Origin: Pseudomonadota bacterium
GTDB lineage: Bacteria; Pseudomonadota; Gammaproteobacteria; Burkholderiales; Sulfuriferulaceae
DNA: 64,000 nucleotides
Assembly (NCBI GenBank): GCA_021795395.1
Contig: JAJYPN010000002.1
Coordinates: 62,001 to 126,000, forward strand
Reading direction: 5' to 3'
Shown here: one piece after another, positions 1 to 64,000 of the stretch
How the letters are laid out: each line of letters opens with the position of its first letter
Position numbering within the stretch: position 1 is the stretch's first letter
The notes under the pieces: model-generated
Seen by the model: the letters and a program-made list of their open reading frames with translations, nothing else
Told to the model about the DNA's origin: nothing
Database searches by the model: none
Program-made: the position numbers and the translations under genes

Positions 1-1081
1 TCCATCAAGCGACCGCGCCGTTCTTCCTTTAATTCCTCGGGAACATGATCCGGCAACGCATTCGCGGCAGCGCCATTTACCGCGGAATAGGTAAAACAGC
101 CGACGCGATCCAGTTCGGCCTGCTCGATAAAATCCATCAGCTGCTCGAAATCGTCCTCGGTTTCCCCGGGAAATCCGGTAATGAAGGTACTGCGTATCAC
201 CAGTTCGGGGCAAATCTCTCGCCACGCACGTATCCGCGCCAAAGTATTTTCCGCCGCTGCCGGTCGCTTCATCGCTTTCAGTATCCGCGGGCTGGCATGC
301 TGAAAAGGAATGTCGAGGTATGGCAATAGCTTGCCTGCCGCCATCAGCGGTATCACTTCGTCTACGTGCGGATAGGGATAGACGTAATGCAGCCGCACCC
401 AGACGTCAAGCTCCGATAATGCTGCGGCCAGCTCGGTCATCCGCGTCCTGATCGGGCGTCCTTGCCAGAATCCGGTGCGGTATTTGATATCCACGCCGTA
501 TGCGCTGGTATCCTGCGAAATCACCAGCAATTCCTTGACGCCCGCCTCAGTCAGGCGCTCGGCCTCTTGCAGCACATCGCCGATCGACCGGCTTGCCAGA
601 TCGCCGCGCATCGACGGAATAATGCAAAAACTGCAACGATGATTGCAGCCTTCCGAAATTTTCAGATAAGCGTAATGATCCGGCGTCAGACGTATGCCCT
701 GCGGCGGCACCAGATCGAAGTGCGGGTCGTGCAGTCGCGGCAAATGCGCATGCACCGCCGCCATGACTTCGGCCGTCGCGTGCGGTCCGGTGACGGCGAG
801 TACGCCGGGATGAGCCTGCCTGATCATATCGGCATTGGCGCCCAGGCAACCGGTAACGATCACCTTGCCGTTTTCGGCGATCGCTTCACCTATTGCATCC
901 AGCGATTCCTCGACTGCCGCATCGATAAAGCCGCAGGTATTGATGACGATCAAATCGGCTGCCTCATAATCGGGGGCGATCAGGTAGCCTTCCGCGCGCA
1001 ATTCGGTCAATATGCGTTCCGAATCGGAAGATGCCTTGGGACAGCCCAGCGACACAAAGCCGACTTTTGGAGTAGTATTCA
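1..1081 (-). CDS. rimO: Ribosomal protein S12 methylthiotransferase RimO (C-terminal end cut by window)
   Basis: Radical-SAM enzyme that adds a methylthio group to an aspartate of ribosomal protein S12 in the cytoplasm. Reading on the minus strand from the ATG at 1081, the protein starts [20 protein letters not shown], the N-terminal UPF0004 domain that binds one iron-sulfur cluster. A second Cys in INTCGF follows, and the radical-SAM motif CNHRCSFC lies near residue 145. The partly visible region [15 protein letters not shown] is typical of the family. About 360 of roughly 440 residues are present; the C-terminal TRAM end lies before base 1. The SLGCPKA and [15 protein letters not shown] stretches favour RimO over the related tRNA enzyme MiaB. 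The gene is divergent from a small membrane-protein gene at 1105. Confidence 0.93.
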
Positions 1082-1104
1082 TTTAGACAATTCCGTTTTC
1101 CTGA

Positions 1105-1317
1105 TTGGATATGACATCCATGTACATCGTATTTATCGCGCTCTTATATATCTGGGTAATGATGCTGATCACTGCCACCAGCTGGCTCTCCGGCATAGCG
1201 GCTTTTGTTCTGGGCGGTTTGATGCTGGCTGTCGCATACTATCTGCTCGATAGCCCGGGGCGTAAAAGACGTCGTTTGGCGGCAGAAAAAGCGGGACATC
1301 CCGACACAAAAGGATAG
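1105..1317 (+). CDS. Small two-helix membrane protein, unknown function
   Basis: Short open frame of up to 70 residues, with possible starts TTG at 1105, ATG at 1111 and ATG at 1120. The protein has a hydrophobic helix near residues 6-24, a second near 27-48, then a strongly basic tail (GRKRRR), as expected for a small inner-membrane protein with a cytosolic C-terminus. It fills the gap between divergent rimO and galE and ends before the convergent galE stop. No family was recognised. The hydrophobic pattern and basic tail argue for a real gene, but there is no strong ribosome-binding site, so the call is tentative. Confidence 0.5.
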   Translation: MDMTSMYIVFIALLYIWVMMLITATSWLSGIAAFVLGGLMLAVAYYLLDSPGRKRRRLAAEKAGHPDTKG

Positions 1318-1425
1318 ATTGCGCTCTCCGGCCTGGTTCATACGTATTTTATCCGATATCGCCGATCCAGACGATAAATCAATTTTCGGATCAAATTTCC
1401 TATTTGCAAGCCGGCAGACACGTAT

Positions 1426-2430
1426 TCAGCTTACCGCGCCTGTCGTTTGCCAGCGCCAGCTGTCTACGCACATGGCATCGAGATCGCGTTGCGCGCGCCA
1501 GCCCAATTCGCGGGCAGCCAGACTGGGATCGGCGTAGCATTCGGCAATATCGCCCGGCCGCCGGTCGACAATACGATACGGTACTTTTTTGCCGCTGGCG
1601 CGCTCGAACGCCGCTCGCAACTCCAGCACGCTATACCCGCGGCCGGTGCCCAGATTATAGGTCACAATGCCGATTTTATTCGCCAGCGCATTCAATGCGA
1701 GCACATGTCCCTGAGCGAGATCGACGATATGGATATAATCCCTGACCCCCGTTCCGTCGGGAGTCGGATAATCGCCGCCGAATACGGACAGCTCCTTGAG
1801 TTTGCCTGCCGCCACTTGCGCAACGTACGGCATCAGGTTGTTGGGAATGCCGTTCGGATCTTCGCCTATCAGACCGCTGATATGCGCGCCGACCGGATTG
1901 AAATAGCGCAACAGGCAGATTTTCCAATCGGGGCGGGACACAGGCAAGTCGCGTAACATTTCTTCTACGATCAGTTTCGACCTGCCGTAAGGGTTGGTCG
2001 CCGAGAGCGGAAAATCCTCGCGTATGGGGACGCTGGCAGGATCGCCATAAACCGTGGCGGAGGAGCTGAATACCAGATTGAACACACGGTGCTCGGCCAT
2101 GACTTCCGCCAGCACCAGCGTACCGTAGACATTATTGTCGTAATACTCCAATGGCTTGGCCACCGACTCGCCGACCGACTTCAAACCGGCGAAATGAATC
2201 ACCGCATCGATGTCGTGCGCACCGAATACGGCGCTCAACGCTTTCTTGTCGCGTACGTCCAGATTATAAAATTCGATTGTTCGCCCGGTAATCTGCTTTA
2301 TTCTGTCCAGAACGGAAATTTTACTGTTGCATAAATTATCGACAGCAATGACTTCATGTCCCGCGCCCAGCAATTCGACGCACGTATGACTACCAATATA
2401 CCCTACACCACCCGTTACCAGAATACGCAT
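1426..2430 (-). CDS. galE: UDP-glucose 4-epimerase family protein (GalE/PelX-like)
   Basis: NAD-dependent extended SDR enzyme of 334 residues that interconverts UDP-glucose and UDP-galactose, and possibly the N-acetyl forms. Visible are the Rossmann motif GGVGYIG (residues 7-13), the catalytic Ser region FSSSATVYGD and the YxxxK motif in NPYGRSK. Length fits the family. The notable site is the substrate gatekeeper: E. coli GalE has Tyr299 in PAYWAD, and this protein reads AECYAD, placing Cys298 there. Human GALE also has Cys at this site and accepts UDP-GlcNAc. The gene is divergent from pelA with 211 bp between them, the position where some pel loci carry the UDP-GlcNAc epimerase pelX. A role in making UDP-GalNAc for Pel is inferred, not shown. 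Confidence 0.9.
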   Translation of the reverse strand: MRILVTGGVGYIGSHTCVELLGAGHEVIAVDNLCNSKISVLDRIKQITGRTIEFYNLDVRDKKALSAVFGAHDIDAVIHFAGLKSVGESVAKPLEYYDNNVYGTLVLAEVMAEHRVFNLVFSSSATVYGDPASVPIREDFPLSATNPYGRSKLIVEEMLRDLPVSRPDWKICLLRYFNPVGAHISGLIGEDPNGIPNNLMPYVAQVAAGKLKELSVFGGDYPTPDGTGVRDYIHIVDLAQGHVLALNALANKIGIVTYNLGTGRGYSVLELRAAFERASGKKVPYRIVDRRPGDIAECYADPSLAARELGWRAQRDLDAMCVDSWRWQTTGAVS

Positions 2431-2641
2431 ACATTTTTCCTTGGAACCGCGGCATCATTTGGTGATAGATGCCGAAAGAGAGCAAAAAATAACATAAAAG
2501 CTTCTTATAACACAATCAGCATGACAATTATGTCTTTTTCAGCGCGCAAGTCATTTTCGCCATCATGAACAGGGATAAAATAAATCCGATAATTTCAATC
2601 GGCGATATTGAATCCGGCTGCATTGTGCGATAATCGCGAGA
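2431..2641. promoter_or_regulatory. galE-pelA divergent intergenic region
   Basis: AT-rich spacer that must hold the promoters of both galE (leftward) and the pel operon (rightward). Directly before pelA there is a TGCGATAAT element; its GATAAT at 2629-2634 resembles an extended -10, with a poor -35 (TTGAAT at about 2609) only 15 bases upstream. If used, transcription would start at about 2640, almost at the pelA ATG, giving a nearly leaderless message. No clear Shine-Dalgarno sequence precedes pelA, which fits, but the promoter call is weak. No recognisable FleQ or sigma-54 site was seen. Confidence 0.3.
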
Positions 2642-5368
2642 ATGTATAAGCAATTGAGCTTGATTATATTAATGCTTTTCAGCGTGCCGGCATCTGCTTT
2701 CAATGCCGCCTTTTTTTATGGCGCACCGTTTCCCCGGGAATTGCATATCTACGATGCAGTCATCGTGCAGCCCGCTCAGCCCGACTTTGCTCACGTACCG
2801 GCTGCGATGCAAGATCGGCTCTATGCCTATACCAGCCTGGGCGAAGTCAGCCAGGATCAGCCCTATGCCGCAGATATTCCGGCTGCAGCCCGGATCGCGC
2901 GCAATTCCGCGTGGAAAAATGACGTCATGGACCAGAGCAATCCGGACTGGCGCAAATTTTATCTCGACAGAATAGTCGCTCCGTTATGGCAACGCGGTTT
3001 CCGCGGCATTTTTATCGACACGATGGACTCCTATCGGCTTGCGGCGACAACTCCTCAGGCACAGGCCGCGCAGCAGGCCGGGATGATAGAAACCTTGCGC
3101 CAGTTGCACGAGCGCTTTCCCGGCATGCGTATTATCCTCAATCGCGGTTTTGAATTATTGCCGCAGATTCATCAATGGATCACCGCAGTTGCTGCCGAAT
3201 CCTTGTACCAAGGCTGGAATAACACGACGCATACGTATACGCCGGTCACCGAGTCCGACCGCCGCTGGTTATTGGCCCAACTCGACCAGGTCAAGGACAC
3301 GTTCCATTTACCTGTTATCGTGATCGATTACGCTGCGCCCGACCAGCGGCACCAGGCGCGCGACATCGCAAAGAAAATCCATGGCGCGGGATTTGTCCCC
3401 TGGGTCAGCGATGCCGAACTCGACATGATAGGCGTAGGCTATCCGGAAATACAGCCGCGGCGCATAGTGGTGCTGTACGATGGCAGGGAAAACCGGGATG
3501 TGATATTCAGCGATGCGTTCCAGTTTGCTGCCATGCCGCTGCAATATTTGGGTTTTGTTCCCGAATTCATGGATTTGTCCAAACCTTTACCGGACTATCA
3601 GCTTGCGGGACGCTATGCGGGGATCGTACTGTGGTCCAATCGCGCGCAGAACGATGTCCCTCAATTACAGCCCTGGCTGCTCAAGCAGATCGATAGCGGA
3701 ATGCGCCTGGCGGTCGTCAACGAATTCGGTTTCGAACGCAGCAACGCCAATCTGAAACCATTCGGGTTGACCGTCAAAGACAGCGTCCTCGCCGATAATG
3801 TCAACATCATCGCCAAAGATCCGATAATCGGATTCGAGCACGCTGTCGAATCCTACCCGGACACGCTGGATATCGTCTCCGCCGATAAGCAGAGTACGCC
3901 GATATTGCAACTCGGCATAAACGACCAGACCACCGATGTCGCGGCTTACACTTCCTGGGGCGGATACGTACTCTCGCCTTTTGCCGTTTATGAAATTCCC
4001 TACCGGCAGGGTACACGCTGGATCATCGACCCCTTCAGCTTTTTCAAACGCGCGCTCGATTTACCCGACATGCCCGTTCCCGACGTGACCACGGCGACCG
4101 GAAGACGTCTGCTGATGGCGCATATGGACGGTGACGGCTTTGCCAGCAACGCCGAATTTCCCGGCGCGCCTTTATGCTCGCGCGTCATGCTGGAAAAAAT
4201 TTTCAAGAAATACCGCATTCCTACCGCGGTCTCGGTGATAGAGGGGGAAACCGCCCCCTGGGGATTGTATCCGCAAAAATCCGCGGCGATGGAACAAATC
4301 GCGCGCGAGATATTTCGCTTGCCGCATGTCGAGATTGCCAGCCATTCCTGGTCGCATCCGTTCCAATGGCGGCAGCTGGAGCAGGGAGCAGGCGGCGAAG
4401 GCTACAGTTTGAACCTGCCGGGTTATACCTTTGACCTAACCCGCGAAACCGCAGGCAGCGTAGATTACATCAATCAGCGCCTGGCCCCGCCCGGTAAAAC
4501 CTGCAGGATTTTTTTATGGACGGGCGATTGCAATCCGGGCGCCGATGCGATCGCCGAAACCGACTCATTAGGCTTGCTCAACATGAACGGCGGCGATACC
4601 GTCATCACCGACAGCCAGCCCAGTCTCACGCTGGTCGCACCGCTGGGAATTGCACGCGCCGGACATTACCAGATCTATGCACCCAATCAAAACGAAAACG
4701 TATACACCAATAATTGGACCGGGCCTTTTTACGGCTATCGCCGCGTCATCGAAACCTTCAGGCTGACCGATGCGCCGCGCCGCCTCAAGCCTATGGATAT
4801 CTATTTCCATACGTATTCCGCGTCCAAACCTGCATCGCTGAAAGCGCTCGAAGAAGTGTTCGACTGGGCACTCAAACAGCCTAACCATCCCGTCTTTCCT
4901 TCCGAATACATCCGCAAGGTCATGGATTTCAATAACAGCGTCATGGCGCGGGCGGACGGATTATGGCTGTTTTATGGCGACGGTGCGATCGATACCTTGC
5001 GCATCGATCGCAAATCGGGCTATCCGGTACTCAACGACAGCATTGCAGGCTATAAGGATTTTAACGATGTACGATATCTGAATCTGGTTCGATCGGCAAC
5101 CAATCGCATCGAGCTGCAACCGCAGGCTCCCGATATGCCGGCCCTGATCGATGCAAACGGCGCGTTGCTGGCATGGCAGCAGCATGGCGATCAGGCCGAT
5201 ATGAGCTTCCACGCCTACGTGGATCTGGATTTCACACTCAATCATGGCGATACCTGCGTTTTATACGACCAGAACGGTTTGGCAGTGCGGCCGTCAGATC
5301 ATACTCAAAATAGCTATCATTACCAGACACATGCCGCAGGACGATACACATTCCGCCTCCGCTGCTGA
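2642..5368 (+). CDS. pelA: Pel polysaccharide periplasmic hydrolase/deacetylase PelA
   Basis: Periplasmic enzyme that trims and partly deacetylates Pel during export. The 908-residue protein starts with a signal peptide (cleavage near ASA-FN, residue 19). The N-terminal glycoside hydrolase (GH166/GH114-like) domain holds FIDTMDSY with Asp126 and AAESLYQGW with Glu186; their spacing is close to that of the catalytic Asp160/Glu218 pair of Pseudomonas PelA. A central reductase-like domain follows. The C-terminal deacetylase domain has HMDGDGF (Asp496, Asp498) and SHSWSHP (His568, His572), the metal-binding set of carbohydrate esterase 4 type enzymes. Length matches Pseudomonas PelA (about 950). 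It is the first gene of the pel operon and overlaps pelB by 38 bases. All key residues look intact. Confidence 0.93.
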   Translation: MYKQLSLIILMLFSVPASAFNAAFFYGAPFPRELHIYDAVIVQPAQPDFAHVPAAMQDRLYAYTSLGEVSQDQPYAADIPAAARIARNSAWKNDVMDQSNPDWRKFYLDRIVAPLWQRGFRGIFIDTMDSYRLAATTPQAQAAQQAGMIETLRQLHERFPGMRIILNRGFELLPQIHQWITAVAAESLYQGWNNTTHTYTPVTESDRRWLLAQLDQVKDTFHLPVIVIDYAAPDQRHQARDIAKKIHGAGFVPWVSDAELDMIGVGYPEIQPRRIVVLYDGRENRDVIFSDAFQFAAMPLQYLGFVPEFMDLSKPLPDYQLAGRYAGIVLWSNRAQNDVPQLQPWLLKQIDSGMRLAVVNEFGFERSNANLKPFGLTVKDSVLADNVNIIAKDPIIGFEHAVESYPDTLDIVSADKQSTPILQLGINDQTTDVAAYTSWGGYVLSPFAVYEIPYRQGTRWIIDPFSFFKRALDLPDMPVPDVTTATGRRLLMAHMDGDGFASNAEFPGAPLCSRVMLEKIFKKYRIPTAVSVIEGETAPWGLYPQKSAAMEQIAREIFRLPHVEIASHSWSHPFQWRQLEQGAGGEGYSLNLPGYTFDLTRETAGSVDYINQRLAPPGKTCRIFLWTGDCNPGADAIAETDSLGLLNMNGGDTVITDSQPSLTLVAPLGIARAGHYQIYAPNQNENVYTNNWTGPFYGYRRVIETFRLTDAPRRLKPMDIYFHTYSASKPASLKALEEVFDWALKQPNHPVFPSEYIRKVMDFNNSVMARADGLWLFYGDGAIDTLRIDRKSGYPVLNDSIAGYKDFNDVRYLNLVRSATNRIELQPQAPDMPALIDANGALLAWQQHGDQADMSFHAYVDLDFTLNHGDTCVLYDQNGLAVRPSDHTQNSYHYQTHAAGRYTFRLRC

Positions 5369-8300
5369 CTGGCCTGCACAGGTACCGCGCCCGCGGTTGA
5401 TTACGCCCTTCCATCTCGGCGGCCTGATGATGGCCGTCGGTATCGTGCTGGTATTGCTGTTTCCCCAACGCCGCTTGTCCGAGCAAATCCGCTCCAACCC
5501 GAAAATCGATGAAGTCTCGCTGCAATACATGCGCAATCTGCTCGCCACCGAACCGGACAATTATGAGCTTCGGCTGGATCTGGCCCGAGACCACGCCGCT
5601 CTCGGTCAATACAGCCGCGCATTGACCGTTCTTCTGCCGCTTTATACCCATCCCGATCGCCGTTGGCGAGAAGCGGCCTATCTGGAAAAACTCGATATCC
5701 TGGCCAAAATTGCCTACGCTGCGCAACCTGGCAGCCTGCTACGGAATCAGGAAATGGCGCGATTCATGCAGGCTTTGCACGATGGAGAAACGCAGGTCTC
5801 CAGCCTGCCAGGCTTGAAACGGCTGGCAGGGATAGCAGCTGCCAACGACGCTCCCTTGTTGGCGGAACAATTGACCGCTCGTTATCTGCACTATAGCCGC
5901 CGCCTCGCCGATTTCGACAACGCGGCCGGACTCGCGCTCGCCAACGGTCATTATCTCGATAGCGCCAGCTACGATTGGCACGCCCGCCAGCTTGCCGACA
6001 ACTCCGAACAAAAAGCGTATTACCTGAAAAAAGCGCTCGCAGCGCTGGAAGCGGGCGGGATGGGAGCCACCGGATTGGAATGGGTATTAAAACTCGACAC
6101 CCGCGAATGGCAGCGTCCGGATATTTTATACCGACTCACGCAATTGGCGCTGGCTTCCAATCAGCCCAAACTGGCAGCCGATCTCGCAGCGCGGCTGACC
6201 GGATTAACCGCATCGGCAACCCGCCCGGTACACTTTATTCCGGCCTATTTCGAACTTGCCTATACCGCCTTTCTGGGAAACCGTGAGGTAGCGCAGGCCT
6301 TGACCCTGGCGCAAATCGCAGTCGAACGCACCCCTGAGAGCGGCGTCTGGCATGAGCGGCTGGCGCAACTCGACGAATGGACGAATCATCCGCAACAAGC
6401 GTTGATACAATGGCGCTGGCTTGCTTTGCATAAAGGCGGGGAATCGGCATGGCAGGCTTGGATGCGCCTGGCCGGCAACCTGTATGATTATGCGGCGGAA
6501 GTGCTGGGCCTGGAACATGCCTTGAAGCGGCACGGCAACGACGAACGATATGCTCACCGGATCGTCCAGCTTTATGAATATATGGGCGAACCCGAAAAAG
6601 CACTGGCATGGCTGGACCTTCATGCCGACGATGCGCGACATCCCTCTCTATTATTGTTGTCGGCGGAATTATTGACACGGATGGGACGGGATCAGGAAGC
6701 GCTGATCCGCTATCGGCACTATTTGAAACACGATATCGCGGCTCCCGATACGGCGGTGGTCATAGCCGGAATCATGCAAAGAGCCGGCCATTTGGAGGAA
6801 GCGTTCGACGTGCTCGAGCGCAGCCGTCCGCAAGCGCTGCCTGGCGATAAAACATACTGGCTGACGCTGGGCGAATTGGCCTGGCGATCAAGACATTACG
6901 ATCAGGCGGTTATCGCTTACCGGATATTGAGCGCCGCTGCCGATGCACCGTTATTTACGCAACAGCGATTATTTGAGGCCCTCAAAAAAACGCATCCGCA
7001 TGAGGCGGCAAGATTGGCGATACAGTTCTGGCGCCAAAACGGCCGTATCGAACTGTTTCTCAATGCAGCCGAAACCTATGCCGATTTGCACGACTGGGCA
7101 GCAGTACAGCGCTTATACGCGCTTGCAGATCGCCCTGAATGGCGCAATTATGCAGCGAATTTCCGCTTTCTCGCATTGCGAGCCGAAATGTACAAACAGA
7201 CAGGCGCTATATCTGCTGCCGTACGCGATGATCGGTTTCTGATCGAACATTACCCTGCCGACCCCGGCCTCAAGGAATCGTTCCTGTGGCTTTTGCTCGA
7301 CAGCCGCCTCTATCGGCAACTCGATTATTACATGCATGAATGGCTTGGTCTGCTTCCCTCCACGCCTCGCTTATGGGATGTCTATGCAGCCGGGTATCTG
7401 GCATCGGGGCAGCCCGATTACGCCCTCGCCCTCTACCATCGCATGGCGGCCTCTCATGCCGGCGACGAATTGTGGCAGCTTAATTACGCTTCGACGCTGG
7501 AAGCCGCCGGTCAGCCCAAAGCGGCCTGGCAGATTCGCCGTCGAATCTGGCGGCAACGATTAACCCGGCCGCGTAATAAAGATCTTCTCGCTATCCATAT
7601 CTCGCCCCGGGACTTGGAAACACTGCGCTTACGATTGCTGAATGATCCGGCATCCGGCCAAACCGTGTTGTGGAAATTGCTGCGTCAGGCCGATCCGGCG
7701 CTGATGCACAACAGCCAGTTCGTCGAACTGGCCTCGGCCTGGCTCAATAGCCGCGGCCAAAACGACAGCCTGCGCGGCTGGCTGATTCGGCAATACGCGC
7801 ACTGGCTGGATACGCCATTGGGCGCTCGCATATCCGATGCATTACTGCATCAGGATCGCGAGGCCGCCAACGAAATACTCGATCACGACGGCGTATTGCC
7901 GTACGATAACATGAATCTGGATTTTTTGACGGGCCGGCTGAACGATGCCGCCGATCTCGCTTTTACCGCCATGGATCGCTCGCGACGGGATGCTGCGCTG
8001 TATGAACAGGCAGCGCCTATGCTTCTGGCCAACGATCATGGTGCGGGGCTGATGAGCACCTATCGCAATCTCGACAGCTATAGCGAAATCGAGAACGAAA
8101 TCCAGGCAACCGGCCAGCGAATCGGCAACGTCAAAATGGATGCCAGCGTCTACCGAACGACTCGTTTTGGCGTAAATACGGCGTTTCTCGCCAGCGCTCC
8201 GAATGAAAGCGGCGGCAGGATAGCCTTGCAAAAAACGTCTGACAGCTCAACCAATACTTTCAAATTCGAATTCAGTCGTGCGCTGAATACACAAACGGGG

Positions 8301-8453
8301 ATAGAATTCCTTCGTGTGGATCAATTGAGTTCGCGTCTACAATTTACCTCTGCATTGGCATACAATCAAACTGCCGACGAAAATGCAGCCATGCGTATAG
8401 TCGGTCGGCGCAATCGAATCGCGCTGGCCGGCGATTATCAAATAGATAACTGA
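5331..8453 (+). CDS. pelB: Pel export protein PelB, ended early by an in-frame TGA
   Basis: PelB is the outer-membrane porin of the Pel system, with a long periplasmic TPR scaffold that guides PelA and the polymer. The ATG at 5331 gives MPQDDTHSAS, followed by one membrane helix (ITPFHLGGLMMAVGIVLVLL) and then many TPR helices (for example GQYSRALTVLLPLYTHPD). The beta-barrel begins after about residue 940, where alternating strands such as TRFGVNTAFLASAP appear. The frame stops at TGA 8451-8453 after GDYQIDN, in the middle of the barrel. The same frame then stays open to 8957 and ends in an aromatic residue. Read through, the protein would be about 1,208 residues, matching Pseudomonas PelB (about 1,193). 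A longer start at 5244 is possible but would overlap pelA more and lacks support. Confidence 0.85.
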   Translation: MPQDDTHSASAADWPAQVPRPRLITPFHLGGLMMAVGIVLVLLFPQRRLSEQIRSNPKIDEVSLQYMRNLLATEPDNYELRLDLARDHAALGQYSRALTVLLPLYTHPDRRWREAAYLEKLDILAKIAYAAQPGSLLRNQEMARFMQALHDGETQVSSLPGLKRLAGIAAANDAPLLAEQLTARYLHYSRRLADFDNAAGLALANGHYLDSASYDWHARQLADNSEQKAYYLKKALAALEAGGMGATGLEWVLKLDTREWQRPDILYRLTQLALASNQPKLAADLAARLTGLTASATRPVHFIPAYFELAYTAFLGNREVAQALTLAQIAVERTPESGVWHERLAQLDEWTNHPQQALIQWRWLALHKGGESAWQAWMRLAGNLYDYAAEVLGLEHALKRHGNDERYAHRIVQLYEYMGEPEKALAWLDLHADDARHPSLLLLSAELLTRMGRDQEALIRYRHYLKHDIAAPDTAVVIAGIMQRAGHLEEAFDVLERSRPQALPGDKTYWLTLGELAWRSRHYDQAVIAYRILSAAADAPLFTQQRLFEALKKTHPHEAARLAIQFWRQNGRIELFLNAAETYADLHDWAAVQRLYALADRPEWRNYAANFRFLALRAEMYKQTGAISAAVRDDRFLIEHYPADPGLKESFLWLLLDSRLYRQLDYYMHEWLGLLPSTPRLWDVYAAGYLASGQPDYALALYHRMAASHAGDELWQLNYASTLEAAGQPKAAWQIRRRIWRQRLTRPRNKDLLAIHISPRDLETLRLRLLNDPASGQTVLWKLLRQADPALMHNSQFVELASAWLNSRGQNDSLRGWLIRQYAHWLDTPLGARISDALLHQDREAANEILDHDGVLPYDNMNLDFLTGRLNDAADLAFTAMDRSRRDAALYEQAAPMLLANDHGAGLMSTYRNLDSYSEIENEIQATGQRIGNVKMDASVYRTTRFGVNTAFLASAPNESGGRIALQKTSDSSTNTFKFEFSRALNTQTGIEFLRVDQLSSRLQFTSALAYNQTADENAAMRIVGRRNRIALAGDYQIDN

Positions 8454-8957
8454 AATCAATGGGAAATACAAGGCGCATTGAACCAATACCACAGTATCGA
8501 TGGGCAATCGATGGGCAGCGGCCATGTCTTCTCGACCACACTCGACCACAATATGGGCGATGAATACCCCGCCTTGCAGACACGGCTCACCGGCACCTGG
8601 GAAGAATTTCACGCCGCGCAAAACATTCTCACCGGCAAAGCGGCAAGCTTGCTGCCGTACGGCGTAACGGACGGTTCCGGATTCTTCATGCCGCTGAACG
8701 TACATGAAATTGCCGCTTACCTGCGCGCAGGCGATACGACGGACAGCTCATTGCCGGCGCATGATCTTGAATTCATGAGCGAACTCGGCATGTACTACGA
8801 CACGGTACTGGGCACGGGCCTGCGGGCAAGCGCAGCCTTGGCCGGCCGGGTTATCGGTGCGGACCGGCTGCAGATTTTCATACGCTACGATCAGGCTGCA
8901 GCGGGGCAAAACGAAACCACGCTCGAAGCCGGCATCGCATATCAATTGCATTACTGA
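8454..8957 (+). pseudogene. pelB: pelB 3' remainder: C-terminal beta-barrel after the nonsense codon
   Basis: This stretch continues the pelB frame without any shift directly after TGA 8451-8453, reading NQWEIQGALNQYHSIDGQ and onward to LEAGIAYQLHY before a true stop. Amphipathic strands and the terminal Tyr are typical of an outer-membrane beta-barrel end and its assembly signal. A separate gene is unlikely: no good start with a ribosome-binding site is present (only a TTG at 8478) and there is no signal peptide. The simplest explanation is one base change, for example CGA (Arg) to TGA, or a sequencing error at that base. pelC follows after 20 bases. Confidence 0.8.
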
Positions 8958-8977
8958 ATGACATCGAAAGGAAAGAA

Positions 8978-9496
8978 ATGAAACGTCTGATTATTGCCAG
9001 CCTGGGTTTATTGTTACTGGCTGCCTGTTCGATCACCGACAAGAGCAAATCGCCGGCGTTCGACAAAAACGTCAAATGGGCGCTATTGCCTATGGAAAAC
9101 CATACCGAAACACCGCAAGCAGGGCTGCGCATGGAAGCCATCATCGAAACGATCATCCGGGTGAAAGGCGCCATGTCGCTGGAAACCTATCCTGCCAGTC
9201 TTACCCGTGACAGCGTATTCGAGCCTGCCGACGAAAAAACCGTAGAAAACGCCATCGCCTGGGCGCAAAAAACCGGCGCGCGCTATGCGGTAGCGGGAAC
9301 CGTCAACGAATGGCGTTACAAAACCGGTGTCGATGGCGAGCCCGCAGTGGGCGTCACGCTCAAGATCATCGATTTGCAAACGCACAAGGTCATTTGGGAC
9401 GCCGCCGGCGCCCGAACCGGCTGGGGCCGGGAAGCGGTAAGCGCCGTTGCTCAAAAACTGCTGGAAAATCTTACCGGCAGCATCAATCTTAAATGA
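8978..9496 (+). CDS. pelC: Pel outer-membrane lipoprotein PelC
   Basis: Small lipoprotein that in Pseudomonas forms a dodecameric ring on the periplasmic face of the outer membrane and funnels Pel to PelB. The 172-residue protein has a lipoprotein signal ending LLLLAAC, with the lipidated Cys at residue 17. A compact alpha/beta body follows (NVKWALLPMENHTETPQAG; ARYAVAGTVNEWRYK), as in PelC. A good ribosome-binding site (AAAGGAAAG) lies just upstream. Its last four bases overlap the pelD start (ATGA). Length matches Pseudomonas PelC (172). Confidence 0.9.
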   Translation: MKRLIIASLGLLLLAACSITDKSKSPAFDKNVKWALLPMENHTETPQAGLRMEAIIETIIRVKGAMSLETYPASLTRDSVFEPADEKTVENAIAWAQKTGARYAVAGTVNEWRYKTGVDGEPAVGVTLKIIDLQTHKVIWDAAGARTGWGREAVSAVAQKLLENLTGSINLK

Positions 9497-10821
9497 AGTT
9501 ATACCAACATCTGTTGCCACGCGGCGTACGCCAGTTCTGGCAATGGGCGGAAACGCTGGCAATCAGTGTGGGCGCGCTATTGCTGGCATTTCAGCTGTCG
9601 CCGGAAGATCCGCTGAATACCGCCGGATTTCCCTGGATATGGATAGCGCCACTACTCATCGCTCTGCGTTACGGCGTCCTCATGGGCATCATATCGGTGC
9701 TGTCATTTCTGGCCGGCTGGCTGCTGTGGGCGAACGAGCATGCCTTGCCGTACGAACTGTTTCCCCGTCTCACATTTCTGGGCGGCGCTCTGATCGTATT
9801 GATCAGCGGCGAATACGGCAGTGTCTGGGTTACCCGAGCACGCCGCATCGAAGAATTGCAGCATTACACGGAACAGCGGCTGGAATTGCTGACCAGGCGT
9901 TTGTACCTGCTCAGCCTGTCGCACGATCGTCTGGAGCAGGATTTGATAGGCCGCCCTGCCAGCCTGCGCGAAGGCTTGAAAGAGCTGAATCGCATCCTTC
10001 CCGCGGAGCACGGACTGCCGGGTGCCGAGTTGTATCTCTCTCTGGTGGTGAGATTATGCAATCTCAGCGTCGCCGGTTTGTACGCAGTGGAAAATAATCG
10101 TCTTCAGTCATTGCCGGTCGCGACCTCGGGCGTATTTACTCCTGCGGATATCTCAGATCCGCTGATCGCGCACAGTCTGCAAGCCGGCGAACTTATCCAT
10201 ATCAATACTGCTGAAACGCTGGCGGAGCTGCCCAGCCGTTATCTGATCGCAGTTCCGGCCAAAACCGCCGATGGACGCATCCTCGCCATGCTGGCAGTGG
10301 AGAAGATGCCTTTTTTTGCCTTGCAAACGGAAAATATGCAAACGCTGTCGGTATTGAGCAGCTATTATGCCGACACCATCGCCGCGAGCGCATTTCTGCC
10401 ACTGCTCACCGACCAGCTTCAGGATTGCCCGATCGATTTTTTCAAAGCGATGCATATCCTGCAGCGTTTACATCGGGACATGCAAATCAGCAGTATGCTG
10501 GCCGGTTTTGCTGCCATCAACAGTTCCGAAAGCGCAGAACAGCTGAAATCCATATCCAATGCGGTGCGTGGACTCGATGAAACCTGGGTGTTGGTGCGCG
10601 AAAATTGGCGCATCTGTCTGGTATTGTTACCACTGGCGGGCGAAAACTCGCTGGGAGGATATCTGTACCGTATCGAACGGTTATTCGTTGACCGTTTCGG
10701 TTCGCGCCCCGGGCAGCTCGGCATTTATACCCGATCGACCACCCTCGATCAGGAATCCGTCAACATCAAGCTTGACCGGTTTATTTCAACCCTGACCGGG
10801 ATCGAACATGCTCAGCAGTAA
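9493..10821 (+). CDS. pelD: c-di-GMP receptor PelD
   Basis: Inner-membrane protein that switches on Pel synthesis when it binds cyclic di-GMP. The 442-residue protein has four hydrophobic helices in the first ~120 residues, a short coiled segment, a GAF domain and a degenerate GGDEF domain. The ligand motif RxxD is present as RGLD (Arg359, Asp362). Further arginines at 393 and 396 sit where Pseudomonas PelD has its second contact Arg402 (35 residues after Arg367). Post-translational control by c-di-GMP is therefore likely to be kept. The gene starts inside the pelC stop (ATGA) and overlaps pelE by 14 bases, pointing to translational coupling. Confidence 0.92.
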   Translation: MKLYQHLLPRGVRQFWQWAETLAISVGALLLAFQLSPEDPLNTAGFPWIWIAPLLIALRYGVLMGIISVLSFLAGWLLWANEHALPYELFPRLTFLGGALIVLISGEYGSVWVTRARRIEELQHYTEQRLELLTRRLYLLSLSHDRLEQDLIGRPASLREGLKELNRILPAEHGLPGAELYLSLVVRLCNLSVAGLYAVENNRLQSLPVATSGVFTPADISDPLIAHSLQAGELIHINTAETLAELPSRYLIAVPAKTADGRILAMLAVEKMPFFALQTENMQTLSVLSSYYADTIAASAFLPLLTDQLQDCPIDFFKAMHILQRLHRDMQISSMLAGFAAINSSESAEQLKSISNAVRGLDETWVLVRENWRICLVLLPLAGENSLGGYLYRIERLFVDRFGSRPGQLGIYTRSTTLDQESVNIKLDRFISTLTGIEHAQQ

Positions 10822-11809
10822 ATTCGCGCTGGCGGCCGTAAGCCTGGAAAGTAGCGCAATTGCACTGTTAGTGCAGCATATTCCTGCGTCCTTGCAATTT
10901 CCGGGTTTCATCATCCTGCATGCGGGAGCATCATTTTTCGTTGCGCAGACCAGCGTGTCGTTCATGCCGAAAAAATATCGTCAACCCAATCTGCCGATAG
11001 CGGGTCTGTTTTTTTTGCTGGCGTTTTTTATTCCGCTGCTCGCCATCGTTCTTTTGCTTGCCATCGTGCTCACCGCCCGGTTTTTTTCCAGATCCTTGCT
11101 CCATTATCCTTTTGTCAAGGTCGAACTGCCGCAGTTCACGCTCGGCAACGCCGGGATACGCAATTCGCTCGGCGAAGGAGCGATCTATTCCAGACTGAAT
11201 ACACCCGGACTCACGACCGAAGTACGAGTAAAAGCCCTGCTTTCCGCGCATGCCATGTCTTCGCGCTATTCGGTGCCCCTGCTCAAGGAACTGCTCGGCG
11301 ACGAAGCCGACGATTTGCGGCTGCTCGCTTACGGCATGCTCGATAACCGGGAAAAAACGCTCAATTCCCTGATCCATGATCTGCTGGTCAAACTGAATGC
11401 GTGCAGCGAACCGCATTTATGCGAATTGTACAGAAAGCAGATAGCGGAACTGTATTGGTCGTTCGCGTACGAGCATCTGGCGGAAGGCGACATGCTGGCG
11501 TATATGCTGACCCAGGCCGAACTGCATGCTCGTGCCGTTCTGGAAACCCGGGCCGACGGCGATTTATGGATACTGCTGGCACAGATACTGATCAAACAGG
11601 AAAAACATGACCAAGCCGAGGCCGCTTTTTCCCATGCGATCGAATTGGGAATGCAGATTACTCGCATCGAACCGTATCTGGCGGAACTGGCCTATTTGCG
11701 CCACGATTACCTGGCGGTGCGTAAACATTTGCAGCGGATACCCCTGGACTATCCTATCCCCCGCATCGCCAACATCCAACGTTTCTGGCTTAGGCACATC
11801 AATGAATAG
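10808..11809 (+). CDS. pelE: Pel synthase complex membrane protein PelE
   Basis: 333-residue inner-membrane protein of the Pel synthase complex (PelDEFG). Two or three hydrophobic helices occupy the first ~95 residues, including PIAGLFFLLAFFIPLLAIVL. A soluble alpha-helical TPR-like part follows, with repeats visible in GDLWILLAQILIKQEKHDQAEAAFSHAIELG. Length agrees with Pseudomonas PelE (about 330). It overlaps pelD at its start and pelF at its end by 8 bases. PelE is thought to bridge PelD, PelF and PelG. Confidence 0.88.
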   Translation: MLSSKFALAAVSLESSAIALLVQHIPASLQFPGFIILHAGASFFVAQTSVSFMPKKYRQPNLPIAGLFFLLAFFIPLLAIVLLLAIVLTARFFSRSLLHYPFVKVELPQFTLGNAGIRNSLGEGAIYSRLNTPGLTTEVRVKALLSAHAMSSRYSVPLLKELLGDEADDLRLLAYGMLDNREKTLNSLIHDLLVKLNACSEPHLCELYRKQIAELYWSFAYEHLAEGDMLAYMLTQAELHARAVLETRADGDLWILLAQILIKQEKHDQAEAAFSHAIELGMQITRIEPYLAELAYLRHDYLAVRKHLQRIPLDYPIPRIANIQRFWLRHINE

Positions 11810-13316
11810 CTCGCATTTCCCAACGGCGGCAAGCGCCGACATTGCGCTGTTGCTGGAAGGCACCTTTCCTTACGTCAGAGGTGGCGTTTCCAGCTGGATA
11901 TTCCAGATGATCAACGCCTATCCGGAATATCGCTTTGCGGTGGTATTTCTCGGCAGTCGCCCGCAGGATTACGGCGACATCAAATATTCCTTGCCCGACA
12001 ACATCGTCCATGTCGAAGCGCACTACCTGCACGGCGCGCATATACCGCCGCTGGTGCAGGCACAATCCGGCGATACGGCTGCGCTCGAACATATCGCAAC
12101 GCTCCATCAGGCATTCCGTAACGGCAAAAGCGATACCGCCTGTGCTTTCGCCCGATTGGCGCATTTATTGAAATCGGGCGAAATCGACGAAAAATTTTTT
12201 TTATACAGCCGTCAGTCCTGGGAATTCATTACCCAAAACTACCGGCAATATTGCACCGACCCCTCGTTCATCGATTATTTCTGGACAGTACGCGCCATGC
12301 ATGAACCGATCTGGGTGATGGCACGCATCGCCGCCAATCTGATTCCGGTACGCGCATTTCACACCGTTTCCACCGGCTACGCGGGATTTCTCGGCACCTT
12401 GTTGAAAGACCGTACCGGCAAACCGCTGATCCTGTCGGAACACGGTATCTATACCAAGGAACGAAAAATCGATCTGTATCAAAGTGCGTGGATACGCGAC
12501 AATCGCAATGTATTTGAAAAGGACCCGACCGAAGTCAGCTATTTCCGCGAACTATGGATGCGTTTCTATGTGTCGCTGGGCCGTTTATGCTATCACCATG
12601 CCGACATGATCACTGCCTTATACGAAGCCAACCGGCAACGCCAGATTGCCGACGGCGCGCCGGCGGAACGTACGCGCATCATACCCAACGGCATCGATCT
12701 GGCGCGGTTTCAACCGGTACGGTCGAAACGGCCGGAATCGCCGCCCCCGATTTTATGTCTGGTCGGCCGCATCGTTTCGATCAAGGACGTAAAAACGTTC
12801 ATACGCATGATGCGTACCGTCGTCAATCGCATGCCGGAGGCCGAAGGCTGGATCGCCGGTCCCGAAGACGAAGATCCGGATTATGCCGAGGAATGCCATA
12901 ACCTGGTTGCGAGCCTCGGCCTGACCGACAAGGTGAAATTTCTCGGCTTTCAAAAAGTCGAGGTCGTACTGGAACAAATCGGTCTGGTCGTCCTGTCGTC
13001 GATCAGCGAGGCATTGCCGCTTGTAGTGCTCGAGGGGTTTGCCGCCGGCGTCCCGGCCCTGACCACCGATGTCGGTTCCTGCCGGCAATTGATCTACGGA
13101 CTGGATGCAGACGACCAATCATTGGGAATAGCGGGCGCGGTCGTGCGCATCGCCGATCCGCAGGCGATGGCCACCGCCGCCATCAAACTGTTACGACCCG
13201 AGAATTGGCTACCGGCGCGCGCCGCCGCCATAGCCCGCGTAGAACGGTATTACACACAATCCATCATGTTCGATGAATTCAGGAAGGTCTATGAAGAAGC
13301 GCTAAAGGGCACGTAA
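11802..13316 (+). CDS. pelF: Pel glycosyltransferase PelF (GT4)
   Basis: Cytosolic glycosyltransferase that polymerises Pel from UDP-sugars. The ATG at 11802 gives 504 residues (Pseudomonas PelF is 507). The N-terminus ALLLEGTFPYVRGGVSSW is characteristic of PelF. The GT-B C-terminal half has LVGRIVSIKDVKTFIRMM, and the family E-x7-E motif appears in SSISEALPLVVLEGFAAGVP. The open frame extends upstream to 11607, but that part lies inside pelE in another frame and is not PelF-like. The stop overlaps the pelG start (TAATG). In other species the donor is a UDP-N-acetylhexosamine, which fits the nearby epimerase. Confidence 0.93.
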   Translation: MNSSHFPTAASADIALLLEGTFPYVRGGVSSWIFQMINAYPEYRFAVVFLGSRPQDYGDIKYSLPDNIVHVEAHYLHGAHIPPLVQAQSGDTAALEHIATLHQAFRNGKSDTACAFARLAHLLKSGEIDEKFFLYSRQSWEFITQNYRQYCTDPSFIDYFWTVRAMHEPIWVMARIAANLIPVRAFHTVSTGYAGFLGTLLKDRTGKPLILSEHGIYTKERKIDLYQSAWIRDNRNVFEKDPTEVSYFRELWMRFYVSLGRLCYHHADMITALYEANRQRQIADGAPAERTRIIPNGIDLARFQPVRSKRPESPPPILCLVGRIVSIKDVKTFIRMMRTVVNRMPEAEGWIAGPEDEDPDYAEECHNLVASLGLTDKVKFLGFQKVEVVLEQIGLVVLSSISEALPLVVLEGFAAGVPALTTDVGSCRQLIYGLDADDQSLGIAGAVVRIADPQAMATAAIKLLRPENWLPARAAAIARVERYYTQSIMFDEFRKVYEEALKGT

Positions 13317-14689
13317 TGGCGGGCATCGGTTTCGAAATCAGAAAAATTCTGCGCCGCGACAGTTATCTGTCGATGTTCAGCGCCTACGCGTATGCCGGCA
13401 TTATCGGATCGGGTCCATGGGTACTGTCGATATTGGGCGTGCTTATCATCGGGCTGATGAGCCTGGGGAGGGTCGTACCGCACGTACTGATTACCCAATT
13501 TCAGGTCACCGTCACACATTTGATCGCAATGAGCCTGATACTGACCGGATTCCTGCAACTCGGATTTACCCGTTATATCGCCGACCGGATCTTCGAAAAA
13601 AACACCAACGCCATACTGCCGAATTTTATCGGCGCGGCGTTCATTACGACCTTGCTCGCCGGTATGCTGGGTCTGCTCCTGGCGCTCTCCGGTTTTCCAC
13701 GCCAGGACGCGGTATATCGCATCCTGCTGATCGCCAATTTTGTCGTGTTATGCAATATGTGGATAGCAACCATTTTTTTATCGGGGATGAAAAACTACAA
13801 ATCCATTCTGATACTTTACACCGCAGGTTACACGATAGCCGTATTGGCCGCCTTACTGCTGCGGAAATTCGGTCTCAACGGTTTATTGCTAGGTATTCTG
13901 CTGGGACATTTCACCTTGTTCAGCGGCATGTTATTGCTGATATTGCGCTCCTATCCTTCCGATCGCTTTATCGAATTCGATTTTCTGCGCAGGAAACGCA
14001 TGTTTCTCTCTTTGATATGGACAGGGTTTTTCTTTAACCTGGGCGTCTGGATAGATAAATATATCTTCTGGTATGCGCCGTCGACCGGTCAAGCCGTCAT
14101 CGGCATCTTTCATGCATCGCTGATTTACGACCTGCCGATTTTTCTGGCTTATCTGTCGATCATACCGGGAATGGCGGTATTCCTTGTGCGGATGGAAACG
14201 GATTTCGTCGAATATTATCAAAAATTTTACGACGCGGTGCGCGACGGCGGCACGCTCGATCACATCGAAGAAATGCGCGACGAGATGGTCGGAACGGCTC
14301 GCCAGGGCATATTTGAAATAATCAAGATACAGGCCATGGCGGTATTGATCGTTTTCGTCGCCGCACCGGCTTTACTGCGGTTTGCCGGCATTTCCCAGTA
14401 TTATGTTTCGCTGCTGTATGTCGATGTCGTCGCTGCCGGACTGCAGGTCGTATTTCTGGGCGTCATGAACGTATTGTTCTATCTGGATAAACGTTTTGCC
14501 GCCCTGGTCCTGGCCGGCCTGTTTGCCGGATTGAACCTGCTGCTCAGCCTGCTCAGCATACGCCTGGGTGCCAACTGGTACGGCTACGGCTTTTCCGTGG
14601 CGTTGCTGGTAACGGTCGTCATCGGTTTGTATTGGCTGGACCGTAAAATGACCATCCTCGAATATGAAACCTTCATGCTGCAAAAATAA
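13316..14689 (+). CDS. pelG: Pel polysaccharide flippase-like membrane protein PelG
   Basis: Polytopic inner-membrane protein of the MOP/Wzx-like class, 457 residues (Pseudomonas PelG is 456), thought to translocate Pel across the inner membrane as part of the synthase complex. It opens with the PelG signature MAGIGFEIRKIL and has about twelve hydrophobic helices (for example GSGPWVLSILGVLIIGL and GYGFSVALLVTVVIGLYWL). It is the last gene of the operon. A convergent efflux gene ends 30 bases downstream, and no strong terminator hairpin is visible between them. Confidence 0.92.
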   Translation: MAGIGFEIRKILRRDSYLSMFSAYAYAGIIGSGPWVLSILGVLIIGLMSLGRVVPHVLITQFQVTVTHLIAMSLILTGFLQLGFTRYIADRIFEKNTNAILPNFIGAAFITTLLAGMLGLLLALSGFPRQDAVYRILLIANFVVLCNMWIATIFLSGMKNYKSILILYTAGYTIAVLAALLLRKFGLNGLLLGILLGHFTLFSGMLLLILRSYPSDRFIEFDFLRRKRMFLSLIWTGFFFNLGVWIDKYIFWYAPSTGQAVIGIFHASLIYDLPIFLAYLSIIPGMAVFLVRMETDFVEYYQKFYDAVRDGGTLDHIEEMRDEMVGTARQGIFEIIKIQAMAVLIVFVAAPALLRFAGISQYYVSLLYVDVVAAGLQVVFLGVMNVLFYLDKRFAALVLAGLFAGLNLLLSLLSIRLGANWYGYGFSVALLVTVVIGLYWLDRKMTILEYETFMLQK

Positions 14690-14719
14690 AACAAAAAATC
14701 GCGCACAGTCTGGGCGGCG

Positions 14720-15871
14720 TCAGATATTATGCGCAAGTATGGCGTTGGCAGCCTTTCTGGCCTCTTCGATCTCCTGCCGATAGATGGGCGTCGAATAGCT
14801 GGCGGCGGCAGTACGCACTTGTGTCGCCAGCACAGGCAAGCTGCGATAATGGCTGACATCGACCTCTACCGAAACCGATGTTCCCAGGCGCAAGGGATAC
14901 GCTTTCAATTCCGCCGCGGAAAGAGCGATCCGCACCGGTACGCGCTCGACGATATGGATGTAATTGCCGGTCGCGTTATTGGCCGGAAACAGGCTGAACG
15001 TACTGCCGCCGGAAGGTTCGATACCGATCACCGTGCCGTGAAAGGTCGTTTCGCTACCGTAAACGTAAGCATGGATCGTGACCGGTTCTCCGGTTCTGAC
15101 CCGCGCCAGTTTCGTCTCTTTCAGGTTGGCGGTTATCCACAAGCCATCGAGCGGCACGATGGACATCAAGCGCTGTCCCGCTTTCACCTGCTCGCCCGCT
15201 TCGACCTGCCGGTCGGCGATATAGCCGGTGACCGGCGCAAATACGTTGGAGCGCCGGTATTGAATGTAGGCCTCGACAAACGCTGCCTGCGCTTTCCGGA
15301 CTACCGGATTATCGGCAGGCCTCGTGCCTTTTACCAGAGCTTGCGCCTTGCGCAGCCCTGCGCTCGCCTCGGCGATCCTGCCGTCGAGCACAGCAATGTC
15401 CGCCTGCGTATCCGCTACCAGTTGCGCAGACACCGCTCCGCTGTCTTGCGCAATTTCATAACGCGCCAGATCGGACTGCAATTTGTGCTGTTGCGTTTTC
15501 AACGCTGCGATATGGGCGCGCTCGCTGTCGGTCTGCGCGAACAAGCTTTTGGTCTGGCGTATCGCTTCGGCCAGGTCGGCACCGGCTTTTTCCATTTGCA
15601 CCCTGGTCAGGTTTTGCTCTTCGCTCAGCAGGCATTGTCCGGTATGCGCAAGCATGCTGTTATCGACAGCGATGCGCGAAACCACTCCGGGAACCAGCGC
15701 CTGCACCGCAATAACATTGCCGGAGACGTAGGCGTCATTGCTTTCGACCACTCTACGCATAAAAAAATACCACCAGGAAATGGCGGCTATTAATAGAATC
15801 GCCATCAAAATAACTATCCATCGCAGCCTGCGATGCCGGATTTTCGAGTGGACAAGCGCCCGTGATTTCAT
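14720..15871 (-). CDS. HlyD/EmrA-type membrane fusion protein
   Basis: Periplasmic adaptor of a tripartite efflux or secretion system, linking the inner-membrane pump at 17277 to the outer-membrane factor at 15868. The ATG at 15871 gives 383 residues, with a GTG nine bases earlier also possible. It has a short basic N-terminus, one membrane anchor (WIVILMAILLIAAISWWYFF), the biotinyl-lipoyl half motif DAYVSGNVIAVQALVPGVV and a long alpha-helical hairpin. The second lipoyl half follows (APVTGYIADRQVEAGEQVKAG), then a beta-barrel domain. Its start overlaps the upstream gene stop (ATGA), with AAAGG as ribosome-binding site. It is third in the operon. Substrate unknown. Confidence 0.88.
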   Translation of the reverse strand: MKSRALVHSKIRHRRLRWIVILMAILLIAAISWWYFFMRRVVESNDAYVSGNVIAVQALVPGVVSRIAVDNSMLAHTGQCLLSEEQNLTRVQMEKAGADLAEAIRQTKSLFAQTDSERAHIAALKTQQHKLQSDLARYEIAQDSGAVSAQLVADTQADIAVLDGRIAEASAGLRKAQALVKGTRPADNPVVRKAQAAFVEAYIQYRRSNVFAPVTGYIADRQVEAGEQVKAGQRLMSIVPLDGLWITANLKETKLARVRTGEPVTIHAYVYGSETTFHGTVIGIEPSGGSTFSLFPANNATGNYIHIVERVPVRIALSAAELKAYPLRLGTSVSVEVDVSHYRSLPVLATQVRTAAASYSTPIYRQEIEEARKAANAILAHNI

Positions 15872-17280
15872 GCTGGCCACCTTTCGAATCCGCCGCCGAG
15901 CGCGGTAGCGGTATCGGTGATGCTGTTGAGCCAGTTCAAATTTTCCTCCAGTTTTAACATTTTTTCGCGATATATCCCGATTTCCGCATTCAGATAAGGC
16001 AATTTTCCGGTTACGCCGGTACGAAAAGCGGATTCGATAATCTGCGCTTGCCTGGTACGCAAGAGCAAGGTCGTTTTTCTGTCGTCGAGCTGGTTGCGGG
16101 TATACTGCAAATCGGACAGCGCATCGGCAATCTGGCTAAGCGCCGCCAGCAAGGTACGATTGTACGCATGTACCGCCGCATCGTAATCTGCCTCATTTTC
16201 GTGAAACTGCCCTTCCAGCGCGCCACTTTCGAATATCGGCAGATCCAGTGCCGGTCCGAATGCATACGTCGTGCTGCCGGGCCCGAGCAGTTTGGTCAAA
16301 CCTATACTATTAAGGCCGCCTATCGCAAATAAATCGATATTGGGGTAATACGCAGCTCTCGCCGCCTGTACGAGATGGGATTGGCGCCTGATCTTCCATA
16401 ACGCCGCCTGAATATCGGGGCGTTGCGCGACGATATCGAGTCCGATTCGCCGGGGAATTTTGAAACTGCGCGGCTCGGGCAACGCAGCGTTATTCGTCAC
16501 CAGAGCATCGGCAGGTTCCTTGCCGAGCAATTGCAGCAAGGCAAAATTCAAGCCGGCTATGTGTTTTTGTACTGCTGTCAATGCATTTTGAGCATCGATC
16601 AATTCCGCATTCTGGATGACGCCGACAGTAACCGGGCTGATGCCGGCCTGAACGGCGTTATTCCGCAGACGCGATTGTTCCGCTGCCAGCGCTACGATTT
16701 TTTCATCTGCCGAGGCGAATTGCCGCGCCGTAGCAAGAGCGAAATAGGTTTTGATGACGGCGGAACTCAACATTAACGCAGCCTGTCGATATTGCGCCCA
16801 CGCAAGCTGCCGGGCGGATTGGCTAGCGGCGATGATTTCCGCATCACGATGCCAGAAATCGAGATGATAACTGACCACCAGCGGATCGAGATTGGCAATT
16901 GTCGCTGTTTTGCCGTTATAAATATCGTGGTTGCCATTTTTTGACAACTCCTGGCGCTGGATATCAAGCCGGCTGTCCACATGCAATCCGGTCAGCGACT
17001 GGATTCGCATAACCGTAGCCTGTGCCGACTGTAGCCGTGCTCCTGCTTCGAGCAATCCCGGATTACTCGCCAGCGCCGTATCAAGCAGGCGATCCAGATC
17101 GGGATCATGAAATTCGCGCCACCAGTTTACCGGCAAGGCTTTGCGGTCTGCGCGAACGGCAGGATTGGAATCGACCAGGCTGGCAGGTAACGCTGCCCTT
17201 TGCAGCATGGAGGGACCGGGGTCGATGGTCGGCGCGCACCCGCCCAATAGCAACACAATCATGAAAAATAGATAATTCAG
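15868..17280 (-). CDS. NodT-family outer-membrane efflux lipoprotein, probable CTG start
   Basis: TolC-like outer-membrane channel of the tripartite pump. The body shows the repeated coiled-hairpin pattern of the RND outer-membrane lipoprotein family (LLEAGARLQSAQATVMRIQ and RPDIQAALWKIRRQSHLVQA). A lipobox LLLGGC places the lipidated Cys near the N-terminus. The only nearby ATG (17262) would leave a signal of eight residues, too short. A CTG at 17280 overlaps the upstream TGA (CTGA), has GGAG seven bases before it and gives MNYLFFMIVLLLGGC, a workable signal, so it is preferred. The frame is open up to a TTG at 17361, inside the MFS gene. Length about 470 residues. Confidence 0.82.
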   Translation of the reverse strand: MNYLFFMIVLLLGGCAPTIDPGPSMLQRAALPASLVDSNPAVRADRKALPVNWWREFHDPDLDRLLDTALASNPGLLEAGARLQSAQATVMRIQSLTGLHVDSRLDIQRQELSKNGNHDIYNGKTATIANLDPLVVSYHLDFWHRDAEIIAASQSARQLAWAQYRQAALMLSSAVIKTYFALATARQFASADEKIVALAAEQSRLRNNAVQAGISPVTVGVIQNAELIDAQNALTAVQKHIAGLNFALLQLLGKEPADALVTNNAALPEPRSFKIPRRIGLDIVAQRPDIQAALWKIRRQSHLVQAARAAYYPNIDLFAIGGLNSIGLTKLLGPGSTTYAFGPALDLPIFESGALEGQFHENEADYDAAVHAYNRTLLAALSQIADALSDLQYTRNQLDDRKTTLLLRTRQAQIIESAFRTGVTGKLPYLNAEIGIYREKMLKLEENLNWLNSITDTATALGGGFERWPA

Positions 17281-18845
17281 GGCTCTTCTCCAAGATTTTC
17301 GACCAGACGCATATCCGTACCCTGTTTTGTTTTTACCGGCGGAGACGCAAGCCAGACGCAAATCGCCAGAACAAGAAAAAAAATACTCAGAAAGTAATAA
17401 AAATCGTTGAATGCCAGCCAGGCGCTTTCATGAATTATTTTTTCATGCAGTTCATGCGTTACAAACGAGCGATCGAAAAATTCGGCAAACCGCTGCGAAT
17501 TCGATACATCTGCGGTAACCAGCCGGTTTTTTTCGACATCCAGCAATCGGTCCCAACCGATATCGGAAACGGTGATAGCCAGACCGGCGGCCAGATTGCG
17601 CACCGTATTCAACACATTCACCGCATGCAATTGTTTCGGCTTGGGGACATGACCGAGCGTAAGCGCCGTCATGGCGACAAATAACAGACCGAGCGCCGCG
17701 CCCAGCAGAAACTGCGGCGCCAGCAGGCTTTCCCACGTTGCGGGTCGCTCATAACCCGAAATCCACCAAAAACCGGACGCAAACATCGCAAACGCCAAAC
17801 TGGCCAGTATCCTCGGGTCCATATTCTGTTTAATCCGCCATTGCGCAAACAGGCTAAGCGGTTTGGAAAAAACAAAAACCGGCAGTAATAACAAACCTAC
17901 ATGCCAGGCGGTATAACCATCGATCTGTTGAAAACGAATGATATATTGGACGAAAGCGCCCTGTATCCCCATAAATGCCATACTCAAAAGCACCATGCCG
18001 TAAGCGTAATTCGGATAGGAAAAAAGCGAAAACCGCAGCAAAGGCTGCTTCATTTCGGCGTTGCCAAACCAGAACAGCCACGAAAACAGCATGAAAGCGA
18101 AAAACAGCCCCCATAATTCGGTTACACGGCTGGACATATCGCTTAACAATCCCACATCGAAGAATTCCTGAAAAACCAATACGGCGGCAAAAAAAATAAA
18201 AAAAACGCTCAAAGATCGAAACAGGCGTATGGAATGATCGATTTCATCTTCCCAATCGGCCAGCAAGGCCCATAATACCAATGCCACCGACAAGGCGGTA
18301 ACCATCGATAAAACAAACAATAGCCGCCAGTCTCCCCATTCGTAGGCGAACCATCCTCCCAATGCAGGCCCTACTGAAAACGGTACGAATTGCGCAAGAC
18401 TCCACAATGAGATCGCCGTTTGCTGCCGCCCTTTATTATAGTATTCAAGCAGCAGGAAAAAGGAAGGAATAATGCACATCCCCGCTGCAAACCCCTGTAT
18501 TACCCGTGCAGCCAGATATAAGGGAAACATCGATATACTCAATAAAGCGGCAAAACTGGATGCGGCAAAGAGTAAATAAGCGAAAATCGCCGTATTCTTC
18601 GGTCCGAAACGTCGCATCAAGGTATTGGCGATCAACAGGGCAGCGCCCATCGCAGTGAAATAATCGCTCTGACTCCAGACGGCGTATGATATACCGACTC
18701 CCAAACTGGCGGAAACATACGGCATCATCGGTAAATAAGCGCCGGCATTCAACAGTACCAGGAAATGACCGGCGCCCAATGCCAGATTTAACAATAGAAA
18801 TTGAGGGCCCGGAAGAATTCTCGAATATCGACCCGCCCACTTCAT
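17277..18845 (-). CDS. DHA2-family MFS multidrug efflux pump (EmrB-like)
   Basis: Proton-coupled drug or metabolite exporter of 522 residues with about fourteen hydrophobic helices, the size and helix number of the DHA2 (14-TMS) group. Visible are a first helix LLNLALGAGHFLVLL, a conserved family stretch ARVIQGFAAGMCIIPSFFLLL (motif C region) and FSVGPALGGWFAYEWGDWRLLF. It is the first gene of a three-gene operon with an outer-membrane factor and a HlyD adaptor, the EmrAB-TolC layout. Its promoter carries a perfect inverted repeat (19011-19037), so repression by a ligand-sensing regulator is likely. No regulator gene lies in this window next to it. Confidence 0.88.
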   Translation of the reverse strand: MKWAGRYSRILPGPQFLLLNLALGAGHFLVLLNAGAYLPMMPYVSASLGVGISYAVWSQSDYFTAMGAALLIANTLMRRFGPKNTAIFAYLLFAASSFAALLSISMFPLYLAARVIQGFAAGMCIIPSFFLLLEYYNKGRQQTAISLWSLAQFVPFSVGPALGGWFAYEWGDWRLLFVLSMVTALSVALVLWALLADWEDEIDHSIRLFRSLSVFFIFFAAVLVFQEFFDVGLLSDMSSRVTELWGLFFAFMLFSWLFWFGNAEMKQPLLRFSLFSYPNYAYGMVLLSMAFMGIQGAFVQYIIRFQQIDGYTAWHVGLLLLPVFVFSKPLSLFAQWRIKQNMDPRILASLAFAMFASGFWWISGYERPATWESLLAPQFLLGAALGLLFVAMTALTLGHVPKPKQLHAVNVLNTVRNLAAGLAITVSDIGWDRLLDVEKNRLVTADVSNSQRFAEFFDRSFVTHELHEKIIHESAWLAFNDFYYFLSIFFLVLAICVWLASPPVKTKQGTDMRLVENLGEEP

Positions 18846-18934
18846 TGCTGATCAATACAAGAGATATTTGACGAAGAATGATCCGAAAACCGCGGGGCAA
18901 AATCGTCAGATGTATTTACGGAACGTTTAATCAT
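18842..18934 (-). other. Possible 30-codon leader ORF coupled to the efflux operon
   Basis: In the long leader of the MFS operon an ATG at 18934 opens a 30-codon frame (starting MIKRSVNTSDDFAPRF) whose TGA overlaps the MFS start codon (AATGA). Such overlap can couple translation. There is no clear ribosome-binding site before it, and a frame of this length can arise by chance, so this is only a candidate. Confidence 0.25.
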
Positions 18935-19010
18935 GACGAGAAAACCGGAAATCCATGCTCGATTATGACTGGCGTAATTCAATCGATATTACCGTAAAAT
19001 TCATGACGCA

Positions 19011-19060
19011 CTAAGATATATTATATATATATCTTAGCTAATATTCACTGTCTCTGTCAA
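19011..19060 (-). promoter_or_regulatory. Efflux-operon promoter overlapping a perfect 27-bp inverted repeat (operator)
   Basis: On the minus strand a consensus -35 TTGACA (19060-19055) is followed after 18 bases by TAAGAT (19036-19031) as -10. The -10 lies in the right arm of a perfect inverted repeat: CTAAGATATAT (19011-19021), a 5-base centre and ATATATCTTAG (19027-19037). A bound dimer would cover the -10 and the start site, the classic layout for repression. Transcription would begin at about 19024, leaving a leader of about 180 bases before the MFS gene. The repeat is too AT-rich to act as a terminator. MarR- or TetR-type control is an inference. Confidence 0.7.
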
Positions 19061-19077
19061 GCTGGTTAATGCGCGCA

Positions 19078-19815
19078 TCAATTCTCGTCCGCTATCCAGA
19101 TCAGTGTCGCCATCCGGCCTGTCACTCCGTCGCGCCGATAGGAATAAAAACGCTGACTATCCTCGTATGTGCACCATTCTCCGCCGTAAATCCGGGTCAC
19201 TCCGATACGCTGCAAACGCAACCGCGCCAGAGCGTAAATATCCGCCAGCCATTTATCGCCGCCTTTGTTTTTAAATGCCGTTGCCGATTGCGGATGTTCG
19301 GCGACGAAGATATCCCTGACGTCGGCGCCCACTTCGAACGCCGCCGGACCGATGGCAGGCCCAAACCACGCCATGAGCTTTCCGGGCGTATATTCCATCA
19401 GGTCCACCACCTGTTCGAGCACGCCTGCCGCCAATCCCCTCCAGCCGGCATGCGCTGCCCCCACTACGCTCGCATCGTCGGCACACAACAATACCGGCAG
19501 GCAATCGGCCGTCATTACAGCACAAACCGTATTGATCCTTCTTGCAATCGCAGCATCCGCTTCCACTACTTCAGCCAGATTATCGGCATAGGCTACCGTC
19601 GAACCATGCGTCTGCTTCAGCCAATGCGGATCACCCGGAAGCTCTTCCCGCAGCAGCGTCCGGTTTTGTGCTACATCGACCGCGTTATCGCCTACGTGGC
19701 TGCCAAGATTCAGTCCGGAATACACTCCCCTGCTCACGCCGTTTATCCGTGTCGTCGACAGCGCCCTGACCCTGGAGGGGGCGGGCCAATCAGGATATAT
19801 CCATTGTTTTTGCAT
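19078..19815 (-). CDS. pgeF: Peptidoglycan editing factor PgeF (YfiH, DUF152/laccase-domain)
   Basis: 245-residue cytosolic protein of the YfiH family. In E. coli it prevents misincorporated L-Ser in peptidoglycan precursors; homologues have also been described as copper oxidases or purine nucleoside enzymes. Typical motifs are visible: LKQTHGSTV near residue 62, TADCLPVLLC, AHAGWRGLAAGV and GPAIGPAAFEVG, with the His and Cys metal-binding residues in place. It lies directly downstream of rluD (44 bases), the same order as in E. coli, and is probably co-transcribed with it. Confidence 0.9.
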   Translation of the reverse strand: MQKQWIYPDWPAPSRVRALSTTRINGVSRGVYSGLNLGSHVGDNAVDVAQNRTLLREELPGDPHWLKQTHGSTVAYADNLAEVVEADAAIARRINTVCAVMTADCLPVLLCADDASVVGAAHAGWRGLAAGVLEQVVDLMEYTPGKLMAWFGPAIGPAAFEVGADVRDIFVAEHPQSATAFKNKGGDKWLADIYALARLRLQRIGVTRIYGGEWCTYEDSQRFYSYRRDGVTGRMATLIWIADEN

Positions 19816-19859
19816 AAGGCCCCTGCAAATGATTCTCCATAGTCAGTTTACTGTTCCCG

Positions 19860-20852
19860 TTACCGTTCCCGCCTGCGATCTTCGTTATCCCTGGTCAGGC
19901 ATTCGATCAAACGGCTGAAATCATCCGGCGCATCGATGCGCCATTGCATCGTTTCACCGCTGAACGGATGTATCAAACCCAGTTCCGCCGCATGCAGCGC
20001 CTGGCGCGGAAAGCAGCGTATGCATTCCAGATCGTTCGATCGTGTACGGTTATATACCGGGTCGCCTATCAATGGATGGCCGATGGATTGCATATGCACT
20101 CTGATCTGATGTGTCCGGCCTGTTTCCAGCGTACAACGCACCAGCGTGCTGCCGATAAACCGGCATATTACCGAATAATACGTCACCGCAGTGCGTCCGT
20201 GCGCAACCACCGCCATTTTGGTACGTTGAGCGGGATGGCGACCTATCGGCGCATCGACGCATCCATCCTGGCCGATGGCTCCCTGCGCGACAGCCAAATA
20301 AATCCGTTTTACGCTGCGCGTCTGCAATTGCCTCACCAGGTGGGTTTGCGTCTCCAACGTTTTGGCGACGACCAGCAAGCCGCTGGTATCCTTATCGAGC
20401 CGGTGAACGATACCCGCTCGCGGAATATGGGTCAATTGCGGTGCATGATGCAGCAATGCATTCAACAAGGTTCCTTGCCAATTGCCGCTGCCGGGATGCA
20501 CTACCAGCCCTGCCGGTTTATTGATGACGAGCAGGGCATCGTCTTCATAAACCACGTCGAGCGCAATGGCTTCAGGTAACGCCGGCAATTCCGCCGGATG
20601 CTGTTCCGGGTGGATAAGCACGCTTTCGCCTCCCCATACCTTATCCTTGACGCTGCAAATGTGACCGTTGACCTGCACCGAAGCCTGTTTGATCCAGGCC
20701 TGAATACGGCTGCGCGAATATCGGGGCAGCAAAGCCGTCAGCGCATTATCCAATCGCGACCCCGCGCTGGACAATGGAATTTCCAGCGCGATAACGCTGT
20801 CGGTAAGCGGCTTTAATGTATAATCTGTTAACTGTTTTTCGGATGATGTCAT
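19860..20852 (-). CDS. rluD: 23S rRNA pseudouridine synthase RluD
   Basis: Makes pseudouridines in helix 69 of 23S rRNA (positions 1911, 1915 and 1917 in E. coli). The protein has an N-terminal S4 RNA-binding domain (SRLDNALTALLPRYSRSRIQ) and the catalytic motif HRLDKDTSGLLV with its Asp near residue 152. GRTHQIRVHMQSIGHPLIGD follows near the C-terminus. The ATG at 20852 (MTSSEKQ, 330 residues) is preferred. A longer frame to 20927 would run into bamD and adds residues not typical of the family. The start codon shares bases with the divergent bamD start. Confidence 0.92.
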   Translation of the reverse strand: MTSSEKQLTDYTLKPLTDSVIALEIPLSSAGSRLDNALTALLPRYSRSRIQAWIKQASVQVNGHICSVKDKVWGGESVLIHPEQHPAELPALPEAIALDVVYEDDALLVINKPAGLVVHPGSGNWQGTLLNALLHHAPQLTHIPRAGIVHRLDKDTSGLLVVAKTLETQTHLVRQLQTRSVKRIYLAVAQGAIGQDGCVDAPIGRHPAQRTKMAVVAHGRTAVTYYSVICRFIGSTLVRCTLETGRTHQIRVHMQSIGHPLIGDPVYNRTRSNDLECIRCFPRQALHAAELGLIHPFSGETMQWRIDAPDDFSRLIECLTRDNEDRRRER

Positions 20853-21639
20853 GATACGAAGTTTACTTGTTTTACTATTAATCGGGTTAACCGCCTGCGC
20901 TACCGTCAAGCCGGAGGATGATACCAAAAACTGGTCGGCGCAAAAAATCTATAGCGAAGGTATGCGGGAACTGCAAGCCGCCAACTATGAAAAGTCCGTC
21001 AAACTGTTCGATTCGCTCGAAGCGCGCTACCCCTACAGCCACTATGCCCAGCAAGCGCAACTCGAAGTCGCCTACGCGGATTACAAAAATAGCGATGCCG
21101 CATCCGCTGTGGCGGCTTGCGATCGTTTCATCAAACTTCATCCTAAAAACGAGAATATCGATTACGTTTATTATTTAAAGGGACTGGCCAATTTTCCAGC
21201 CGACAAAAACCTGTTTGCCCGTATCGCCAATCAGGATGAAACAGAACGCGATCCGACCACGACGATCAGTTCATTCAATGCTTTCCGCGAATTGACCACG
21301 CATTTTCCCGACAGCAAATATACTCCCGACGCACTGAAGCGGATGAAATATCTGGTCAATGCGCTGGCGCAGCATGAAATACATATTGCGCATTATTATT
21401 ACAACCGCAAGGCGTATGTCGCAGCCATAGACAGAGTGCAATATTCCCTGCTTCATTATCCGCTGGCGCCCGGCAACGAATTGGGGCTCGCCATCATGGT
21501 ACGTTCCTACGATGCGTTGAACATGCCCACCATGCGTGACGATACCTTGCGTGTTCTGGAAAAAAATTTTCCGAACAGCAAATATCTCAAAGAGCCGATC
21601 GATCCAGCCAAACCCTGGTGGCGATTCTGGGAGCTTTAA
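20851..21639 (+). CDS. bamD: Outer-membrane assembly lipoprotein BamD
   Basis: Essential lipoprotein of the BAM complex that folds beta-barrels into the outer membrane. The 262-residue protein has a lipoprotein signal MIRSLLVLLLIGLTAC (Cys16), then TPR repeats such as YEKSVKLFDSLEARYPYSHYAQQAQLEVAY and NSKYLKEP at the end. Length and repeat pattern match E. coli BamD (245). It is divergent from rluD, as in many proteobacteria. The two ATGs overlap in the tetranucleotide CATG at 20850-20853, so each promoter must lie inside the opposite gene. Confidence 0.93.
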   Translation: MIRSLLVLLLIGLTACATVKPEDDTKNWSAQKIYSEGMRELQAANYEKSVKLFDSLEARYPYSHYAQQAQLEVAYADYKNSDAASAVAACDRFIKLHPKNENIDYVYYLKGLANFPADKNLFARIANQDETERDPTTTISSFNAFRELTTHFPDSKYTPDALKRMKYLVNALAQHEIHIAHYYYNRKAYVAAIDRVQYSLLHYPLAPGNELGLAIMVRSYDALNMPTMRDDTLRVLEKNFPNSKYLKEPIDPAKPWWRFWEL

Positions 21640-21642
21640 CCG

Positions 21643-22317
21643 ATGAATCTCGTTTTATTCGATCTCGACAATACCTTGCTGGCAGGCGATTCCGATTACG
21701 AATGGGGCCAATTCCTCATCGAGCGCGGGATACTCGATCGCGATCTGTACGAACATCAAAACCGGAAATTTCATCAGCAATATAAAAACGGCATTCTGGA
21801 TATCCATGAATTTCTTGAATTCCAGTTGCGCCCGCTGTCACAGTTTAGCCGGCCGCAACTCGATGCCTGGCATGCCGAATATATGCAAACCAAAATCCAG
21901 CCCATGATTACGCCGGCTGCGCGCGAACTGGTTCGGAAATCTTTGCTCCAGGACAATCTAGTGGGCATCATTACCGCCACCAACAGTTTCGTTACTGCGC
22001 CGATTGCCAGAGACTTCGGCGTGAGCCATCTGATCGCTACCGAGCCGGAATTGCTGGACGGTGAATTTACCGGTCGGGTCAGCGGCATTCCCAGCTTCCG
22101 CGAAGGCAAAATCACTCGCCTGCATCAATGGCTGGAAAGCCTGGGGAAAACCTTGAACGATTTTGAGAAAAGCTGGTTTTATAGTGATTCTCTAAATGAC
22201 ATACCCTTATTGGAAAGCGTCAGCAACCCGGTTGCCGTCAATGCCGATCCGGTTTTATATGCCCATGCGCAGGAACGCGGCTGGCCGCTGATCGATCTTG
22301 GGCGCTCCAATGAATGA
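21643..22317 (+). CDS. HAD-IB family phosphatase
   Basis: 224-residue haloacid-dehalogenase-type hydrolase of the SerB-like subfamily IB. The nucleophile motif is FDLDNTLL (Asp7, Asp9), the second motif lies near IITATNSF, and the third is SDSLNDIPLLESV. HAD-IB phosphatases of this form sit next to pcnB in many betaproteobacteria. The substrate is not known; phosphoserine-like or polyol phosphates are possible. It starts three bases after bamD ends. Confidence 0.85.
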   Translation: MNLVLFDLDNTLLAGDSDYEWGQFLIERGILDRDLYEHQNRKFHQQYKNGILDIHEFLEFQLRPLSQFSRPQLDAWHAEYMQTKIQPMITPAARELVRKSLLQDNLVGIITATNSFVTAPIARDFGVSHLIATEPELLDGEFTGRVSGIPSFREGKITRLHQWLESLGKTLNDFEKSWFYSDSLNDIPLLESVSNPVAVNADPVLYAHAQERGWPLIDLGRSNE

Positions 22318-22383
22318 ATTCATGGCTTTTCCTGCTCCATATATTGAATACGAATGATGATGCATATCTGAATTCAGCATGTC

Positions 22384-23766
22384 GTGAGAAATATATCCGT
22401 ATTTATGATTAAACAATTTATGGCGCGCTTTTTCAGGCCCAACAGAATGCAAAGCGACAATGCATCGCATTTGCAGCGCATACCTGTCAGTCAGCATGGT
22501 CTGATGCGCGCCCAGATTTCGCCCTGCGCCTTAAAAGTTACCGATACCTTGCAACAAGCCGGATTTATGGCTTTTATCGTCGGTGGAGCGGTACGCGATC
22601 TATTGCTGAAATCCACTCCCAAGGATTTCGACGTCGCGACCAATGCAACGCCGGAACAGGTCCATGCCCTGTTTCGCCGTTCCCACATCATCGGTCGCCG
22701 CTTTCGGCTGGTGCATGTCATGTGCGGCAACGATACGATCGAAGTGTCCACTTTCCGAGCCAGCGCCGCGCCGGAAGAACATGGCGATCATGTGACGGAC
22801 GATACCGGTCGCATAGTTCGTGACAATGTTTTCGGCAGCCAGGAAAGCGATGCACAACGTCGCGATTTCACCGTCAACGCCCTCTATTACGATCCTGCCA
22901 ATGAAGAAATATGGGATTTTCAGGGCGGTTTGAACGATATCGAACACCGGTCCCTGCGTATTATAGGCGACGCCATGACCCGATATCGGGAAGATCCGGT
23001 GCGCATGTTACGAGCGACGCGTTTTGCTGCGAAACTCGATTTTCATATTGATGAAAGTGCCAGAACACCTTTGTCTCAGCTTGCCGACCTGCTCGGCAAT
23101 GTTCCTTCATCCCGGCTGTTCGACGAAATGCTCAAACTGCTGTTATCGGGACATTCCATGCGCGCCATAGAACAATTACGTGACGAAGGTTTGCTGCACG
23201 GCATCCTGCCGATGCTCAATGATTTGCTGGAAGAAGAATCCGGTAACCGCTTTATCGTCGAGGCCCTCAAAAATACCGATGCCCGCGTAAAAGCCGGAAA
23301 ATCGGTATCACCTGCCTTTTTATTCGCCACCTTGTTGTGGCATGAACTCCAGATTCATCATCAGACGCGGCTTGACGCCGGCGAAACCACCACGCCGGCG
23401 CTGTTTTCCGCGATGGAAGACACATTGGGACAGCAGCGCGCCCGTCTGGCGGTACCGCGTCGGCTCGATGGCATGATGAAAGAGATCTGGAGCCTGCAAC
23501 CGCGGTTTGAACAACGCTCCGGCTCGCGCCCGTTTCGCCTGCTGGGGCATCCGAGATTTCGCGCTGGATACGATTTTCTCCTGTTACGCGCCGAAAGCGG
23601 CGAAGTTCCGATGGAACTGGCCGACTGGTGGACGGAATTCCAGGCGGCAGACGAAGCGCAGCGCGCTACCATGCTCATCGCTTCCGTTGTTACCGAGCAG
23701 CCCAAGCGCCGCCGTCGCCGCAAAAAACCATCTGCAGCAGAAGTTGTTGAAATCGTTAATGAATAG
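22384..23766 (+). CDS. pcnB: Poly(A) polymerase PcnB
   Basis: Adds poly(A) tails to RNA 3' ends, marking them for decay. The nucleotidyltransferase head has FIVGGAVRDLLLKSTPKDFDV, with the catalytic GG and the Asp pair in DFDV. The tRNA-nucleotidyltransferase-like neck includes RREDPVRMLRATRFAAKL-type sequence (here YREDPVRMLRATRFAAKLDF). The protein ends in a basic tail, KRRRRRKKPS, typical of PcnB rather than CCA-adding enzymes. Starts are possible at GTG 22384 or ATG 22405. It overlaps folK by 8 bases. Confidence 0.9.
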   Translation: MRNISVFMIKQFMARFFRPNRMQSDNASHLQRIPVSQHGLMRAQISPCALKVTDTLQQAGFMAFIVGGAVRDLLLKSTPKDFDVATNATPEQVHALFRRSHIIGRRFRLVHVMCGNDTIEVSTFRASAAPEEHGDHVTDDTGRIVRDNVFGSQESDAQRRDFTVNALYYDPANEEIWDFQGGLNDIEHRSLRIIGDAMTRYREDPVRMLRATRFAAKLDFHIDESARTPLSQLADLLGNVPSSRLFDEMLKLLLSGHSMRAIEQLRDEGLLHGILPMLNDLLEEESGNRFIVEALKNTDARVKAGKSVSPAFLFATLLWHELQIHHQTRLDAGETTTPALFSAMEDTLGQQRARLAVPRRLDGMMKEIWSLQPRFEQRSGSRPFRLLGHPRFRAGYDFLLLRAESGEVPMELADWWTEFQAADEAQRATMLIASVVTEQPKRRRRRKKPSAAEVVEIVNE

Positions 23767-24280
23767 CGCAAAATCCGGTGCTATTGACGTGTTTATCGCT
23801 TTGGGCAGCAATCTGGACAACCCGATGAACCAGGTATTGCGAGCAATCGACACGATTGCATCGTTGCCGGCAACCGAACTATGCTGCCGATCGTCTCTCT
23901 ATTTCAGCAAACCGGTCGGTTATGCGGATCAGCCTGATTTTATCAATGCAGTAATAATGGTCAACACCCGACTTGCACCCAAAAAATTTCTGGCCGCCTT
24001 GCTCGCCACGGAGCAGTGCCTGGGGCGCGAGCGAAGTTTTCGTAATGCGCCCAGAATCATCGATCTCGACATCCTTTTGTATGGTCAAATGGTACTGGAC
24101 GACAGCGAACTTACGCTGCCGCACCCGCGGATGCACGAACGCGCTTTCGTGCTGATCCCCCTGCTGGAAATCGCCCCGGAAATCAGCATTCCCGGACACG
24201 GTACAGCGGCGCGCTGCCTGGAAAACAAACCGGGCCACGACGTACGGCGAATCGATGACACGGAATACACCTCACCATGA
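23759..24280 (+). CDS. folK: 2-amino-4-hydroxy-6-hydroxymethyldihydropteridine pyrophosphokinase FolK
   Basis: Transfers pyrophosphate from ATP to hydroxymethyl-dihydropterin in folate synthesis. The ATG at 23759 gives 173 residues starting MNSAKSGAIDVFIALGSNLDNP, the HPPK start motif. Later motifs are ERSFRNAPRIIDLDILLYG (substrate and Mg binding) and LPHPRMHERAFVLIPLLEI. The open frame extends upstream to 23507 inside pcnB but without HPPK-like sequence. It overlaps pcnB (8 bases) and the next gene (4 bases). Confidence 0.92.
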   Translation: MNSAKSGAIDVFIALGSNLDNPMNQVLRAIDTIASLPATELCCRSSLYFSKPVGYADQPDFINAVIMVNTRLAPKKFLAALLATEQCLGRERSFRNAPRIIDLDILLYGQMVLDDSELTLPHPRMHERAFVLIPLLEIAPEISIPGHGTAARCLENKPGHDVRRIDDTEYTSP

Positions 24281-24921
24281 ATCTTTTGGAAAATACCCCC
24301 TATATCGCCGTAGAAGGACCTATAGGCGCCGGCAAGACCAGCCTCGCCATTCGTATTGCACGTTATCTCGATGCCGAATTGTTACTCGAAAATGCAGAAG
24401 ACAATCCGTTTCTGGCGCGTTTTTATCAGGATCCGAAACGTCATGCTCTGGCGACTCAGCTGTTTTTTCTGTTTCAGCGCAGCGGGCAGGTCCATGGTCT
24501 ACGTCAGAATGATTTATTCAGGCAAGCGCTGGTAGCGGATTTTCTGCTCGACAAGGACCCCTTGTTCGCCGAAATCAATCTCGACGACGAAGAATTCCGG
24601 CTTTATCAAAAGATTTACAGCGAACTGCATTTACAGGCGCCGATCCCGACCCTGGTGATTTATCTCCAGGCGAAACCGAGCGTATTGATTAATCGCATCC
24701 GCCGGCGCGGTATCGCTCATGAAAATACTATCAGCACCGATTATCTGGAGTTGCTTTCTGAACGTTACGCGCGCTATTTTCATCGTTACGACGCCGCGCC
24801 GCTGCTGATCGTAAACTGCGAGCAATTTAATTTTGTGGACAACGACGAGCATTTTGCATTATTAATGCAGCAGATCGCCGATATGCGCAGTCCGCGGGAA
24901 TTTCTCAATCAGGCAACATGA
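24277..24921 (+). CDS. Deoxynucleoside kinase (dGK/dAK-type)
   Basis: Salvage kinase that phosphorylates deoxynucleosides, 214 residues. The P-loop is GPIGAGKT (residues 14-21). ENPFLARFYQDPKRHALATQLFFLFQR is the conserved helix pair found in bacterial deoxyadenosine/deoxyguanosine kinases, and the lid region lies near NRIRRRGIAHENTIS. Its position between folK and panB recurs in betaproteobacteria. It overlaps folK by 4 bases. Base specificity cannot be read from the sequence. Confidence 0.85.
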   Translation: MNLLENTPYIAVEGPIGAGKTSLAIRIARYLDAELLLENAEDNPFLARFYQDPKRHALATQLFFLFQRSGQVHGLRQNDLFRQALVADFLLDKDPLFAEINLDDEEFRLYQKIYSELHLQAPIPTLVIYLQAKPSVLINRIRRRGIAHENTISTDYLELLSERYARYFHRYDAAPLLIVNCEQFNFVDNDEHFALLMQQIADMRSPREFLNQAT

Positions 24922-24934
24922 AAGGACATAGGTC

Positions 24935-25738
24935 ATGAGCAATCTCTTGAAATTACAACAGCGTGCCGACGCAGGAGAAAAACTCGCTTTCCTGACGGCC
25001 TACGATGCGAGTTTTGCCGCTTTGATGCAAACCTCGGGCGTCGATGCCGTCCTGGTAGGCGATACGCTGGGCATGGTCATACAGGGGCAGCGATCTACCC
25101 TGCCCGTCACCCTCGCCGACATCACCTATCATACCGCCGCTGTCGCCCGCGGCGCTCCCGATACCTTTATCATCGCCGACTTGCCGTTCGGCAGTTATCA
25201 GGCCAACCCCGCGCAAGCGCTGCAATCGGCAGCAACGCTGATGGCGGCCGGTGCGCATTGCATCAAGCTCGAAGGCGGCGCAGTCATGGCGAATACGGTA
25301 GCCTTCCTGACTGCTCGCGGTATTCCGGTATGCGGTCATCTCGGGCTATTGCCGCAATCGGTGCATGCGATCGGCGGCTACAAAGTCCAGGCAAAAACCG
25401 CCGCTGCAGCGCAACAGTTGATCGACGATGCCAAACTCCTCGCCCGAAGCGGCGCGTGCATGATCGTAGTGGAAGCGATACCGTCACAGGTAGCCAAAGC
25501 GGTCACCTCGGCAATAACTGTTCCTGTCATCGGCATAGGCGCCGGCGCCGATTGTAACGGTCAGGTGCTGGTCATTTATGATCTCTTAGGCATATCGCCC
25601 GGAAAAACGCCGCGTTTCGCCCGAAATTTCATGGCGGAATCATCCGGCATCGCTGCTGCCATCTCGGCGTATGTAGCAGCCGTTAAAAATGTCTCGTTTC
25701 CCGCCGCCGAACACTGCTATTTGGCCGATCCGTCATGA
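24935..25738 (+). CDS. panB: 3-methyl-2-oxobutanoate hydroxymethyltransferase PanB
   Basis: First step of pantothenate synthesis: adds a hydroxymethyl group from methylene-tetrahydrofolate to alpha-ketoisovalerate. The 267-residue protein shows TAYDASFAALMQTSGVDAVLVGDTLGMV (metal site Asp), KLEGG, GHLGLLPQSVHAIGGYKVQ, and the glutamate region IVVEAIPSQVAK. Good ribosome-binding sequence (AAAGGACATAGG) lies before it. It overlaps panC by 4 bases. Confidence 0.94.
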   Translation: MSNLLKLQQRADAGEKLAFLTAYDASFAALMQTSGVDAVLVGDTLGMVIQGQRSTLPVTLADITYHTAAVARGAPDTFIIADLPFGSYQANPAQALQSAATLMAAGAHCIKLEGGAVMANTVAFLTARGIPVCGHLGLLPQSVHAIGGYKVQAKTAAAAQQLIDDAKLLARSGACMIVVEAIPSQVAKAVTSAITVPVIGIGAGADCNGQVLVIYDLLGISPGKTPRFARNFMAESSGIAAAISAYVAAVKNVSFPAAEHCYLADPS

Positions 25739-26562
25739 AAACCCTGCAAACCATTGCACAGTTACGCGCCTGGCGGGCAAGAAACGCTGACGTAGCCTTT
25801 GTTCCGACCATGGGCAATTTGCATCAGGGTCACCTTGCGCTGGTCAACCTCGCTCGCCAGAATGCTCAGAACGTCGTAGTCAGTATTTTCGTCAATCCGC
25901 TGCAATTCGGCGCCAATGAGGACTTCGCCCATTATCCCCGAACCTTGGCGCAGGATACGGCGATTTTGAGCGAAATAAAAGCAGGCGTCATTTTTGCGCC
26001 GAATGTCGACGAATTGTTTCCGGGCCCGCAACGCTATCATATCGAAGTACCGCCTCTCGCCGATGAACTCTGTGGCCGGTTTCGGCCCGGACATTTTCGC
26101 GGGGTAGCAACTATCGTCATGAAATTATTCAATCTGGTTCAGCCGAGGGTCGCCGTATTCGGTAAAAAGGATTATCAGCAATTGACTATCCTGCGCGCCA
26201 TGGCGCACGATTTTGCCGTACCCGTATCCATTATCGCAGGAGAAACCGTACGTACGGCGGACGGTCTGGCGCTGTCTTCCCGAAACCGTTATCTGGCTGC
26301 GTCCGAGCGCCAGGATGCCGCTTTTCTTTATACATGCCTGGTAAACATCAAAGCGCGGATATTGAAAGGCGAACGCAATTATGCCGAACTCGAACAGGAA
26401 ACGCAGATACTGTTGACCGCCAAAGGCTGGCGCGTCGATTACGTCAGCGTGCGCAACCGGGATTTAAGCTGTGCCGACGCAAACAGCCGGCAATTGGTGG
26501 TGCTGGCGGCGGCGCATCTGGGGCGCACGCGACTGATAGACAACCTGGAAATCGATATTTAA
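25735..26562 (+). CDS. panC: Pantothenate synthetase PanC
   Basis: Joins pantoate and beta-alanine using ATP. The 275-residue protein carries VPTMGNLHQGHLALV (the HIGH-like nucleotide-binding motif), FVNPLQFGANEDFAHYPRT, FGKKDYQQL and the KMSKS-like region GLALSSRNRYL. It overlaps panB by 4 bases and ends the folate/pantothenate run. A weak 6-bp hairpin (AACCGC/GCGGTT at 26568-26583) lies just after the stop. Confidence 0.94.
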   Translation: MKTLQTIAQLRAWRARNADVAFVPTMGNLHQGHLALVNLARQNAQNVVVSIFVNPLQFGANEDFAHYPRTLAQDTAILSEIKAGVIFAPNVDELFPGPQRYHIEVPPLADELCGRFRPGHFRGVATIVMKLFNLVQPRVAVFGKKDYQQLTILRAMAHDFAVPVSIIAGETVRTADGLALSSRNRYLAASERQDAAFLYTCLVNIKARILKGERNYAELEQETQILLTAKGWRVDYVSVRNRDLSCADANSRQLVVLAAAHLGRTRLIDNLEIDI

Positions 26563-26669
26563 CCTGAAACCGCAGTCGCGGTTCCATCCGGCGCCAGGTG
26601 TGATCGGCGGCAGGAAAATCCAGCATTCATGCAGCCTTACCAGGTAGATAAGCAGTCGACCGCGAACGA

Positions 26670-27587
26670 TTATTTTCCTGCCGCCAGTTGCGCCTTGATC
26701 GCCTTATCGTCGGCCGCCGACAACACGCCGCCGTCCTTGACGATCGCGTCTTCGGTTTTTTTGTTCATCACGATAATGCTGATGCGACGATTGACCGGAT
26801 TGAAAGGGTCCGCTTTATCGAACGGTATCGCCGACGCCAGCCCTACCACCCGCAATACCTTATTTTCATCCATTCCGCCCGCGATCAATTCGCGTCTCGA
26901 TGCATTCGCTCTGTCGGTCGATAATTCCCAGTTGCTGTACGCCGTACCGCCATTGGCGTAGGGCGTCGCGTCGGTATGCCCTGACAGGCTGATCTTATTC
27001 GGTACCGTATTAAGCATTTTTCCTATCTCATGAAGGATGACTTTGGTATAAGGTTGCAATTCGGCGCTGGCAGAAGCAAACATCGGCCGGTTTTTTTCAT
27101 CGACGATCTGGATGCGCAAACCTTCGGTGGTGATGTCGAGCAATAGTTGTTTCTTGAATTGCTTGAGCAGCGGATTGGCATTGATAGCCGTTTCAATCTG
27201 CGCTTTCAGCCCTTTCAGGCGTTCGGTTTCCATCTTCTCCAGATCCGCTTGCGCACTTTTCAGATCGTAGGTCTTTTTTTGGATCGGATCGATCGCTTTG
27301 TTAACCTGCCCGTCCTCGCGCGTCAGATCCTTGCCACCTCCCTTGATGATGCTGGAACTGTCGCCGCTACCCGTTCCGCCCTCCATCGCAACCCGCAAGG
27401 GCGTAGAAAAATAGGCGGCTATGCCTTTCAAATCGCCTTTGGTGGTAGAACCCAGCAACCACATCAGCAGGAAAAACGCCATCATGGCAGTCACAAAATC
27501 CGCGTAAGCGATTTTCCATGCGCCGCCGTGGCGGCTGCCGGATACCTTTTTGATACGTTTAATAATGATGGGGCGAACTTCGGCCAT
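26670..27587 (-). CDS. motB: Flagellar motor stator protein MotB
   Basis: Proton-channel partner of MotA that anchors the stator to peptidoglycan. The 305-residue protein starts with a basic segment and one membrane helix, KIAYADFVTAMMAFFLLMWLLGS, with the essential proton-carrying Asp30. A periplasmic plug and linker follow, then an OmpA-like peptidoglycan-binding domain (SLSGHTDATPYANGG and DRANASRRELI). The Asp in an ADF context points to proton drive. The gene lies 15 bases after motA and is convergent with panC. Confidence 0.93.
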   Translation of the reverse strand: MAEVRPIIIKRIKKVSGSRHGGAWKIAYADFVTAMMAFFLLMWLLGSTTKGDLKGIAAYFSTPLRVAMEGGTGSGDSSSIIKGGGKDLTREDGQVNKAIDPIQKKTYDLKSAQADLEKMETERLKGLKAQIETAINANPLLKQFKKQLLLDITTEGLRIQIVDEKNRPMFASASAELQPYTKVILHEIGKMLNTVPNKISLSGHTDATPYANGGTAYSNWELSTDRANASRRELIAGGMDENKVLRVVGLASAIPFDKADPFNPVNRRISIIVMNKKTEDAIVKDGGVLSAADDKAIKAQLAAGK

Positions 27588-27602
27588 GATTTTCCTGCCT
27601 GC

Positions 27603-28463
27603 CTATTTGACTTTGGTCTGCTTGACGTGATCTTCCAGCTCGATAAAACTGGGGCGTTCGGTAGAATACAATACCTTACGGCCGAATTCGACAGCAAGCG
27701 CGGGAGCATAACCGTTCAGGCTCGCGAGCAGGGTGATTTTCACGCACTGCAGCATTTTGGTCGATTCGTCGAGTTTTTGCTCCAGCAAACCCGAAAGCGG
27801 ACCGATGAAGCCGTAAGCCAGCAGAATACCGAGGAACGTACCGACCAGCGCATGCGCGATCATGATACCCAGTTCGGCGGGCGGCGCTCCCACCGATTCC
27901 ATCGTGTGCACCACCCCCATCACCGCGGCCACGATACCGAATGCCGGCAATCCGTCGCCTACCTTGGCGATACAGTGCACCGGAACCGCGCCTTCGTGAT
28001 GATGCGTTTCGAGCTCGTTATCCATCAAATTTTCGATCTGAAAGGCATCCATATTGCCAGAAACCATCAAGCGCAAATAATCCGTCATGAATTCCATGAC
28101 GTGATGATTGGCCAGAATTGAGGGATACTTGCTGAACAAGGGACTGGATTCCGGCGTTTCGATGTCGCTTTCGATCGACATCAGTCCTTCCTTGCGAACC
28201 TTACCCAAAATCTCGAATAATAAGGCGAGCAAGTCCATATACAACATCTTGGTGTAAGTTGAACCTTTCAATATCGAAGTCATCGCTTTCAATGTCGCCT
28301 TGACGGATTTGCCGTTATTTCCGACAAAAAATGCGCCTCCGGCTCCACCAGCTATCATCAGCAGTTCTATAGGCTGCAACAACGCCGCCAGATGACCGCC
28401 CGCCATCGCAAACCCCCCGAAAACTGCTGCGAGTACGACTATATAGCCAACTATTACCAACAC
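27603..28463 (-). CDS. motA: Flagellar motor stator protein MotA
   Basis: Inner-membrane stator subunit, 286 residues, with four hydrophobic helices (MLVIVGYIVVLAAVFGGFAM, PIELLMIAGGAGGAFFVG, and two near residues 170-220). The signature VGDGLPAFGIVAAVMGVVHTMES and the cytosolic charged region are present. It is upstream of motB in the usual order. Flagellar genes other than flhDC and motAB are not in this window. Confidence 0.93.
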   Translation of the reverse strand: MLVIVGYIVVLAAVFGGFAMAGGHLAALLQPIELLMIAGGAGGAFFVGNNGKSVKATLKAMTSILKGSTYTKMLYMDLLALLFEILGKVRKEGLMSIESDIETPESSPLFSKYPSILANHHVMEFMTDYLRLMVSGNMDAFQIENLMDNELETHHHEGAVPVHCIAKVGDGLPAFGIVAAVMGVVHTMESVGAPPAELGIMIAHALVGTFLGILLAYGFIGPLSGLLEQKLDESTKMLQCVKITLLASLNGYAPALAVEFGRKVLYSTERPSFIELEDHVKQTKVK

Positions 28464-28557
28464 TTGCCGTCCCCCTTAAATGAAGGACGAACCTTCATGA
28501 TTGAATATACTGTTATAACGGCTCGGAAAAAACAAACTTGACGCGACAGTCCTAAAA

Positions 28558-29331
28558 TTACATATTCCAGACAAATAGCGGAGCCCGCATTCCCGCCTCG
28601 TGGATGACGGCATCGGCAGGTTGCGACGGGATTTCGAATTCATTGCTGAGCAATAATGCGCCTGGCCGCATTTCGTGACGCGCTTTTTGCCATAAGGCCG
28701 GCATGGCAGCGGGCGATAAATAAGCGAATACGACATCGTATCGGGAAAAATCGACATCCCTGTAATCGGCATGTACGAAATTTGCCCGACTCCGCCGCAT
28801 ACGCGCACGCAACCGGCTTACCAGGCAAATCAATGGCGCCAGTTCTACACCGAGAAACTCGCCATCGGGATAATGCGCCGCCAGATTTAATAACAAGCCA
28901 CCCGTACCGCTACCGATATCGATCAGTTTGAACCTGCGATCTGCCGGCAAATAAAGCCGGAGAGACTGCCAGGTCGCCCTGCTTGAGGGAAAATACGGCA
29001 CCTGCGTGCGAAAGGCAGGGCTATACCCCAGCAACAGCAGTATAAATCCGGCTAAATACAGATAGGCAGGCAGATGCAGTGTCAGCGTGGCAAACAAGGC
29101 GATGGGAAGCAGGCATTGAAACAGCCACCACCACGGCGCCAGTTTGAACCAGCGGCTGTACAGCGCAGCAATCGATCCCTGCATGATTACCGCCGCGCCC
29201 AGCGTCATCGATAATGAAGGATAAAAAGCCAGATACGTCCCGATTTGCCATAGCAGCATTACAGTCAGCAAAGCCAGGCATTGTACCAATAGCGCTAGTA
29301 GCGCAGGTATACGACAGCATGAAGACAGCAT
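28558..29331 (-). CDS. Membrane-anchored class I SAM-dependent methyltransferase
   Basis: Protein of 257 residues from the ATG at 29331; the frame extends to 29478 but that part is not protein-like. Three or more hydrophobic helices come first (ALLVQCLALLTVMLLWQIGTYL, LLPIALFATLTLHLPAYLYLAGFILLLLGY). A Rossmann methyltransferase domain follows, with motif I LIDIGSGTGGLLLNLA and acidic FLGVELAPL. YDVVFAYLSPAAMPALW could be motif IV. The target is unknown. It lies between flhC and motA, all on the same strand, an unusual insertion in the flhDC-motAB neighbourhood. Co-transcription with flhDC is possible. Confidence 0.75.
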   Translation of the reverse strand: MLSSCCRIPALLALLVQCLALLTVMLLWQIGTYLAFYPSLSMTLGAAVIMQGSIAALYSRWFKLAPWWWLFQCLLPIALFATLTLHLPAYLYLAGFILLLLGYSPAFRTQVPYFPSSRATWQSLRLYLPADRRFKLIDIGSGTGGLLLNLAAHYPDGEFLGVELAPLICLVSRLRARMRRSRANFVHADYRDVDFSRYDVVFAYLSPAAMPALWQKARHEMRPGALLLSNEFEIPSQPADAVIHEAGMRAPLFVWNM

Positions 29332-29518
29332 TCGCCATCCGGTAAAATAAATCTTTTCCAAAATGTATTTACCGATAAACTGAATTTCAGGAAAAACCAG
29401 GTAACAGCGTTGCCGGAATCGGCACGTATTCGATAAAATATAGCAGAGAAATATAACAGCGCAATGAAACCGGGCCAATCAGAAAGTGCTTCGGCGACGG
29501 AAACCTATTGCTCTACAG

Positions 29519-30073
29519 TCAGGCCGGCAGGGCTCGTGCCGATTCTTCGCGCAGCTTTTTGGTTTTACCGGCACGTGAAGGCAAATGGCATAAACCGCAA
29601 GTATAATGGCTGTTCAGATCGAAACGGTCGATCACAAAACGTCCGCGGCAATGAGTACAGGCAGCGGTGGTCAGCATATTGCTTTCGACAAAACGGACCA
29701 GTGTCCAGGCGCGGGTCAAGGATAATACGTTTTCCTCGGCTTCACTATGCGTTCCCATCTGTTCCAGATAGAGCTGATACGCTTTCATGATAGCGTGTAT
29801 GCCCTGAATACCGGCATGCTGAACCAGATAGTTATAGATATTGAGAAACAGCGAAGCATGAATATTGGGTTGCCAGGTTAAAAACCAGTCCGTCGAAAAC
29901 GGCAGCATGCCTTTTGGTGGAGAAACATGTTTCAGTTCCTTGTATAATTTCAGCAAACGTTCTCGCGACAACGAAGTTTCGGATTCCAGCAATTGCAATC
30001 TCGCTCCCAGACGGATCATCTCTATCGCCAGATGTATTTCCTGAGCTTCGCTCACTACGCTGAGTTTTGCCAT
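29519..30073 (-). CDS. flhC: Flagellar master regulator subunit FlhC
   Basis: DNA-binding subunit of the FlhD4C2 activator of flagellar class II genes. The 184-residue protein has the conserved helical body (IHLAIEMIRLGARLQLLESETSLSR; WQPNIHASLFLNIYNYL). The zinc site has Cys pairs in CTHCRGRF and CGLC. A ribosome-binding site GGGGGAG precedes the ATG at 30073. It follows flhD by 33 bases. Confidence 0.93.
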   Translation of the reverse strand: MAKLSVVSEAQEIHLAIEMIRLGARLQLLESETSLSRERLLKLYKELKHVSPPKGMLPFSTDWFLTWQPNIHASLFLNIYNYLVQHAGIQGIHAIMKAYQLYLEQMGTHSEAEENVLSLTRAWTLVRFVESNMLTTAACTHCRGRFVIDRFDLNSHYTCGLCHLPSRAGKTKKLREESARALPA

Positions 30074-30106
30074 GACATGCTCCCCCGTTTCGGTTGTTGT
30101 TATTGT

Positions 30107-30424
30107 TCAGGCGGCTTCCTCGACGGCCTGCCCTGCCATCAATATCGCTGCATGCGATTGCGCCAGGGCTCGATCCTTGCTATAGCTGGTCAACATACCG
30201 AGGATGGCGCCGTCATCGAAACGAAAACGCGCAAGCATCATGTTCGAACTCGCCAGTTTAAGTAACTGCGCATTGCTCAGCCCTTCGAGCAATTCGGCAA
30301 TTTGAGCGTCTATACCCAGACGAAATACTGCGGTCGCCTTATCTGCGCGTATCATTTGTTGCGCCAGCATGAGATAGTTCAGATTGGCATCGCGAATTTC
30401 GGCCAACATATCATTTATAGTCAT
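30107..30424 (-). CDS. flhD: Flagellar master regulator subunit FlhD
   Basis: Partner of FlhC, a helical 105-residue protein. The ATG at 30424 (MTINDMLAEIRDANLNYLML) is chosen because GAGGAG lies at the right distance before it; an upstream ATG at 30439 would hide that site. Family features are DANLNYLMLAQQMIRADKATAVFRLGI and the C-terminal helix. The long AT-rich upstream region (30425-30973) probably carries its control sites. Confidence 0.92.
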   Translation of the reverse strand: MTINDMLAEIRDANLNYLMLAQQMIRADKATAVFRLGIDAQIAELLEGLSNAQLLKLASSNMMLARFRFDDGAILGMLTSYSKDRALAQSHAAILMAGQAVEEAA

Positions 30425-30973
30425 TTTTATTCTCCTCATAATGCCGTTTGTATGATCAAGCTACAACTTGGTTAGCATAATGAAGCGAGAACAGAATAGA
30501 GAAAATAGGCGATGTTCTGTATTTTTTGTACGCAATGTGCGCGCACAAGAAAAGCATCCGTCTTACAGACGAACGAAAATGACCGAAGAGATCGGACAAG
30601 AAAAATTGCGATTCAGTATAATTTCAATATATACAAGATGTTCTGCAACATACCTCAAAAAAACCGAAAAAATTTTGTAAGAGTAGAAATACATGAGCAC
30701 GCTAATTGAAGCGGAAACCTACTGTCATATTTTCCTGCAACCTTACAATAATCCTTATCGACGGGTTTTAATAAAACTTTAGGCTTTTTTTATAAAAAAA
30801 AGATTTTTTTAATTATCGAACCCCTTTTCTTTGATTTTATTGGTTTATTTAAATAGCAATTTATCAGTGCAGTGGTTTACGACCGGAATCAATTAAACTT
30901 GATAGAATCCGTCCAAAACCAATGGTTGAAGCCGGCGACTGCAGATTGACTCGATGTGCGGGAATTCGTAAAG
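30425..30973. promoter_or_regulatory. Long AT-rich region upstream of flhDC
   Basis: About 550 bases without a convincing gene lie between relA and flhD. A run at about 30783-30819 consists almost only of A and T tracts (T7, A8, T7), flanked by near-palindromes such as GTTTTAATAAAAC. Such tracts bend DNA and attract H-NS-like or IHF-type proteins, and flhDC promoters are known for heavy regulation. A 70-codon frame at 30468-30680 on the plus strand has no protein features. No clear promoter hexamer pair was found. Confidence 0.45.
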
Positions 30974-30993
30974 TCAGCTGGTCCGGCTGACTT
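30971..30993 (-). terminator. Hairpin over the relA stop codon
   Basis: AAGTCAGC at 30971-30978 and GCTGACTT at 30986-30993 form an 8-bp stem with a 7-base loop, covering the relA stop codon (30974-30976). No T run follows on the minus strand, so it may be a weak terminator or an mRNA 3' stabilising structure. Confidence 0.3.
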
Positions 30994-33145
30994 CGACGAC
31001 ATCGGGCAACATCCGGATACGCTTCAGCAGTTGCGTCAATTGATCCGGGCCGGAACTATGCACATGAAAATGCATGACCGCCATATCGCCTTTCGATTCG
31101 GTATTCACCCGCACTACCGAAATTTTTTCCTTTGCGAGGATATCGGACACGTCACGCAGCAAGCCGTTCCGGTCAAACGCCTGCACCAAGATTTCGCTGC
31201 TGCAGTGTTCTTCGCCGGCGTCCCAGCGGGCTGCCAGCAAACGCGTTTTACGCGCTTCTCCCAAACGCAGCACGTTGGCGCAATCGTAACGATGAACGGT
31301 AATGCCGCGTCCCTGCGTTGCATACGCCACAATACTTGCAGGCGGCGCAGGATGACAGCATCTCGCCATCGTAACGGGCAAATCGCTCACGCCCTCGATA
31401 AGAATACGCCGGCTCTCGTCCGGTTTCCGGGCGCGCAAATCGCGTCTGGCTACTGCTGTCGTCTCGGGTTGCGGCCCGAGCGACTGTATCGCTGCCGTTA
31501 ATTGATGGCTGCTGATATCGCCGCGACCGATGGCGGCGAGAAACTCGTCGCCTTTCGCCGTGCCAAGCTTAGCCGCCAGTTTGTCCAGGCTGATATCGGT
31601 ATGCCCGAGTCGGCGCAACTCCCGATCCAGCATTTCACGCCCCGCCGCCGCGTTTTCGGCAAAATGCTCATAGCGAAACCAATGCCTGACCTTGGCGCGT
31701 GCGCGCGACGTCGCGAGATAGCCCAAGGCCGGGTTCAGCCAGTCGCGACTTGGCGCTCCCTGTTTGGCGGTAAGAATTTCTACCCGTTGGCCATTTTTCA
31801 GAGGCGTATTGAGGGGAACGATAACCCCGTCGACCTTGGCGCCGCGGCAACGATGACCTAAATCGCTATGCACATGGTACGCAAAATCCACCGGGCTCGC
31901 GCCGGCCTCCAGATCGATGACGCGGCCTTGCGGGGTCAGCACATAAATCCGGTCCTGAAATAACTCATTCTTGAACAATTCGGCCAGTTCCCGACCGTCG
32001 GCAATTTCATCCTTCCATTGCAGTATCTGACGCAACCACGCGATTTTATTACCTATCTCTCCTACAGCTCCGGTTCCCTCCTTGTAGCGCCAATGCGCCG
32101 CCATACCCAATTCGGCATGCCGGTGCATATCGAACGTACGGATCTGAACTTCCACCGCCTTATTTTCCGGCCCGATGACAGCGGTATGCAGGGAGCGGTA
32201 ATCGTTGCTTTTCGGTTGCGCGATATAATCGTCGAATTCGCCCGCTATCGGTTGCCAGAGATGATGGATCAAACCGAGCGCAGTGTAACAATCCCTGATC
32301 TCCGGCACCAGTATCCGGACTGCGCGGATATCGTACAATTGCTCGAACGCCAGATGCTTTCGGTTCATCTTATTGATAATGCTGACAATATGCTTCGGCC
32401 TGCCACTCACTTGCGCGTTCACGCCGGCCGTCGAAAGTTCAGTCTGCAGGTTTGCCACGACCTGCGCAATGTACCGTTCTCGATCCAGTCGTTTTTCGTC
32501 GAGCAAGCGCGCGATACGCTGGTAATTTTCCGGCTCGAGTATCCGGTACGATAAATCCTCCATCTCCCATTTGATCTGCCATATCCCCAAACGATTGGCC
32601 AGCGGCGCAAACAGCGTCTGCACTTCTCGCGCAATCCGCACCCGTTCCGTTTCGTCTGCGCCTTGGATCGCCATGCGCAGCGCGTAAGCGCGTTCGACCA
32701 GTTTGATCAGCACGACGCGTATGTCCGCAACCATAGCCAATAGCATCTGCCGCAGATTTTCGATCTGGCTATGGCCGTCCCGTCGCGCAATGTCGGTGCC
32801 GGCGATCAAATCGCCTATGGTATCGAGTCTCGCAACGCCTGCGACCAGACGCAACACTGCGGTCTGCACCGGCGTTTTTTCATCAATCGGCGCGTTGAAC
32901 AACAATGCCGCTGCGATACTTTCGGCATCCATCTGCAAATCGGCAGCCAACATAGCCATTCCGGCGGCCTGTTGCCAGCGCGCTGCGAATAACGGGCTAT
33001 CGGTGTCGGGCAAAGCCTGCAGCCAGAGTGCGACGGATTCGAGCAGATCCTTTCCTGCGGCACCCATATCGCGCGTCAAATGCGGTAATAAATCCGCCCA
33101 GTCCGGCGTAGCCGCTATTTCCTTTTCGGTATGTATCGTAACCAT
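30974..33145 (-). CDS. relA: (p)ppGpp synthetase RelA
   Basis: Ribosome-associated stringent-response enzyme making (p)ppGpp from GTP/GDP and ATP. The ATG at 33145 gives 723 residues (E. coli RelA 744). The pseudo-hydrolase region lacks the HD metal motif (ALLFNAPIDEK where SpoT has HDVIED). The synthetase domain has QLYDIRAVRILV and EFDDYIAQPKSNDYRSLHT. The E-x-D-D motif (303-306) marks RelA, not SpoT (RxKD). A TGS domain (VYVLTPQGRVIDLEAGASPVDFAY), a zinc-finger-like ARCCHPAPP and a C-terminal ACT domain follow. The frame extends to 33550 inside comEC but without homology. The start overlaps the comEC stop by one base (TAATG). Confidence 0.93.
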   Translation of the reverse strand: MVTIHTEKEIAATPDWADLLPHLTRDMGAAGKDLLESVALWLQALPDTDSPLFAARWQQAAGMAMLAADLQMDAESIAAALLFNAPIDEKTPVQTAVLRLVAGVARLDTIGDLIAGTDIARRDGHSQIENLRQMLLAMVADIRVVLIKLVERAYALRMAIQGADETERVRIAREVQTLFAPLANRLGIWQIKWEMEDLSYRILEPENYQRIARLLDEKRLDRERYIAQVVANLQTELSTAGVNAQVSGRPKHIVSIINKMNRKHLAFEQLYDIRAVRILVPEIRDCYTALGLIHHLWQPIAGEFDDYIAQPKSNDYRSLHTAVIGPENKAVEVQIRTFDMHRHAELGMAAHWRYKEGTGAVGEIGNKIAWLRQILQWKDEIADGRELAELFKNELFQDRIYVLTPQGRVIDLEAGASPVDFAYHVHSDLGHRCRGAKVDGVIVPLNTPLKNGQRVEILTAKQGAPSRDWLNPALGYLATSRARAKVRHWFRYEHFAENAAAGREMLDRELRRLGHTDISLDKLAAKLGTAKGDEFLAAIGRGDISSHQLTAAIQSLGPQPETTAVARRDLRARKPDESRRILIEGVSDLPVTMARCCHPAPPASIVAYATQGRGITVHRYDCANVLRLGEARKTRLLAARWDAGEEHCSSEILVQAFDRNGLLRDVSDILAKEKISVVRVNTESKGDMAVMHFHVHSSGPDQLTQLLKRIRMLPDVVEVSRTS

Positions 33146-35520
33146 TATTCTTTCCCCATTGCGTTTCCGTACCGGTCCTGCCAGTAACGGCGCTGCGTTT
33201 GCCGCCACCCGTCGATTTGCGGCGCGGCACCGGGAGTAAACCGCACTTCCACCCTGCCATCCTTGTCCGAACGCCATAAACCGCTTCCGGCCGCCCGATA
33301 ACGCGCCACCACATCGCTGCGCGGATGACCGAAGCGGTTGCGATAACCGACAGGAAATATCGTCCAGCGCGGATGTACGGCAGCGATGAATGCCGGCGTC
33401 GACGAAGTCGCGCTGCCGTGATGCGGCGCCACGAGCAAGGTCGCCGGCAAAGCCGCCGGCTCCATTGCCAATAGTTGCGCTTCGTCGGGCGCTTCGATAT
33501 CGGCAGTCAATAACACGCTGCCGCCGTCGCTGCTTGCCTTGATGACGCAACCACGATGATTATCCTTCAAATCGGGGTCCGAGTAACTCTCCGTGGTGGG
33601 ATGCAGCATCAGAAAGTGCACGCCGTCCCTGCTCCATTGTCTGCCTGCGATACACGGCTGCAACTGCCCCACGAAATGTCTGAATAACGCATGCGACGGC
33701 GGCAACGACGTCATTATCCGCACGGTTGGCATTCCTTCGAGTACGGAAGCCGCACCGCCTGTATGATCGTTATCGTCGTGCGATAATATCAAATCATCGA
33801 TCCTCGTGACGCCTTCGCCGCGTAAAAAAGGCAATATGATACGGTTGCCGCTGTCCGCACTGGCGTTATAGCGCGGACCGGTATCGAACAACAGCACATA
33901 ATGCGTCGTTCTCAACAGTACCGATAACCCTTGGCCGACATCGATCGTACTCACCCACAGAGCGCCCGGTTGAGGCTGCGCTGCCTGCGTCAGCAAAGCA
34001 GGCAGCATCCACACAGCACCCAGCCAGCGCGCCGGAAATCCGCGCGGCAACAACCACCACAAAGTGCCTGCGGTAGCCAGCACTACCGCCCAGCGCTCGG
34101 GTTGGGGCTGCAGCCATAACGGCCAACTCGCCAATATCTGCAACAGCCAGGCGCACATCGCCATCAAATCATGCGCCCAATGCAAGGGTGTACCCAGACC
34201 TGTCAAAGTACCAAATAAAACCAGCGGCGTAATCACTATTTCCACCAGCGGAATGGCGAACAGATTGGCTAAAGGCGAAACCGTGGAAAGCTGCCCGAAC
34301 AATAACAGCAACACCGGCGCCAGCGCCAGCGTCACCGCCCATTGCGTCTGCCACCACTCGCGCAACCAATGCAGGTTGCCCACTCTTGCGCCGGTGGCAA
34401 ACAGCAATACCGCCACGGCGCCGAACGACAGCCAGAAACCTGCAACCATCACCGCCCAGGGGTCGAACAGCACGACTACCAGCAATGCCCACGCAAGAAT
34501 CCGGCTCGCAGCTAGCGTTCGTCCCGACCACAGCGCCAGGGCTACCACCCAGATCATATATAAAGTGCGCTGCGCCGGCACGCCGAAACCCGCCAGCAGC
34601 ACATATGCCGTAGCGGTCAGGGCACCGCCGGCAGCCGCGGCATGGCGCGCGGGCACCCATAGCATCAGCCGTACGCTGCGCCGCCACACGCTGTAGACGA
34701 TGGCGAACATCAGCCCCGACAACGCAGTCACGTGCGATCCCGATATCGAAATGAGATGAGTGATTCCGGTGCGCTGATATAATTGCCATTGCACTGCGGG
34801 AATCGCCGACTGATCGCCGATAACCAGCGCTTTCAAAACGCCGGCGTAGGGTTTTCCGGCCAATATCGTATTGATGCGATCGGCAAGCTTTTCGCGCAGG
34901 CGGTTGATCTCATAGCTGAATTGTACTACGCGCTGGCTGAGAATGCGGTGGGGTTCGCCGCCTCGTACCACACCGAGCGCCCGTATGTTCTGCGCAAACC
35001 AGATCGCTTCCATATCCATGACATGCGGATTCTGACTGGCATGCGGACGGCGTAATCGTACCGTCCACCGCCAGCGCTGGCCGGCGCGCACCCGAATGGC
35101 ATCGGCCAGCGGCTTACCCTTGAAACCGACGGCATAACTCGACAACCGCAGATGATGCGGCACCACTGCTTCCGCAGTGAGTACGCGCTCGACATCGAAT
35201 TCGAAATTCTGGCCGTGTTCGGTCGCCGCCGGCAAGCCGGACACGACGCCGGTCAGTTCGATATTCCGCCCTTCCCAACTGCGCGGCAAGCTGTCGTCGA
35301 GTCGATGCTGCGCCAGCAAGGCCGCATGGAAAAACCCTGCGGCAAAGCAAATTGCAGCAAATCCGCCCTGCCGCAGCCTATGCCATCGCCCTTGTCGCGG
35401 CAGAACCAAGACCGCGGCCGATAACAAAGGCATGCCCCATACACTCTCAACAGACGGCAATTGTGTCTGCAATTGCAAATACATGACGCCGGCAACGAAA
35501 GCGACAATAGCCCGCAACAT
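33145..35520 (-). CDS. comEC: DNA uptake channel ComEC/Rec2
   Basis: Inner-membrane channel for single-stranded DNA in natural transformation, 791 residues. An N-terminal hydrophobic pair and soluble domain (DUF4131) are followed by the competence membrane domain, with the motif GITHLISISGSHVTALSG and many helices. The C-terminal metallo-beta-lactamase-like domain has LILSHDDNDHTGGAASVLEG and VAPHHGSATSS. All three parts are present and intact, so the gene is likely functional. It overlaps relA at its end. Confidence 0.92.
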   Translation of the reverse strand: MLRAIVAFVAGVMYLQLQTQLPSVESVWGMPLLSAAVLVLPRQGRWHRLRQGGFAAICFAAGFFHAALLAQHRLDDSLPRSWEGRNIELTGVVSGLPAATEHGQNFEFDVERVLTAEAVVPHHLRLSSYAVGFKGKPLADAIRVRAGQRWRWTVRLRRPHASQNPHVMDMEAIWFAQNIRALGVVRGGEPHRILSQRVVQFSYEINRLREKLADRINTILAGKPYAGVLKALVIGDQSAIPAVQWQLYQRTGITHLISISGSHVTALSGLMFAIVYSVWRRSVRLMLWVPARHAAAAGGALTATAYVLLAGFGVPAQRTLYMIWVVALALWSGRTLAASRILAWALLVVVLFDPWAVMVAGFWLSFGAVAVLLFATGARVGNLHWLREWWQTQWAVTLALAPVLLLLFGQLSTVSPLANLFAIPLVEIVITPLVLFGTLTGLGTPLHWAHDLMAMCAWLLQILASWPLWLQPQPERWAVVLATAGTLWWLLPRGFPARWLGAVWMLPALLTQAAQPQPGALWVSTIDVGQGLSVLLRTTHYVLLFDTGPRYNASADSGNRIILPFLRGEGVTRIDDLILSHDDNDHTGGAASVLEGMPTVRIMTSLPPSHALFRHFVGQLQPCIAGRQWSRDGVHFLMLHPTTESYSDPDLKDNHRGCVIKASSDGGSVLLTADIEAPDEAQLLAMEPAALPATLLVAPHHGSATSSTPAFIAAVHPRWTIFPVGYRNRFGHPRSDVVARYRAAGSGLWRSDKDGRVEVRFTPGAAPQIDGWRQTQRRYWQDRYGNAMGKE

Positions 35521-35595
35521 GTACGCACCTGATCGATTATTAATAAAATATCAGAATACGCCTGTTTTGCTACGTATTGGTTAAATCATCTCGAG

Positions 35596-37629
35596 CTATG
35601 CTTCGGGGACGGCGTCTACGCCAAACAATACCGCTTTCAAGCGCTTCAATTCGTCGCGCAATTCGGCGGCACGCTCGAATTCCAGATTTTTCGCCGCGTT
35701 GAGCATATCCTTTTCCACCTGCTTCAATTCGCGAGTCAGAGTTTTTTCATCCTTGCTGCGATACGACGCCATTTTCTGCTCGGCCTTGTGCTGGGCTTGC
35801 GCGCTTGTCATATCGTACGCGCCTTCGATGATGTCCTTGATATCCTTGACGATGCCGCGCGGTGTAATGCCGTGCTGCTTGTTGAACTCCATCTGCTTTT
35901 GCCGGCGTCTTGCATTTTCATCGATCGCACGCTGCATCGAGCCGGTAATGCGATCTGCGTAAAGAATGGCTCTGCCGCCCAGATGCCGGGCGGCGCGCCC
36001 TATGGTCTGGATCAGCGAGCGCTCGGAACGCAGGAATCCCTCCTTGTCCGCATCCAGAATCGCGACCAGAGACACTTCCGGGATATCCAGCCCTTCGCGC
36101 AACAGATTAATTCCGACCAGTACGTCGAACAGCCCCAATCGCAAATCACGTATGATTTCCACCCGTTCGACCGTATCCACATCGGAATGCAGATAACGAA
36201 CCTTGACGCCGTGTTCGGCCAGATAATCGGTCAGATTTTCCGACATCCGCTTGGTCAGCGTCGTCACCAATACGCGCTCGTTCAAGACGACGCGCCGGGT
36301 GATTTCGGACAATACATCGTCAACTTGCGTCGCTACCGGACGAACCTCGATTTCGGGATCCAGCAGTCCGGTGGGCCGCACCACCTGTTCGACCACCTGT
36401 CCCTGATGCTGCCGTTCGTAATCGGCAGGGGTCGCCGAAATGAACACGGTCTGGCGCATTACACGCTCGAATTCATCGAAGCGCAACGGCCGGTTATCCA
36501 TCGCCGACGGCAGCCGGAAGCCGTAATTGACCAGATTTTCCTTACGCGCGCGATCGCCTTTGTACATACCGCCGATTTGCGGAATGGTAACGTGCGATTC
36601 ATCGATAAACAACAGGGCATGCGCCGGCAAATAATCCAGCAACGTCGGCGGCGGCTCGCCGGGGTTACGGCCCGACAAATGACGCGAGTAATTCTCGATC
36701 CCCTTGCAGAATCCCAATTCGTTCATCATTTCGAGATCGAAACGGGTACGCTGTTCCAAACGTTGCGCTTCGACCAGCTTGTTGTCGCGGTAATAGTCTT
36801 CCAGCCGCTCGCGCAGTTCCAGCTTGACCGCTTCCATCGCCCGCAGAGTCGTGCTGCGCGGCGTCACGTAATGACTGGACGGATAAACGGTATACCGCGA
36901 CAGTTTCTGCAATAAATGCCCGGTCAGCGGATCGAACAAACGTATGCTTTCTATCTCGTCGTCGAACAGGGACACGCGCACCGCATGCTCGGCGTTTTCG
37001 GCCGGGAAGATGTCGAGCACATCGCCACGCACGCGAAATATGCCGCGCTTGAACTCGATTTCGTTACGCTCGTATTGCATGCCGGTCAGTCGCTGTATGG
37101 CGTCGCGTTGCGACAGTTTTTCGCCCTGCCGCAAATGCAGTATCATCTGATGATAGTCGGCGGGATTGCCGATACCATAAATAGCCGATACGGTCGCCAC
37201 CACAATGCTGTCCTTGCGTTCCAGCAATGCCTTGGTGGCCGACAGGCGCATCTGTTCGATATGCTCGTTGATGCTGGAATCCTTTTCTATAAACAGATCG
37301 CGCGCCGGAACATAGGCCTCCGGCTGATAATAATCGTAATACGAAACGAAATACTCGACCGAGTTTTCCGGGAAAAATTCGCGCATCTCCGCATAAAGCT
37401 GCGCCGCGAGTGTTTTGTTCGGCGCCATGATCATCGCCGAACGACCGAGTTGCGCAATGACATTCGCCATCGTGTACGTCTTGCCGGAACCGGTTACGCC
37501 GAGCAAGGTCTGGAACGCCAGGCCGTCCTGTATTCCCGTCACCAGCTTTTCTATCGCCTCCGGCTGATCGCCCGCCGGTAAAAAAGGTTGATGCAAACGA
37601 AAAGGACTATTGGGAAAAGTGACAATCAC
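35596..37629 (-). CDS. uvrB: Excinuclease ABC subunit UvrB
   Basis: Damage-verification helicase of nucleotide excision repair. The protein has [14 protein letters not shown], the Walker A motif GVTGSGKT, the beta-hairpin region [12 protein letters not shown], and helicase motifs ([32 protein letters not shown]). The C-terminal UVR motif binds UvrC ([25 protein letters not shown]). A GTG at 37629 giving [10 protein letters not shown] with a GGGGG stretch upstream is preferred (677 residues; E. coli 673). An ATG at 37665 is also open. No LexA-type CTGT-N8-ACAG box was seen upstream. Confidence 0.93.
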
Positions 37630-37665
37630 GAGTAAAATCGCCCCCTGAATAATGACTGGAAACAT

Positions 37666-37727
37666 GTCCGTCGCCGAACGACGGCTTACGGACTACAAAT
37701 ATATCATGCCGGGGCTTGAACCCGGCA
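37666..37727. other. Two hairpins between uvrB and the aminotransferase gene
   Basis: Within the short divergent gap lie an interrupted stem (GTCCGT 37666-37671 with ACGGAC 37688-37693, inner GCCG/CGGC) and a 7-bp stem (TGCCGGG 37707-37713 with CCCGGCA 37721-37727, 7-base loop). Neither is followed by a T run. They may structure the leader of the aminotransferase mRNA or act as protein sites; function unknown. Confidence 0.35.
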
Positions 37728-37749
37728 AATACAGCCTTAAGGATCGAAG

Positions 37750-38943
37750 TTGAAACTCTCACACCGAGTACTGTCCATCAAACCTTCCCCCACGCTCGCC
37801 GTAACCAGTCGCGCCGCCAGACTGAAAGCCGATGGACGCGATATCATCGGACTGGGCGCCGGCGAGCCCGATTTCGATACGCCTCGCCATATCAAGGACG
37901 CAGCGATCGTCGCGATCAACAGCGGCTTTACCAAATATACCGCGGTAGGCGGAACGATGAGCCTGAAGCAGGCGGTGATCGCCAAATTCAAACGCGACAA
38001 CGGACTCGACTATAACGCCGGGCAAATTCTGGTATCGTGCGGCGGCAAACAGAGTTTTTTCAATCTGATCCAGGCGCTGATCAATCCCGGCGACGAAGTG
38101 CTTATACCCGCCCCTTACTGGGTATCTTATCCGGACATCGTCATCCTGGCAGGCGGCATGCCCGTCATCGTGCAGACTGGTATCGCTCAGGGCTTTAAAA
38201 TTACTCCTGCGCAACTGCACGCCGCCATCACCTCCCGCACCCGGCTGGTCGTGCTCAACAGTCCCGGCAATCCAAGCGGAGCGGTCTATAGCCTGACAGA
38301 ATTGGCCGCACTGGGTGAAGTTCTCCGCCGTCATCCGGAAATCATCATCGCTACCGACGATATGTACGAACATATTCGCCTGCAGGACGAACCGTTTTGC
38401 AATATCCTTAACGCGTGCCCCGATCTGTACCCTCGAACCATCGTATTGAACGGGGTGTCCAAGGCATATGCCATGACAGGCTGGCGCATCGGTTATTGCG
38501 CGGGTCCGGCAGATCTGATCACAGCGATGGAGAATGTGCAATCGCAATCGACTTCAAATCCCACGTCGATTTCACAAATCGCTGCCGAAGCGGCATTAAA
38601 CGGCGATCAATCCTGCATTGCACCCATGCTCACCGCATTTCGGGAACGTCACGAATTTATCGTCGGCAAGCTGAACCGGATCGAAGGCGTACGTTGTTTG
38701 TATGCCGGAGGGGCTTTTTATGCATTTCCCGACGTCAGTGCTGCCATACGCCGCTTATACGAAGCCGGAACCCTTACTGCAGCGACCGATTTGGCACTAG
38801 GCGAATTTTTACTCGAAAAAGCCGGAGTCGCTGTTGTTCCCGGCTCGGCTTTCGGCAGTGAAGGCTATATCCGTTTGTCGTTCGCAACTTCCATGGATAA
38901 TCTCGAATCGGCCAGCCAGCGCCTTGAAACCTGGATGGCCTGA
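37750..38943 (+). CDS. Class I pyridoxal-phosphate aminotransferase (aspartate aminotransferase type)
   Basis: 397-residue enzyme of the AspC subgroup Ib (the short bacterial aspartate/prephenate type). Motifs are IIGLGAGEPDFDTP, KYTAVGGTMSLKQAV, LNSPGNPSGAVYS, and NGVSKAYAMTGWRIGY with the PLP-binding Lys238. The substrate-carboxylate Arg is in the C-terminal EGYIRLSFATS. It probably interconverts aspartate and oxaloacetate; use on prephenate cannot be excluded. Divergent from uvrB, an arrangement common in betaproteobacteria. Confidence 0.9.
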   Translation: MKLSHRVLSIKPSPTLAVTSRAARLKADGRDIIGLGAGEPDFDTPRHIKDAAIVAINSGFTKYTAVGGTMSLKQAVIAKFKRDNGLDYNAGQILVSCGGKQSFFNLIQALINPGDEVLIPAPYWVSYPDIVILAGGMPVIVQTGIAQGFKITPAQLHAAITSRTRLVVLNSPGNPSGAVYSLTELAALGEVLRRHPEIIIATDDMYEHIRLQDEPFCNILNACPDLYPRTIVLNGVSKAYAMTGWRIGYCAGPADLITAMENVQSQSTSNPTSISQIAAEAALNGDQSCIAPMLTAFRERHEFIVGKLNRIEGVRCLYAGGAFYAFPDVSAAIRRLYEAGTLTAATDLALGEFLLEKAGVAVVPGSAFGSEGYIRLSFATSMDNLESASQRLETWMA

Positions 38944-39004
38944 AAATCCGAATCCCGCTGCAACCTGCATCCGGATGTCGCTGGCAAGCGCATTGGCCGG
39001 CAGC

Positions 39005-39862
39005 TCAAGCCCAATTCAGACTATGGCTAGTCAACAGCACCATGGCCGATGCAAACAGACAGTAGTAACCAAACAGTTGCCATTTTCCGTGCTCGAGCCA
39101 TTGCGACAGCCATTTCAACGCTATCAGTGCCGCGACAAAGCTCAGCAGCATGCCCACTACGCTCGGCCACGCCACATGCAGCATGTTGCCGGCGAGAGCC
39201 TGAGACCCGTATGCCTTGTAGAATCGATAAACTTCCTTGGCGATGACCGGAGGCGTCAGCACGACTGCCAGAGCAAAACTGAATTCTTCCGACCGCACCT
39301 TATCGATACCAAGCAGCAAGCCCGTCGAAATGGTGGCGCCCGATCTGGAAAATCCCCTGAACGGCAGGCAAAAACCCTGAACAGCACCTATCCATGCCGA
39401 TTGCGCATTGCTCAGCACGGGAGCCTGCACTGACGCAGCCTTTCTTGATGACAAGATGATGATTATGCCCGCTGCGGCCAGGCCGCCGGCGATAATATAC
39501 ACATTACCGAACAATTGTTCGATTTCTGCATGCCCGCCTCCCAGCACGGCATGTTCGATAAAAAACATCAATCCCAGCCCGACGATGCCGGTCAGAACAG
39601 TCGCCACCACTACTGCCCGGGCAAACGGCCAGAAAGTGCTCGCCGAAGAAAAATAACGGTCACGCCACGAGTTCCAGAAATAAATGATAACGGCAAGCAT
39701 GGTGCCGGTATGAAGCATGACCAGCAATAGCGTCATTTCCGGCGTGGTGGGGTCGAAACCCATCAATTTGGCGGCAAGAATTACATGCGCCGAACTGGAA
39801 ACCGGCAGCATTTCGCAGATACCCTGAACAACTGCCAGCACTAGAACATCAAAAAAAGTCAT
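39005..39862 (-). CDS. uppP: Undecaprenyl-diphosphatase UppP (BacA)
   Basis: Inner-membrane phosphatase that recycles the C55 lipid carrier used for peptidoglycan and polysaccharides. The 285-residue protein has about eight hydrophobic helices and both family motifs: QGICEMLPVSSSAHV (Glu and Ser residues) and FRGFSRSGATISTGLLLG (Arg). Length is normal. It is convergent with the aminotransferase gene. Confidence 0.92.
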   Translation of the reverse strand: MTFFDVLVLAVVQGICEMLPVSSSAHVILAAKLMGFDPTTPEMTLLLVMLHTGTMLAVIIYFWNSWRDRYFSSASTFWPFARAVVVATVLTGIVGLGLMFFIEHAVLGGGHAEIEQLFGNVYIIAGGLAAAGIIIILSSRKAASVQAPVLSNAQSAWIGAVQGFCLPFRGFSRSGATISTGLLLGIDKVRSEEFSFALAVVLTPPVIAKEVYRFYKAYGSQALAGNMLHVAWPSVVGMLLSFVAALIALKWLSQWLEHGKWQLFGYYCLFASAMVLLTSHSLNWA

Positions 39863-40087
39863 GAATTGATTCCGCTTGAATTATCGAATTTCGCAGGCAT
39901 TCCGCGCAGGTATTCCGGCAAACCCGAATACTTTAACAGTTGGGCCGAATTCTGCGCAAGCATAATTATGCAACCCGACCCATAGCCTACCTCCCGGCAA
40001 TACGCTCCGAATTGCGCAAGTTTTGCGGCATCTTACTCTATCTTCTCGATGTATAACGTGTAATATTTGAAAACATTCGATTCAAGC

Positions 40088-40116
40088 ACCGATGTTGCGC
40101 ATGCCGCAACATCGGT
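40088..40116. promoter_or_regulatory. Perfect 12-bp stem-loop upstream of the isochorismatase-like gene
   Basis: ACCGATGTTGCG (40088-40099) and CGCAACATCGGT (40105-40116) are exact inverted repeats around a 5-base centre, CATGC. It ends 37 bases before the ATG at 40154. The bases after it are only moderately T-rich (TCATTTCGGTTATTAT), so it may be an attenuator, an mRNA leader structure or an operator rather than a strong terminator. Confidence 0.5.
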
Positions 40117-40153
40117 CATTTCGGTTATTATCCATTTTTATGAAAGCCTGCAC

Positions 40154-40735
40154 ATGAATACCGCTTTGATCGGCATTGATTACATCGTCGACATCCTCGA
40201 TCCGAATAAGGCCACAGCGCGTTCAGCCAGCCATGCAATGGCACGCGATGTCATCGGTAAGGTCAACCAGGCCATGGCGTGGGGCCGAAGCCACGGTTGG
40301 CTGACCATACTCGTAAAGGTCGGGTTCGCCGGAAATTATGCCGATCAGCCCAAACAGTCGCCGTTATTCGGCAGGGTTCATGAATTGAATGCATTTTTAT
40401 TGGATACTCCCGGCACTGAATTTCATCCGCAGCTGGACACCAGACTGGCCGATCTGATATTGGTAAAACCGCGCGTCAGCGCATTTTACGGCACCAGCCT
40501 CGATGCGGCGCTGCGTGCGCGCAACATCGACCACGTGTTAATTGCCGGAGTAAGCAGCACCCTGGCAGTGCAAAGCACCGTACGGGATGCGCATGACCGC
40601 GATTATCGCGTCAGCGTGCTGGAAGATGCCTGCGCTGCGACAACCGAGGAAGTCCATCGCGCTTCCATGGATATGCTGCGGATCATTGCCGAAATAACGA
40701 CTGTAGACGGCATCGTCAACGAACCGGCAGCATAA
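40154..40735 (+). CDS. Isochorismatase-fold hydrolase lacking the catalytic Cys
   Basis: 193-residue protein of the isochorismatase/cysteine hydrolase fold. The ATG at 40154 gives MNTALIGIDYIVDIL with Asp9. LILVKPRVSAFYGTSLD holds Lys105 and the fold-typical FYGT. The loop where amidases carry the nucleophile Cys (usually TNxCV) reads VSSTLAVQSTVRDA, with Ala138 in the Cys position. Asp and Lys are kept but the Cys is lost, so it is not a normal nicotinamidase-type amidase. Isochorismate or another vinyl ether substrate, or a non-enzymatic role, remain possible. The frame extends to 40067, but upstream sequence is not conserved in style. Confidence 0.8.
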   Translation: MNTALIGIDYIVDILDPNKATARSASHAMARDVIGKVNQAMAWGRSHGWLTILVKVGFAGNYADQPKQSPLFGRVHELNAFLLDTPGTEFHPQLDTRLADLILVKPRVSAFYGTSLDAALRARNIDHVLIAGVSSTLAVQSTVRDAHDRDYRVSVLEDACAATTEEVHRASMDMLRIIAEITTVDGIVNEPAA

Positions 40736-40792
40736 ATCACCGCAAAACATAAGCTGCGCGGAAACAGGATTGCTTCCGGCAGGAAAGCGGAA

Positions 40793-41455
40793 TCACGCTT
40801 GCAGGGGAATGAGGGTACCGTTTTCCAGGCGTACTCGATCGCCGGTATTGAAAGACGGCGGAGCCGATAAATAAAACGTGCGATAGGTACCGTCATCCAT
40901 CCGTACATGAATAATAAAACGCTGATGTTGATTGACTCTCTGACCTATCTTGTCGCCTGCATACGCTCCGCCCGCTGCTCCTGCCACGGTTGCAAGCGTT
41001 CTACCATTGCCGTTGCCCAGCTGATGGCCAACTACTGCGCCGAGCACGCCGCCGAGCACCGTGCCGACCACCGAAGTATTCGTTGAATGCACTTCGGTCA
41101 CATTTATCGCCTCAACGACGCCGCAAACATGACAGACCGCAGGAGGCGTATACGGTATGCCGGCCGATGCCATGACGGGTCTTTCCTCACGGCGCGGGCC
41201 GCTTCCTTGAGAATAATAGCCCTGCGGTTCGGAATAATGAGAAGCGGCGATCTTCCGCGGTGATTGCATCGGTGTAGCAGGGCTGGCCGGAGACCCCGCC
41301 GAAACCGCAGTCGGCTGAGTGGTTGCAGCTTCTTCCTGCGAATCGGCATGAGGCAACCAACCAGCCATCGTAGCGATGCCCAGCAGGCTGAATAACGTAA
41401 CGGCTATGCCGGATATGATCAATACGGTATTTAACAGATTATTTGGTTTGTCCAT
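40793..41455 (-). CDS. Glycine-zipper 2TM-domain envelope protein
   Basis: 220-residue protein with an N-terminal membrane anchor (LNTVLIISGIAVTLFSLLGIATMAG), a Pro/Ala/Ser-rich linker, and CHVCGVVEAINVTEV. A glycine-zipper double helix lies near residues 128-165 (VVGTVLGGVLGAVVGHQLGNG). A small beta domain closes the protein (YRTFYLSAPPSFNTGDRVRLENG). This resembles the SlyB/17-kDa surface antigen family (Rick_17kDa_Anti), but with an uncleaved anchor instead of a lipobox. Probably periplasmic or outer-membrane stress related; function unknown. A TATAAT element lies upstream at about 41500 on the minus strand. Confidence 0.75.
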   Translation of the reverse strand: MDKPNNLLNTVLIISGIAVTLFSLLGIATMAGWLPHADSQEEAATTQPTAVSAGSPASPATPMQSPRKIAASHYSEPQGYYSQGSGPRREERPVMASAGIPYTPPAVCHVCGVVEAINVTEVHSTNTSVVGTVLGGVLGAVVGHQLGNGNGRTLATVAGAAGGAYAGDKIGQRVNQHQRFIIHVRMDDGTYRTFYLSAPPSFNTGDRVRLENGTLIPLQA

Positions 41456-41754
41456 AATTCCCCCCTGCTTATTTCAGTTTACGGAAAAATCCATTATATA
41501 TGCATGCCGTCGTCGAACATCGCCGACGGCAAAGTTTACACGACCGATTCATGCCGCGCAAGCATGGTTATCATATTGACTTATTGGGCCAATTCAGAAT
41601 CGTAAATGGCTGAACGGCGCAGTTCGGCATTTATAAAATATAAAATACGCCATGCTGAAAGCATAAGGATGAAACGATCCGGCCACCGTTGCCGATACAA
41701 TCCTGCAAAGCGTGATCAAGCCATATGCCAGGCGAAAGATAGCGGCAAAAACAA
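41456..41754. other. Intergenic region between cyclic glucan synthase and glycine-zipper gene
   Basis: About 300 bases without a gene. It holds a perfect 8-bp stem (TGCCGTCG 41505-41512 and CGACGGCA 41524-41531) just upstream of a TATAAT on the minus strand that could serve the glycine-zipper gene; no good -35 is visible. The part nearest the glucan synthase stop is AT-rich with no clear terminator. Confidence 0.35.
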
Positions 41755-44700
41755 TCATCGGTTCTTTAACGCCGTCTCATCGGCATGTCCGGCCGTTTCG
41801 CCCATCGTCACCAGCGCAGTATGAGTTCTGCCGTCGTCTACGAGATGAATCATCCGCTCTTCTGCATCAAAACTGTTATCATCGACACGTATGCCGACGA
41901 CGCCTCTGGAAACATGCCGGGGATTCTCGATGCGAATTTCATAGCGCGACGCACCGTATCGATAATTGATGCGGAATTCCGGCCAGTGCCGCGGAATGCA
42001 CGGGTCGATCACAAGCGTTGCGCCGCGCACCTGCAAACCCAATATCCATTCGACGCCAGCGCGGAACATCCAGCCCGCGGAACCGGTATACCAGGTCCAG
42101 CCGCCGCGACCGGTATGCGGCGGAATAGCGTAAATATCGGCAGCGGCCACATACGGTTCGACCTTATAGCGATGTACGCCCGCGCGCGTGCTGGCATGAT
42201 TGACCGGATTCATCATGGTAAACAATTCGCTTGCCTTGTCGCCATCGCCAAGCATGGCGTACGCGATCACGCACCACACCGCGGCATGCGTATACTGACC
42301 GCCGTTTTCCCGTACACCGGGCAGATAACCCTTGATATATCCGGGATCGAGCGGCGTTTTATCGAAAGGCGGGGTAAACAGCAGAACCAGATCGTCACCT
42401 TGCCTGATCAGGTATTGATCCACCGCCCGCATGGCATGTTCGGCGCGATCGCGCATGCCCGCCCCGGAAATGATCGCCCACGACTGCGCGATCGAATCGA
42501 TACGGCATTCGGTATTGGCCGCAGAGCCTAAGGGCGTACCGTCGTCGAAGTAAGCGCGGCGGTACCAGGCGCCGTCCCAGGCTTGAGTCTCGACGGCGAC
42601 CCGCAGCGCTTCGGCATGCGCCAGCCAGCGTTGCGCCCGCACAGTATCGCCGCGCTCGACGGCGACCGGCGCGAACGCCCGCAGCGTCGCGTTAAGGAAC
42701 CAGGCCAGCCAGACGCTTTCTCCGCGCCCTTCCTGTCCGACCCGATTCATACCGTCGTTCCAGTCGCCGCTGCCGATCAGCGGCAAACCGTGACTGCCGG
42801 CTGCCAGGCTTTTATCGAGTGTACGCGCGCAATGCTCGTAAACGCTGGCCTGCTCGGCGGAGACCGCTGGCGGAAAATATGCGTCTTCCTGACCGGGCGC
42901 CAATAACGGTCCCTCCAGGAACGAACACGATTGGTCGAAGATCGCCCGGTCGCCGGTCACTTCGGCGTAATTCAACGCCACATAAGGCAGCCAGATCAGA
43001 TCATCGGAAATCCGCGTGCGCACTCCGCGCCCTGTAGGCGGATGCCACCAGTGTTGCACATCGCCCTCAGCGAACTGTCGTGACGCAGCGCGCAGGATCT
43101 GCGCTCGGGCTTCGCCGGGCAAAGCCACGGCCAACGCCATGCTATCCTGTAATTGATCGCGAAAACCGTAAGCTCCACCTGCCTGATAAAAAGCTGTCCG
43201 CGCCCAGAAACGGCACGTCACCGTCTGATACAGCAACCAGCGGTTAAGCATGAGATCGAGACTGCGTTCCGGCGTGATGACTTCGACCTTATCCAGAATC
43301 ACGTCCCAGCGCTGCCTCGTTTCTTCGAGCAAGGCTGCGGCGGTCTGCGCACGAGAACGCAGAATCAGCGTACGCGCTTCCTCCCGATCGCCCGCCTGCC
43401 CCAGCATAAAGCGCAACTCCGCACTTGCACCGGCATCGAGTTCCAACCTGCATTGCAATACAGCGCACGGATCCAGACCCGCGCCGGTCTTGCCGCTCAA
43501 GGCTTCGTCGTGCAACAGGGCCGCCGGGCTGTCGGGAGAACCGTTGCGACCTAAAAATTCGGTACGGTCTCCCGTCCATGAATTTTTTTCCGGCGTCACA
43601 TCGAAAAAGGCAATTCGCTGGCCGAATTCGGTACTCCATGGATTGTAAGCGAACAGCGCGCCGGTTTTCGTATCAATTTCGGTGATAATAAATGGCGCAT
43701 TGGCGCTGCGCAAAAATCCCAATACCCATTCGACGTACCCAGTGACAGCCAGATTACGTGATCGGGACGAACGGTTTTCCAGCCTCAACACGGAACATTT
43801 CACGCTATCGTCCATTGCCACGCATTGCAGCAGATTACTGTAGATATCGTGCGATAAATGCTCGAAACGGCTATAGCCCTGACCGTGAGCGGTAATATAC
43901 AAGGCTTGCTCGACGCGTACCGGTAGTGCTGTCGGAGACCAGAGATCGCCGCTATCGCGGTCCGAAATGTAAATCGCCTCGCCGGTCGGATCGGACACCG
44001 GATCATTCGACCAGGGCGTCAGCTGATTTTCCCGGCTATTGACGGACCAGGTATAGGACGCTCCCGCTTCGGAAACGATAAACCCGAAATCGCGATTGGC
44101 GATGATGTTGCTCCACGGTGCGGGCGTGCGCTGGTTCGGTCCGAGCACGATGACATACTCGCGGCCGTTATCGGCGAATCCGCCAAGACCATTGAAAAAC
44201 TCCAGCTTGGGGGGCACCAGACGGGCAGCGGTTTCTGCACGAGGTATCGCCAGTTTGCGAGCGGAACGAACGGGTTTGGATTCGGTACGCTTAACGCGCA
44301 TGACCTGTTCGCTGAGCGAACCCTGGCGATTGGTCAATATGGCTCGCGCGGCAGTCTGCAACAGCAGTTTATCCTGCACCTGCAGCAAATCCGCCCGCAA
44401 CAGGTATATATCGCCCTGCACATCTTCGTTGTCATGAGCTGCCGATCCTTGGCACGAACGCACCAGATTCTCCAGATAGACTTGCAGGTCCTGCGCGTAC
44501 GAAGCCGGTTTTTCGTTCAGGATAACGAGATCGACGGCCAAGTGGCGCATACGCCAGTATTCATGCGCACGCAGCAATTGCCGCAGTAACCCCCGGTCGT
44601 CGGCATCGTCGATACGCACCAGTACGATAGGCAAATCGCCCGAAATTCGATGCGCCCACAATCCCGATACCGGCAAATGACTATGTTGCAGGATTTCGCT

Positions 44701-47700
44701 GGAGGGTCGCAATGAAGGGTCGGAATACAGTATGCGATTCGCCAGTCGCTGAAACAGATTCGCCTCATCGTTGCCGATACCGAGATAATGCAGTTGCACC
44801 TGCGCATGCGTCCAGGCCAGCGTGGAAGCGCGCTCAAACGCGGCCGGATCATGGTATTTATCGGCCATGGCGGTAATTTCCTCGCGCGTTTTTGCGGCCA
44901 TCGTAGAAAAGGTAATGTGCACGCTGGCGCCGGGAGCGATACGGACGCGTTTACGCAAACTCGCTATCGGATCGAGCACTGCGCCTACAGTGTTCGATAA
45001 TGGCCAACCGTTGATCACCGAAAGCGGATTCAGCACGCTGTGACCGCGACCTAAAAAGCGCGCCCGATCGGTTTCATATTCGACATTGCTTGCCGTGTCC
45101 CCTTCGCTGCTGGAAACCACGTGCGCAAACCAGTTGACCGGATCGTGCGCCGAACGCGGACGGCGCGACGCGACGATGGCGGAAATGGCTTCGACGTATT
45201 CGGTCTGGATAAACAGATTGGAAAAGGCCGGATGAGCGGCATCCGCCTTTTGTGGCGTCATCGTGATCTCGGCATAAGAAGTCACTTCGATTTCGCGTGG
45301 ACGGGAGCCGGAGTTGGTCAGAGTCAAACGGCGTATCTCTACGTCGTCTTCGGGCGAAACGATAATTTCGAGCGCAGAAGCAATGATTCCGTAATGCTGA
45401 ACGATACGGGCTCGATCCTCGGCAAACATGATCTCGTAATCCTTCGCCGGCACACAGGTCGGCTGGTACGTTGCCGACCAGACCTCGCCGTTTTCCACAT
45501 CGCGCAAATAAATAAAACTGCCCCAGTTGTCGCGGGTCACATCTTCGCGCCAGCGCGTCACTGCCAGTTTCCCCCACACGCTGTAACCCGATCCCGCTCC
45601 GGTAATCATCACTGCGTAACGCCCGTTCGACAATAAATGCGTAGTCGGTATCGACAGATCGGGCGAATAGAAGCGGCGCAATATCGGTACGACATAATCC
45701 TTGACGTGAAAATTCGCCTTGATATCGTAGGCCCGCGGCCTGGTCACCGGTATATCGCGCGGCGTGCGTTCCTGCAGGAGCAATTGCGCCGATTGTACGC
45801 GCGGCTCTCTATGAAAGCGGCGACGCATGATATTGTCGTTGAGCACATTGTCGATCGATACCAGCGACATGCCCTGATGATGCGCCATGTACGCCTTGAC
45901 TATCGCCACGCTTTGCCCTTGCGGCAACCGGTCGGGAGTAAAATCCAGTGCTTCGTAAAAACCGAAAGGACCGCGACCGCCCAGCCCGGCGATACGTTCC
46001 AGATTTTTTGCCGCGGCGGCAGGCTGATACATCGCCGCAAGCATGGTAGCATACGGCGCGATCACGCTATCGTCACCAAGACCGCGTTTCAGGCCCAGGC
46101 CCGGGACGCCGAAATTCGAATACTGATAGGTCAGCGCGAGATCGCGGACGTTATAAGCCGATTCGGAGATCCCCCAGGGTAATCCGCGTTCGGATCCATA
46201 TTGTATCTGGCGCCAGACGATGAGATTGGAAGTGCGTTCCAGCAGACTTCCTTCCGGCGAACGCATAACCAGTGCCGGCATCAAATACTCGAACATCGAA
46301 CCCGACCATGAAATCAGTGCAGCGCCCTTGTTAACCGGCGTCAATGCGCGGCCGAGACGAAACCAGTGCGTAGCCGGGATATCGCCTTTGGCGATCGCAA
46401 TAAAACTGGTCAATCTGGCTTCGGATGCCAGTAAGTCATAAAAGCTGCTGTCGAGCACGGCTTCGGCGACGTTATATCCGATAGAAAACAGTTTGCGCGA
46501 GGGTTCGTATAAAAAACCAAAATCCATCTCATCGGCCATTTGCCGTGCGCTGTCGGCCAGCCGCTGCAAACGTTGCAGAAAGTCGTTGACGGTGGTAACG
46601 GTGCGCTCCAATTCCAGACGCACTTCACCGAACTCTTTGATTTCATGTCTGTCGGCCAGAGTTTCCCATTCGTCCAGAATATGCAGAGCCGACTGACATA
46701 AATCCGGAATGCCCGCAAGCGATGGAGGCGTCTCCAGCAATGCGCGCAATCTGGAAACATAACGGTTTTCCGGTACGTTTTTAACCTCCTCGATCTCCGG
46801 CAGAGCGGATGACAGCAGAAGCGCCCACGACATGAATAGATCGATATCCTTGGTATGACTGCCTATATCGAAACGGACCGCCTCCGCCCAGGCTACCAGA
46901 TTCGATCCGGGCTCTTCGCGTTGCGCCGCAATCGTAATACCGATATCCGCCAGCGTATCCGCAGATGTCAGCATGGAATGATAATTGGCGATCCATGCCG
47001 TAACATTTTCGGGCTGACGTTGCGTCAAGGTTTCCAGTTTCGTTAGCGCATGATTCAGGCCGGCAAGATTAACGATCTCGCTACGCTTGTCGTCTTTCAG
47101 ATCGCTGGCGCTGACACGCAACAGATATAAGCTGTCGCGTATCCCCAGCAAATGATCGGCATGAAATACCGGCCGCTCGGCAATATCCCTGCACGCCTGC
47201 GCCAGCGCGATGAGATGGCCGGCCAGATTGCCGCTGTCCACCGACGAGATGTATCTGGGTTCGAGCGTGCGCAACTCCGAGGTCTCATACCAGTTATAAA
47301 AATGCCCGCGAAAACGTTCGAGTTTATTCAGACTGTCCATGGTCTGTTCCAGCCGTTCCGCCATATCGTTAAGACCGGTCCAGCCGAAATCGCGCGCGGC
47401 GATGACCGCAAGCAGGTACAAACCGAAATTGGTGGGCGAACTGCGATGCGCAATCACCGGGCTCGGATATTCCTGAAAGTTGTCCGGAGGCAGCCAATGG
47501 TCTTCCGCGCTGACAAATGTGCTGAAAAAACGCCAGGTTTGCCGTGCTGTTGAACGCAGCAGGCCGATCTCGGTTTCCGATAACGGTTCGATCCGCTCCA
47601 GCGTTGGCGGCAAGGAAATTTTGCGCGCCAGCCATGGAGCGATTGTCCACAGTAACAACAAGGGAAAAGCGAATTCAAGGGCGAGCGGATTAAACCGCAC

Positions 47701-50601
47701 CATCAATGCAATCAATCCGAACGTAATATACAAATCGCCGCGCATGATACCGATAAAATCGTATATGCCGAAACCCGCCAGTGACTTGGCTTGCGCTGCC
47801 GTAGTCCACTCCAGTAAATGACGTTTACTGATCTGAAGCCGCCAGAGCGTGCGTAAAATCGCATCCGCCATCGACCAGGCCTGCTGCGCGAGCAGCATGA
47901 GAGTAATGCCAGCCGTTGCCCAGCCCAGCACGAAATCGTTCAGCAATCCGGAAAGATAATTACGTTTTGCGATGCCGGAACGACTGGGAATCAAGCCGGT
48001 TATAAACGGCAACAGGGCCGGTATGCTCAACGCCGCCAGTACCATTATCAGCCAGACTGCCGGCACGGAATCCGATATAAGCCAGCTGATAGCCAGCAAG
48101 GCAACCATCGCCGGCGGCGTAAGGCTACGGCGCAGATTGTCGATCATTTTCCATCGCCCGATTGCCGGTATCCGAAACCGTTTGAATCTCACTATCCACG
48201 GCAGAAGCTGCCAGTCGCCACGCGCCCATCGATGAGCGCGCGACAAGGCGACGGCCAGATGGGAAGGAAATTCCTCGAACACTTCGACATCGCTGAGAAA
48301 GCCGGTGCGAGCAAAAATCCCTTCGAACAGATCATGACTGAGTAGACTGTTTTCCGGTACGCGACCGGCCAGCGCCGCTTCGAAAATATCGACATCGTAG
48401 ATACCTTTTCCGGTATAGCTGCCTTCGCCGAACAGATCCTGATAGACGTCGGAAACCGCAGCGGCATAGGGGTCGATACCGCAAGGACCGCTGAACAATC
48501 GCTGAAAAATGGTGCTTTCCCTGCGCGTAGGCAAACTCGGCGTAACGCGCGGCTGCATGATTCCGTAACCATGGATGACCCGTTGCCGTGTCTCATCGAA
48601 AACGGGGCGATTGAGCGGATGCGACATGGCGCCGACCATTTGCTTGATCGAACCTTTGGGTAATTTGGTATCGGCATCGAGCGTAATGACATAACGGACG
48701 TTTTCGGGCACAAACAATTGCCCGTTCGCGTCCGCAATAAACGATGTAGCGCCCAGACCTCTTAGCAGCCGGTTGAATTCATGCAGTTTTCCACGTTTTC
48801 GTTCCCAGCCTATCCATTTTTTCTCACCGGCGTTCCACTGTCGCCGCCTGTGCAGCAAATAGAACCGCGGCAAGCCGGCTGGCGTCAAACCGTATCGGCG
48901 ATTCAGGTCAGCGATTATCGTATGCGCAAATGCGAGCAGTTCGGCTTCGTGGGGCAAGGTCTCGCTATCCGCATCAATCCAGTCGGAGACCAGCGCAAAA
49001 TACGTTTCTCCCTCGGAATTGGAAAGGTAGTGAATCTCGAGATTGGAAACCTGTTCCTGGATATCGGTATCGTTACTCAGCAACGTAGGCACTACGACAA
49101 AAGTCCGGGCCGAGTCGGGAACGCCATCCTGTAATTTCAGTCTGGGCAAATGCCTCGGCTCAGTCAGCATGGGGACGGCACGGTTAACCAGCGCCACACC
49201 GATCTCCAGCGCCGGAAACGCGCCAAAAAACAGCAATAGCGGCAGAACATCATCGCTGACGCGGTATTCCCAGGCAGTCCGGGCGGCCCACCAAAGTAGT
49301 GCGGCGCTCAGTATCACTATGGAACCGGCATAAGCCAGTGTCGCTTGAGAAACATAGCTGCGCATCAGTCGTTGCTTCAGCTTCGGTTTGAAACCGATCT
49401 CGCGCTCGAATTCGATACGCCCCCGGGAAATCAGATAATACCCCGGGTCCAATTGAGCCGGGATGATCCCCGCATTCGGTTGCTCAATGAGTTTGTGCAA
49501 ATCCATCACTTTATCGCGCACACGAAGAACGACCTCCGTTTCGGTCAGCCCCGAGCCTTTTGCAAGATCTTCGACACCGTGACGATAGCGATCACGAGTA
49601 GCGAAATCCATCTCGCCGTATCCAGGGCAAGCTCCCAGGATCTCATTGACGTGACTGACCTGCTCGACGAAAGTCGACCAATCGAATGCCGAAATCAATC
49701 GCATGCTGGTAATGATGTTACGCACGGACACATTCGCCGAGGCTTGAGCATTATGCTCGATCAACACGATATCTTCGGCATTGGTTCCCTGCTTCGCCAG
49801 ACGCTCTTCCAGCCATTGCAATACCGGCGTCACTTGCGGATCCTGATATCGCAGACGTTGCACCAACTGTACGGCGAAGGCCGGCAACAAGGCTCCGTCA
49901 TCGGGATTTTTTGACTGTACTGCTCCGACCCCTTCGAGCCCCAACACGGCGTCGGCCAAATCGTCCGCCTTTTTTCGCGCCATCTGCGAACCGACGATAC
50001 GAACCCCCATCCGACGCAGATTTTCCACCAGCACGACGCGCAAGGTTATGGCTACCGCCCACAGTTCACCCATGGTCAACGGCTGGACACGCTGATATGC
50101 ACGTACGTAGCGATATAATAATTCAGGCTCGAAACGGCTGTCGGTATGCGCGACCAGGCCCCACATCATGCCGTAGATCCGCGGATATCCCGCAAGATCG
50201 CCGGATTCCAGTTTGGGCAATTCCTTATAGTATCCGGGGGGCAAATGCGCGCGGATGTCGCGCAGCTGTTCATCGACGATATAAAAGTTATCGATGAGCC
50301 ATTCTGCTGCCGGGGTAATGGCGCGGTGCAAACGAATCGCCTCGGCAACTTCCCGGTACGCCGCCAGCAATACACGACCGTTTTGCTCAACTCTGGGAGC
50401 CAGTTTTCTGCCATTCGACGGCCGTTTCGTTACGCGCTGTTCGGCAGCGAGCGATTCCGCATACTGCTCAAGACGCTCAGCGCTGTAAATCTCGGCGCGA
50501 ATAGGTTCTTCAAATTCGCGAAAACTGGCCAAGGTGGCCGTCGCACTATCGACAAAACGTAGCGTCCAATCCAATTTCAAGCGTTTCTCCATTCGCGGCA
50601 A
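41755..50601 (-). CDS. ndvB: Cyclic beta-1,2-glucan synthase (NdvB/ChvB-type)
   Basis: Giant inner-membrane protein of about 2,948 residues that initiates, elongates, cyclises and releases periplasmic cyclic beta-1,2-glucan. The N-terminal part is soluble. A GT84 glycosyltransferase domain has YVITLDADTKLPKGS near residue 640, GKGIYDVDIFEAAL and the Q/RxxRW-like RAHRWARGDWQLL, and membrane helices lie on both sides. A glycoamylase-like region follows, with EALDFTPDR and YMAHHQGMSL. The C-terminal GH94 phosphorylase-like domain controls ring size and has SGDWNDGMNRVG near residue 2612. Brucella and Agrobacterium homologues are about 2,830 residues. Start at TTG 50601 or ATG 50592. The frame is intact throughout. 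Confidence 0.92.
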   Translation of the reverse strand: MPRMEKRLKLDWTLRFVDSATATLASFREFEEPIRAEIYSAERLEQYAESLAAEQRVTKRPSNGRKLAPRVEQNGRVLLAAYREVAEAIRLHRAITPAAEWLIDNFYIVDEQLRDIRAHLPPGYYKELPKLESGDLAGYPRIYGMMWGLVAHTDSRFEPELLYRYVRAYQRVQPLTMGELWAVAITLRVVLVENLRRMGVRIVGSQMARKKADDLADAVLGLEGVGAVQSKNPDDGALLPAFAVQLVQRLRYQDPQVTPVLQWLEERLAKQGTNAEDIVLIEHNAQASANVSVRNIITSMRLISAFDWSTFVEQVSHVNEILGACPGYGEMDFATRDRYRHGVEDLAKGSGLTETEVVLRVRDKVMDLHKLIEQPNAGIIPAQLDPGYYLISRGRIEFEREIGFKPKLKQRLMRSYVSQATLAYAGSIVILSAALLWWAARTAWEYRVSDDVLPLLLFFGAFPALEIGVALVNRAVPMLTEPRHLPRLKLQDGVPDSARTFVVVPTLLSNDTDIQEQVSNLEIHYLSNSEGETYFALVSDWIDADSETLPHEAELLAFAHTIIADLNRRYGLTPAGLPRFYLLHRRRQWNAGEKKWIGWERKRGKLHEFNRLLRGLGATSFIADANGQLFVPENVRYVITLDADTKLPKGSIKQMVGAMSHPLNRPVFDETRQRVIHGYGIMQPRVTPSLPTRRESTIFQRLFSGPCGIDPYAAAVSDVYQDLFGEGSYTGKGIYDVDIFEAALAGRVPENSLLSHDLFEGIFARTGFLSDVEVFEEFPSHLAVALSRAHRWARGDWQLLPWIVRFKRFRIPAIGRWKMIDNLRRSLTPPAMVALLAISWLISDSVPAVWLIMVLAALSIPALLPFITGLIPSRSGIAKRNYLSGLLNDFVLGWATAGITLMLLAQQAWSMADAILRTLWRLQISKRHLLEWTTAAQAKSLAGFGIYDFIGIMRGDLYITFGLIALMVRFNPLALEFAFPLLLLWTIAPWLARKISLPPTLERIEPLSETEIGLLRSTARQTWRFFSTFVSAEDHWLPPDNFQEYPSPVIAHRSSPTNFGLYLLAVIAARDFGWTGLNDMAERLEQTMDSLNKLERFRGHFYNWYETSELRTLEPRYISSVDSGNLAGHLIALAQACRDIAERPVFHADHLLGIRDSLYLLRVSASDLKDDKRSEIVNLAGLNHALTKLETLTQRQPENVTAWIANYHSMLTSADTLADIGITIAAQREEPGSNLVAWAEAVRFDIGSHTKDIDLFMSWALLLSSALPEIEEVKNVPENRYVSRLRALLETPPSLAGIPDLCQSALHILDEWETLADRHEIKEFGEVRLELERTVTTVNDFLQRLQRLADSARQMADEMDFGFLYEPSRKLFSIGYNVAEAVLDSSFYDLLASEARLTSFIAIAKGDIPATHWFRLGRALTPVNKGAALISWSGSMFEYLMPALVMRSPEGSLLERTSNLIVWRQIQYGSERGLPWGISESAYNVRDLALTYQYSNFGVPGLGLKRGLGDDSVIAPYATMLAAMYQPAAAAKNLERIAGLGGRGPFGFYEALDFTPDRLPQGQSVAIVKAYMAHHQGMSLVSIDNVLNDNIMRRRFHREPRVQSAQLLLQERTPRDIPVTRPRAYDIKANFHVKDYVVPILRRFYSPDLSIPTTHLLSNGRYAVMITGAGSGYSVWGKLAVTRWREDVTRDNWGSFIYLRDVENGEVWSATYQPTCVPAKDYEIMFAEDRARIVQHYGIIASALEIIVSPEDDVEIRRLTLTNSGSRPREIEVTSYAEITMTPQKADAAHPAFSNLFIQTEYVEAISAIVASRRPRSAHDPVNWFAHVVSSSEGDTASNVEYETDRARFLGRGHSVLNPLSVINGWPLSNTVGAVLDPIASLRKRVRIAPGASVHITFSTMAAKTREEITAMADKYHDPAAFERASTLAWTHAQVQLHYLGIGNDEANLFQRLANRILYSDPSLRPSSEILQHSHLPVSGLWAHRISGDLPIVLVRIDDADDRGLLRQLLRAHEYWRMRHLAVDLVILNEKPASYAQDLQVYLENLVRSCQGSAAHDNEDVQGDIYLLRADLLQVQDKLLLQTAARAILTNRQGSLSEQVMRVKRTESKPVRSARKLAIPRAETAARLVPPKLEFFNGLGGFADNGREYVIVLGPNQRTPAPWSNIIANRDFGFIVSEAGASYTWSVNSRENQLTPWSNDPVSDPTGEAIYISDRDSGDLWSPTALPVRVEQALYITAHGQGYSRFEHLSHDIYSNLLQCVAMDDSVKCSVLRLENRSSRSRNLAVTGYVEWVLGFLRSANAPFIITEIDTKTGALFAYNPWSTEFGQRIAFFDVTPEKNSWTGDRTEFLGRNGSPDSPAALLHDEALSGKTGAGLDPCAVLQCRLELDAGASAELRFMLGQAGDREEARTLILRSRAQTAAALLEETRQRWDVILDKVEVITPERSLDLMLNRWLLYQTVTCRFWARTAFYQAGGAYGFRDQLQDSMALAVALPGEARAQILRAASRQFAEGDVQHWWHPPTGRGVRTRISDDLIWLPYVALNYAEVTGDRAIFDQSCSFLEGPLLAPGQEDAYFPPAVSAEQASVYEHCARTLDKSLAAGSHGLPLIGSGDWNDGMNRVGQEGRGESVWLAWFLNATLRAFAPVAVERGDTVRAQRWLAHAEALRVAVETQAWDGAWYRRAYFDDGTPLGSAANTECRIDSIAQSWAIISGAGMRDRAEHAMRAVDQYLIRQGDDLVLLFTPPFDKTPLDPGYIKGYLPGVRENGGQYTHAAVWCVIAYAMLGDGDKASELFTMMNPVNHASTRAGVHRYKVEPYVAAADIYAIPPHTGRGGWTWYTGSAGWMFRAGVEWILGLQVRGATLVIDPCIPRHWPEFRINYRYGASRYEIRIENPRHVSRGVVGIRVDDNSFDAEERMIHLVDDGRTHTALVTMGETAGHADETALKNR

Positions 50602-50663
50602 ACCGTTTCAACCAGCTGCGATCTCGATCACGCCGCGCTATAGTCGATAATATTGCACCCTTC

Positions 50664-50690
50664 AAAACACGGTGTTTTACTGTAATACAG
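50664..50690. promoter_or_regulatory. Two adjacent palindromes in the glucan synthase/DUF3311 divergent region
   Basis: AAAACAC-G-GTGTTTT (50664-50678) is directly followed by CTGTA-A-TACAG (50680-50690); both are perfect odd-length palindromes. They lie 63-90 bases before the glucan synthase start in the 350-bp divergent gap, where an operator would be expected. A TATAAT at 50848-50853 could be the -10 of the rightward genes, but no good -35 accompanies it. The binding protein is unknown. Confidence 0.4.
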
Positions 50691-50952
50691 CAATTAAACG
50701 TAGCAGCAGGAATAGACGTACAGTGACATGAGTCATTAATACAGTTTATGCTACTATTGTAAGACTGTTACCGTCAACATTTAAAGATTTTACAGAAATT
50801 TCGGCCATACATCCGCACGGAAAGGAAGTATTTATTCTCAATAACGCTATAATTTATTACAATGGATGGCAGGCTCGCGAATGATCTATTATTTGCAGCA
50901 TCGCCAATTTGATAATCAAAACGTTTATTTGAAATCATGCCAAGGATGTTTC

Positions 50953-51177
50953 ATGAAACCTCAACCGCCTGCTTGCGCGCGCAAGCTCGGCCCCCTGCAG
51001 GTTGCGCTGCTGGCCGTTCCTTGCATTGCCGTGCTCGTCGTACCGTTTTATAACCGTATCGATCCCGTCCTGTTCGGCATCCCTTTTTTATATTGGTGGC
51101 TGGGCTTATGGGCGCCACTCAGCAGTCTGTTCATTGCTCTCGCCTATAAAACCTCCGCTCAGTCCTCCTTGCAATAA
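50953..51177 (+). CDS. DUF3311 small membrane protein, symporter partner
   Basis: 74-residue protein from the ATG at 50953, preceded by AAGGA; a longer frame to 50866 exists but is not needed. It has two hydrophobic helices (LQVALLAVPCIAVLVVPFYN and FLYWWLGLWAPLSSLFIALAY) and the DUF3311 motif PFYNRIDPVLFGIPFLYWW. DUF3311 genes typically sit directly before a sodium:solute symporter of the SSS family, as here, with a 5-base gap. It probably acts as a small subunit of the transporter, by analogy to the DUF485/acetate permease pairs. Confidence 0.85.
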   Translation: MKPQPPACARKLGPLQVALLAVPCIAVLVVPFYNRIDPVLFGIPFLYWWLGLWAPLSSLFIALAYKTSAQSSLQ

Positions 51178-51182
51178 CGATC

Positions 51183-52721
51183 ATGAATATAACCGCCAGT
51201 GTGATTTTCGTCGGCCTGTTCGTATTGATCGCCTTTCTCGGATTCGCCGCTTCGCGCTGGCGAAGCGGCGATCTCTCGCAATTGCACGAATGGGGGCTGG
51301 GCGGACGCCGGTTCGGCACATGGATCTCCTGGTTCCTGATCGGCGGCGACCTCTATACCGCTTACACGTTCATCGCCGTGCCGGCGCTCGTTTTCAGCGT
51401 CGGCGCGTTCGGCTTCTTCGCGATCCCCTTCACCGTGCTGGCCTATCCGCTGACCTTTTCGCTCTTGCCGCGACTATGGGCGGTATCGCAACGGCATAAT
51501 TTCATAACAGCGTCCGATTTCGTACGGTCGCGCTTCGACAGCCCGGGGCTGGCACTGGTCATTGCCGTTACCGGCATCGTCGCCACCATGCCCTATATCG
51601 CTTTGCAATTGGTCGGCATCCAGGTCGTCATCGGCGCGCTCGGTTTTCCGAATCACGGCTGGACCGCCGATCTGCCTTTGACCATCGCCTTCATCGTGCT
51701 CGCCGTGTTCACTTACACCAGCGGCTTGCGCGCGCCCGCCGTGATCGCCGTCGTCAAGGATTTGCTGGTTTACGTCACCGTCATCGCGGTAATGATCGTC
51801 GTACCGATGAAAATGGGCGGCATGCACGCCATATTCGCCGCGATTCCCCAGAGCAAGCTGCTGCTGACGCCGCCTGACGGCAACAGTTTCGGCCAGTATT
51901 CCTCGTTCATCACGCTGGCGCTCGGTTCAGCCTTTGCCGTCATGCTCTATCCGCACGCATTGACCGCGCTGTTGAGCGCTCGCAGTTCGGATACCCTGCG
52001 GCGCAACTGGATATTCCTGCCGGCGTATTCGCTCATGCTCGGCTTTATCGCGCTGATGGGTTACTTCGCCTATTCCGCAGGCCTTGACAAACTGCCCGAA
52101 TTCAAATCCTATTTCGCCGATTACCATGCGCAATTCGCGGTACCGGGGCTGCTGCTGCATTTTTTCCCGCCCTGGTTCGTCGGCATCGGTTTCGCCGCCG
52201 TAGCGATCGGCGCGCTGGTGCCTGCCGCGATCATGTCGATCGCCGCCGCCAACCTGTTCACCCGCAACATCTACAGGGAATATATCAATCCCGATTGCAC
52301 CGATGCGCAGGAATCCGGCATGGCCAAACTGATTTCATTACTGGTGAAATTCGGCGCTTTGCTCTTCATCGTGCTGATCCCGCAGCAATACGCCATCAAT
52401 CTGCAACTGCTCGGCGGCATCCTCATCCTGCAAATCCTGCCCTCGATAGCAACCGGTCTCTATACCCGCTGGTTCGACGGCAAAGCCCTGCTGCTAGGCT
52501 GGTCCGCCGGCGTCGCGTACGGGGCCTGGATGGTATCGACCCTGAGCTTCAAAGCCAGCGTGTACACCTTGCATATCTTCGGCCATGACATAGCCGGCTA
52601 CGCAGGATTTTATGCGCTGCTGCTGAACCTGGCCGTCGCCGTCGCCGCTACGGTCGTCATACGCGCGGCGGGGCTGGATTCGAAAGGCGATGGGACTCTA
52701 GCGGCGGATTATGTAAGTTGA
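51183..52721 (+). CDS. Sodium:solute symporter family permease (monocarboxylate type)
   Basis: 512-residue SSS-family transporter with about thirteen hydrophobic helices. Family stretches are GGRRFGTWISWFLIGGDLYTAYTFIAVPA, FDSPGLALVIAVTGIVATMPYIALQLVG, and ALVPAAIMSIAAANLFTRNIYREY. With its DUF3311 partner it resembles monocarboxylate (pyruvate, lactate or acetate) permeases such as rhizobial MctP. The substrate is inferred only. The following 680 bases hold decayed sequence, so the operon probably ends here. Confidence 0.85.
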   Translation: MNITASVIFVGLFVLIAFLGFAASRWRSGDLSQLHEWGLGGRRFGTWISWFLIGGDLYTAYTFIAVPALVFSVGAFGFFAIPFTVLAYPLTFSLLPRLWAVSQRHNFITASDFVRSRFDSPGLALVIAVTGIVATMPYIALQLVGIQVVIGALGFPNHGWTADLPLTIAFIVLAVFTYTSGLRAPAVIAVVKDLLVYVTVIAVMIVVPMKMGGMHAIFAAIPQSKLLLTPPDGNSFGQYSSFITLALGSAFAVMLYPHALTALLSARSSDTLRRNWIFLPAYSLMLGFIALMGYFAYSAGLDKLPEFKSYFADYHAQFAVPGLLLHFFPPWFVGIGFAAVAIGALVPAAIMSIAAANLFTRNIYREYINPDCTDAQESGMAKLISLLVKFGALLFIVLIPQQYAINLQLLGGILILQILPSIATGLYTRWFDGKALLLGWSAGVAYGAWMVSTLSFKASVYTLHIFGHDIAGYAGFYALLLNLAVAVAATVVIRAAGLDSKGDGTLAADYVS

Positions 52722-52793
52722 AATTCCCATGACAGAAAAACGTTCATCCGATAGAAGAGCTTTCGATGAGAAAATTTCGGCACGGCATTCTCT

Positions 52794-53390
52794 TCAATCT
52801 GTCAAAAATATGGAAAGACGGTTCAAAGTTCGGGACAGACTGTCAGCAAGTAACTTAGCCTGGTCAACATTCCATTTATCATGGACAAACTCACTCAAAC
52901 GTACGTTGTATAGCGGCCCGATTGACGCAGATGAACCAGACGCTGGCGCCAATTCCTGAGCTAAACGCTTTTTTCGGCTTCCACGGGCCAAGTTAATTAA
53001 GGTGCGTTTCGGGTTCTCCTCTGCCTCCGGCACGTGCGGTACTTTACCAATTGCGACATGGAGGAACTCGGCAATGCCTTCTCGATCTGCAAGTAACCAT
53101 GCTTCGACCTCTTTTATAGCAATTCTAAATAGTAGTTGTGGGGGAGATCAACGACATTCCAATTGTTCAATAAGGCTGATGCAAGGATAATGATCTAAAT
53201 CAGTCAACACCACATGCGGCAACGCATAACTGGATGTTCTGTATTTTTCTTGCATTCCGAGCTTAATCCGCGAGTTTCCACGCTCATTAGGATTTTTATA
53301 TATCGATCCGTCGGACTCTTGCGTAGCCTGTGACTGATCGGTCTTCCGCTTGCCAACAAAGCCCGCATATTGTAGAATGGCGGCGGAAAT
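52794..53390 (-). pseudogene. Decayed DUF4276-like gene with an in-frame TGA
   Basis: On the minus strand one frame reads RIKLGMQEKYRTSSYALPHV, then VVLTDLDHYPCISLIEQLEC, a TGA at 53150-53148, and then PPQLLFRIAIKEVEAWLLAD. It continues with PKRTLINLARGSRKKRLAQE and NVRLSEFVHDKWNVDQAKLL to a stop at 52794. The pattern (TDLD, C-x-x-LI, FRIAIKEVEAWLLADR, PKRTLINLAR, GPLYN) recalls DUF4276 proteins, Toprim-like and common in mobile or defence-type settings. No clear start is seen. The stretch is more AT-rich than its neighbours, pointing to acquired DNA now in decay. Family assignment is from memory of the motif pattern. A 76-codon plus-strand frame at 52729 is taken as a shadow. Confidence 0.55.
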
Positions 53391-53408
53391 TCTTATTTAA
53401 AATACAAT

Positions 53409-53681
53409 ATGCTAGGTACAATTCCCCAGGACTTTTACAACGAAATCGCGGAATTGATGATTGAAAGCCTGAACCTCGAAGTCAAACTCGCCGATATCGA
53501 TCCGGATGCGCCTTTATACAACGAGGGGCTGGGGCTGGATTCGATCGACGTACTCGAGATAGCGCTGGTGGTTTCCAAGCGTTACGGTCTGCAATTGCGT
53601 GCGGACGATGCCAACAATCAGCATATTTTCGGTTCTCTGCGCAACCTGGCCGACCATATCGCGGCACAGCGTACCCGCTGA
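53409..53681 (+). CDS. Acyl carrier protein of the polyene-type cluster
   Basis: 90-residue carrier protein. The phosphopantetheine site is GLDSIDVLE with Ser45. The sequence IPQDFYNEIAELMIESLNLE at the start and the absence of other domains match stand-alone ACPs in aryl polyene clusters, where the chain is built on such carriers. The gene is the first of a tightly packed set and its stop overlaps the next start (53681). The intergenic region before it (53391-53408) is short, so the promoter may lie inside the decayed gene. Confidence 0.9.
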   Translation: MLGTIPQDFYNEIAELMIESLNLEVKLADIDPDAPLYNEGLGLDSIDVLEIALVVSKRYGLQLRADDANNQHIFGSLRNLADHIAAQRTR

Positions 53682-54322
53682 TGGCTTCTGCCGGCCGTAC
53701 GCTGAGCGGTTTCGGCGTCGCGGCCGCGATGTGCGGTTACGCCCTGCTCGCCAATTATACCAACCAGTCCGGTAATGCAAGCTTAGGCATAACCGTCGCC
53801 CTGACGCCATTGATAATGGCAGTATTGCTGTTTGCCGGTCGATCATCGCATCGGCTCGTCATGCTGACGTTAACCGCCGTCGCGGGCGTCTCCGCCGTGC
53901 TGGCGTGGCCACTGCTCAAGCAGCATTACGGCTGGATATACTGGATGGAACACGAGACCATGCAACTGAGTTTATTTGCGACGTTCGCCCGTACCCTGGT
54001 CTCCGGTCGCCAGCCTTTGTGCGCCCGTTACGCGGAAATCATGCACGGCACCCTGAACGAAGCCCATAGCCGTTACGCCCGCTCGGTCACGGTTGCCTGG
54101 ACGGTATTTTTCGGCATCATGATTATCGTATCGACCAGCCTGTTTTTCCTGTTTTCATTGGGAATCTGGTCGATATTTTCCAACTTTATTTTTCTGCCGC
54201 TGGTTGCGCTGATGTTTATCGTCGAGTTTTCAGTACGTAAACGCGCGCTGCCCGACGTCGAGCATACCGGTGTAATAGAAGCGCTACGAACCTATCGGAA
54301 CATGTCGGGGCAATACCGCTGA
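53681..54322 (+). CDS. COG4648-type membrane protein of polyene clusters
   Basis: 213-residue membrane protein with about five or six hydrophobic helices (ITVALTPLIMAVLLFAG, LTLTAVAGVSAVLAWPLL, VAWTVFFGIMIIVSTSLFFLFSLG). WIYWMEHETMQLSLFATFARTLVSGRQPLCARYAE and SRYARSVTVAWTVFF are typical of the COG4648 family that follows ACP genes in aryl polyene clusters. Its biochemical role is unknown; it may organise the membrane synthase. It overlaps the ACP gene by one base. Confidence 0.8.
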   Translation: MASAGRTLSGFGVAAAMCGYALLANYTNQSGNASLGITVALTPLIMAVLLFAGRSSHRLVMLTLTAVAGVSAVLAWPLLKQHYGWIYWMEHETMQLSLFATFARTLVSGRQPLCARYAEIMHGTLNEAHSRYARSVTVAWTVFFGIMIIVSTSLFFLFSLGIWSIFSNFIFLPLVALMFIVEFSVRKRALPDVEHTGVIEALRTYRNMSGQYR

Positions 54323-54337
54323 TCTGGTTGACCAATT

Positions 54338-55990
54338 ATGACCGCCACCCCCTTATTATCGCATAACGCCCCCGACCAGATCGTCGCCTGGCAACATGGC
54401 AGGAGCATCACCGTCCGGCAATTTCTGGCGGACGTTTATCATCTGGCCGATAATTTGCCCGCCGCGACGCATATCCTGAATCTGTGTAGCGATCGCTATC
54501 ATTTTTCCGTCGGCCTGGCGGCGGCGATAGTCCGAAAAAAAATCAGCCTGCTGCCGCCTTCCCTGGACCCGGCAGGCATCGACCAGCTTAAACGCTATAC
54601 ACCCGACCTATTCTGCCTTTGCGATAGCGCAGAATCGCCGGTTGATTTACCGCAATTCCGCTACTTGCCGGCACCGGAAACTTCCGAAGTATGCCAAGCC
54701 GTCCCCGAACTCGACCATGATTTATGCGTCGCGATCGTCTTTACCTCGGGAAGCACAGGCCTGCCGCAGGCGCACCGTAAAACCTGGGGGATGCTTGCCT
54801 ACACCGCCCAGGCGGGTGCCCGGCGCCTGGGATTGCACGGCAATAACTCCTACGCTTTTGTCGGCACCGTACCGTCGCAGCATATGTACGGCCTGGAATC
54901 GACGCTCATCATGGCTTGGCAAAGCGGCAACGCGCTATGCCACGCGCATCCGTTTTATCCGGCCGATATAGTTCAGGCTCTCGCCGCTATCCCTGCCCCC
55001 CGGATACTGATTTCCACCCCCTTCCATTTGCGTACGTTATTCGATTCCGGACTGGAAATTCCTGCAACGGATTTAATCGTATCGGCGACCGCGCCCTTAT
55101 CGGCCTCTCTCGCGCATCAAATCGAAACGCAGTACCGGACGATTTTGCAGGAAATATACGGCACTACCGAAACCGGCATTATTGCAACGCGGCGACCGAC
55201 TCTCAGCAATGAATGGCAATTATTGCCGGGCACGATCCTGCTGGAAGAAGACGGCAAAATGTGCGCCGCGAACTTATATATCGATCCGCCGATGGCAGTC
55301 AGCGATATCATGGAACTGTGCGGCAGCGACCGGTTTTTATTGCACGGCAGAACCGCCGATTTAATCAATATCGCTGGCAAACGCAATTCGCTGGCGAATC
55401 TGGATCTTCAACTCAACAGCATTCCCGGCGTGGTCGATGGCGTCTATTTCATGCCCGATGAAACTCAATCCGATCGCGTAACACGGCTTGCCGCCTTTGT
55501 CGTCGCGCCGGGAATGGAAGCGCAAACCTTGATAAACGCGCTGCGGCAGCGCATGGATCCCGTATTTCTGCCCCGACCGCTCGTTTTCGTAGCCGAACTG
55601 CCGCGTACTGCGACCGGCAAGCTGCCGCGCGCCAGTCTGCAATCGCTGCTGGATGCGCATATTCGAAGCCGCAGGGCGGATCAAGCGGTTCACACTGTCG
55701 TTCCACCCGACCATCCGGCTTTTGCCGGTCATTTCCCGGGCATGCCGATATTGCCCGGAGTGGTTCTGCTCGATTGGGCATTGCAGGCCATTGCCGAAAG
55801 CAAAGAGATGATTCCCGAACGCTACACCATCAATTCGGTCAAATTCCTCAGCCCGGCTTATCCCGGCGACCCGCTTACGCTCGTTCACGAATCATCGAAT
55901 AGCGGCGCCATCCGCTTCGATATCCGTTCGGACACCCGCAAGATTGCCGCCGGCAGTCTGTTATTCAACCCGCCATTGCCTGATGCCTAA
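54338..55990 (+). CDS. Acyl-AMP ligase fused to a hotdog dehydratase
   Basis: 550-residue fusion. Residues 1 to about 430 form an AMP-dependent synthetase with IVFTSGSTGLPQAHRKTW (residues 134-151), LQEIYGTTETGIIATR, and PRTATGKLPRASLQSLL with the catalytic Lys. Residues about 445-550 form a FabZ-type hotdog with PDHPAFAGHFPGMPILPGVV, containing the catalytic His, and IPERYTINSVKFLSPAYPGD. In aryl polyene clusters the ligase loads the aryl starter on the ACP and a separate hotdog protein dehydrates the chain; here both are on one chain. The starter acid is not shown by the sequence. Confidence 0.87.
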   Translation: MTATPLLSHNAPDQIVAWQHGRSITVRQFLADVYHLADNLPAATHILNLCSDRYHFSVGLAAAIVRKKISLLPPSLDPAGIDQLKRYTPDLFCLCDSAESPVDLPQFRYLPAPETSEVCQAVPELDHDLCVAIVFTSGSTGLPQAHRKTWGMLAYTAQAGARRLGLHGNNSYAFVGTVPSQHMYGLESTLIMAWQSGNALCHAHPFYPADIVQALAAIPAPRILISTPFHLRTLFDSGLEIPATDLIVSATAPLSASLAHQIETQYRTILQEIYGTTETGIIATRRPTLSNEWQLLPGTILLEEDGKMCAANLYIDPPMAVSDIMELCGSDRFLLHGRTADLINIAGKRNSLANLDLQLNSIPGVVDGVYFMPDETQSDRVTRLAAFVVAPGMEAQTLINALRQRMDPVFLPRPLVFVAELPRTATGKLPRASLQSLLDAHIRSRRADQAVHTVVPPDHPAFAGHFPGMPILPGVVLLDWALQAIAESKEMIPERYTINSVKFLSPAYPGDPLTLVHESSNSGAIRFDIRSDTRKIAAGSLLFNPPLPDA

Positions 55991-55992
55991 CC

Positions 55993-56913
55993 ATGGCTGC
56001 CCGGACGCCACACTGGACCGACATGCAGGAGCGCAGCAATATGGTCATGCTGCGTATCATGACCTGGATTTCCCTGCATCTTGGACGACGCGCCAGCCGG
56101 TTGATATTACACGGCATCGCCGGCTATTTCCTGTTGTTTTCGCCGCATAGCCGCAGCGCTTCGCGCGCATATCTGCTACAGGTGCTCGGCCGCCAGCCGA
56201 AATGGTCCGACCTCTACCGGCATTTTTTCAGTTTCGCCAGCACCATACACGACCGCATCTACCTCGTTAACCGGCGATTCGACCTGTTCGATTTCGAACT
56301 GCACGGCACCGAGCTTTTGCACAAGCTTGTTGCCGAGGGCCGCGGCCTGTTTCTGCTCGGCGCGCATCTGGGCAGTTTCGAAGTCTTGCGCTCGCTGGGC
56401 ATCGCCCATCCCGAGTTGCGCGTCGCGATGGTCATGCACGAAGCGCATGCCCAGAAAGTCAACGCCATACTCGGTGTCATCAATCCCGCGGTGATGCAAG
56501 ACATTATCGCACTGGGCAAAATCGAATCCATGCTGACGGTAAACGAACGTCTCGATGCCGGTTATCTGGTGGGCATGCTGGCGGATCGCGCACCGAACGA
56601 CGACACCATGCGACCGGTGCAATTTCTCGGCAGTGCGGCCTGCATTCCGGAAGGTCCGTTCCGCATGGCGGCGCTATTGCGCCGTCCGGTCCTTTTCATG
56701 ACCGGTTTGTATCTCGGAGGAAACCGCTACCGCATCCATTTTGACGAGTTGGCGGATTTTACCGGCACTCCCCGTAGCGAACGCAACACGGTCGTCACGC
56801 AAGCGATGACGGATTATGCCGCCCTGCTTGATCGCTATTGCCGTGCAGCGCCGTATAACTGGTTTAATTTTTTCGATTTCTGGCAGCTTCCTGCCGGAAC
56901 ACGGCCGCCATGA
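55993..56913 (+). CDS. LpxL/HtrB-like lysophospholipid acyltransferase
   Basis: 306-residue acyltransferase of the LPLAT family (COG4261-like). An N-terminal amphipathic or hydrophobic region (IMTWISLHLGRRASRLILHGIAGYFLLF) precedes the catalytic H-x4-E motif in LLGAHLGSFEVLRSLG. It is likely to transfer the finished polyene or a fatty acyl chain to a membrane anchor, the role proposed for acyltransferases in aryl polyene clusters. It starts two bases after the ligase gene and overlaps the next gene by 4 bases. Confidence 0.83.
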   Translation: MAARTPHWTDMQERSNMVMLRIMTWISLHLGRRASRLILHGIAGYFLLFSPHSRSASRAYLLQVLGRQPKWSDLYRHFFSFASTIHDRIYLVNRRFDLFDFELHGTELLHKLVAEGRGLFLLGAHLGSFEVLRSLGIAHPELRVAMVMHEAHAQKVNAILGVINPAVMQDIIALGKIESMLTVNERLDAGYLVGMLADRAPNDDTMRPVQFLGSAACIPEGPFRMAALLRRPVLFMTGLYLGGNRYRIHFDELADFTGTPRSERNTVVTQAMTDYAALLDRYCRAAPYNWFNFFDFWQLPAGTRPP

Positions 56914-57494
56914 TGCTACGTCTGATATTTTTGCCCGCAACGCTCGCCGTAGTCATGTTGCTCGGCGCGACTGCCGCTGACGCCGCCGACTGGGATATCG
57001 ACCAGCTTATGCAAATGCTGGCTCAGGTACACAGCAGCCATGCGGCATTCAACGAAATAAAAACGGTGGCGCTACTCGATAAACCTCAGGTTTCATCGGG
57101 CGAACTGATTTACAGAGCGCCGGATTATTTCGAGAAGCGCACCTTGCGTCCCCGGGCCGAAACGCTGATACTCAACGGCGATACCGTCCTCATCGCCCGC
57201 GGCCAGAAACATTACCTGCTGACACTCGCCGACTACCCGGAAATCGCAGCCTTTACCGCCAGCCTGCGCGGCACGCTGGCCGGCAACCGGCAGATGCTGC
57301 GACGCTCGTACGCGCTCAGCCTGACCGGATCGCAAGCGCACTGGCAGCTGCAATTGCTGCCCACCGACAGCCGGATCAAGGATAAAATAATGCGCATCTT
57401 CATCCGCGGCGCCGATAACGAATTGCGCAGCATCGAAATCATTCAGACCGACGGCGACAGATCGATAACGACGATCGCCAGCCCGGCGCCATGA
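56910..57494 (+). CDS. LolA-like periplasmic lipid carrier
   Basis: 194-residue protein with a signal peptide (LPATLAVVMLLGATAADAAD, cleavage near residue 26) and a beta-rich LolA-like body (FNEIKTVALLDKPQVSSGELIYRAPDYFEKRTL). COG2834-type proteins of this kind accompany the exporter in aryl polyene clusters and probably shuttle the polyene lipid from the inner to the outer membrane. Overlaps of 4 bases with both neighbours suggest tight coupling. Confidence 0.82.
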   Translation: MMLRLIFLPATLAVVMLLGATAADAADWDIDQLMQMLAQVHSSHAAFNEIKTVALLDKPQVSSGELIYRAPDYFEKRTLRPRAETLILNGDTVLIARGQKHYLLTLADYPEIAAFTASLRGTLAGNRQMLRRSYALSLTGSQAHWQLQLLPTDSRIKDKIMRIFIRGADNELRSIEIIQTDGDRSITTIASPAP

Positions 57495-59833
57495 ACTTAC
57501 GCCGCCGTTATTACGCACTAACGCTGTGGCTAGCGTTTTTGCTGGCCTGCATCGCCGTCATCGGTCGAACGCACTTCACTACCGACTTATCCGCTTTTTT
57601 GCCGCGCGCGCCCACCGCCCAGCAACGGTTGCTGGTAAATCAGATCCGTGACGGTTTTGCCTCGCGGCTGATCCTGATCGGGCTGGAAGGCGGAAACGCC
57701 GACGGTCGAGCCGCACTGTCGAAAAAAATGGCGAAGCAACTGCGCGCCGATCCGCAATTTGCCGGCGTCAATAACGGCGAGGCCGCGTATGCCGGCAACG
57801 ACCGGACTTTTCTCCTCAATCACCGCTACCTGCTCAGCGCACAAATTTCTCCCAGCCATTTCAGCGTCACCGGCCTGCACAACGCCTTGAGCGACAGCAT
57901 CGACCTGCTGTCGTCGGCCGCCGGTTTATGGCTGAAACCGCTGTTTACGCGCGACCCGACCGGCGAAATGTTGCAGATCGCCGAGCAGATCCGACCGGGG
58001 CATGCTCCCGCTATCTTGAACGGCGTATGGTCTTCCGCCGACGGCAAGCGCGCGCTGCTGCTGGCACAAACGCGCGCCGAGGGCTCCGACACCGATGCGC
58101 AGCAACGCGCCATGGCCGCTATCCGCCAGGCATACCGATCGGCATCGGGCGACCGCCCGCAATACCGGCTGCTGATGACCGGGCCGGGCGTATTTTCGGT
58201 CACGGCGCGCGATGCCATCAAGACTCAGGTGACCCGGCTGTCGCTGATCGGCAGCAGCCTCATTGCGCTCATATTGTTGCTGGTCTATCGTTCCCCTGCG
58301 GCCTTGCTGCTCGGCTTGCTGCCGGTAGCCAGCGGCGCGCTCGCCGGGATTGCCGCAGTCAGCCTCGGCTTCGGCGAAGTACACGGCATCACGCTGGGCT
58401 TCGGCACGGCGCTGATCGGCGAAGCGGTCGATTATTCGATCTACCTTTTTATCCAATCGGGGGGCGATACCGGACGCGAGCGCTGGATTGACCGTTTCTG
58501 GCCGGTTGTACGGCTGGGTGTACTTACTTCTGTCGCAGGTTTCGCCTCGCTGTTGTTCTCCAGCTTCCCGGGCCTCGCGCAACTCGGCTTGTACGCGATT
58601 ACCGGGCTGGTTGTCGCCGCTGCGGTAACGCGCTTCGTTTTGCCGCTATTGCTGCCGGACGGTTTCCGTATCCGCGATGTCGCGCCGATGGGTCTGAAAC
58701 TGGCCAACGGGGTACGGCGCGCGCGGCATTGGCGCTGGGGCGTAGTGCTGATCGCCGGGATGGCGTGCGTAACGCTCTACATGCATCGCACCGATTTATG
58801 GAGTCGGGACCTGTCTGCGCTCAGCCCGGTTTCCCCACGCGAACTCGCGCTCGATGCCGAACTGCGCAAGGATACCGGTGCGCCCGATGTGCGTTATCTG
58901 ATCGTCGTTCCGGCCGGCAGCGAAGAAGCTGCCCTCGTTTCCGCTGAACGCGCTGCCGCTCCGTTGCAAACCCTGATCGCACAGGGCAAGCTGGCGGGAT
59001 ACGATAGCGCCGCTCGTTATTTGCCGAGCGCCGCCACGCAACGCGCGCGACAGGCCAGCTTGCCCGATGCGGCGACGCTGGCGCAGCGCTTGCCGCTGGC
59101 GATAGGCGACTTGCCGGTACACGCGCAACGCTTTGCGCCGTTCATGGCCGATATCGCCGCCGCGCGCCGCGGGCCACTCGTCCATCGCGCCGATCTCGAC
59201 CATACTTCGCTGGCGATGGCGGTCGATGCCTTATTATTGCACCGCGGGGCGCAATGGAGCGCCTTGCTGCCGCTTACCGCCAACGCCAGCGGCTCCATTT
59301 CGCGCCACGATATCCTTGCCGCGTTACAACGTGCACAATTGCCGCAGGCGGAATTCGTCGACCTGAAATCGGAGTCCGACCATTTATACGCCGATTATCT
59401 TAACCAGGCGATCAAGCTGTCGACGGCCGGTTTGCTGCTCATTATCGTACTGCTGCTGTTCAGTCTGCACTCGATACCCCGCGTACTTCGCGTCATTGCG
59501 CCGCTCGCCGCCGCTGTCGTCACCGTCGCCGCCGGTCTCAGTCTGATAGGGCAACCCCTGCTTATCATGCATTTGATCGGCTTACTGCTGGTGGTGGCGA
59601 TAGGCTCGAATTACGCGCTGTTTTTCGACCGCGGCACCGGTCACGGCAACATGGCGCCGCAGACGCTGGCTTCGCTGTTTTTCGCCAATCTGACTACTGT
59701 CGCCGGTTTCGGCCTGCTCGCTTTTTCCAGCGTGCCGATACTGCAAGCGCTCGGCGTCACCGTAGCTCCGGGAGTGGTATTCGCACTGATATATTCCGCC
59801 ATATTGAGCAACAAGAAGGCGTCGCCGTCATGA
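57491..59833 (+). CDS. RND/MMPL-family lipid exporter
   Basis: 780-residue transporter in two repeated halves. Each half has one helix, a large periplasmic domain and five helices, for example LIGSSLIALILLLVYRSPAALLLGLLP with GLGTALIGEAVDYSIYLF-like sequence (here GFGTALIGEAVDYSIYLFIQ), and the second half IKLSTAGLLLIIVLLLFSL and LLLVVAIGSNYALFF. This is the COG4258 group found in aryl polyene clusters, smaller than drug-efflux RND pumps. It likely extracts the polyene lipid from the inner membrane and hands it to the LolA-like carrier encoded next to it. Confidence 0.87.
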   Translation: MNLRRRYYALTLWLAFLLACIAVIGRTHFTTDLSAFLPRAPTAQQRLLVNQIRDGFASRLILIGLEGGNADGRAALSKKMAKQLRADPQFAGVNNGEAAYAGNDRTFLLNHRYLLSAQISPSHFSVTGLHNALSDSIDLLSSAAGLWLKPLFTRDPTGEMLQIAEQIRPGHAPAILNGVWSSADGKRALLLAQTRAEGSDTDAQQRAMAAIRQAYRSASGDRPQYRLLMTGPGVFSVTARDAIKTQVTRLSLIGSSLIALILLLVYRSPAALLLGLLPVASGALAGIAAVSLGFGEVHGITLGFGTALIGEAVDYSIYLFIQSGGDTGRERWIDRFWPVVRLGVLTSVAGFASLLFSSFPGLAQLGLYAITGLVVAAAVTRFVLPLLLPDGFRIRDVAPMGLKLANGVRRARHWRWGVVLIAGMACVTLYMHRTDLWSRDLSALSPVSPRELALDAELRKDTGAPDVRYLIVVPAGSEEAALVSAERAAAPLQTLIAQGKLAGYDSAARYLPSAATQRARQASLPDAATLAQRLPLAIGDLPVHAQRFAPFMADIAAARRGPLVHRADLDHTSLAMAVDALLLHRGAQWSALLPLTANASGSISRHDILAALQRAQLPQAEFVDLKSESDHLYADYLNQAIKLSTAGLLLIIVLLLFSLHSIPRVLRVIAPLAAAVVTVAAGLSLIGQPLLIMHLIGLLLVVAIGSNYALFFDRGTGHGNMAPQTLASLFFANLTTVAGFGLLAFSSVPILQALGVTVAPGVVFALIYSAILSNKKASPS

Positions 59834-60642
59834 CTGCCTCTGCACCGGCTCGCTGGCGACCGCCGTTACTGGTTCGACTATCGGCAGGATTGCATCTGAT
59901 CGCCGTTTCGCTCGTAGTTATCGATCCTGCCGCATGGACAATCGCGCTGACCCTCATCATCGCCGATCATCTGTTCATCACCGCAGTCGGCCTGTGGCCG
60001 CGCAGTACCTGGCTGGGCGCCAACTGGAACCGTCTGCCGGCAGCCGCGCGCGAACGCAACGAAATCAGCCTGACCATCGACGACGGCCCCGATCCCGAAG
60101 TCACTCCGCACGTGCTGGAAATACTGGATCGGTATCAGGTCAAAGCCAGCTTTTTCTGCATCGCCGACCGGGCGGAGCGCTACCCCGAACTGTGTCGCGA
60201 GATCGTGAAACGCGGGCACGATGTGGAAAACCATACCCAACATCATCGGCACACCTTTTCCCTGCTCGGCAGCCAAGGCTACCGCCGCGAAATCAAATCG
60301 GCGCAAGCCGTATTGCACGCCATTACCGGCACGGCACCGCAATTTTTCCGCGCACCGGCCGGTCTGCGCAATCCTTTCCTCGCCCCCGTTCTGCACCGGC
60401 TCAATTTACAGTTGGCCAGCTGGTCGGTGCGCGGTTACGATACCCGGACACGCGATGCGAATCGAGTCAAAAACAGATTATTACGCGGCCTGCGCGCCGG
60501 CGCCATATTACTGCTGCACGACGGCAACGCCGCACGGACTTCGGATCGTATCCCTGTCATACTCGCGGTGCTGCCGGAATTATTGGAAACCGCTGCCGCA
60601 GCGCGTTTGCGATTTGTACGCTTGCGTCAGGTCACGCATTAA
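59830..60642 (+). CDS. Polysaccharide deacetylase (NodB/CE4 domain)
   Basis: 270-residue protein with two N-terminal hydrophobic segments (LSAGLHLIAVSLVVIDPAAW and ALTLIIADHLFITAVGLW), then a CE4 domain. Metal and catalytic residues are in TIDDGPDPEV (Asp84, Asp85) and ENHTQHHRH (His135, His139), followed by FFRAPAGLRNP and ILLLHDG. All core motifs are present, so activity is likely. It would remove an N-acetyl group from a sugar-bearing lipid on the inner membrane. This suggests the polyene product carries an amino sugar; the substrate is inferred. It overlaps the exporter gene by 4 bases and is followed by a 178-base gap. Confidence 0.87.
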   Translation: MTASAPARWRPPLLVRLSAGLHLIAVSLVVIDPAAWTIALTLIIADHLFITAVGLWPRSTWLGANWNRLPAAARERNEISLTIDDGPDPEVTPHVLEILDRYQVKASFFCIADRAERYPELCREIVKRGHDVENHTQHHRHTFSLLGSQGYRREIKSAQAVLHAITGTAPQFFRAPAGLRNPFLAPVLHRLNLQLASWSVRGYDTRTRDANRVKNRLLRGLRAGAILLLHDGNAARTSDRIPVILAVLPELLETAAAARLRFVRLRQVTH

Positions 60643-60820
60643 AAACAATCGTCGGGATCCGATTGCGAACGGCTATAATTTGGTAAAATCCTGTCTGCAG
60701 GCTGACAATAACATGGAGACTCCTCGCTGCTGCGATTCGGGAGTCGATATTCATGAAATGACCTGTCTACCAGATCGATGCATTAATTTCGATTACCTAA
60801 ACATTACACGGCGACTGCTT
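60643..60820 (+). promoter_or_regulatory. Gap before the ketosynthase gene with a 12-base direct repeat
   Basis: The only sizeable gap in the cluster. It contains a TATAAT at 60674-60679 without a matching -35. ACATTACACGGC occurs at 60801-60812 and again at 60841-60852, exactly 40 bases apart. The second copy encodes the start of the ketosynthase fold (HYTATS); the first copy encodes HYTATA in another frame, so it looks like a relic of a duplicated 5' end. Two in-frame ATGs (60713, 60758) give longer, unusual N-termini for the ketosynthase. Confidence 0.4.
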
Positions 60821-62017
60821 TTGAAATCCTTGTTACTCTCACATTACACGGCAACCAGCTGTCTCGGTCGCGGTCTGCAACAAACGCTGGAAGCATTGCG
60901 TCTGGGGCGATCGGGGCTGGCGCCCTGTACATTCGAAACAGTAGCGCTGGACACCTTTGCCGGCGAAGTCGCGGGCGTGGATGCGGTAAAGCTGCCTGAG
61001 CGTCTTTCCGAGTTCGATTGCCGCAACAATCGGCTGGCGCAGCTGGCGCTGGAGCAGGATGATTTCAGCACCGTCGTCGATATTGCCGCCGCCAGATATG
61101 GTCGCGACCGGATAGGCGTTTTCGTGGGAACCAGCACTTCCGGTATATTGCAAACCGAGCTTGCCTATCGGCATCGCGATCCAGCGAGCGGCGCATTGCC
61201 CGCTGATTTTCATTACGCGGCCACGCACAATACCTTTTCGGTCGCCGATTTCACCCGGCGTTATCTGAATTTGACCGGTCCGGCGGTCGCGCTTTCCTCG
61301 GCGTGTTCTTCCAGCGCCAAAGTATTTGGCTCGGCGCAGCGAATGATGGCGGCGGGACTGATCGATGCGGCGGTAGTGGGCGGCGTCGATAGCTTGTGTC
61401 TGACGGTGCTGTACGGCTTTAATGCGCTCGGTCTCACTTCGACGCGACCATGCCGGCCGTTCGATGCGGCGAGAGACGGCATTTCCATCGGCGAAGCCGG
61501 TGCGTTTGCGCTGCTCGAATCCGCAACCGAAGTCCATGAAGGCGACGTGTTGTTGCTTGGCGTCGGCGAATCCAGCGATGCCTACCACATGTCCTCGCCT
61601 CACCCGCAAGGCACCGGTGCGCGGATGGCGATGCAAGCCGCCCTCGATAGCGCCGGTTTGCTTGCACGCGACATCGATTACATCAATTTGCACGGCACGG
61701 CGACGCAAAGCAATGATGCCGCCGAAGGCATGGCCGTTAACGCCATTTTCGGCGATCGGGTGCCGTGCAGTTCCACCAAGGCGGCGACCGGCCATACCTT
61801 AGGGGCTGCGGGTAGCATCGAAGCCGTCATTTGCGCCCTGGCCTTACGATACAGATTGCTGCCCGGCGGGCTCAATATCGGGCAACTCGATCCCGGCATA
61901 GCGCTTGATTACCTGACGGCGAATCGCAGCCATCCCATTATGCGCGCCATGAGCAATTCGTTCGGCTTCGGCGGCACCAATTGCAGCCTGATTTTCGGCA
62001 GGGCGCAATCGCAATGA
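60821..62017 (+). CDS. Beta-ketoacyl-ACP synthase (FabF/KAS II-like)
   Basis: Condensing enzyme of about 398 residues from a TTG at 60821 (MKSLLLSHYTATSCLGRGL). ATGs at 60758 and 60713 are also in frame, so the start is unsure. The active-site triad is complete: Cys162 in LSSACSSSAKVFG, His291 in NLHGTATQSND, and His325 in ATGHTLGAAGSIEA. YTATSxLGRGL at the start and GRSGLAPCTFE are typical of aryl polyene cluster ketosynthases. It would extend the polyene with malonyl units. It overlaps the next gene by 4 bases (ATGA). Confidence 0.88.
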   Translation: MKSLLLSHYTATSCLGRGLQQTLEALRLGRSGLAPCTFETVALDTFAGEVAGVDAVKLPERLSEFDCRNNRLAQLALEQDDFSTVVDIAAARYGRDRIGVFVGTSTSGILQTELAYRHRDPASGALPADFHYAATHNTFSVADFTRRYLNLTGPAVALSSACSSSAKVFGSAQRMMAAGLIDAAVVGGVDSLCLTVLYGFNALGLTSTRPCRPFDAARDGISIGEAGAFALLESATEVHEGDVLLLGVGESSDAYHMSSPHPQGTGARMAMQAALDSAGLLARDIDYINLHGTATQSNDAAEGMAVNAIFGDRVPCSSTKAATGHTLGAAGSIEAVICALALRYRLLPGGLNIGQLDPGIALDYLTANRSHPIMRAMSNSFGFGGTNCSLIFGRAQSQ

Positions 62018-62811
62018 CCATATTGGCCGCTTACCTGAACGGCATCGGTTTGCTCGGACCGGGATTACCGGGCTGGCAAGCCGGCAAACGCATTCTTGCC
62101 GGCAGCCAGCCTTATTTGCCGACCACCGTGAATCTACCCGTGCCCGTTCTTTTGCCGCCCGCCGAACGCCGCCGCAGCAGCGCTATCGTCAAGCTGACGC
62201 TTGCAGTCGGACTCGAAGCCGCAACGGCGGCCGGCATCGAGCCGGCGGCATTGCCTTGCGTATACGTCTCGTCGGGCGGCGATGGCCATAATTGCCATGA
62301 AATCTGCCAAACGCTGGCATCGGATGACCGACATATTTCCCCGACCCGTTTTCATAATTCGGTGCACAATGCCGCACCCGGTTACTGGGGCATCGCTACC
62401 GGCTCCATGACGCCGGTGTCGGTACTGGCGGCATTCGATGCGAGTTTCGGCGCCGGTCTGCTGGAGTTGCTGGCGATGGTGACGGCGAATCGCGCTGCTG
62501 CGCTGCTGATCGCCTGCGATACGCCGTATCCCGAGCCTTTGCATGGCGTACGGCCGATGCCCGGCATGTTTGGCGTAGCGCTGGCGGCAACCGCCGAACC
62601 CAACGCACATTCCATGGTTCAGATTCGGGTCGAGCTCACCCGGGACCGCGCGGATACGCTGACGGATATCGGCTTCGAGGCCTTGCGCCGGAGTATTCCC
62701 TCGGCGCGCAGTCTGCCTTTATTGCAGGCGATCGCGCAAACTCAAGCCGCCCGGGTTACTCTCGATTATCTCGATCGAACCCGGATTGCCATAGAGCTGA
62801 TTCCATGCTGA
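62014..62811 (+). CDS. Ketosynthase N-terminal-like protein (chain-length-factor-type partner)
   Basis: 265-residue protein from the ATG at 62014 that resembles only the N-terminal half of a ketosynthase (PF13723 type): AYLNGIGLLGPGLPGWQAG, PPAERRRSSAIVKLTLAVGLEAA, and RFHNSVHNAAPGYWGIATG. The nucleophile Cys is absent (the region reads VLAAFDASFGAGLLELLAM), and the second-half His motifs are missing because the protein is short. Such proteins pair with an active ketosynthase in polyene clusters and may set chain length. It overlaps both neighbours. Confidence 0.8.
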   Translation: MTILAAYLNGIGLLGPGLPGWQAGKRILAGSQPYLPTTVNLPVPVLLPPAERRRSSAIVKLTLAVGLEAATAAGIEPAALPCVYVSSGGDGHNCHEICQTLASDDRHISPTRFHNSVHNAAPGYWGIATGSMTPVSVLAAFDASFGAGLLELLAMVTANRAAALLIACDTPYPEPLHGVRPMPGMFGVALAATAEPNAHSMVQIRVELTRDRADTLTDIGFEALRRSIPSARSLPLLQAIAQTQAARVTLDYLDRTRIAIELIPC

Positions 62812-63287
62812 ATAACGGCATACTATTTAACACGCAGCCCGACAAGACATGGATCGCTGCCCATATTCCGCACCGGGACGACATGTGCCTGCTCGATCGG
62901 GTAGTCGCCTGGGACGAGCATCGGTTGCGTTGCGTGGCTGGCAGTCATCGACTGGCGGATAACCCCCTGAGAGCGAACGATCGCCTCAGTGCCGTCTGCG
63001 CCATCGAATACGCCGCGCAGGCGATGGCTGTCCACGGCGCTTTGCTGGATGCCGCCGAAAATACCCGGCCGCGTGCCGGCATGCTCGTCAGCGTACGCGA
63101 AACGGCTATCCATACGCTGCGTCTCGACAATCTTGCGGCCGATCTCGATATCGAAGTCGAGTGCATCCATCGAAACGCGGCCAATATACTGTATCGATTC
63201 AAGGTTCAGGCCGACGGCAAGCCGCTGGCGGACGGCCGCGCCGCGGTGATACTCGATATCGATCCGGCGAGAGGCATAGCGTCATGA
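62805..63287 (+). CDS. Hotdog-fold 3-hydroxyacyl-ACP dehydratase
   Basis: 160-residue hotdog protein of the COG4706 type. The central helix is IEYAAQAMAVHGALL, with the putative catalytic His in AHIPHRDDMCLLDRV near residue 22. It would dehydrate the beta-hydroxyacyl intermediate to give the conjugated double bonds, acting beside the hotdog domain fused to the ligase. It overlaps the upstream gene by 7 bases and the ketoreductase by 4. Confidence 0.83.
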   Translation: MLNNGILFNTQPDKTWIAAHIPHRDDMCLLDRVVAWDEHRLRCVAGSHRLADNPLRANDRLSAVCAIEYAAQAMAVHGALLDAAENTRPRAGMLVSVRETAIHTLRLDNLAADLDIEVECIHRNAANILYRFKVQADGKPLADGRAAVILDIDPARGIAS

Positions 63288-64000
63288 AACAGGCTTTGGT
63301 CACCGGCGGCAGCGGCGGCATAGGTGCGGCCATCTGCCGCAGGCTGGCAGCCGACGGGCATCATGTGCTGATCCATGCCAACAGCAACATCCAAACCGCG
63401 GAAACGCTGGCCGCGGAACTCAATGCAGACGGCTATAGCGCTCAGCCCGTCGGTTTTGACATCACCGATCACGACGCGGTGCTGGCGGCGTTGAACCCGC
63501 TGACGGAACGAGCGCCGATCCAGATTCTGATCAACAATGCAGGCATACATGACGACGCGGCCTTTCCCGGCATGACGCCGCAACAATGGCAGCGCGTTCT
63601 CGACGTATCGGTCAACGGCTTTTATCATGTCACGCACACGCTGATGATGCCGATGATACGCACGCGCTGGGGACGAATCGTGAATCTGTCGTCGATCGCC
63701 GCAATCACCGGAAACCGCGGCCAGGTCAATTATGCCGCGGCGAAAGGGGCAATCAATTCGGCAACCCGATCGCTGGCGCTGGAACTGGCCAGCCGCAGTA
63801 TTACCGTCAACGCGGTCGCTCCGGGGATTATCGATACGGCCATGAGCGAAACAGCTTTCGATACCGACACCATCGCCCGGCTGGTGCCGATGAAACGCGC
63901 CGGCACGCCGGCCGAAGTCGCTGACCTGATCGGTTTTCTTGTGTCGCCGCAGGCCGCTTACATAACCGGCCAGATCATTTCCATCAACGGCGGGATGATT
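63284..64000 (+). CDS. 3-oxoacyl-ACP reductase (FabG-like), cut by window end
   Basis: NADPH-dependent SDR reductase of the polyene chain. The 239 visible residues have the cofactor motif TGGSGGIGAA near the start, NNAGI, LSS, and the YxxxK motif with Tyr150 and Lys154 (NYAAAKGAINS). NAVAPGIIDTAM and the C-terminal GQIISINGGMI follow, so only the last few residues are missing. It overlaps the hotdog gene by 4 bases (ATGA). In aryl polyene clusters a further ketosynthase usually follows, which would be outside this window. Confidence 0.9.
   Translation, partial: MKQALVTGGSGGIGAAICRRLAADGHHVLIHANSNIQTAETLAAELNADGYSAQPVGFDITDHDAVLAALNPLTERAPIQILINNAGIHDDAAFPGMTPQQWQRVLDVSVNGFYHVTHTLMMPMIRTRWGRIVNLSSIAAITGNRGQVNYAAAKGAINSATRSLALELASRSITVNAVAPGIIDTAMSETAFDTDTIARLVPMKRAGTPAEVADLIGFLVSPQAAYITGQIISINGGMI

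What the first reader, a model, noticed from the sequence alone, without database searches (positions are those of the whole stretch)
53409..64000. Aryl-polyene-like cluster with fused ligase-dehydratase and a polysaccharide deacetylase
ACP, COG4648 protein, ligase, acyltransferase, LolA carrier, MMPL exporter, ketosynthase, ketosynthase-like partner, dehydratase and reductase match the aryl polyene pathway. The ligase and one dehydratase are one polypeptide, and a membrane-attached CE4 deacetylase is embedded between exporter and ketosynthase. This suggests a lipid with an amino sugar whose acetyl group is removed. Ammonia-lyase, thioesterase and glycosyltransferase are not in the visible part, so the product may differ from known aryl polyenes.
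Basis: partly seen in the sequence, partly recalled or inferred. Interest (0 to 1): 0.7.

Follow-up and report, generated by a model that had tools for sequence, protein, structure and literature searches.

The report
Yellow-pigment (aryl polyene) gene cluster
This is a xanthomonadin-type pigment-lipid gene cluster of a kind already described, with a sugar-deacetylase gene whose presence is in print but whose job is not, and a joined pair of enzymes that has joined several times in related bacteria.

Summary
Window 53409-64003 encodes ACP, COG4648 protein, ligase-dehydratase fusion, LpxL-like acyltransferase, LolA, MMPL exporter, CE4 deacetylase, ketosynthase, chain-length-factor partner, ApeP-like dehydratase and reductase. 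The 'missing' glycosyltransferase straddles the window edge on the minus strand, followed by a PlsC-type acyltransferase; they match the GT half of E. coli ApeJ and ApeD. The assembly (92.8% complete) has UbiC but showed no aromatic ammonia-lyase, halogenase or second KASIII, so a 4-hydroxybenzoate-primed, non-brominated, dialkylresorcinol-free aryl polyene is most likely.

The CE4 gene is not new to such clusters: arcuflavin (arcN) and flexirubin clusters list it without function (PMC3949708, PMC3992019). It lies in recognisable clusters in 54 of 80 named loci, but in a class-wide sample only 6 of 28 genomes with a strong MMPL match have it within 5 kb. The ligase-dehydratase fusion is real but recurrent: 10 of 61 ligases, five changes on a tree.

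Worth follow-up: these CE4s share an altered motif 4 (Arg for the first Asp, no aromatic residue) and a predicted cytoplasmic catalytic domain, suggesting a lipid-linked amino-sugar substrate. That step is inferred.

The parts
53350..53378 (+). promoter-like TTGCCA-17-TAGAAT upstream of the ACP gene
   Evidence: consensus match 10 of 12; 11 promoter-like sites found in the region against a mean of 8.1 in shuffles, so not evidence of function
53409..53681 (+). acyl carrier protein (ApeE-like)
   Evidence: PF00550 8.9e-9, NCBIfam NF006617 133.9 bits over cut-off 70; 48% id to E. coli ApeE; DSI serine motif
53681..54322 (+). COG4648-like membrane protein (ApeG-like)
   Evidence: 36% over 47 aa with ApeG, 7.8e-5; homologs in the same place in relatives
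54338..55990 (+). ligase (about 1-440) fused to ApeI-like hot-dog dehydratase (about 441-550)
   Evidence: AMP-binding 1.3e-15, AMP-binding_C 1e-6, ApeI-like 1.9e-5 (under cut-off); 27% to ApeH and 39% over 54 aa to ApeI
55993..56913 (+). LpxL-like acyltransferase (C-terminal half of E. coli ApeJ)
   Evidence: PF03279 1.2e-8; 30% to ApeJ residues 243-552
56910..57494 (+). LolA-like carrier (ApeL-like)
   Evidence: PF19574 LolA_3 3.6e-29
57491..59833 (+). MMPL/RND exporter (ApeM-like)
   Evidence: PF03176 1.8e-20; 26% to ApeM
59830..60642 (+). membrane-anchored CE4 deacetylase (ArcN-type by gene context), two N-terminal hydrophobic segments
   Evidence: PF01522 1.3e-29; motifs TIDDGP 82, HTQHH 135, RAPAG 174, WSVRGYD 198, LLHD 228; homolog follows MMPL in 10 of 10 same-genus clusters fetched, in one (L051) with a gene between
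60821..62017 (+). ketosynthase (ApeO-like), Cys-His-His motifs intact
   Evidence: NCBIfam NF006618 554 bits over cut-off 407; 45% to ApeO; SACSS, HGTAT, GHTLGAAG
62014..62811 (+). ketosynthase-like chain-length factor (ApeC-like)
   Evidence: PF13723 2.7e-26; 31% to ApeC
62805..63287 (+). ApeP-like dehydratase
   Evidence: PF22817 1.1e-5, 25.6 bits, under the 27 cut-off
63284..64000 (+). FabG-type 3-ketoacyl reductase (ApeQ-like); ends at 64003 outside the window
   Evidence: PF00106 2.9e-53; 42% to ApeQ
63984..64000 (-). 3' end of a family-2 glycosyltransferase (N-terminal half of ApeJ); the whole frame is window 63984-64835, followed by an ApeD-like PlsC acyltransferase at 64772-65623, outside the window
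   Evidence: L005 12835-11984 and 13623-12772; PF00535 1.7e-17 and PF01553 2.6e-12; 39% to ApeJ 6-242 and 28% to ApeD

Best explanation
The cluster makes a xanthomonadin-like aryl polyene lipid. UbiC elsewhere in the genome supplies 4-hydroxybenzoate; the ligase domain loads it on the ACP; ketosynthase-CLF, reductase and the two dehydratases extend it to a polyene, and joining one dehydratase to the ligase does not change the route. The PlsC- and LpxL-type acyltransferases and the glycosyltransferase build the lipid anchor, and MMPL plus LolA carry the product to the outer membrane. The CE4 protein, held by two membrane helices with its catalytic domain on the cytoplasmic side, removes an N-acetyl group from a hexosamine that the glycosyltransferase put on the lipid, before export, leaving a free amine that can be acylated (perhaps by the LpxL-type enzyme) or stays as a charged head group. 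Shown: gene content, order, conservation, presence of the catalytic residues. Inferred: starter, topology, substrate, order of steps.
For: Ten of 13 cluster proteins match the E. coli ape cluster by BLASTP, LolA by phmmer. CE4 follows MMPL in 10 of 10 same-genus clusters fetched, one with a gene between; 10 of the 17 other same-genus genomes searched have the homolog. 54 of 80 named CE4 loci lie in recognisable clusters, 50 of the 65 in L057-L121; in those 50 MMPL, LolA and the acyltransferase are present in all, GT2 in 34 and PlsC in 33, many loci being cut short. CE4 also lies near GT2 and PlsC, without polyketide genes in the stretch held, in L116 and L124. Metal triad, base Asp, motif-3 Arg and acid His are invariant or nearly so in 49 aligned sequences. 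Two hydrophobic segments in 34 of 36 sequences, mean net charge +1.9 / +0.1 / +2.0 before, between and after them, which puts the catalytic domain inside by the positive-inside rule. The motif-4 aromatic residue that stacks on a neighbouring sugar in polymer-acting CE4s (PMC5855634 passages) is Thr here, fitting a single lipid-linked sugar. A divergent 240-aa CE4 sits in two clusters of another family, L140 and L142 (Pfam run on L140's only). UbiC present; ammonia-lyase, halogenase and a second KASIII not found.
Against: No substrate or product was tested. No sugar is reported for arcuflavin or flexirubin in the parts read. CE4 is dispensable for the pathway in general: E. coli's cluster lacks it, 7 of 17 same-genus genomes have no CE4 match, and in the class sample only 6 of 28 genomes with MMPL above 300 bits have a CE4 match within 5 kb. 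Close homologs also occur with no cluster in the stretch held: L047, L048, L052 (same order), L157 and, apart from a GT2 and an antiporter, L156, and the 20.8-kb Paraburkholderia loci L080, L081, L088. The first Asp of motif 4 is Arg in 54 of 54 in-cluster named CE4s; a CE4 protein with Arg at that site, BA0330, showed no activity on common substrates (PMC4505593 passages).
Confidence: 0.55

Rival explanations
1. Same aryl polyene cluster, but CE4 acts after export in the periplasm, on the glycolipid head group or on peptidoglycan or LPS near the attachment site.
For: The solved relatives nearest by sequence profile include peptidoglycan GlcNAc deacetylases such as 2c1g, which work outside the cytoplasm (established knowledge); PMC3992019 proposes that deacetylase, acyltransferase, LolA, GT and exporter genes serve export (passage).
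Against: Charge around the two hydrophobic segments predicts a cytoplasmic domain.
Confidence: 0.2
2. The CE4 protein is an esterase or pseudoenzyme: it hydrolyses or binds an acyl ester (for example an O-acetyl or polyene ester) rather than removing an N-acetyl group.
For: Motif 4 Asp to Arg and loss of the aromatic residue in in-cluster members; BA0330 with Arg at that site lacks activity on common substrates; CE4 includes an acetylxylan esterase (2cc0 in the list).
Against: The direct catalytic and metal residues are invariant or nearly so in 49 aligned sequences; BA0330 also has rearranged motifs, unlike these.
Confidence: 0.2
3. The locus makes a plain unusual fatty-acid glycolipid, not an aryl polyene.
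For: No dedicated starter-making gene in the cluster; no ammonia-lyase found in the assembly and only a weak chorismatase-like match.
Against: The best NCBIfam match of the ligase is 4-coumarate-CoA ligase (111 bits, far under its 334.7 cut-off) and it is 27% identical to ApeH; KS-CLF pair and ApeI- and ApeP-like dehydratases; of 10 same-genus stretches, 4 hold a chorismatase-type and 5 a halogenase-type protein, as xanthomonadin clusters do.
Confidence: 0.05

Closest known systems
arcuflavin loci of Azoarcus sp. BH72 (arcA-L and arcM-X), PMC3949708
   Same: PS-deacetylase (arcN), exporter, LolA, acyltransferase, dehydratase, AMP ligase, hypothetical and ACP in one locus; KS, CLF-like, dehydratase, reductase, GT and acyltransferase in the other (section 18 read). 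Compared by gene list, not by sequence
   Different: Azoarcus BH72 has two unlinked loci, separate ligase and dehydratase, plus halogenase, chorismatase, methyltransferase, arcO and dialkylresorcinol genes; the window genome has one locus and a fusion, and no halogenase or second KASIII was found
E. coli CFT073 aryl polyene cluster apeA-R (PMC8253772; L038)
   Same: synthesis, anchor and export genes homologous
   Different: E. coli has GT2 and LpxL-type acyltransferase fused as ApeJ, plus ApeF, ApeK, ApeN, ApeR, ApeB, ApeA, and no CE4; the window has split ApeJ halves, a fused ligase-dehydratase and CE4
flexirubin cluster of Chitinophaga pinensis (PMC3992019)
   Same: polysaccharide deacetylase, acyltransferase, LolA, GT and exporter in flxP-U (passage seen)
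   Different: tyrosine ammonia-lyase starter and dialkylresorcinol genes; Bacteroidota
CE4 deacetylases such as the peptidoglycan deacetylase 2c1g
   Same: motifs 1, 2, 3 and 5 with metal triad, base and acid
   Different: motif 3 Tyr to Ala, motif 4 first Asp to Arg and Trp to Thr; two N-terminal membrane segments
ArnD/NaxD lipid-linked amino-sugar deformylase/deacetylase (recalled, from no call)
   Same: works-like analogy: a CE4-type enzyme paired with a GT2 on a lipid-linked amino sugar at the inner membrane
   Different: not compared by sequence here; none of the 10 NCBIfam matches listed for the CE4 protein is named ArnD or NaxD

Membership tests
aryl polyene / xanthomonadin-type cluster | KS plus truncated KS-like CLF partner | tested here: met
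   45% to ApeO, 31% to ApeC; PF13723
aryl polyene / xanthomonadin-type cluster | ligase, ACP, two dehydratases, reductase | tested here: met
   ApeI-like and ApeP-like Pfam scores slightly under cut-off
aryl polyene / xanthomonadin-type cluster | GT2, LpxL- and PlsC-type acyltransferases, LolA, MMPL exporter | tested here: met
   (GT2 and PlsC lie beyond the window)
aryl polyene / xanthomonadin-type cluster | aromatic starter supply | tested here: met
   UbiC 102 bits in own genome; specificity of the ligase not testable
aryl polyene / xanthomonadin-type cluster | aryl polyene product | not testable with these tools
   needs pigment extraction and mass spectrometry
brominated xanthomonadin | FAD halogenase and XanB2 chorismatase | tested here: not met
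   no match to a same-genus halogenase (no positive control); chorismatase query gave only a 26% match to a 403-aa protein on another contig; assembly 92.8% complete
arcuflavin/flexirubin (polyene-dialkylresorcinol) | DarB-type KASIII beside the household one | tested here: not met
   one KASIII-family match in the assembly, 337 aa, on the same contig as the FabF-like match
CE4 deacetylase | base Asp, Asp-His-His metal triad, motif-3 Arg, acid His | tested here: met
CE4 deacetylase | motif 4 DxxD(W/Y) | tested here: not met
   WSVRGYDT; first Asp is Arg, aromatic is Thr. It is CE4 by homology (PF01522), with an altered motif 4
CE4 deacetylase | deacetylase activity | not tested
   no assay possible

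The most novel reading that the evidence does not exclude
Aryl polyene, xanthomonadin-like and flexirubin-like clusters of Pseudomonadota, Bacteroidota and Verrucomicrobiota share a CE4 subfamily, marked by W[ST]xR[GAPST]xD in place of the DxxD(W/Y) motif, that deacetylates a lipid-linked amino sugar on the cytoplasmic face. These pigment lipids would then carry an amino-sugar head that deacetylation opens for N-acylation, a deacetylate-then-acylate logic like that of Nod factors (recalled), in one of the commonest bacterial lipid pathways.
Probability: 0.35. Interest if true: 0.55.

Novelty: new member of a known kind. Interest (0 to 1): 0.35.

Why it matters
[quoted passage not shown] That paper says the anchor of the E. 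coli polyene was not known and notes that the X. doucetiae lipid was solved in a preprint, which I could not read. A conserved deacetylase with an unusual active-site motif is a handle on the anchor of the CE4-bearing branch: deleting it in a cultured producer and weighing the lipid would show whether an amino sugar is part of it.

Tried and rejected
Fusion as artefact: rejected, because between ligase and dehydratase there is no stop and no in-frame ATG, GTG or TTG, and the junction differs at many bases from relatives; reads could not be checked. Fusion as a unique novelty: rejected (L141 and L152, not in that tree, also look fused). CE4 as a stray gene between exporter and ketosynthase: rejected. 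CE4 as universal in the pathway: rejected. A different enzyme in the CE4 place of a cluster lacking it (L141): its 574-aa frame has no Pfam match, no conclusion. Other own-genome matches to the CE4 Pfam family (three, on other contigs) were not pursued beyond a look at their motifs.

Control for the motif-4 signature: of 15 other CE4-type hits outside these clusters, L026 and L029 have the canonical Asp and Trp (WSVDSADW, WNIDSLDW) and L025 has WTRSAVDW, but the other 12 gave no alignable motif 4, so the control is thin. Of the 26 named loci not shown in a cluster, 24 also have the Arg, so the signature marks the subfamily and not cluster membership. Two in-cluster CE4s fetched later depart from it (L149 WDVCGLEL, L151 WSLHSRDS).

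Adjacency: a strict count found MMPL directly upstream in only 20 of 65 loci, hampered by overlapping ORF starts; by end coordinates 29 of 54 loci with both genes are directly adjacent and 51 of 54 within 2.2 kb.
Full report
What is there. The window is positions 62001-126000 of a 140,194-base contig in a 2.54-Mb, 57-contig assembly, 92.8% complete. Eleven plus-strand genes run from 53409 to 64003; seven of the ten junctions overlap by 1-7 bases, two have gaps of 2 and 15 bases, and CE4 to KS has 178. Pfam and NCBIfam identify ACP, ligase plus ApeI-like dehydratase, LpxL-like acyltransferase, LolA, MMPL, CE4, ketosynthase, truncated ketosynthase-like partner, ApeP-like dehydratase and reductase. 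Beyond the window, on the opposite strand and converging, lie a family-2 glycosyltransferase (window 63984-64835) and a PlsC-type acyltransferase. In the rest of the 14 kb to the contig end I saw, by eye in the ORF lists, no further polyketide gene.

Against the E. coli CFT073 ape cluster. BLASTP of 13 window-cluster proteins gives ApeE 48%, ApeG 36% over 47 aa, ApeH 27% and ApeI 39% for the two parts of the fusion, ApeM 26%, ApeO 45%, ApeC 31%, ApeQ 42%, ApeD 28%. E. coli ApeJ is a GT2-acyltransferase fusion: residues 6-242 match the window's GT2 (39%) and 243-552 the LpxL-like protein (30%). LolA had no BLASTP match to ApeL but scores 39 bits by phmmer; the ApeP-like dehydratase and CE4 had none. 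No separate gene for ApeK, ApeN, ApeB, ApeA, ApeF or ApeR appeared.

Starter and tailoring. The assembly has UbiC (102 bits) and no aromatic ammonia-lyase match (5 of 14 control genomes do ring), no match to a same-genus halogenase (no positive control), a weak 26% match to a same-genus chorismatase, one KASIII-family match and, apart from the cluster KS, one FabF-like protein and one KS domain in a 2575-aa frame. So the cluster most likely makes a 4-hydroxybenzoate-primed polyene without bromine or dialkylresorcinol. Of 10 same-genus stretches, 4 hold a chorismatase-type (L039, L041, L044, L045), 5 a halogenase-type (L041, L043-L046) and 8 a PAP2-type protein (L039-L046); Pfam was run on the L045 proteins only.

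The fusion. In 10 of 10 same-genus clusters fetched, ligase and dehydratase are separate genes, in most overlapping at ATGA. The window protein (550 aa) equals the sum in L039 and L040, with stop and start lost. Among 61 ligase frames in my fetched loci, 10 are fused (window, L060, L062, L074, L089, L093, L104, L106, L114, L117); a maximum-likelihood tree of the 61 ligase parts needs five changes, which its starred branches also force. Fusion thus recurs in Variovorax, Caballeronia/Paraburkholderia, Brachymonas, a pair of unnamed proteobacteria and this host; L141 and L152, fetched later and not in the tree, look fused too.

The CE4 gene. A CE4 homolog of at least 221 bits is in 10 of the 17 other same-genus genomes searched; the other 7 have none. 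In all 10 it follows MMPL inside the cluster, in L051 with a gene between. Of seven other same-order genomes with a strong match (230 bits or more), L050 and L053 have it inside the cluster, L049 beside KS and FabG genes on a 6.4-kb contig, L054 a little apart from the cluster, and L047, L048 and L052 show no cluster in 13-20 kb. The four others are Bacteroidota or Verrucomicrobiota by record title (L129, L130, L131, L135). Some of the 26 others are on short contigs, but L080, L081 and L088 (Paraburkholderia) show no cluster in 20.8 kb. This sample is drawn by CE4 similarity and cannot show how often clusters have it. The class-wide sample can: 68 of 276 genomes match MMPL and 46 of 276 match CE4 at 1e-10; of the 28 genomes other than the own with MMPL above 300 bits, 6 have CE4 within 5 kb (G111, G179, G134, G246, G120, G245), by my reading of the two tables. 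Two of the 28 (L140, L142) hold a divergent 240-aa CE4 missed by that search. CE4 is thus common in one large branch and optional in the whole.

It is in print. PMC3949708 section 18 lists arcN, 'PS-deacetylase', beside exporter, LolA, acyltransferase, dehydratase, ligase and ACP, and passages report colourless insertion mutants of arcK and arcT. A passage of PMC3992019 names a putative polysaccharide deacetylase in flxP-U and proposes a role in export 'by yet unknown mechanisms'. Searches for aryl polyene, flexirubin or xanthomonadin with deacetylase gave no listing that looked like a functional study; I opened only some of those papers, mostly as passages.

The active site. Against solved CE4s, motif 4 of the profile (WTRRGFDT) aligns with WDVDSLDW of the peptidoglycan deacetylase 2c1g. 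The review PMC5855634 (passages) says a motif-4 Asp tunes the acid His and the aromatic residue stacks on a sugar, mostly in subsite +1; an enzyme lacking that aromatic acts at the reducing end. PMC4505593 (passages) reports Arg in place of Asp388 of SpPgdA in BA0330, which showed no activity on common substrates but also has rearranged motifs. The window CE4 keeps the other catalytic residues, so I favour an active enzyme for a single lipid-linked sugar over a pseudoenzyme, without proof.

Topology. Two hydrophobic peaks precede the domain in 34 of 36 sequences with enough N-terminus, with mean net charge +1.9, +0.1 and +2.0 around them. By the positive-inside rule (established knowledge) the catalytic domain is cytoplasmic, which fits action before MMPL export. 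In L116 and L124 CE4 lies near GT2 and PlsC without polyketide genes in the stretch held, which ties it to the anchor half of the pathway; both stretches are short (3.3 and 8.2 kb).

Verdict. An ordinary, well-formed member of the xanthomonadin/arcuflavin kind. The fusion and the CE4 gene are real but not new. What deserves follow-up is the unexplained CE4 subfamily.

Noticed in passing
G000:C51:23549-24454 (locus L162): The host assembly holds a ketosynthase domain inside a 2575-aa open frame, apparently a large multidomain synthase.
   Followed up: no
window 41755-50601, minus strand: A 2948-aa frame that looks like an NdvB-type cyclic beta-glucan synthase (by eye; not searched).
   Followed up: no
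window 50866-52721: DUF3311 protein followed by a sodium:solute symporter.
   Followed up: partly
L051:6193-6942 and L053:10208-10888: A small alpha/beta-hydrolase gene lies between MMPL and CE4; many named relatives have a gap of about that size there, and the published Azoarcus table has the hypothetical arcO in that place (not compared by sequence). The window cluster has no gene there.
   Followed up: partly
L045:11367-12050 and equivalents in L039-L046: A PAP2-type phosphatase is found in 8 of 10 same-genus stretches (Pfam on L045 only), next to CE4 where gene order was read. It is missing from the window, where 178 bases separate CE4 and KS.
   Followed up: partly
L140:7724-8446 and L142:8133-8855: A divergent CE4 of 240 aa sits in xanthomonadin-like clusters of another family, possibly an independent recruitment (Pfam on L140 only).
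   Followed up: partly
G000:C50:29385-30038 (L137): A 403-aa protein weakly like a same-genus chorismatase (26%); it might be a second benzoate-forming enzyme or just a RidA-like protein.
   Followed up: no
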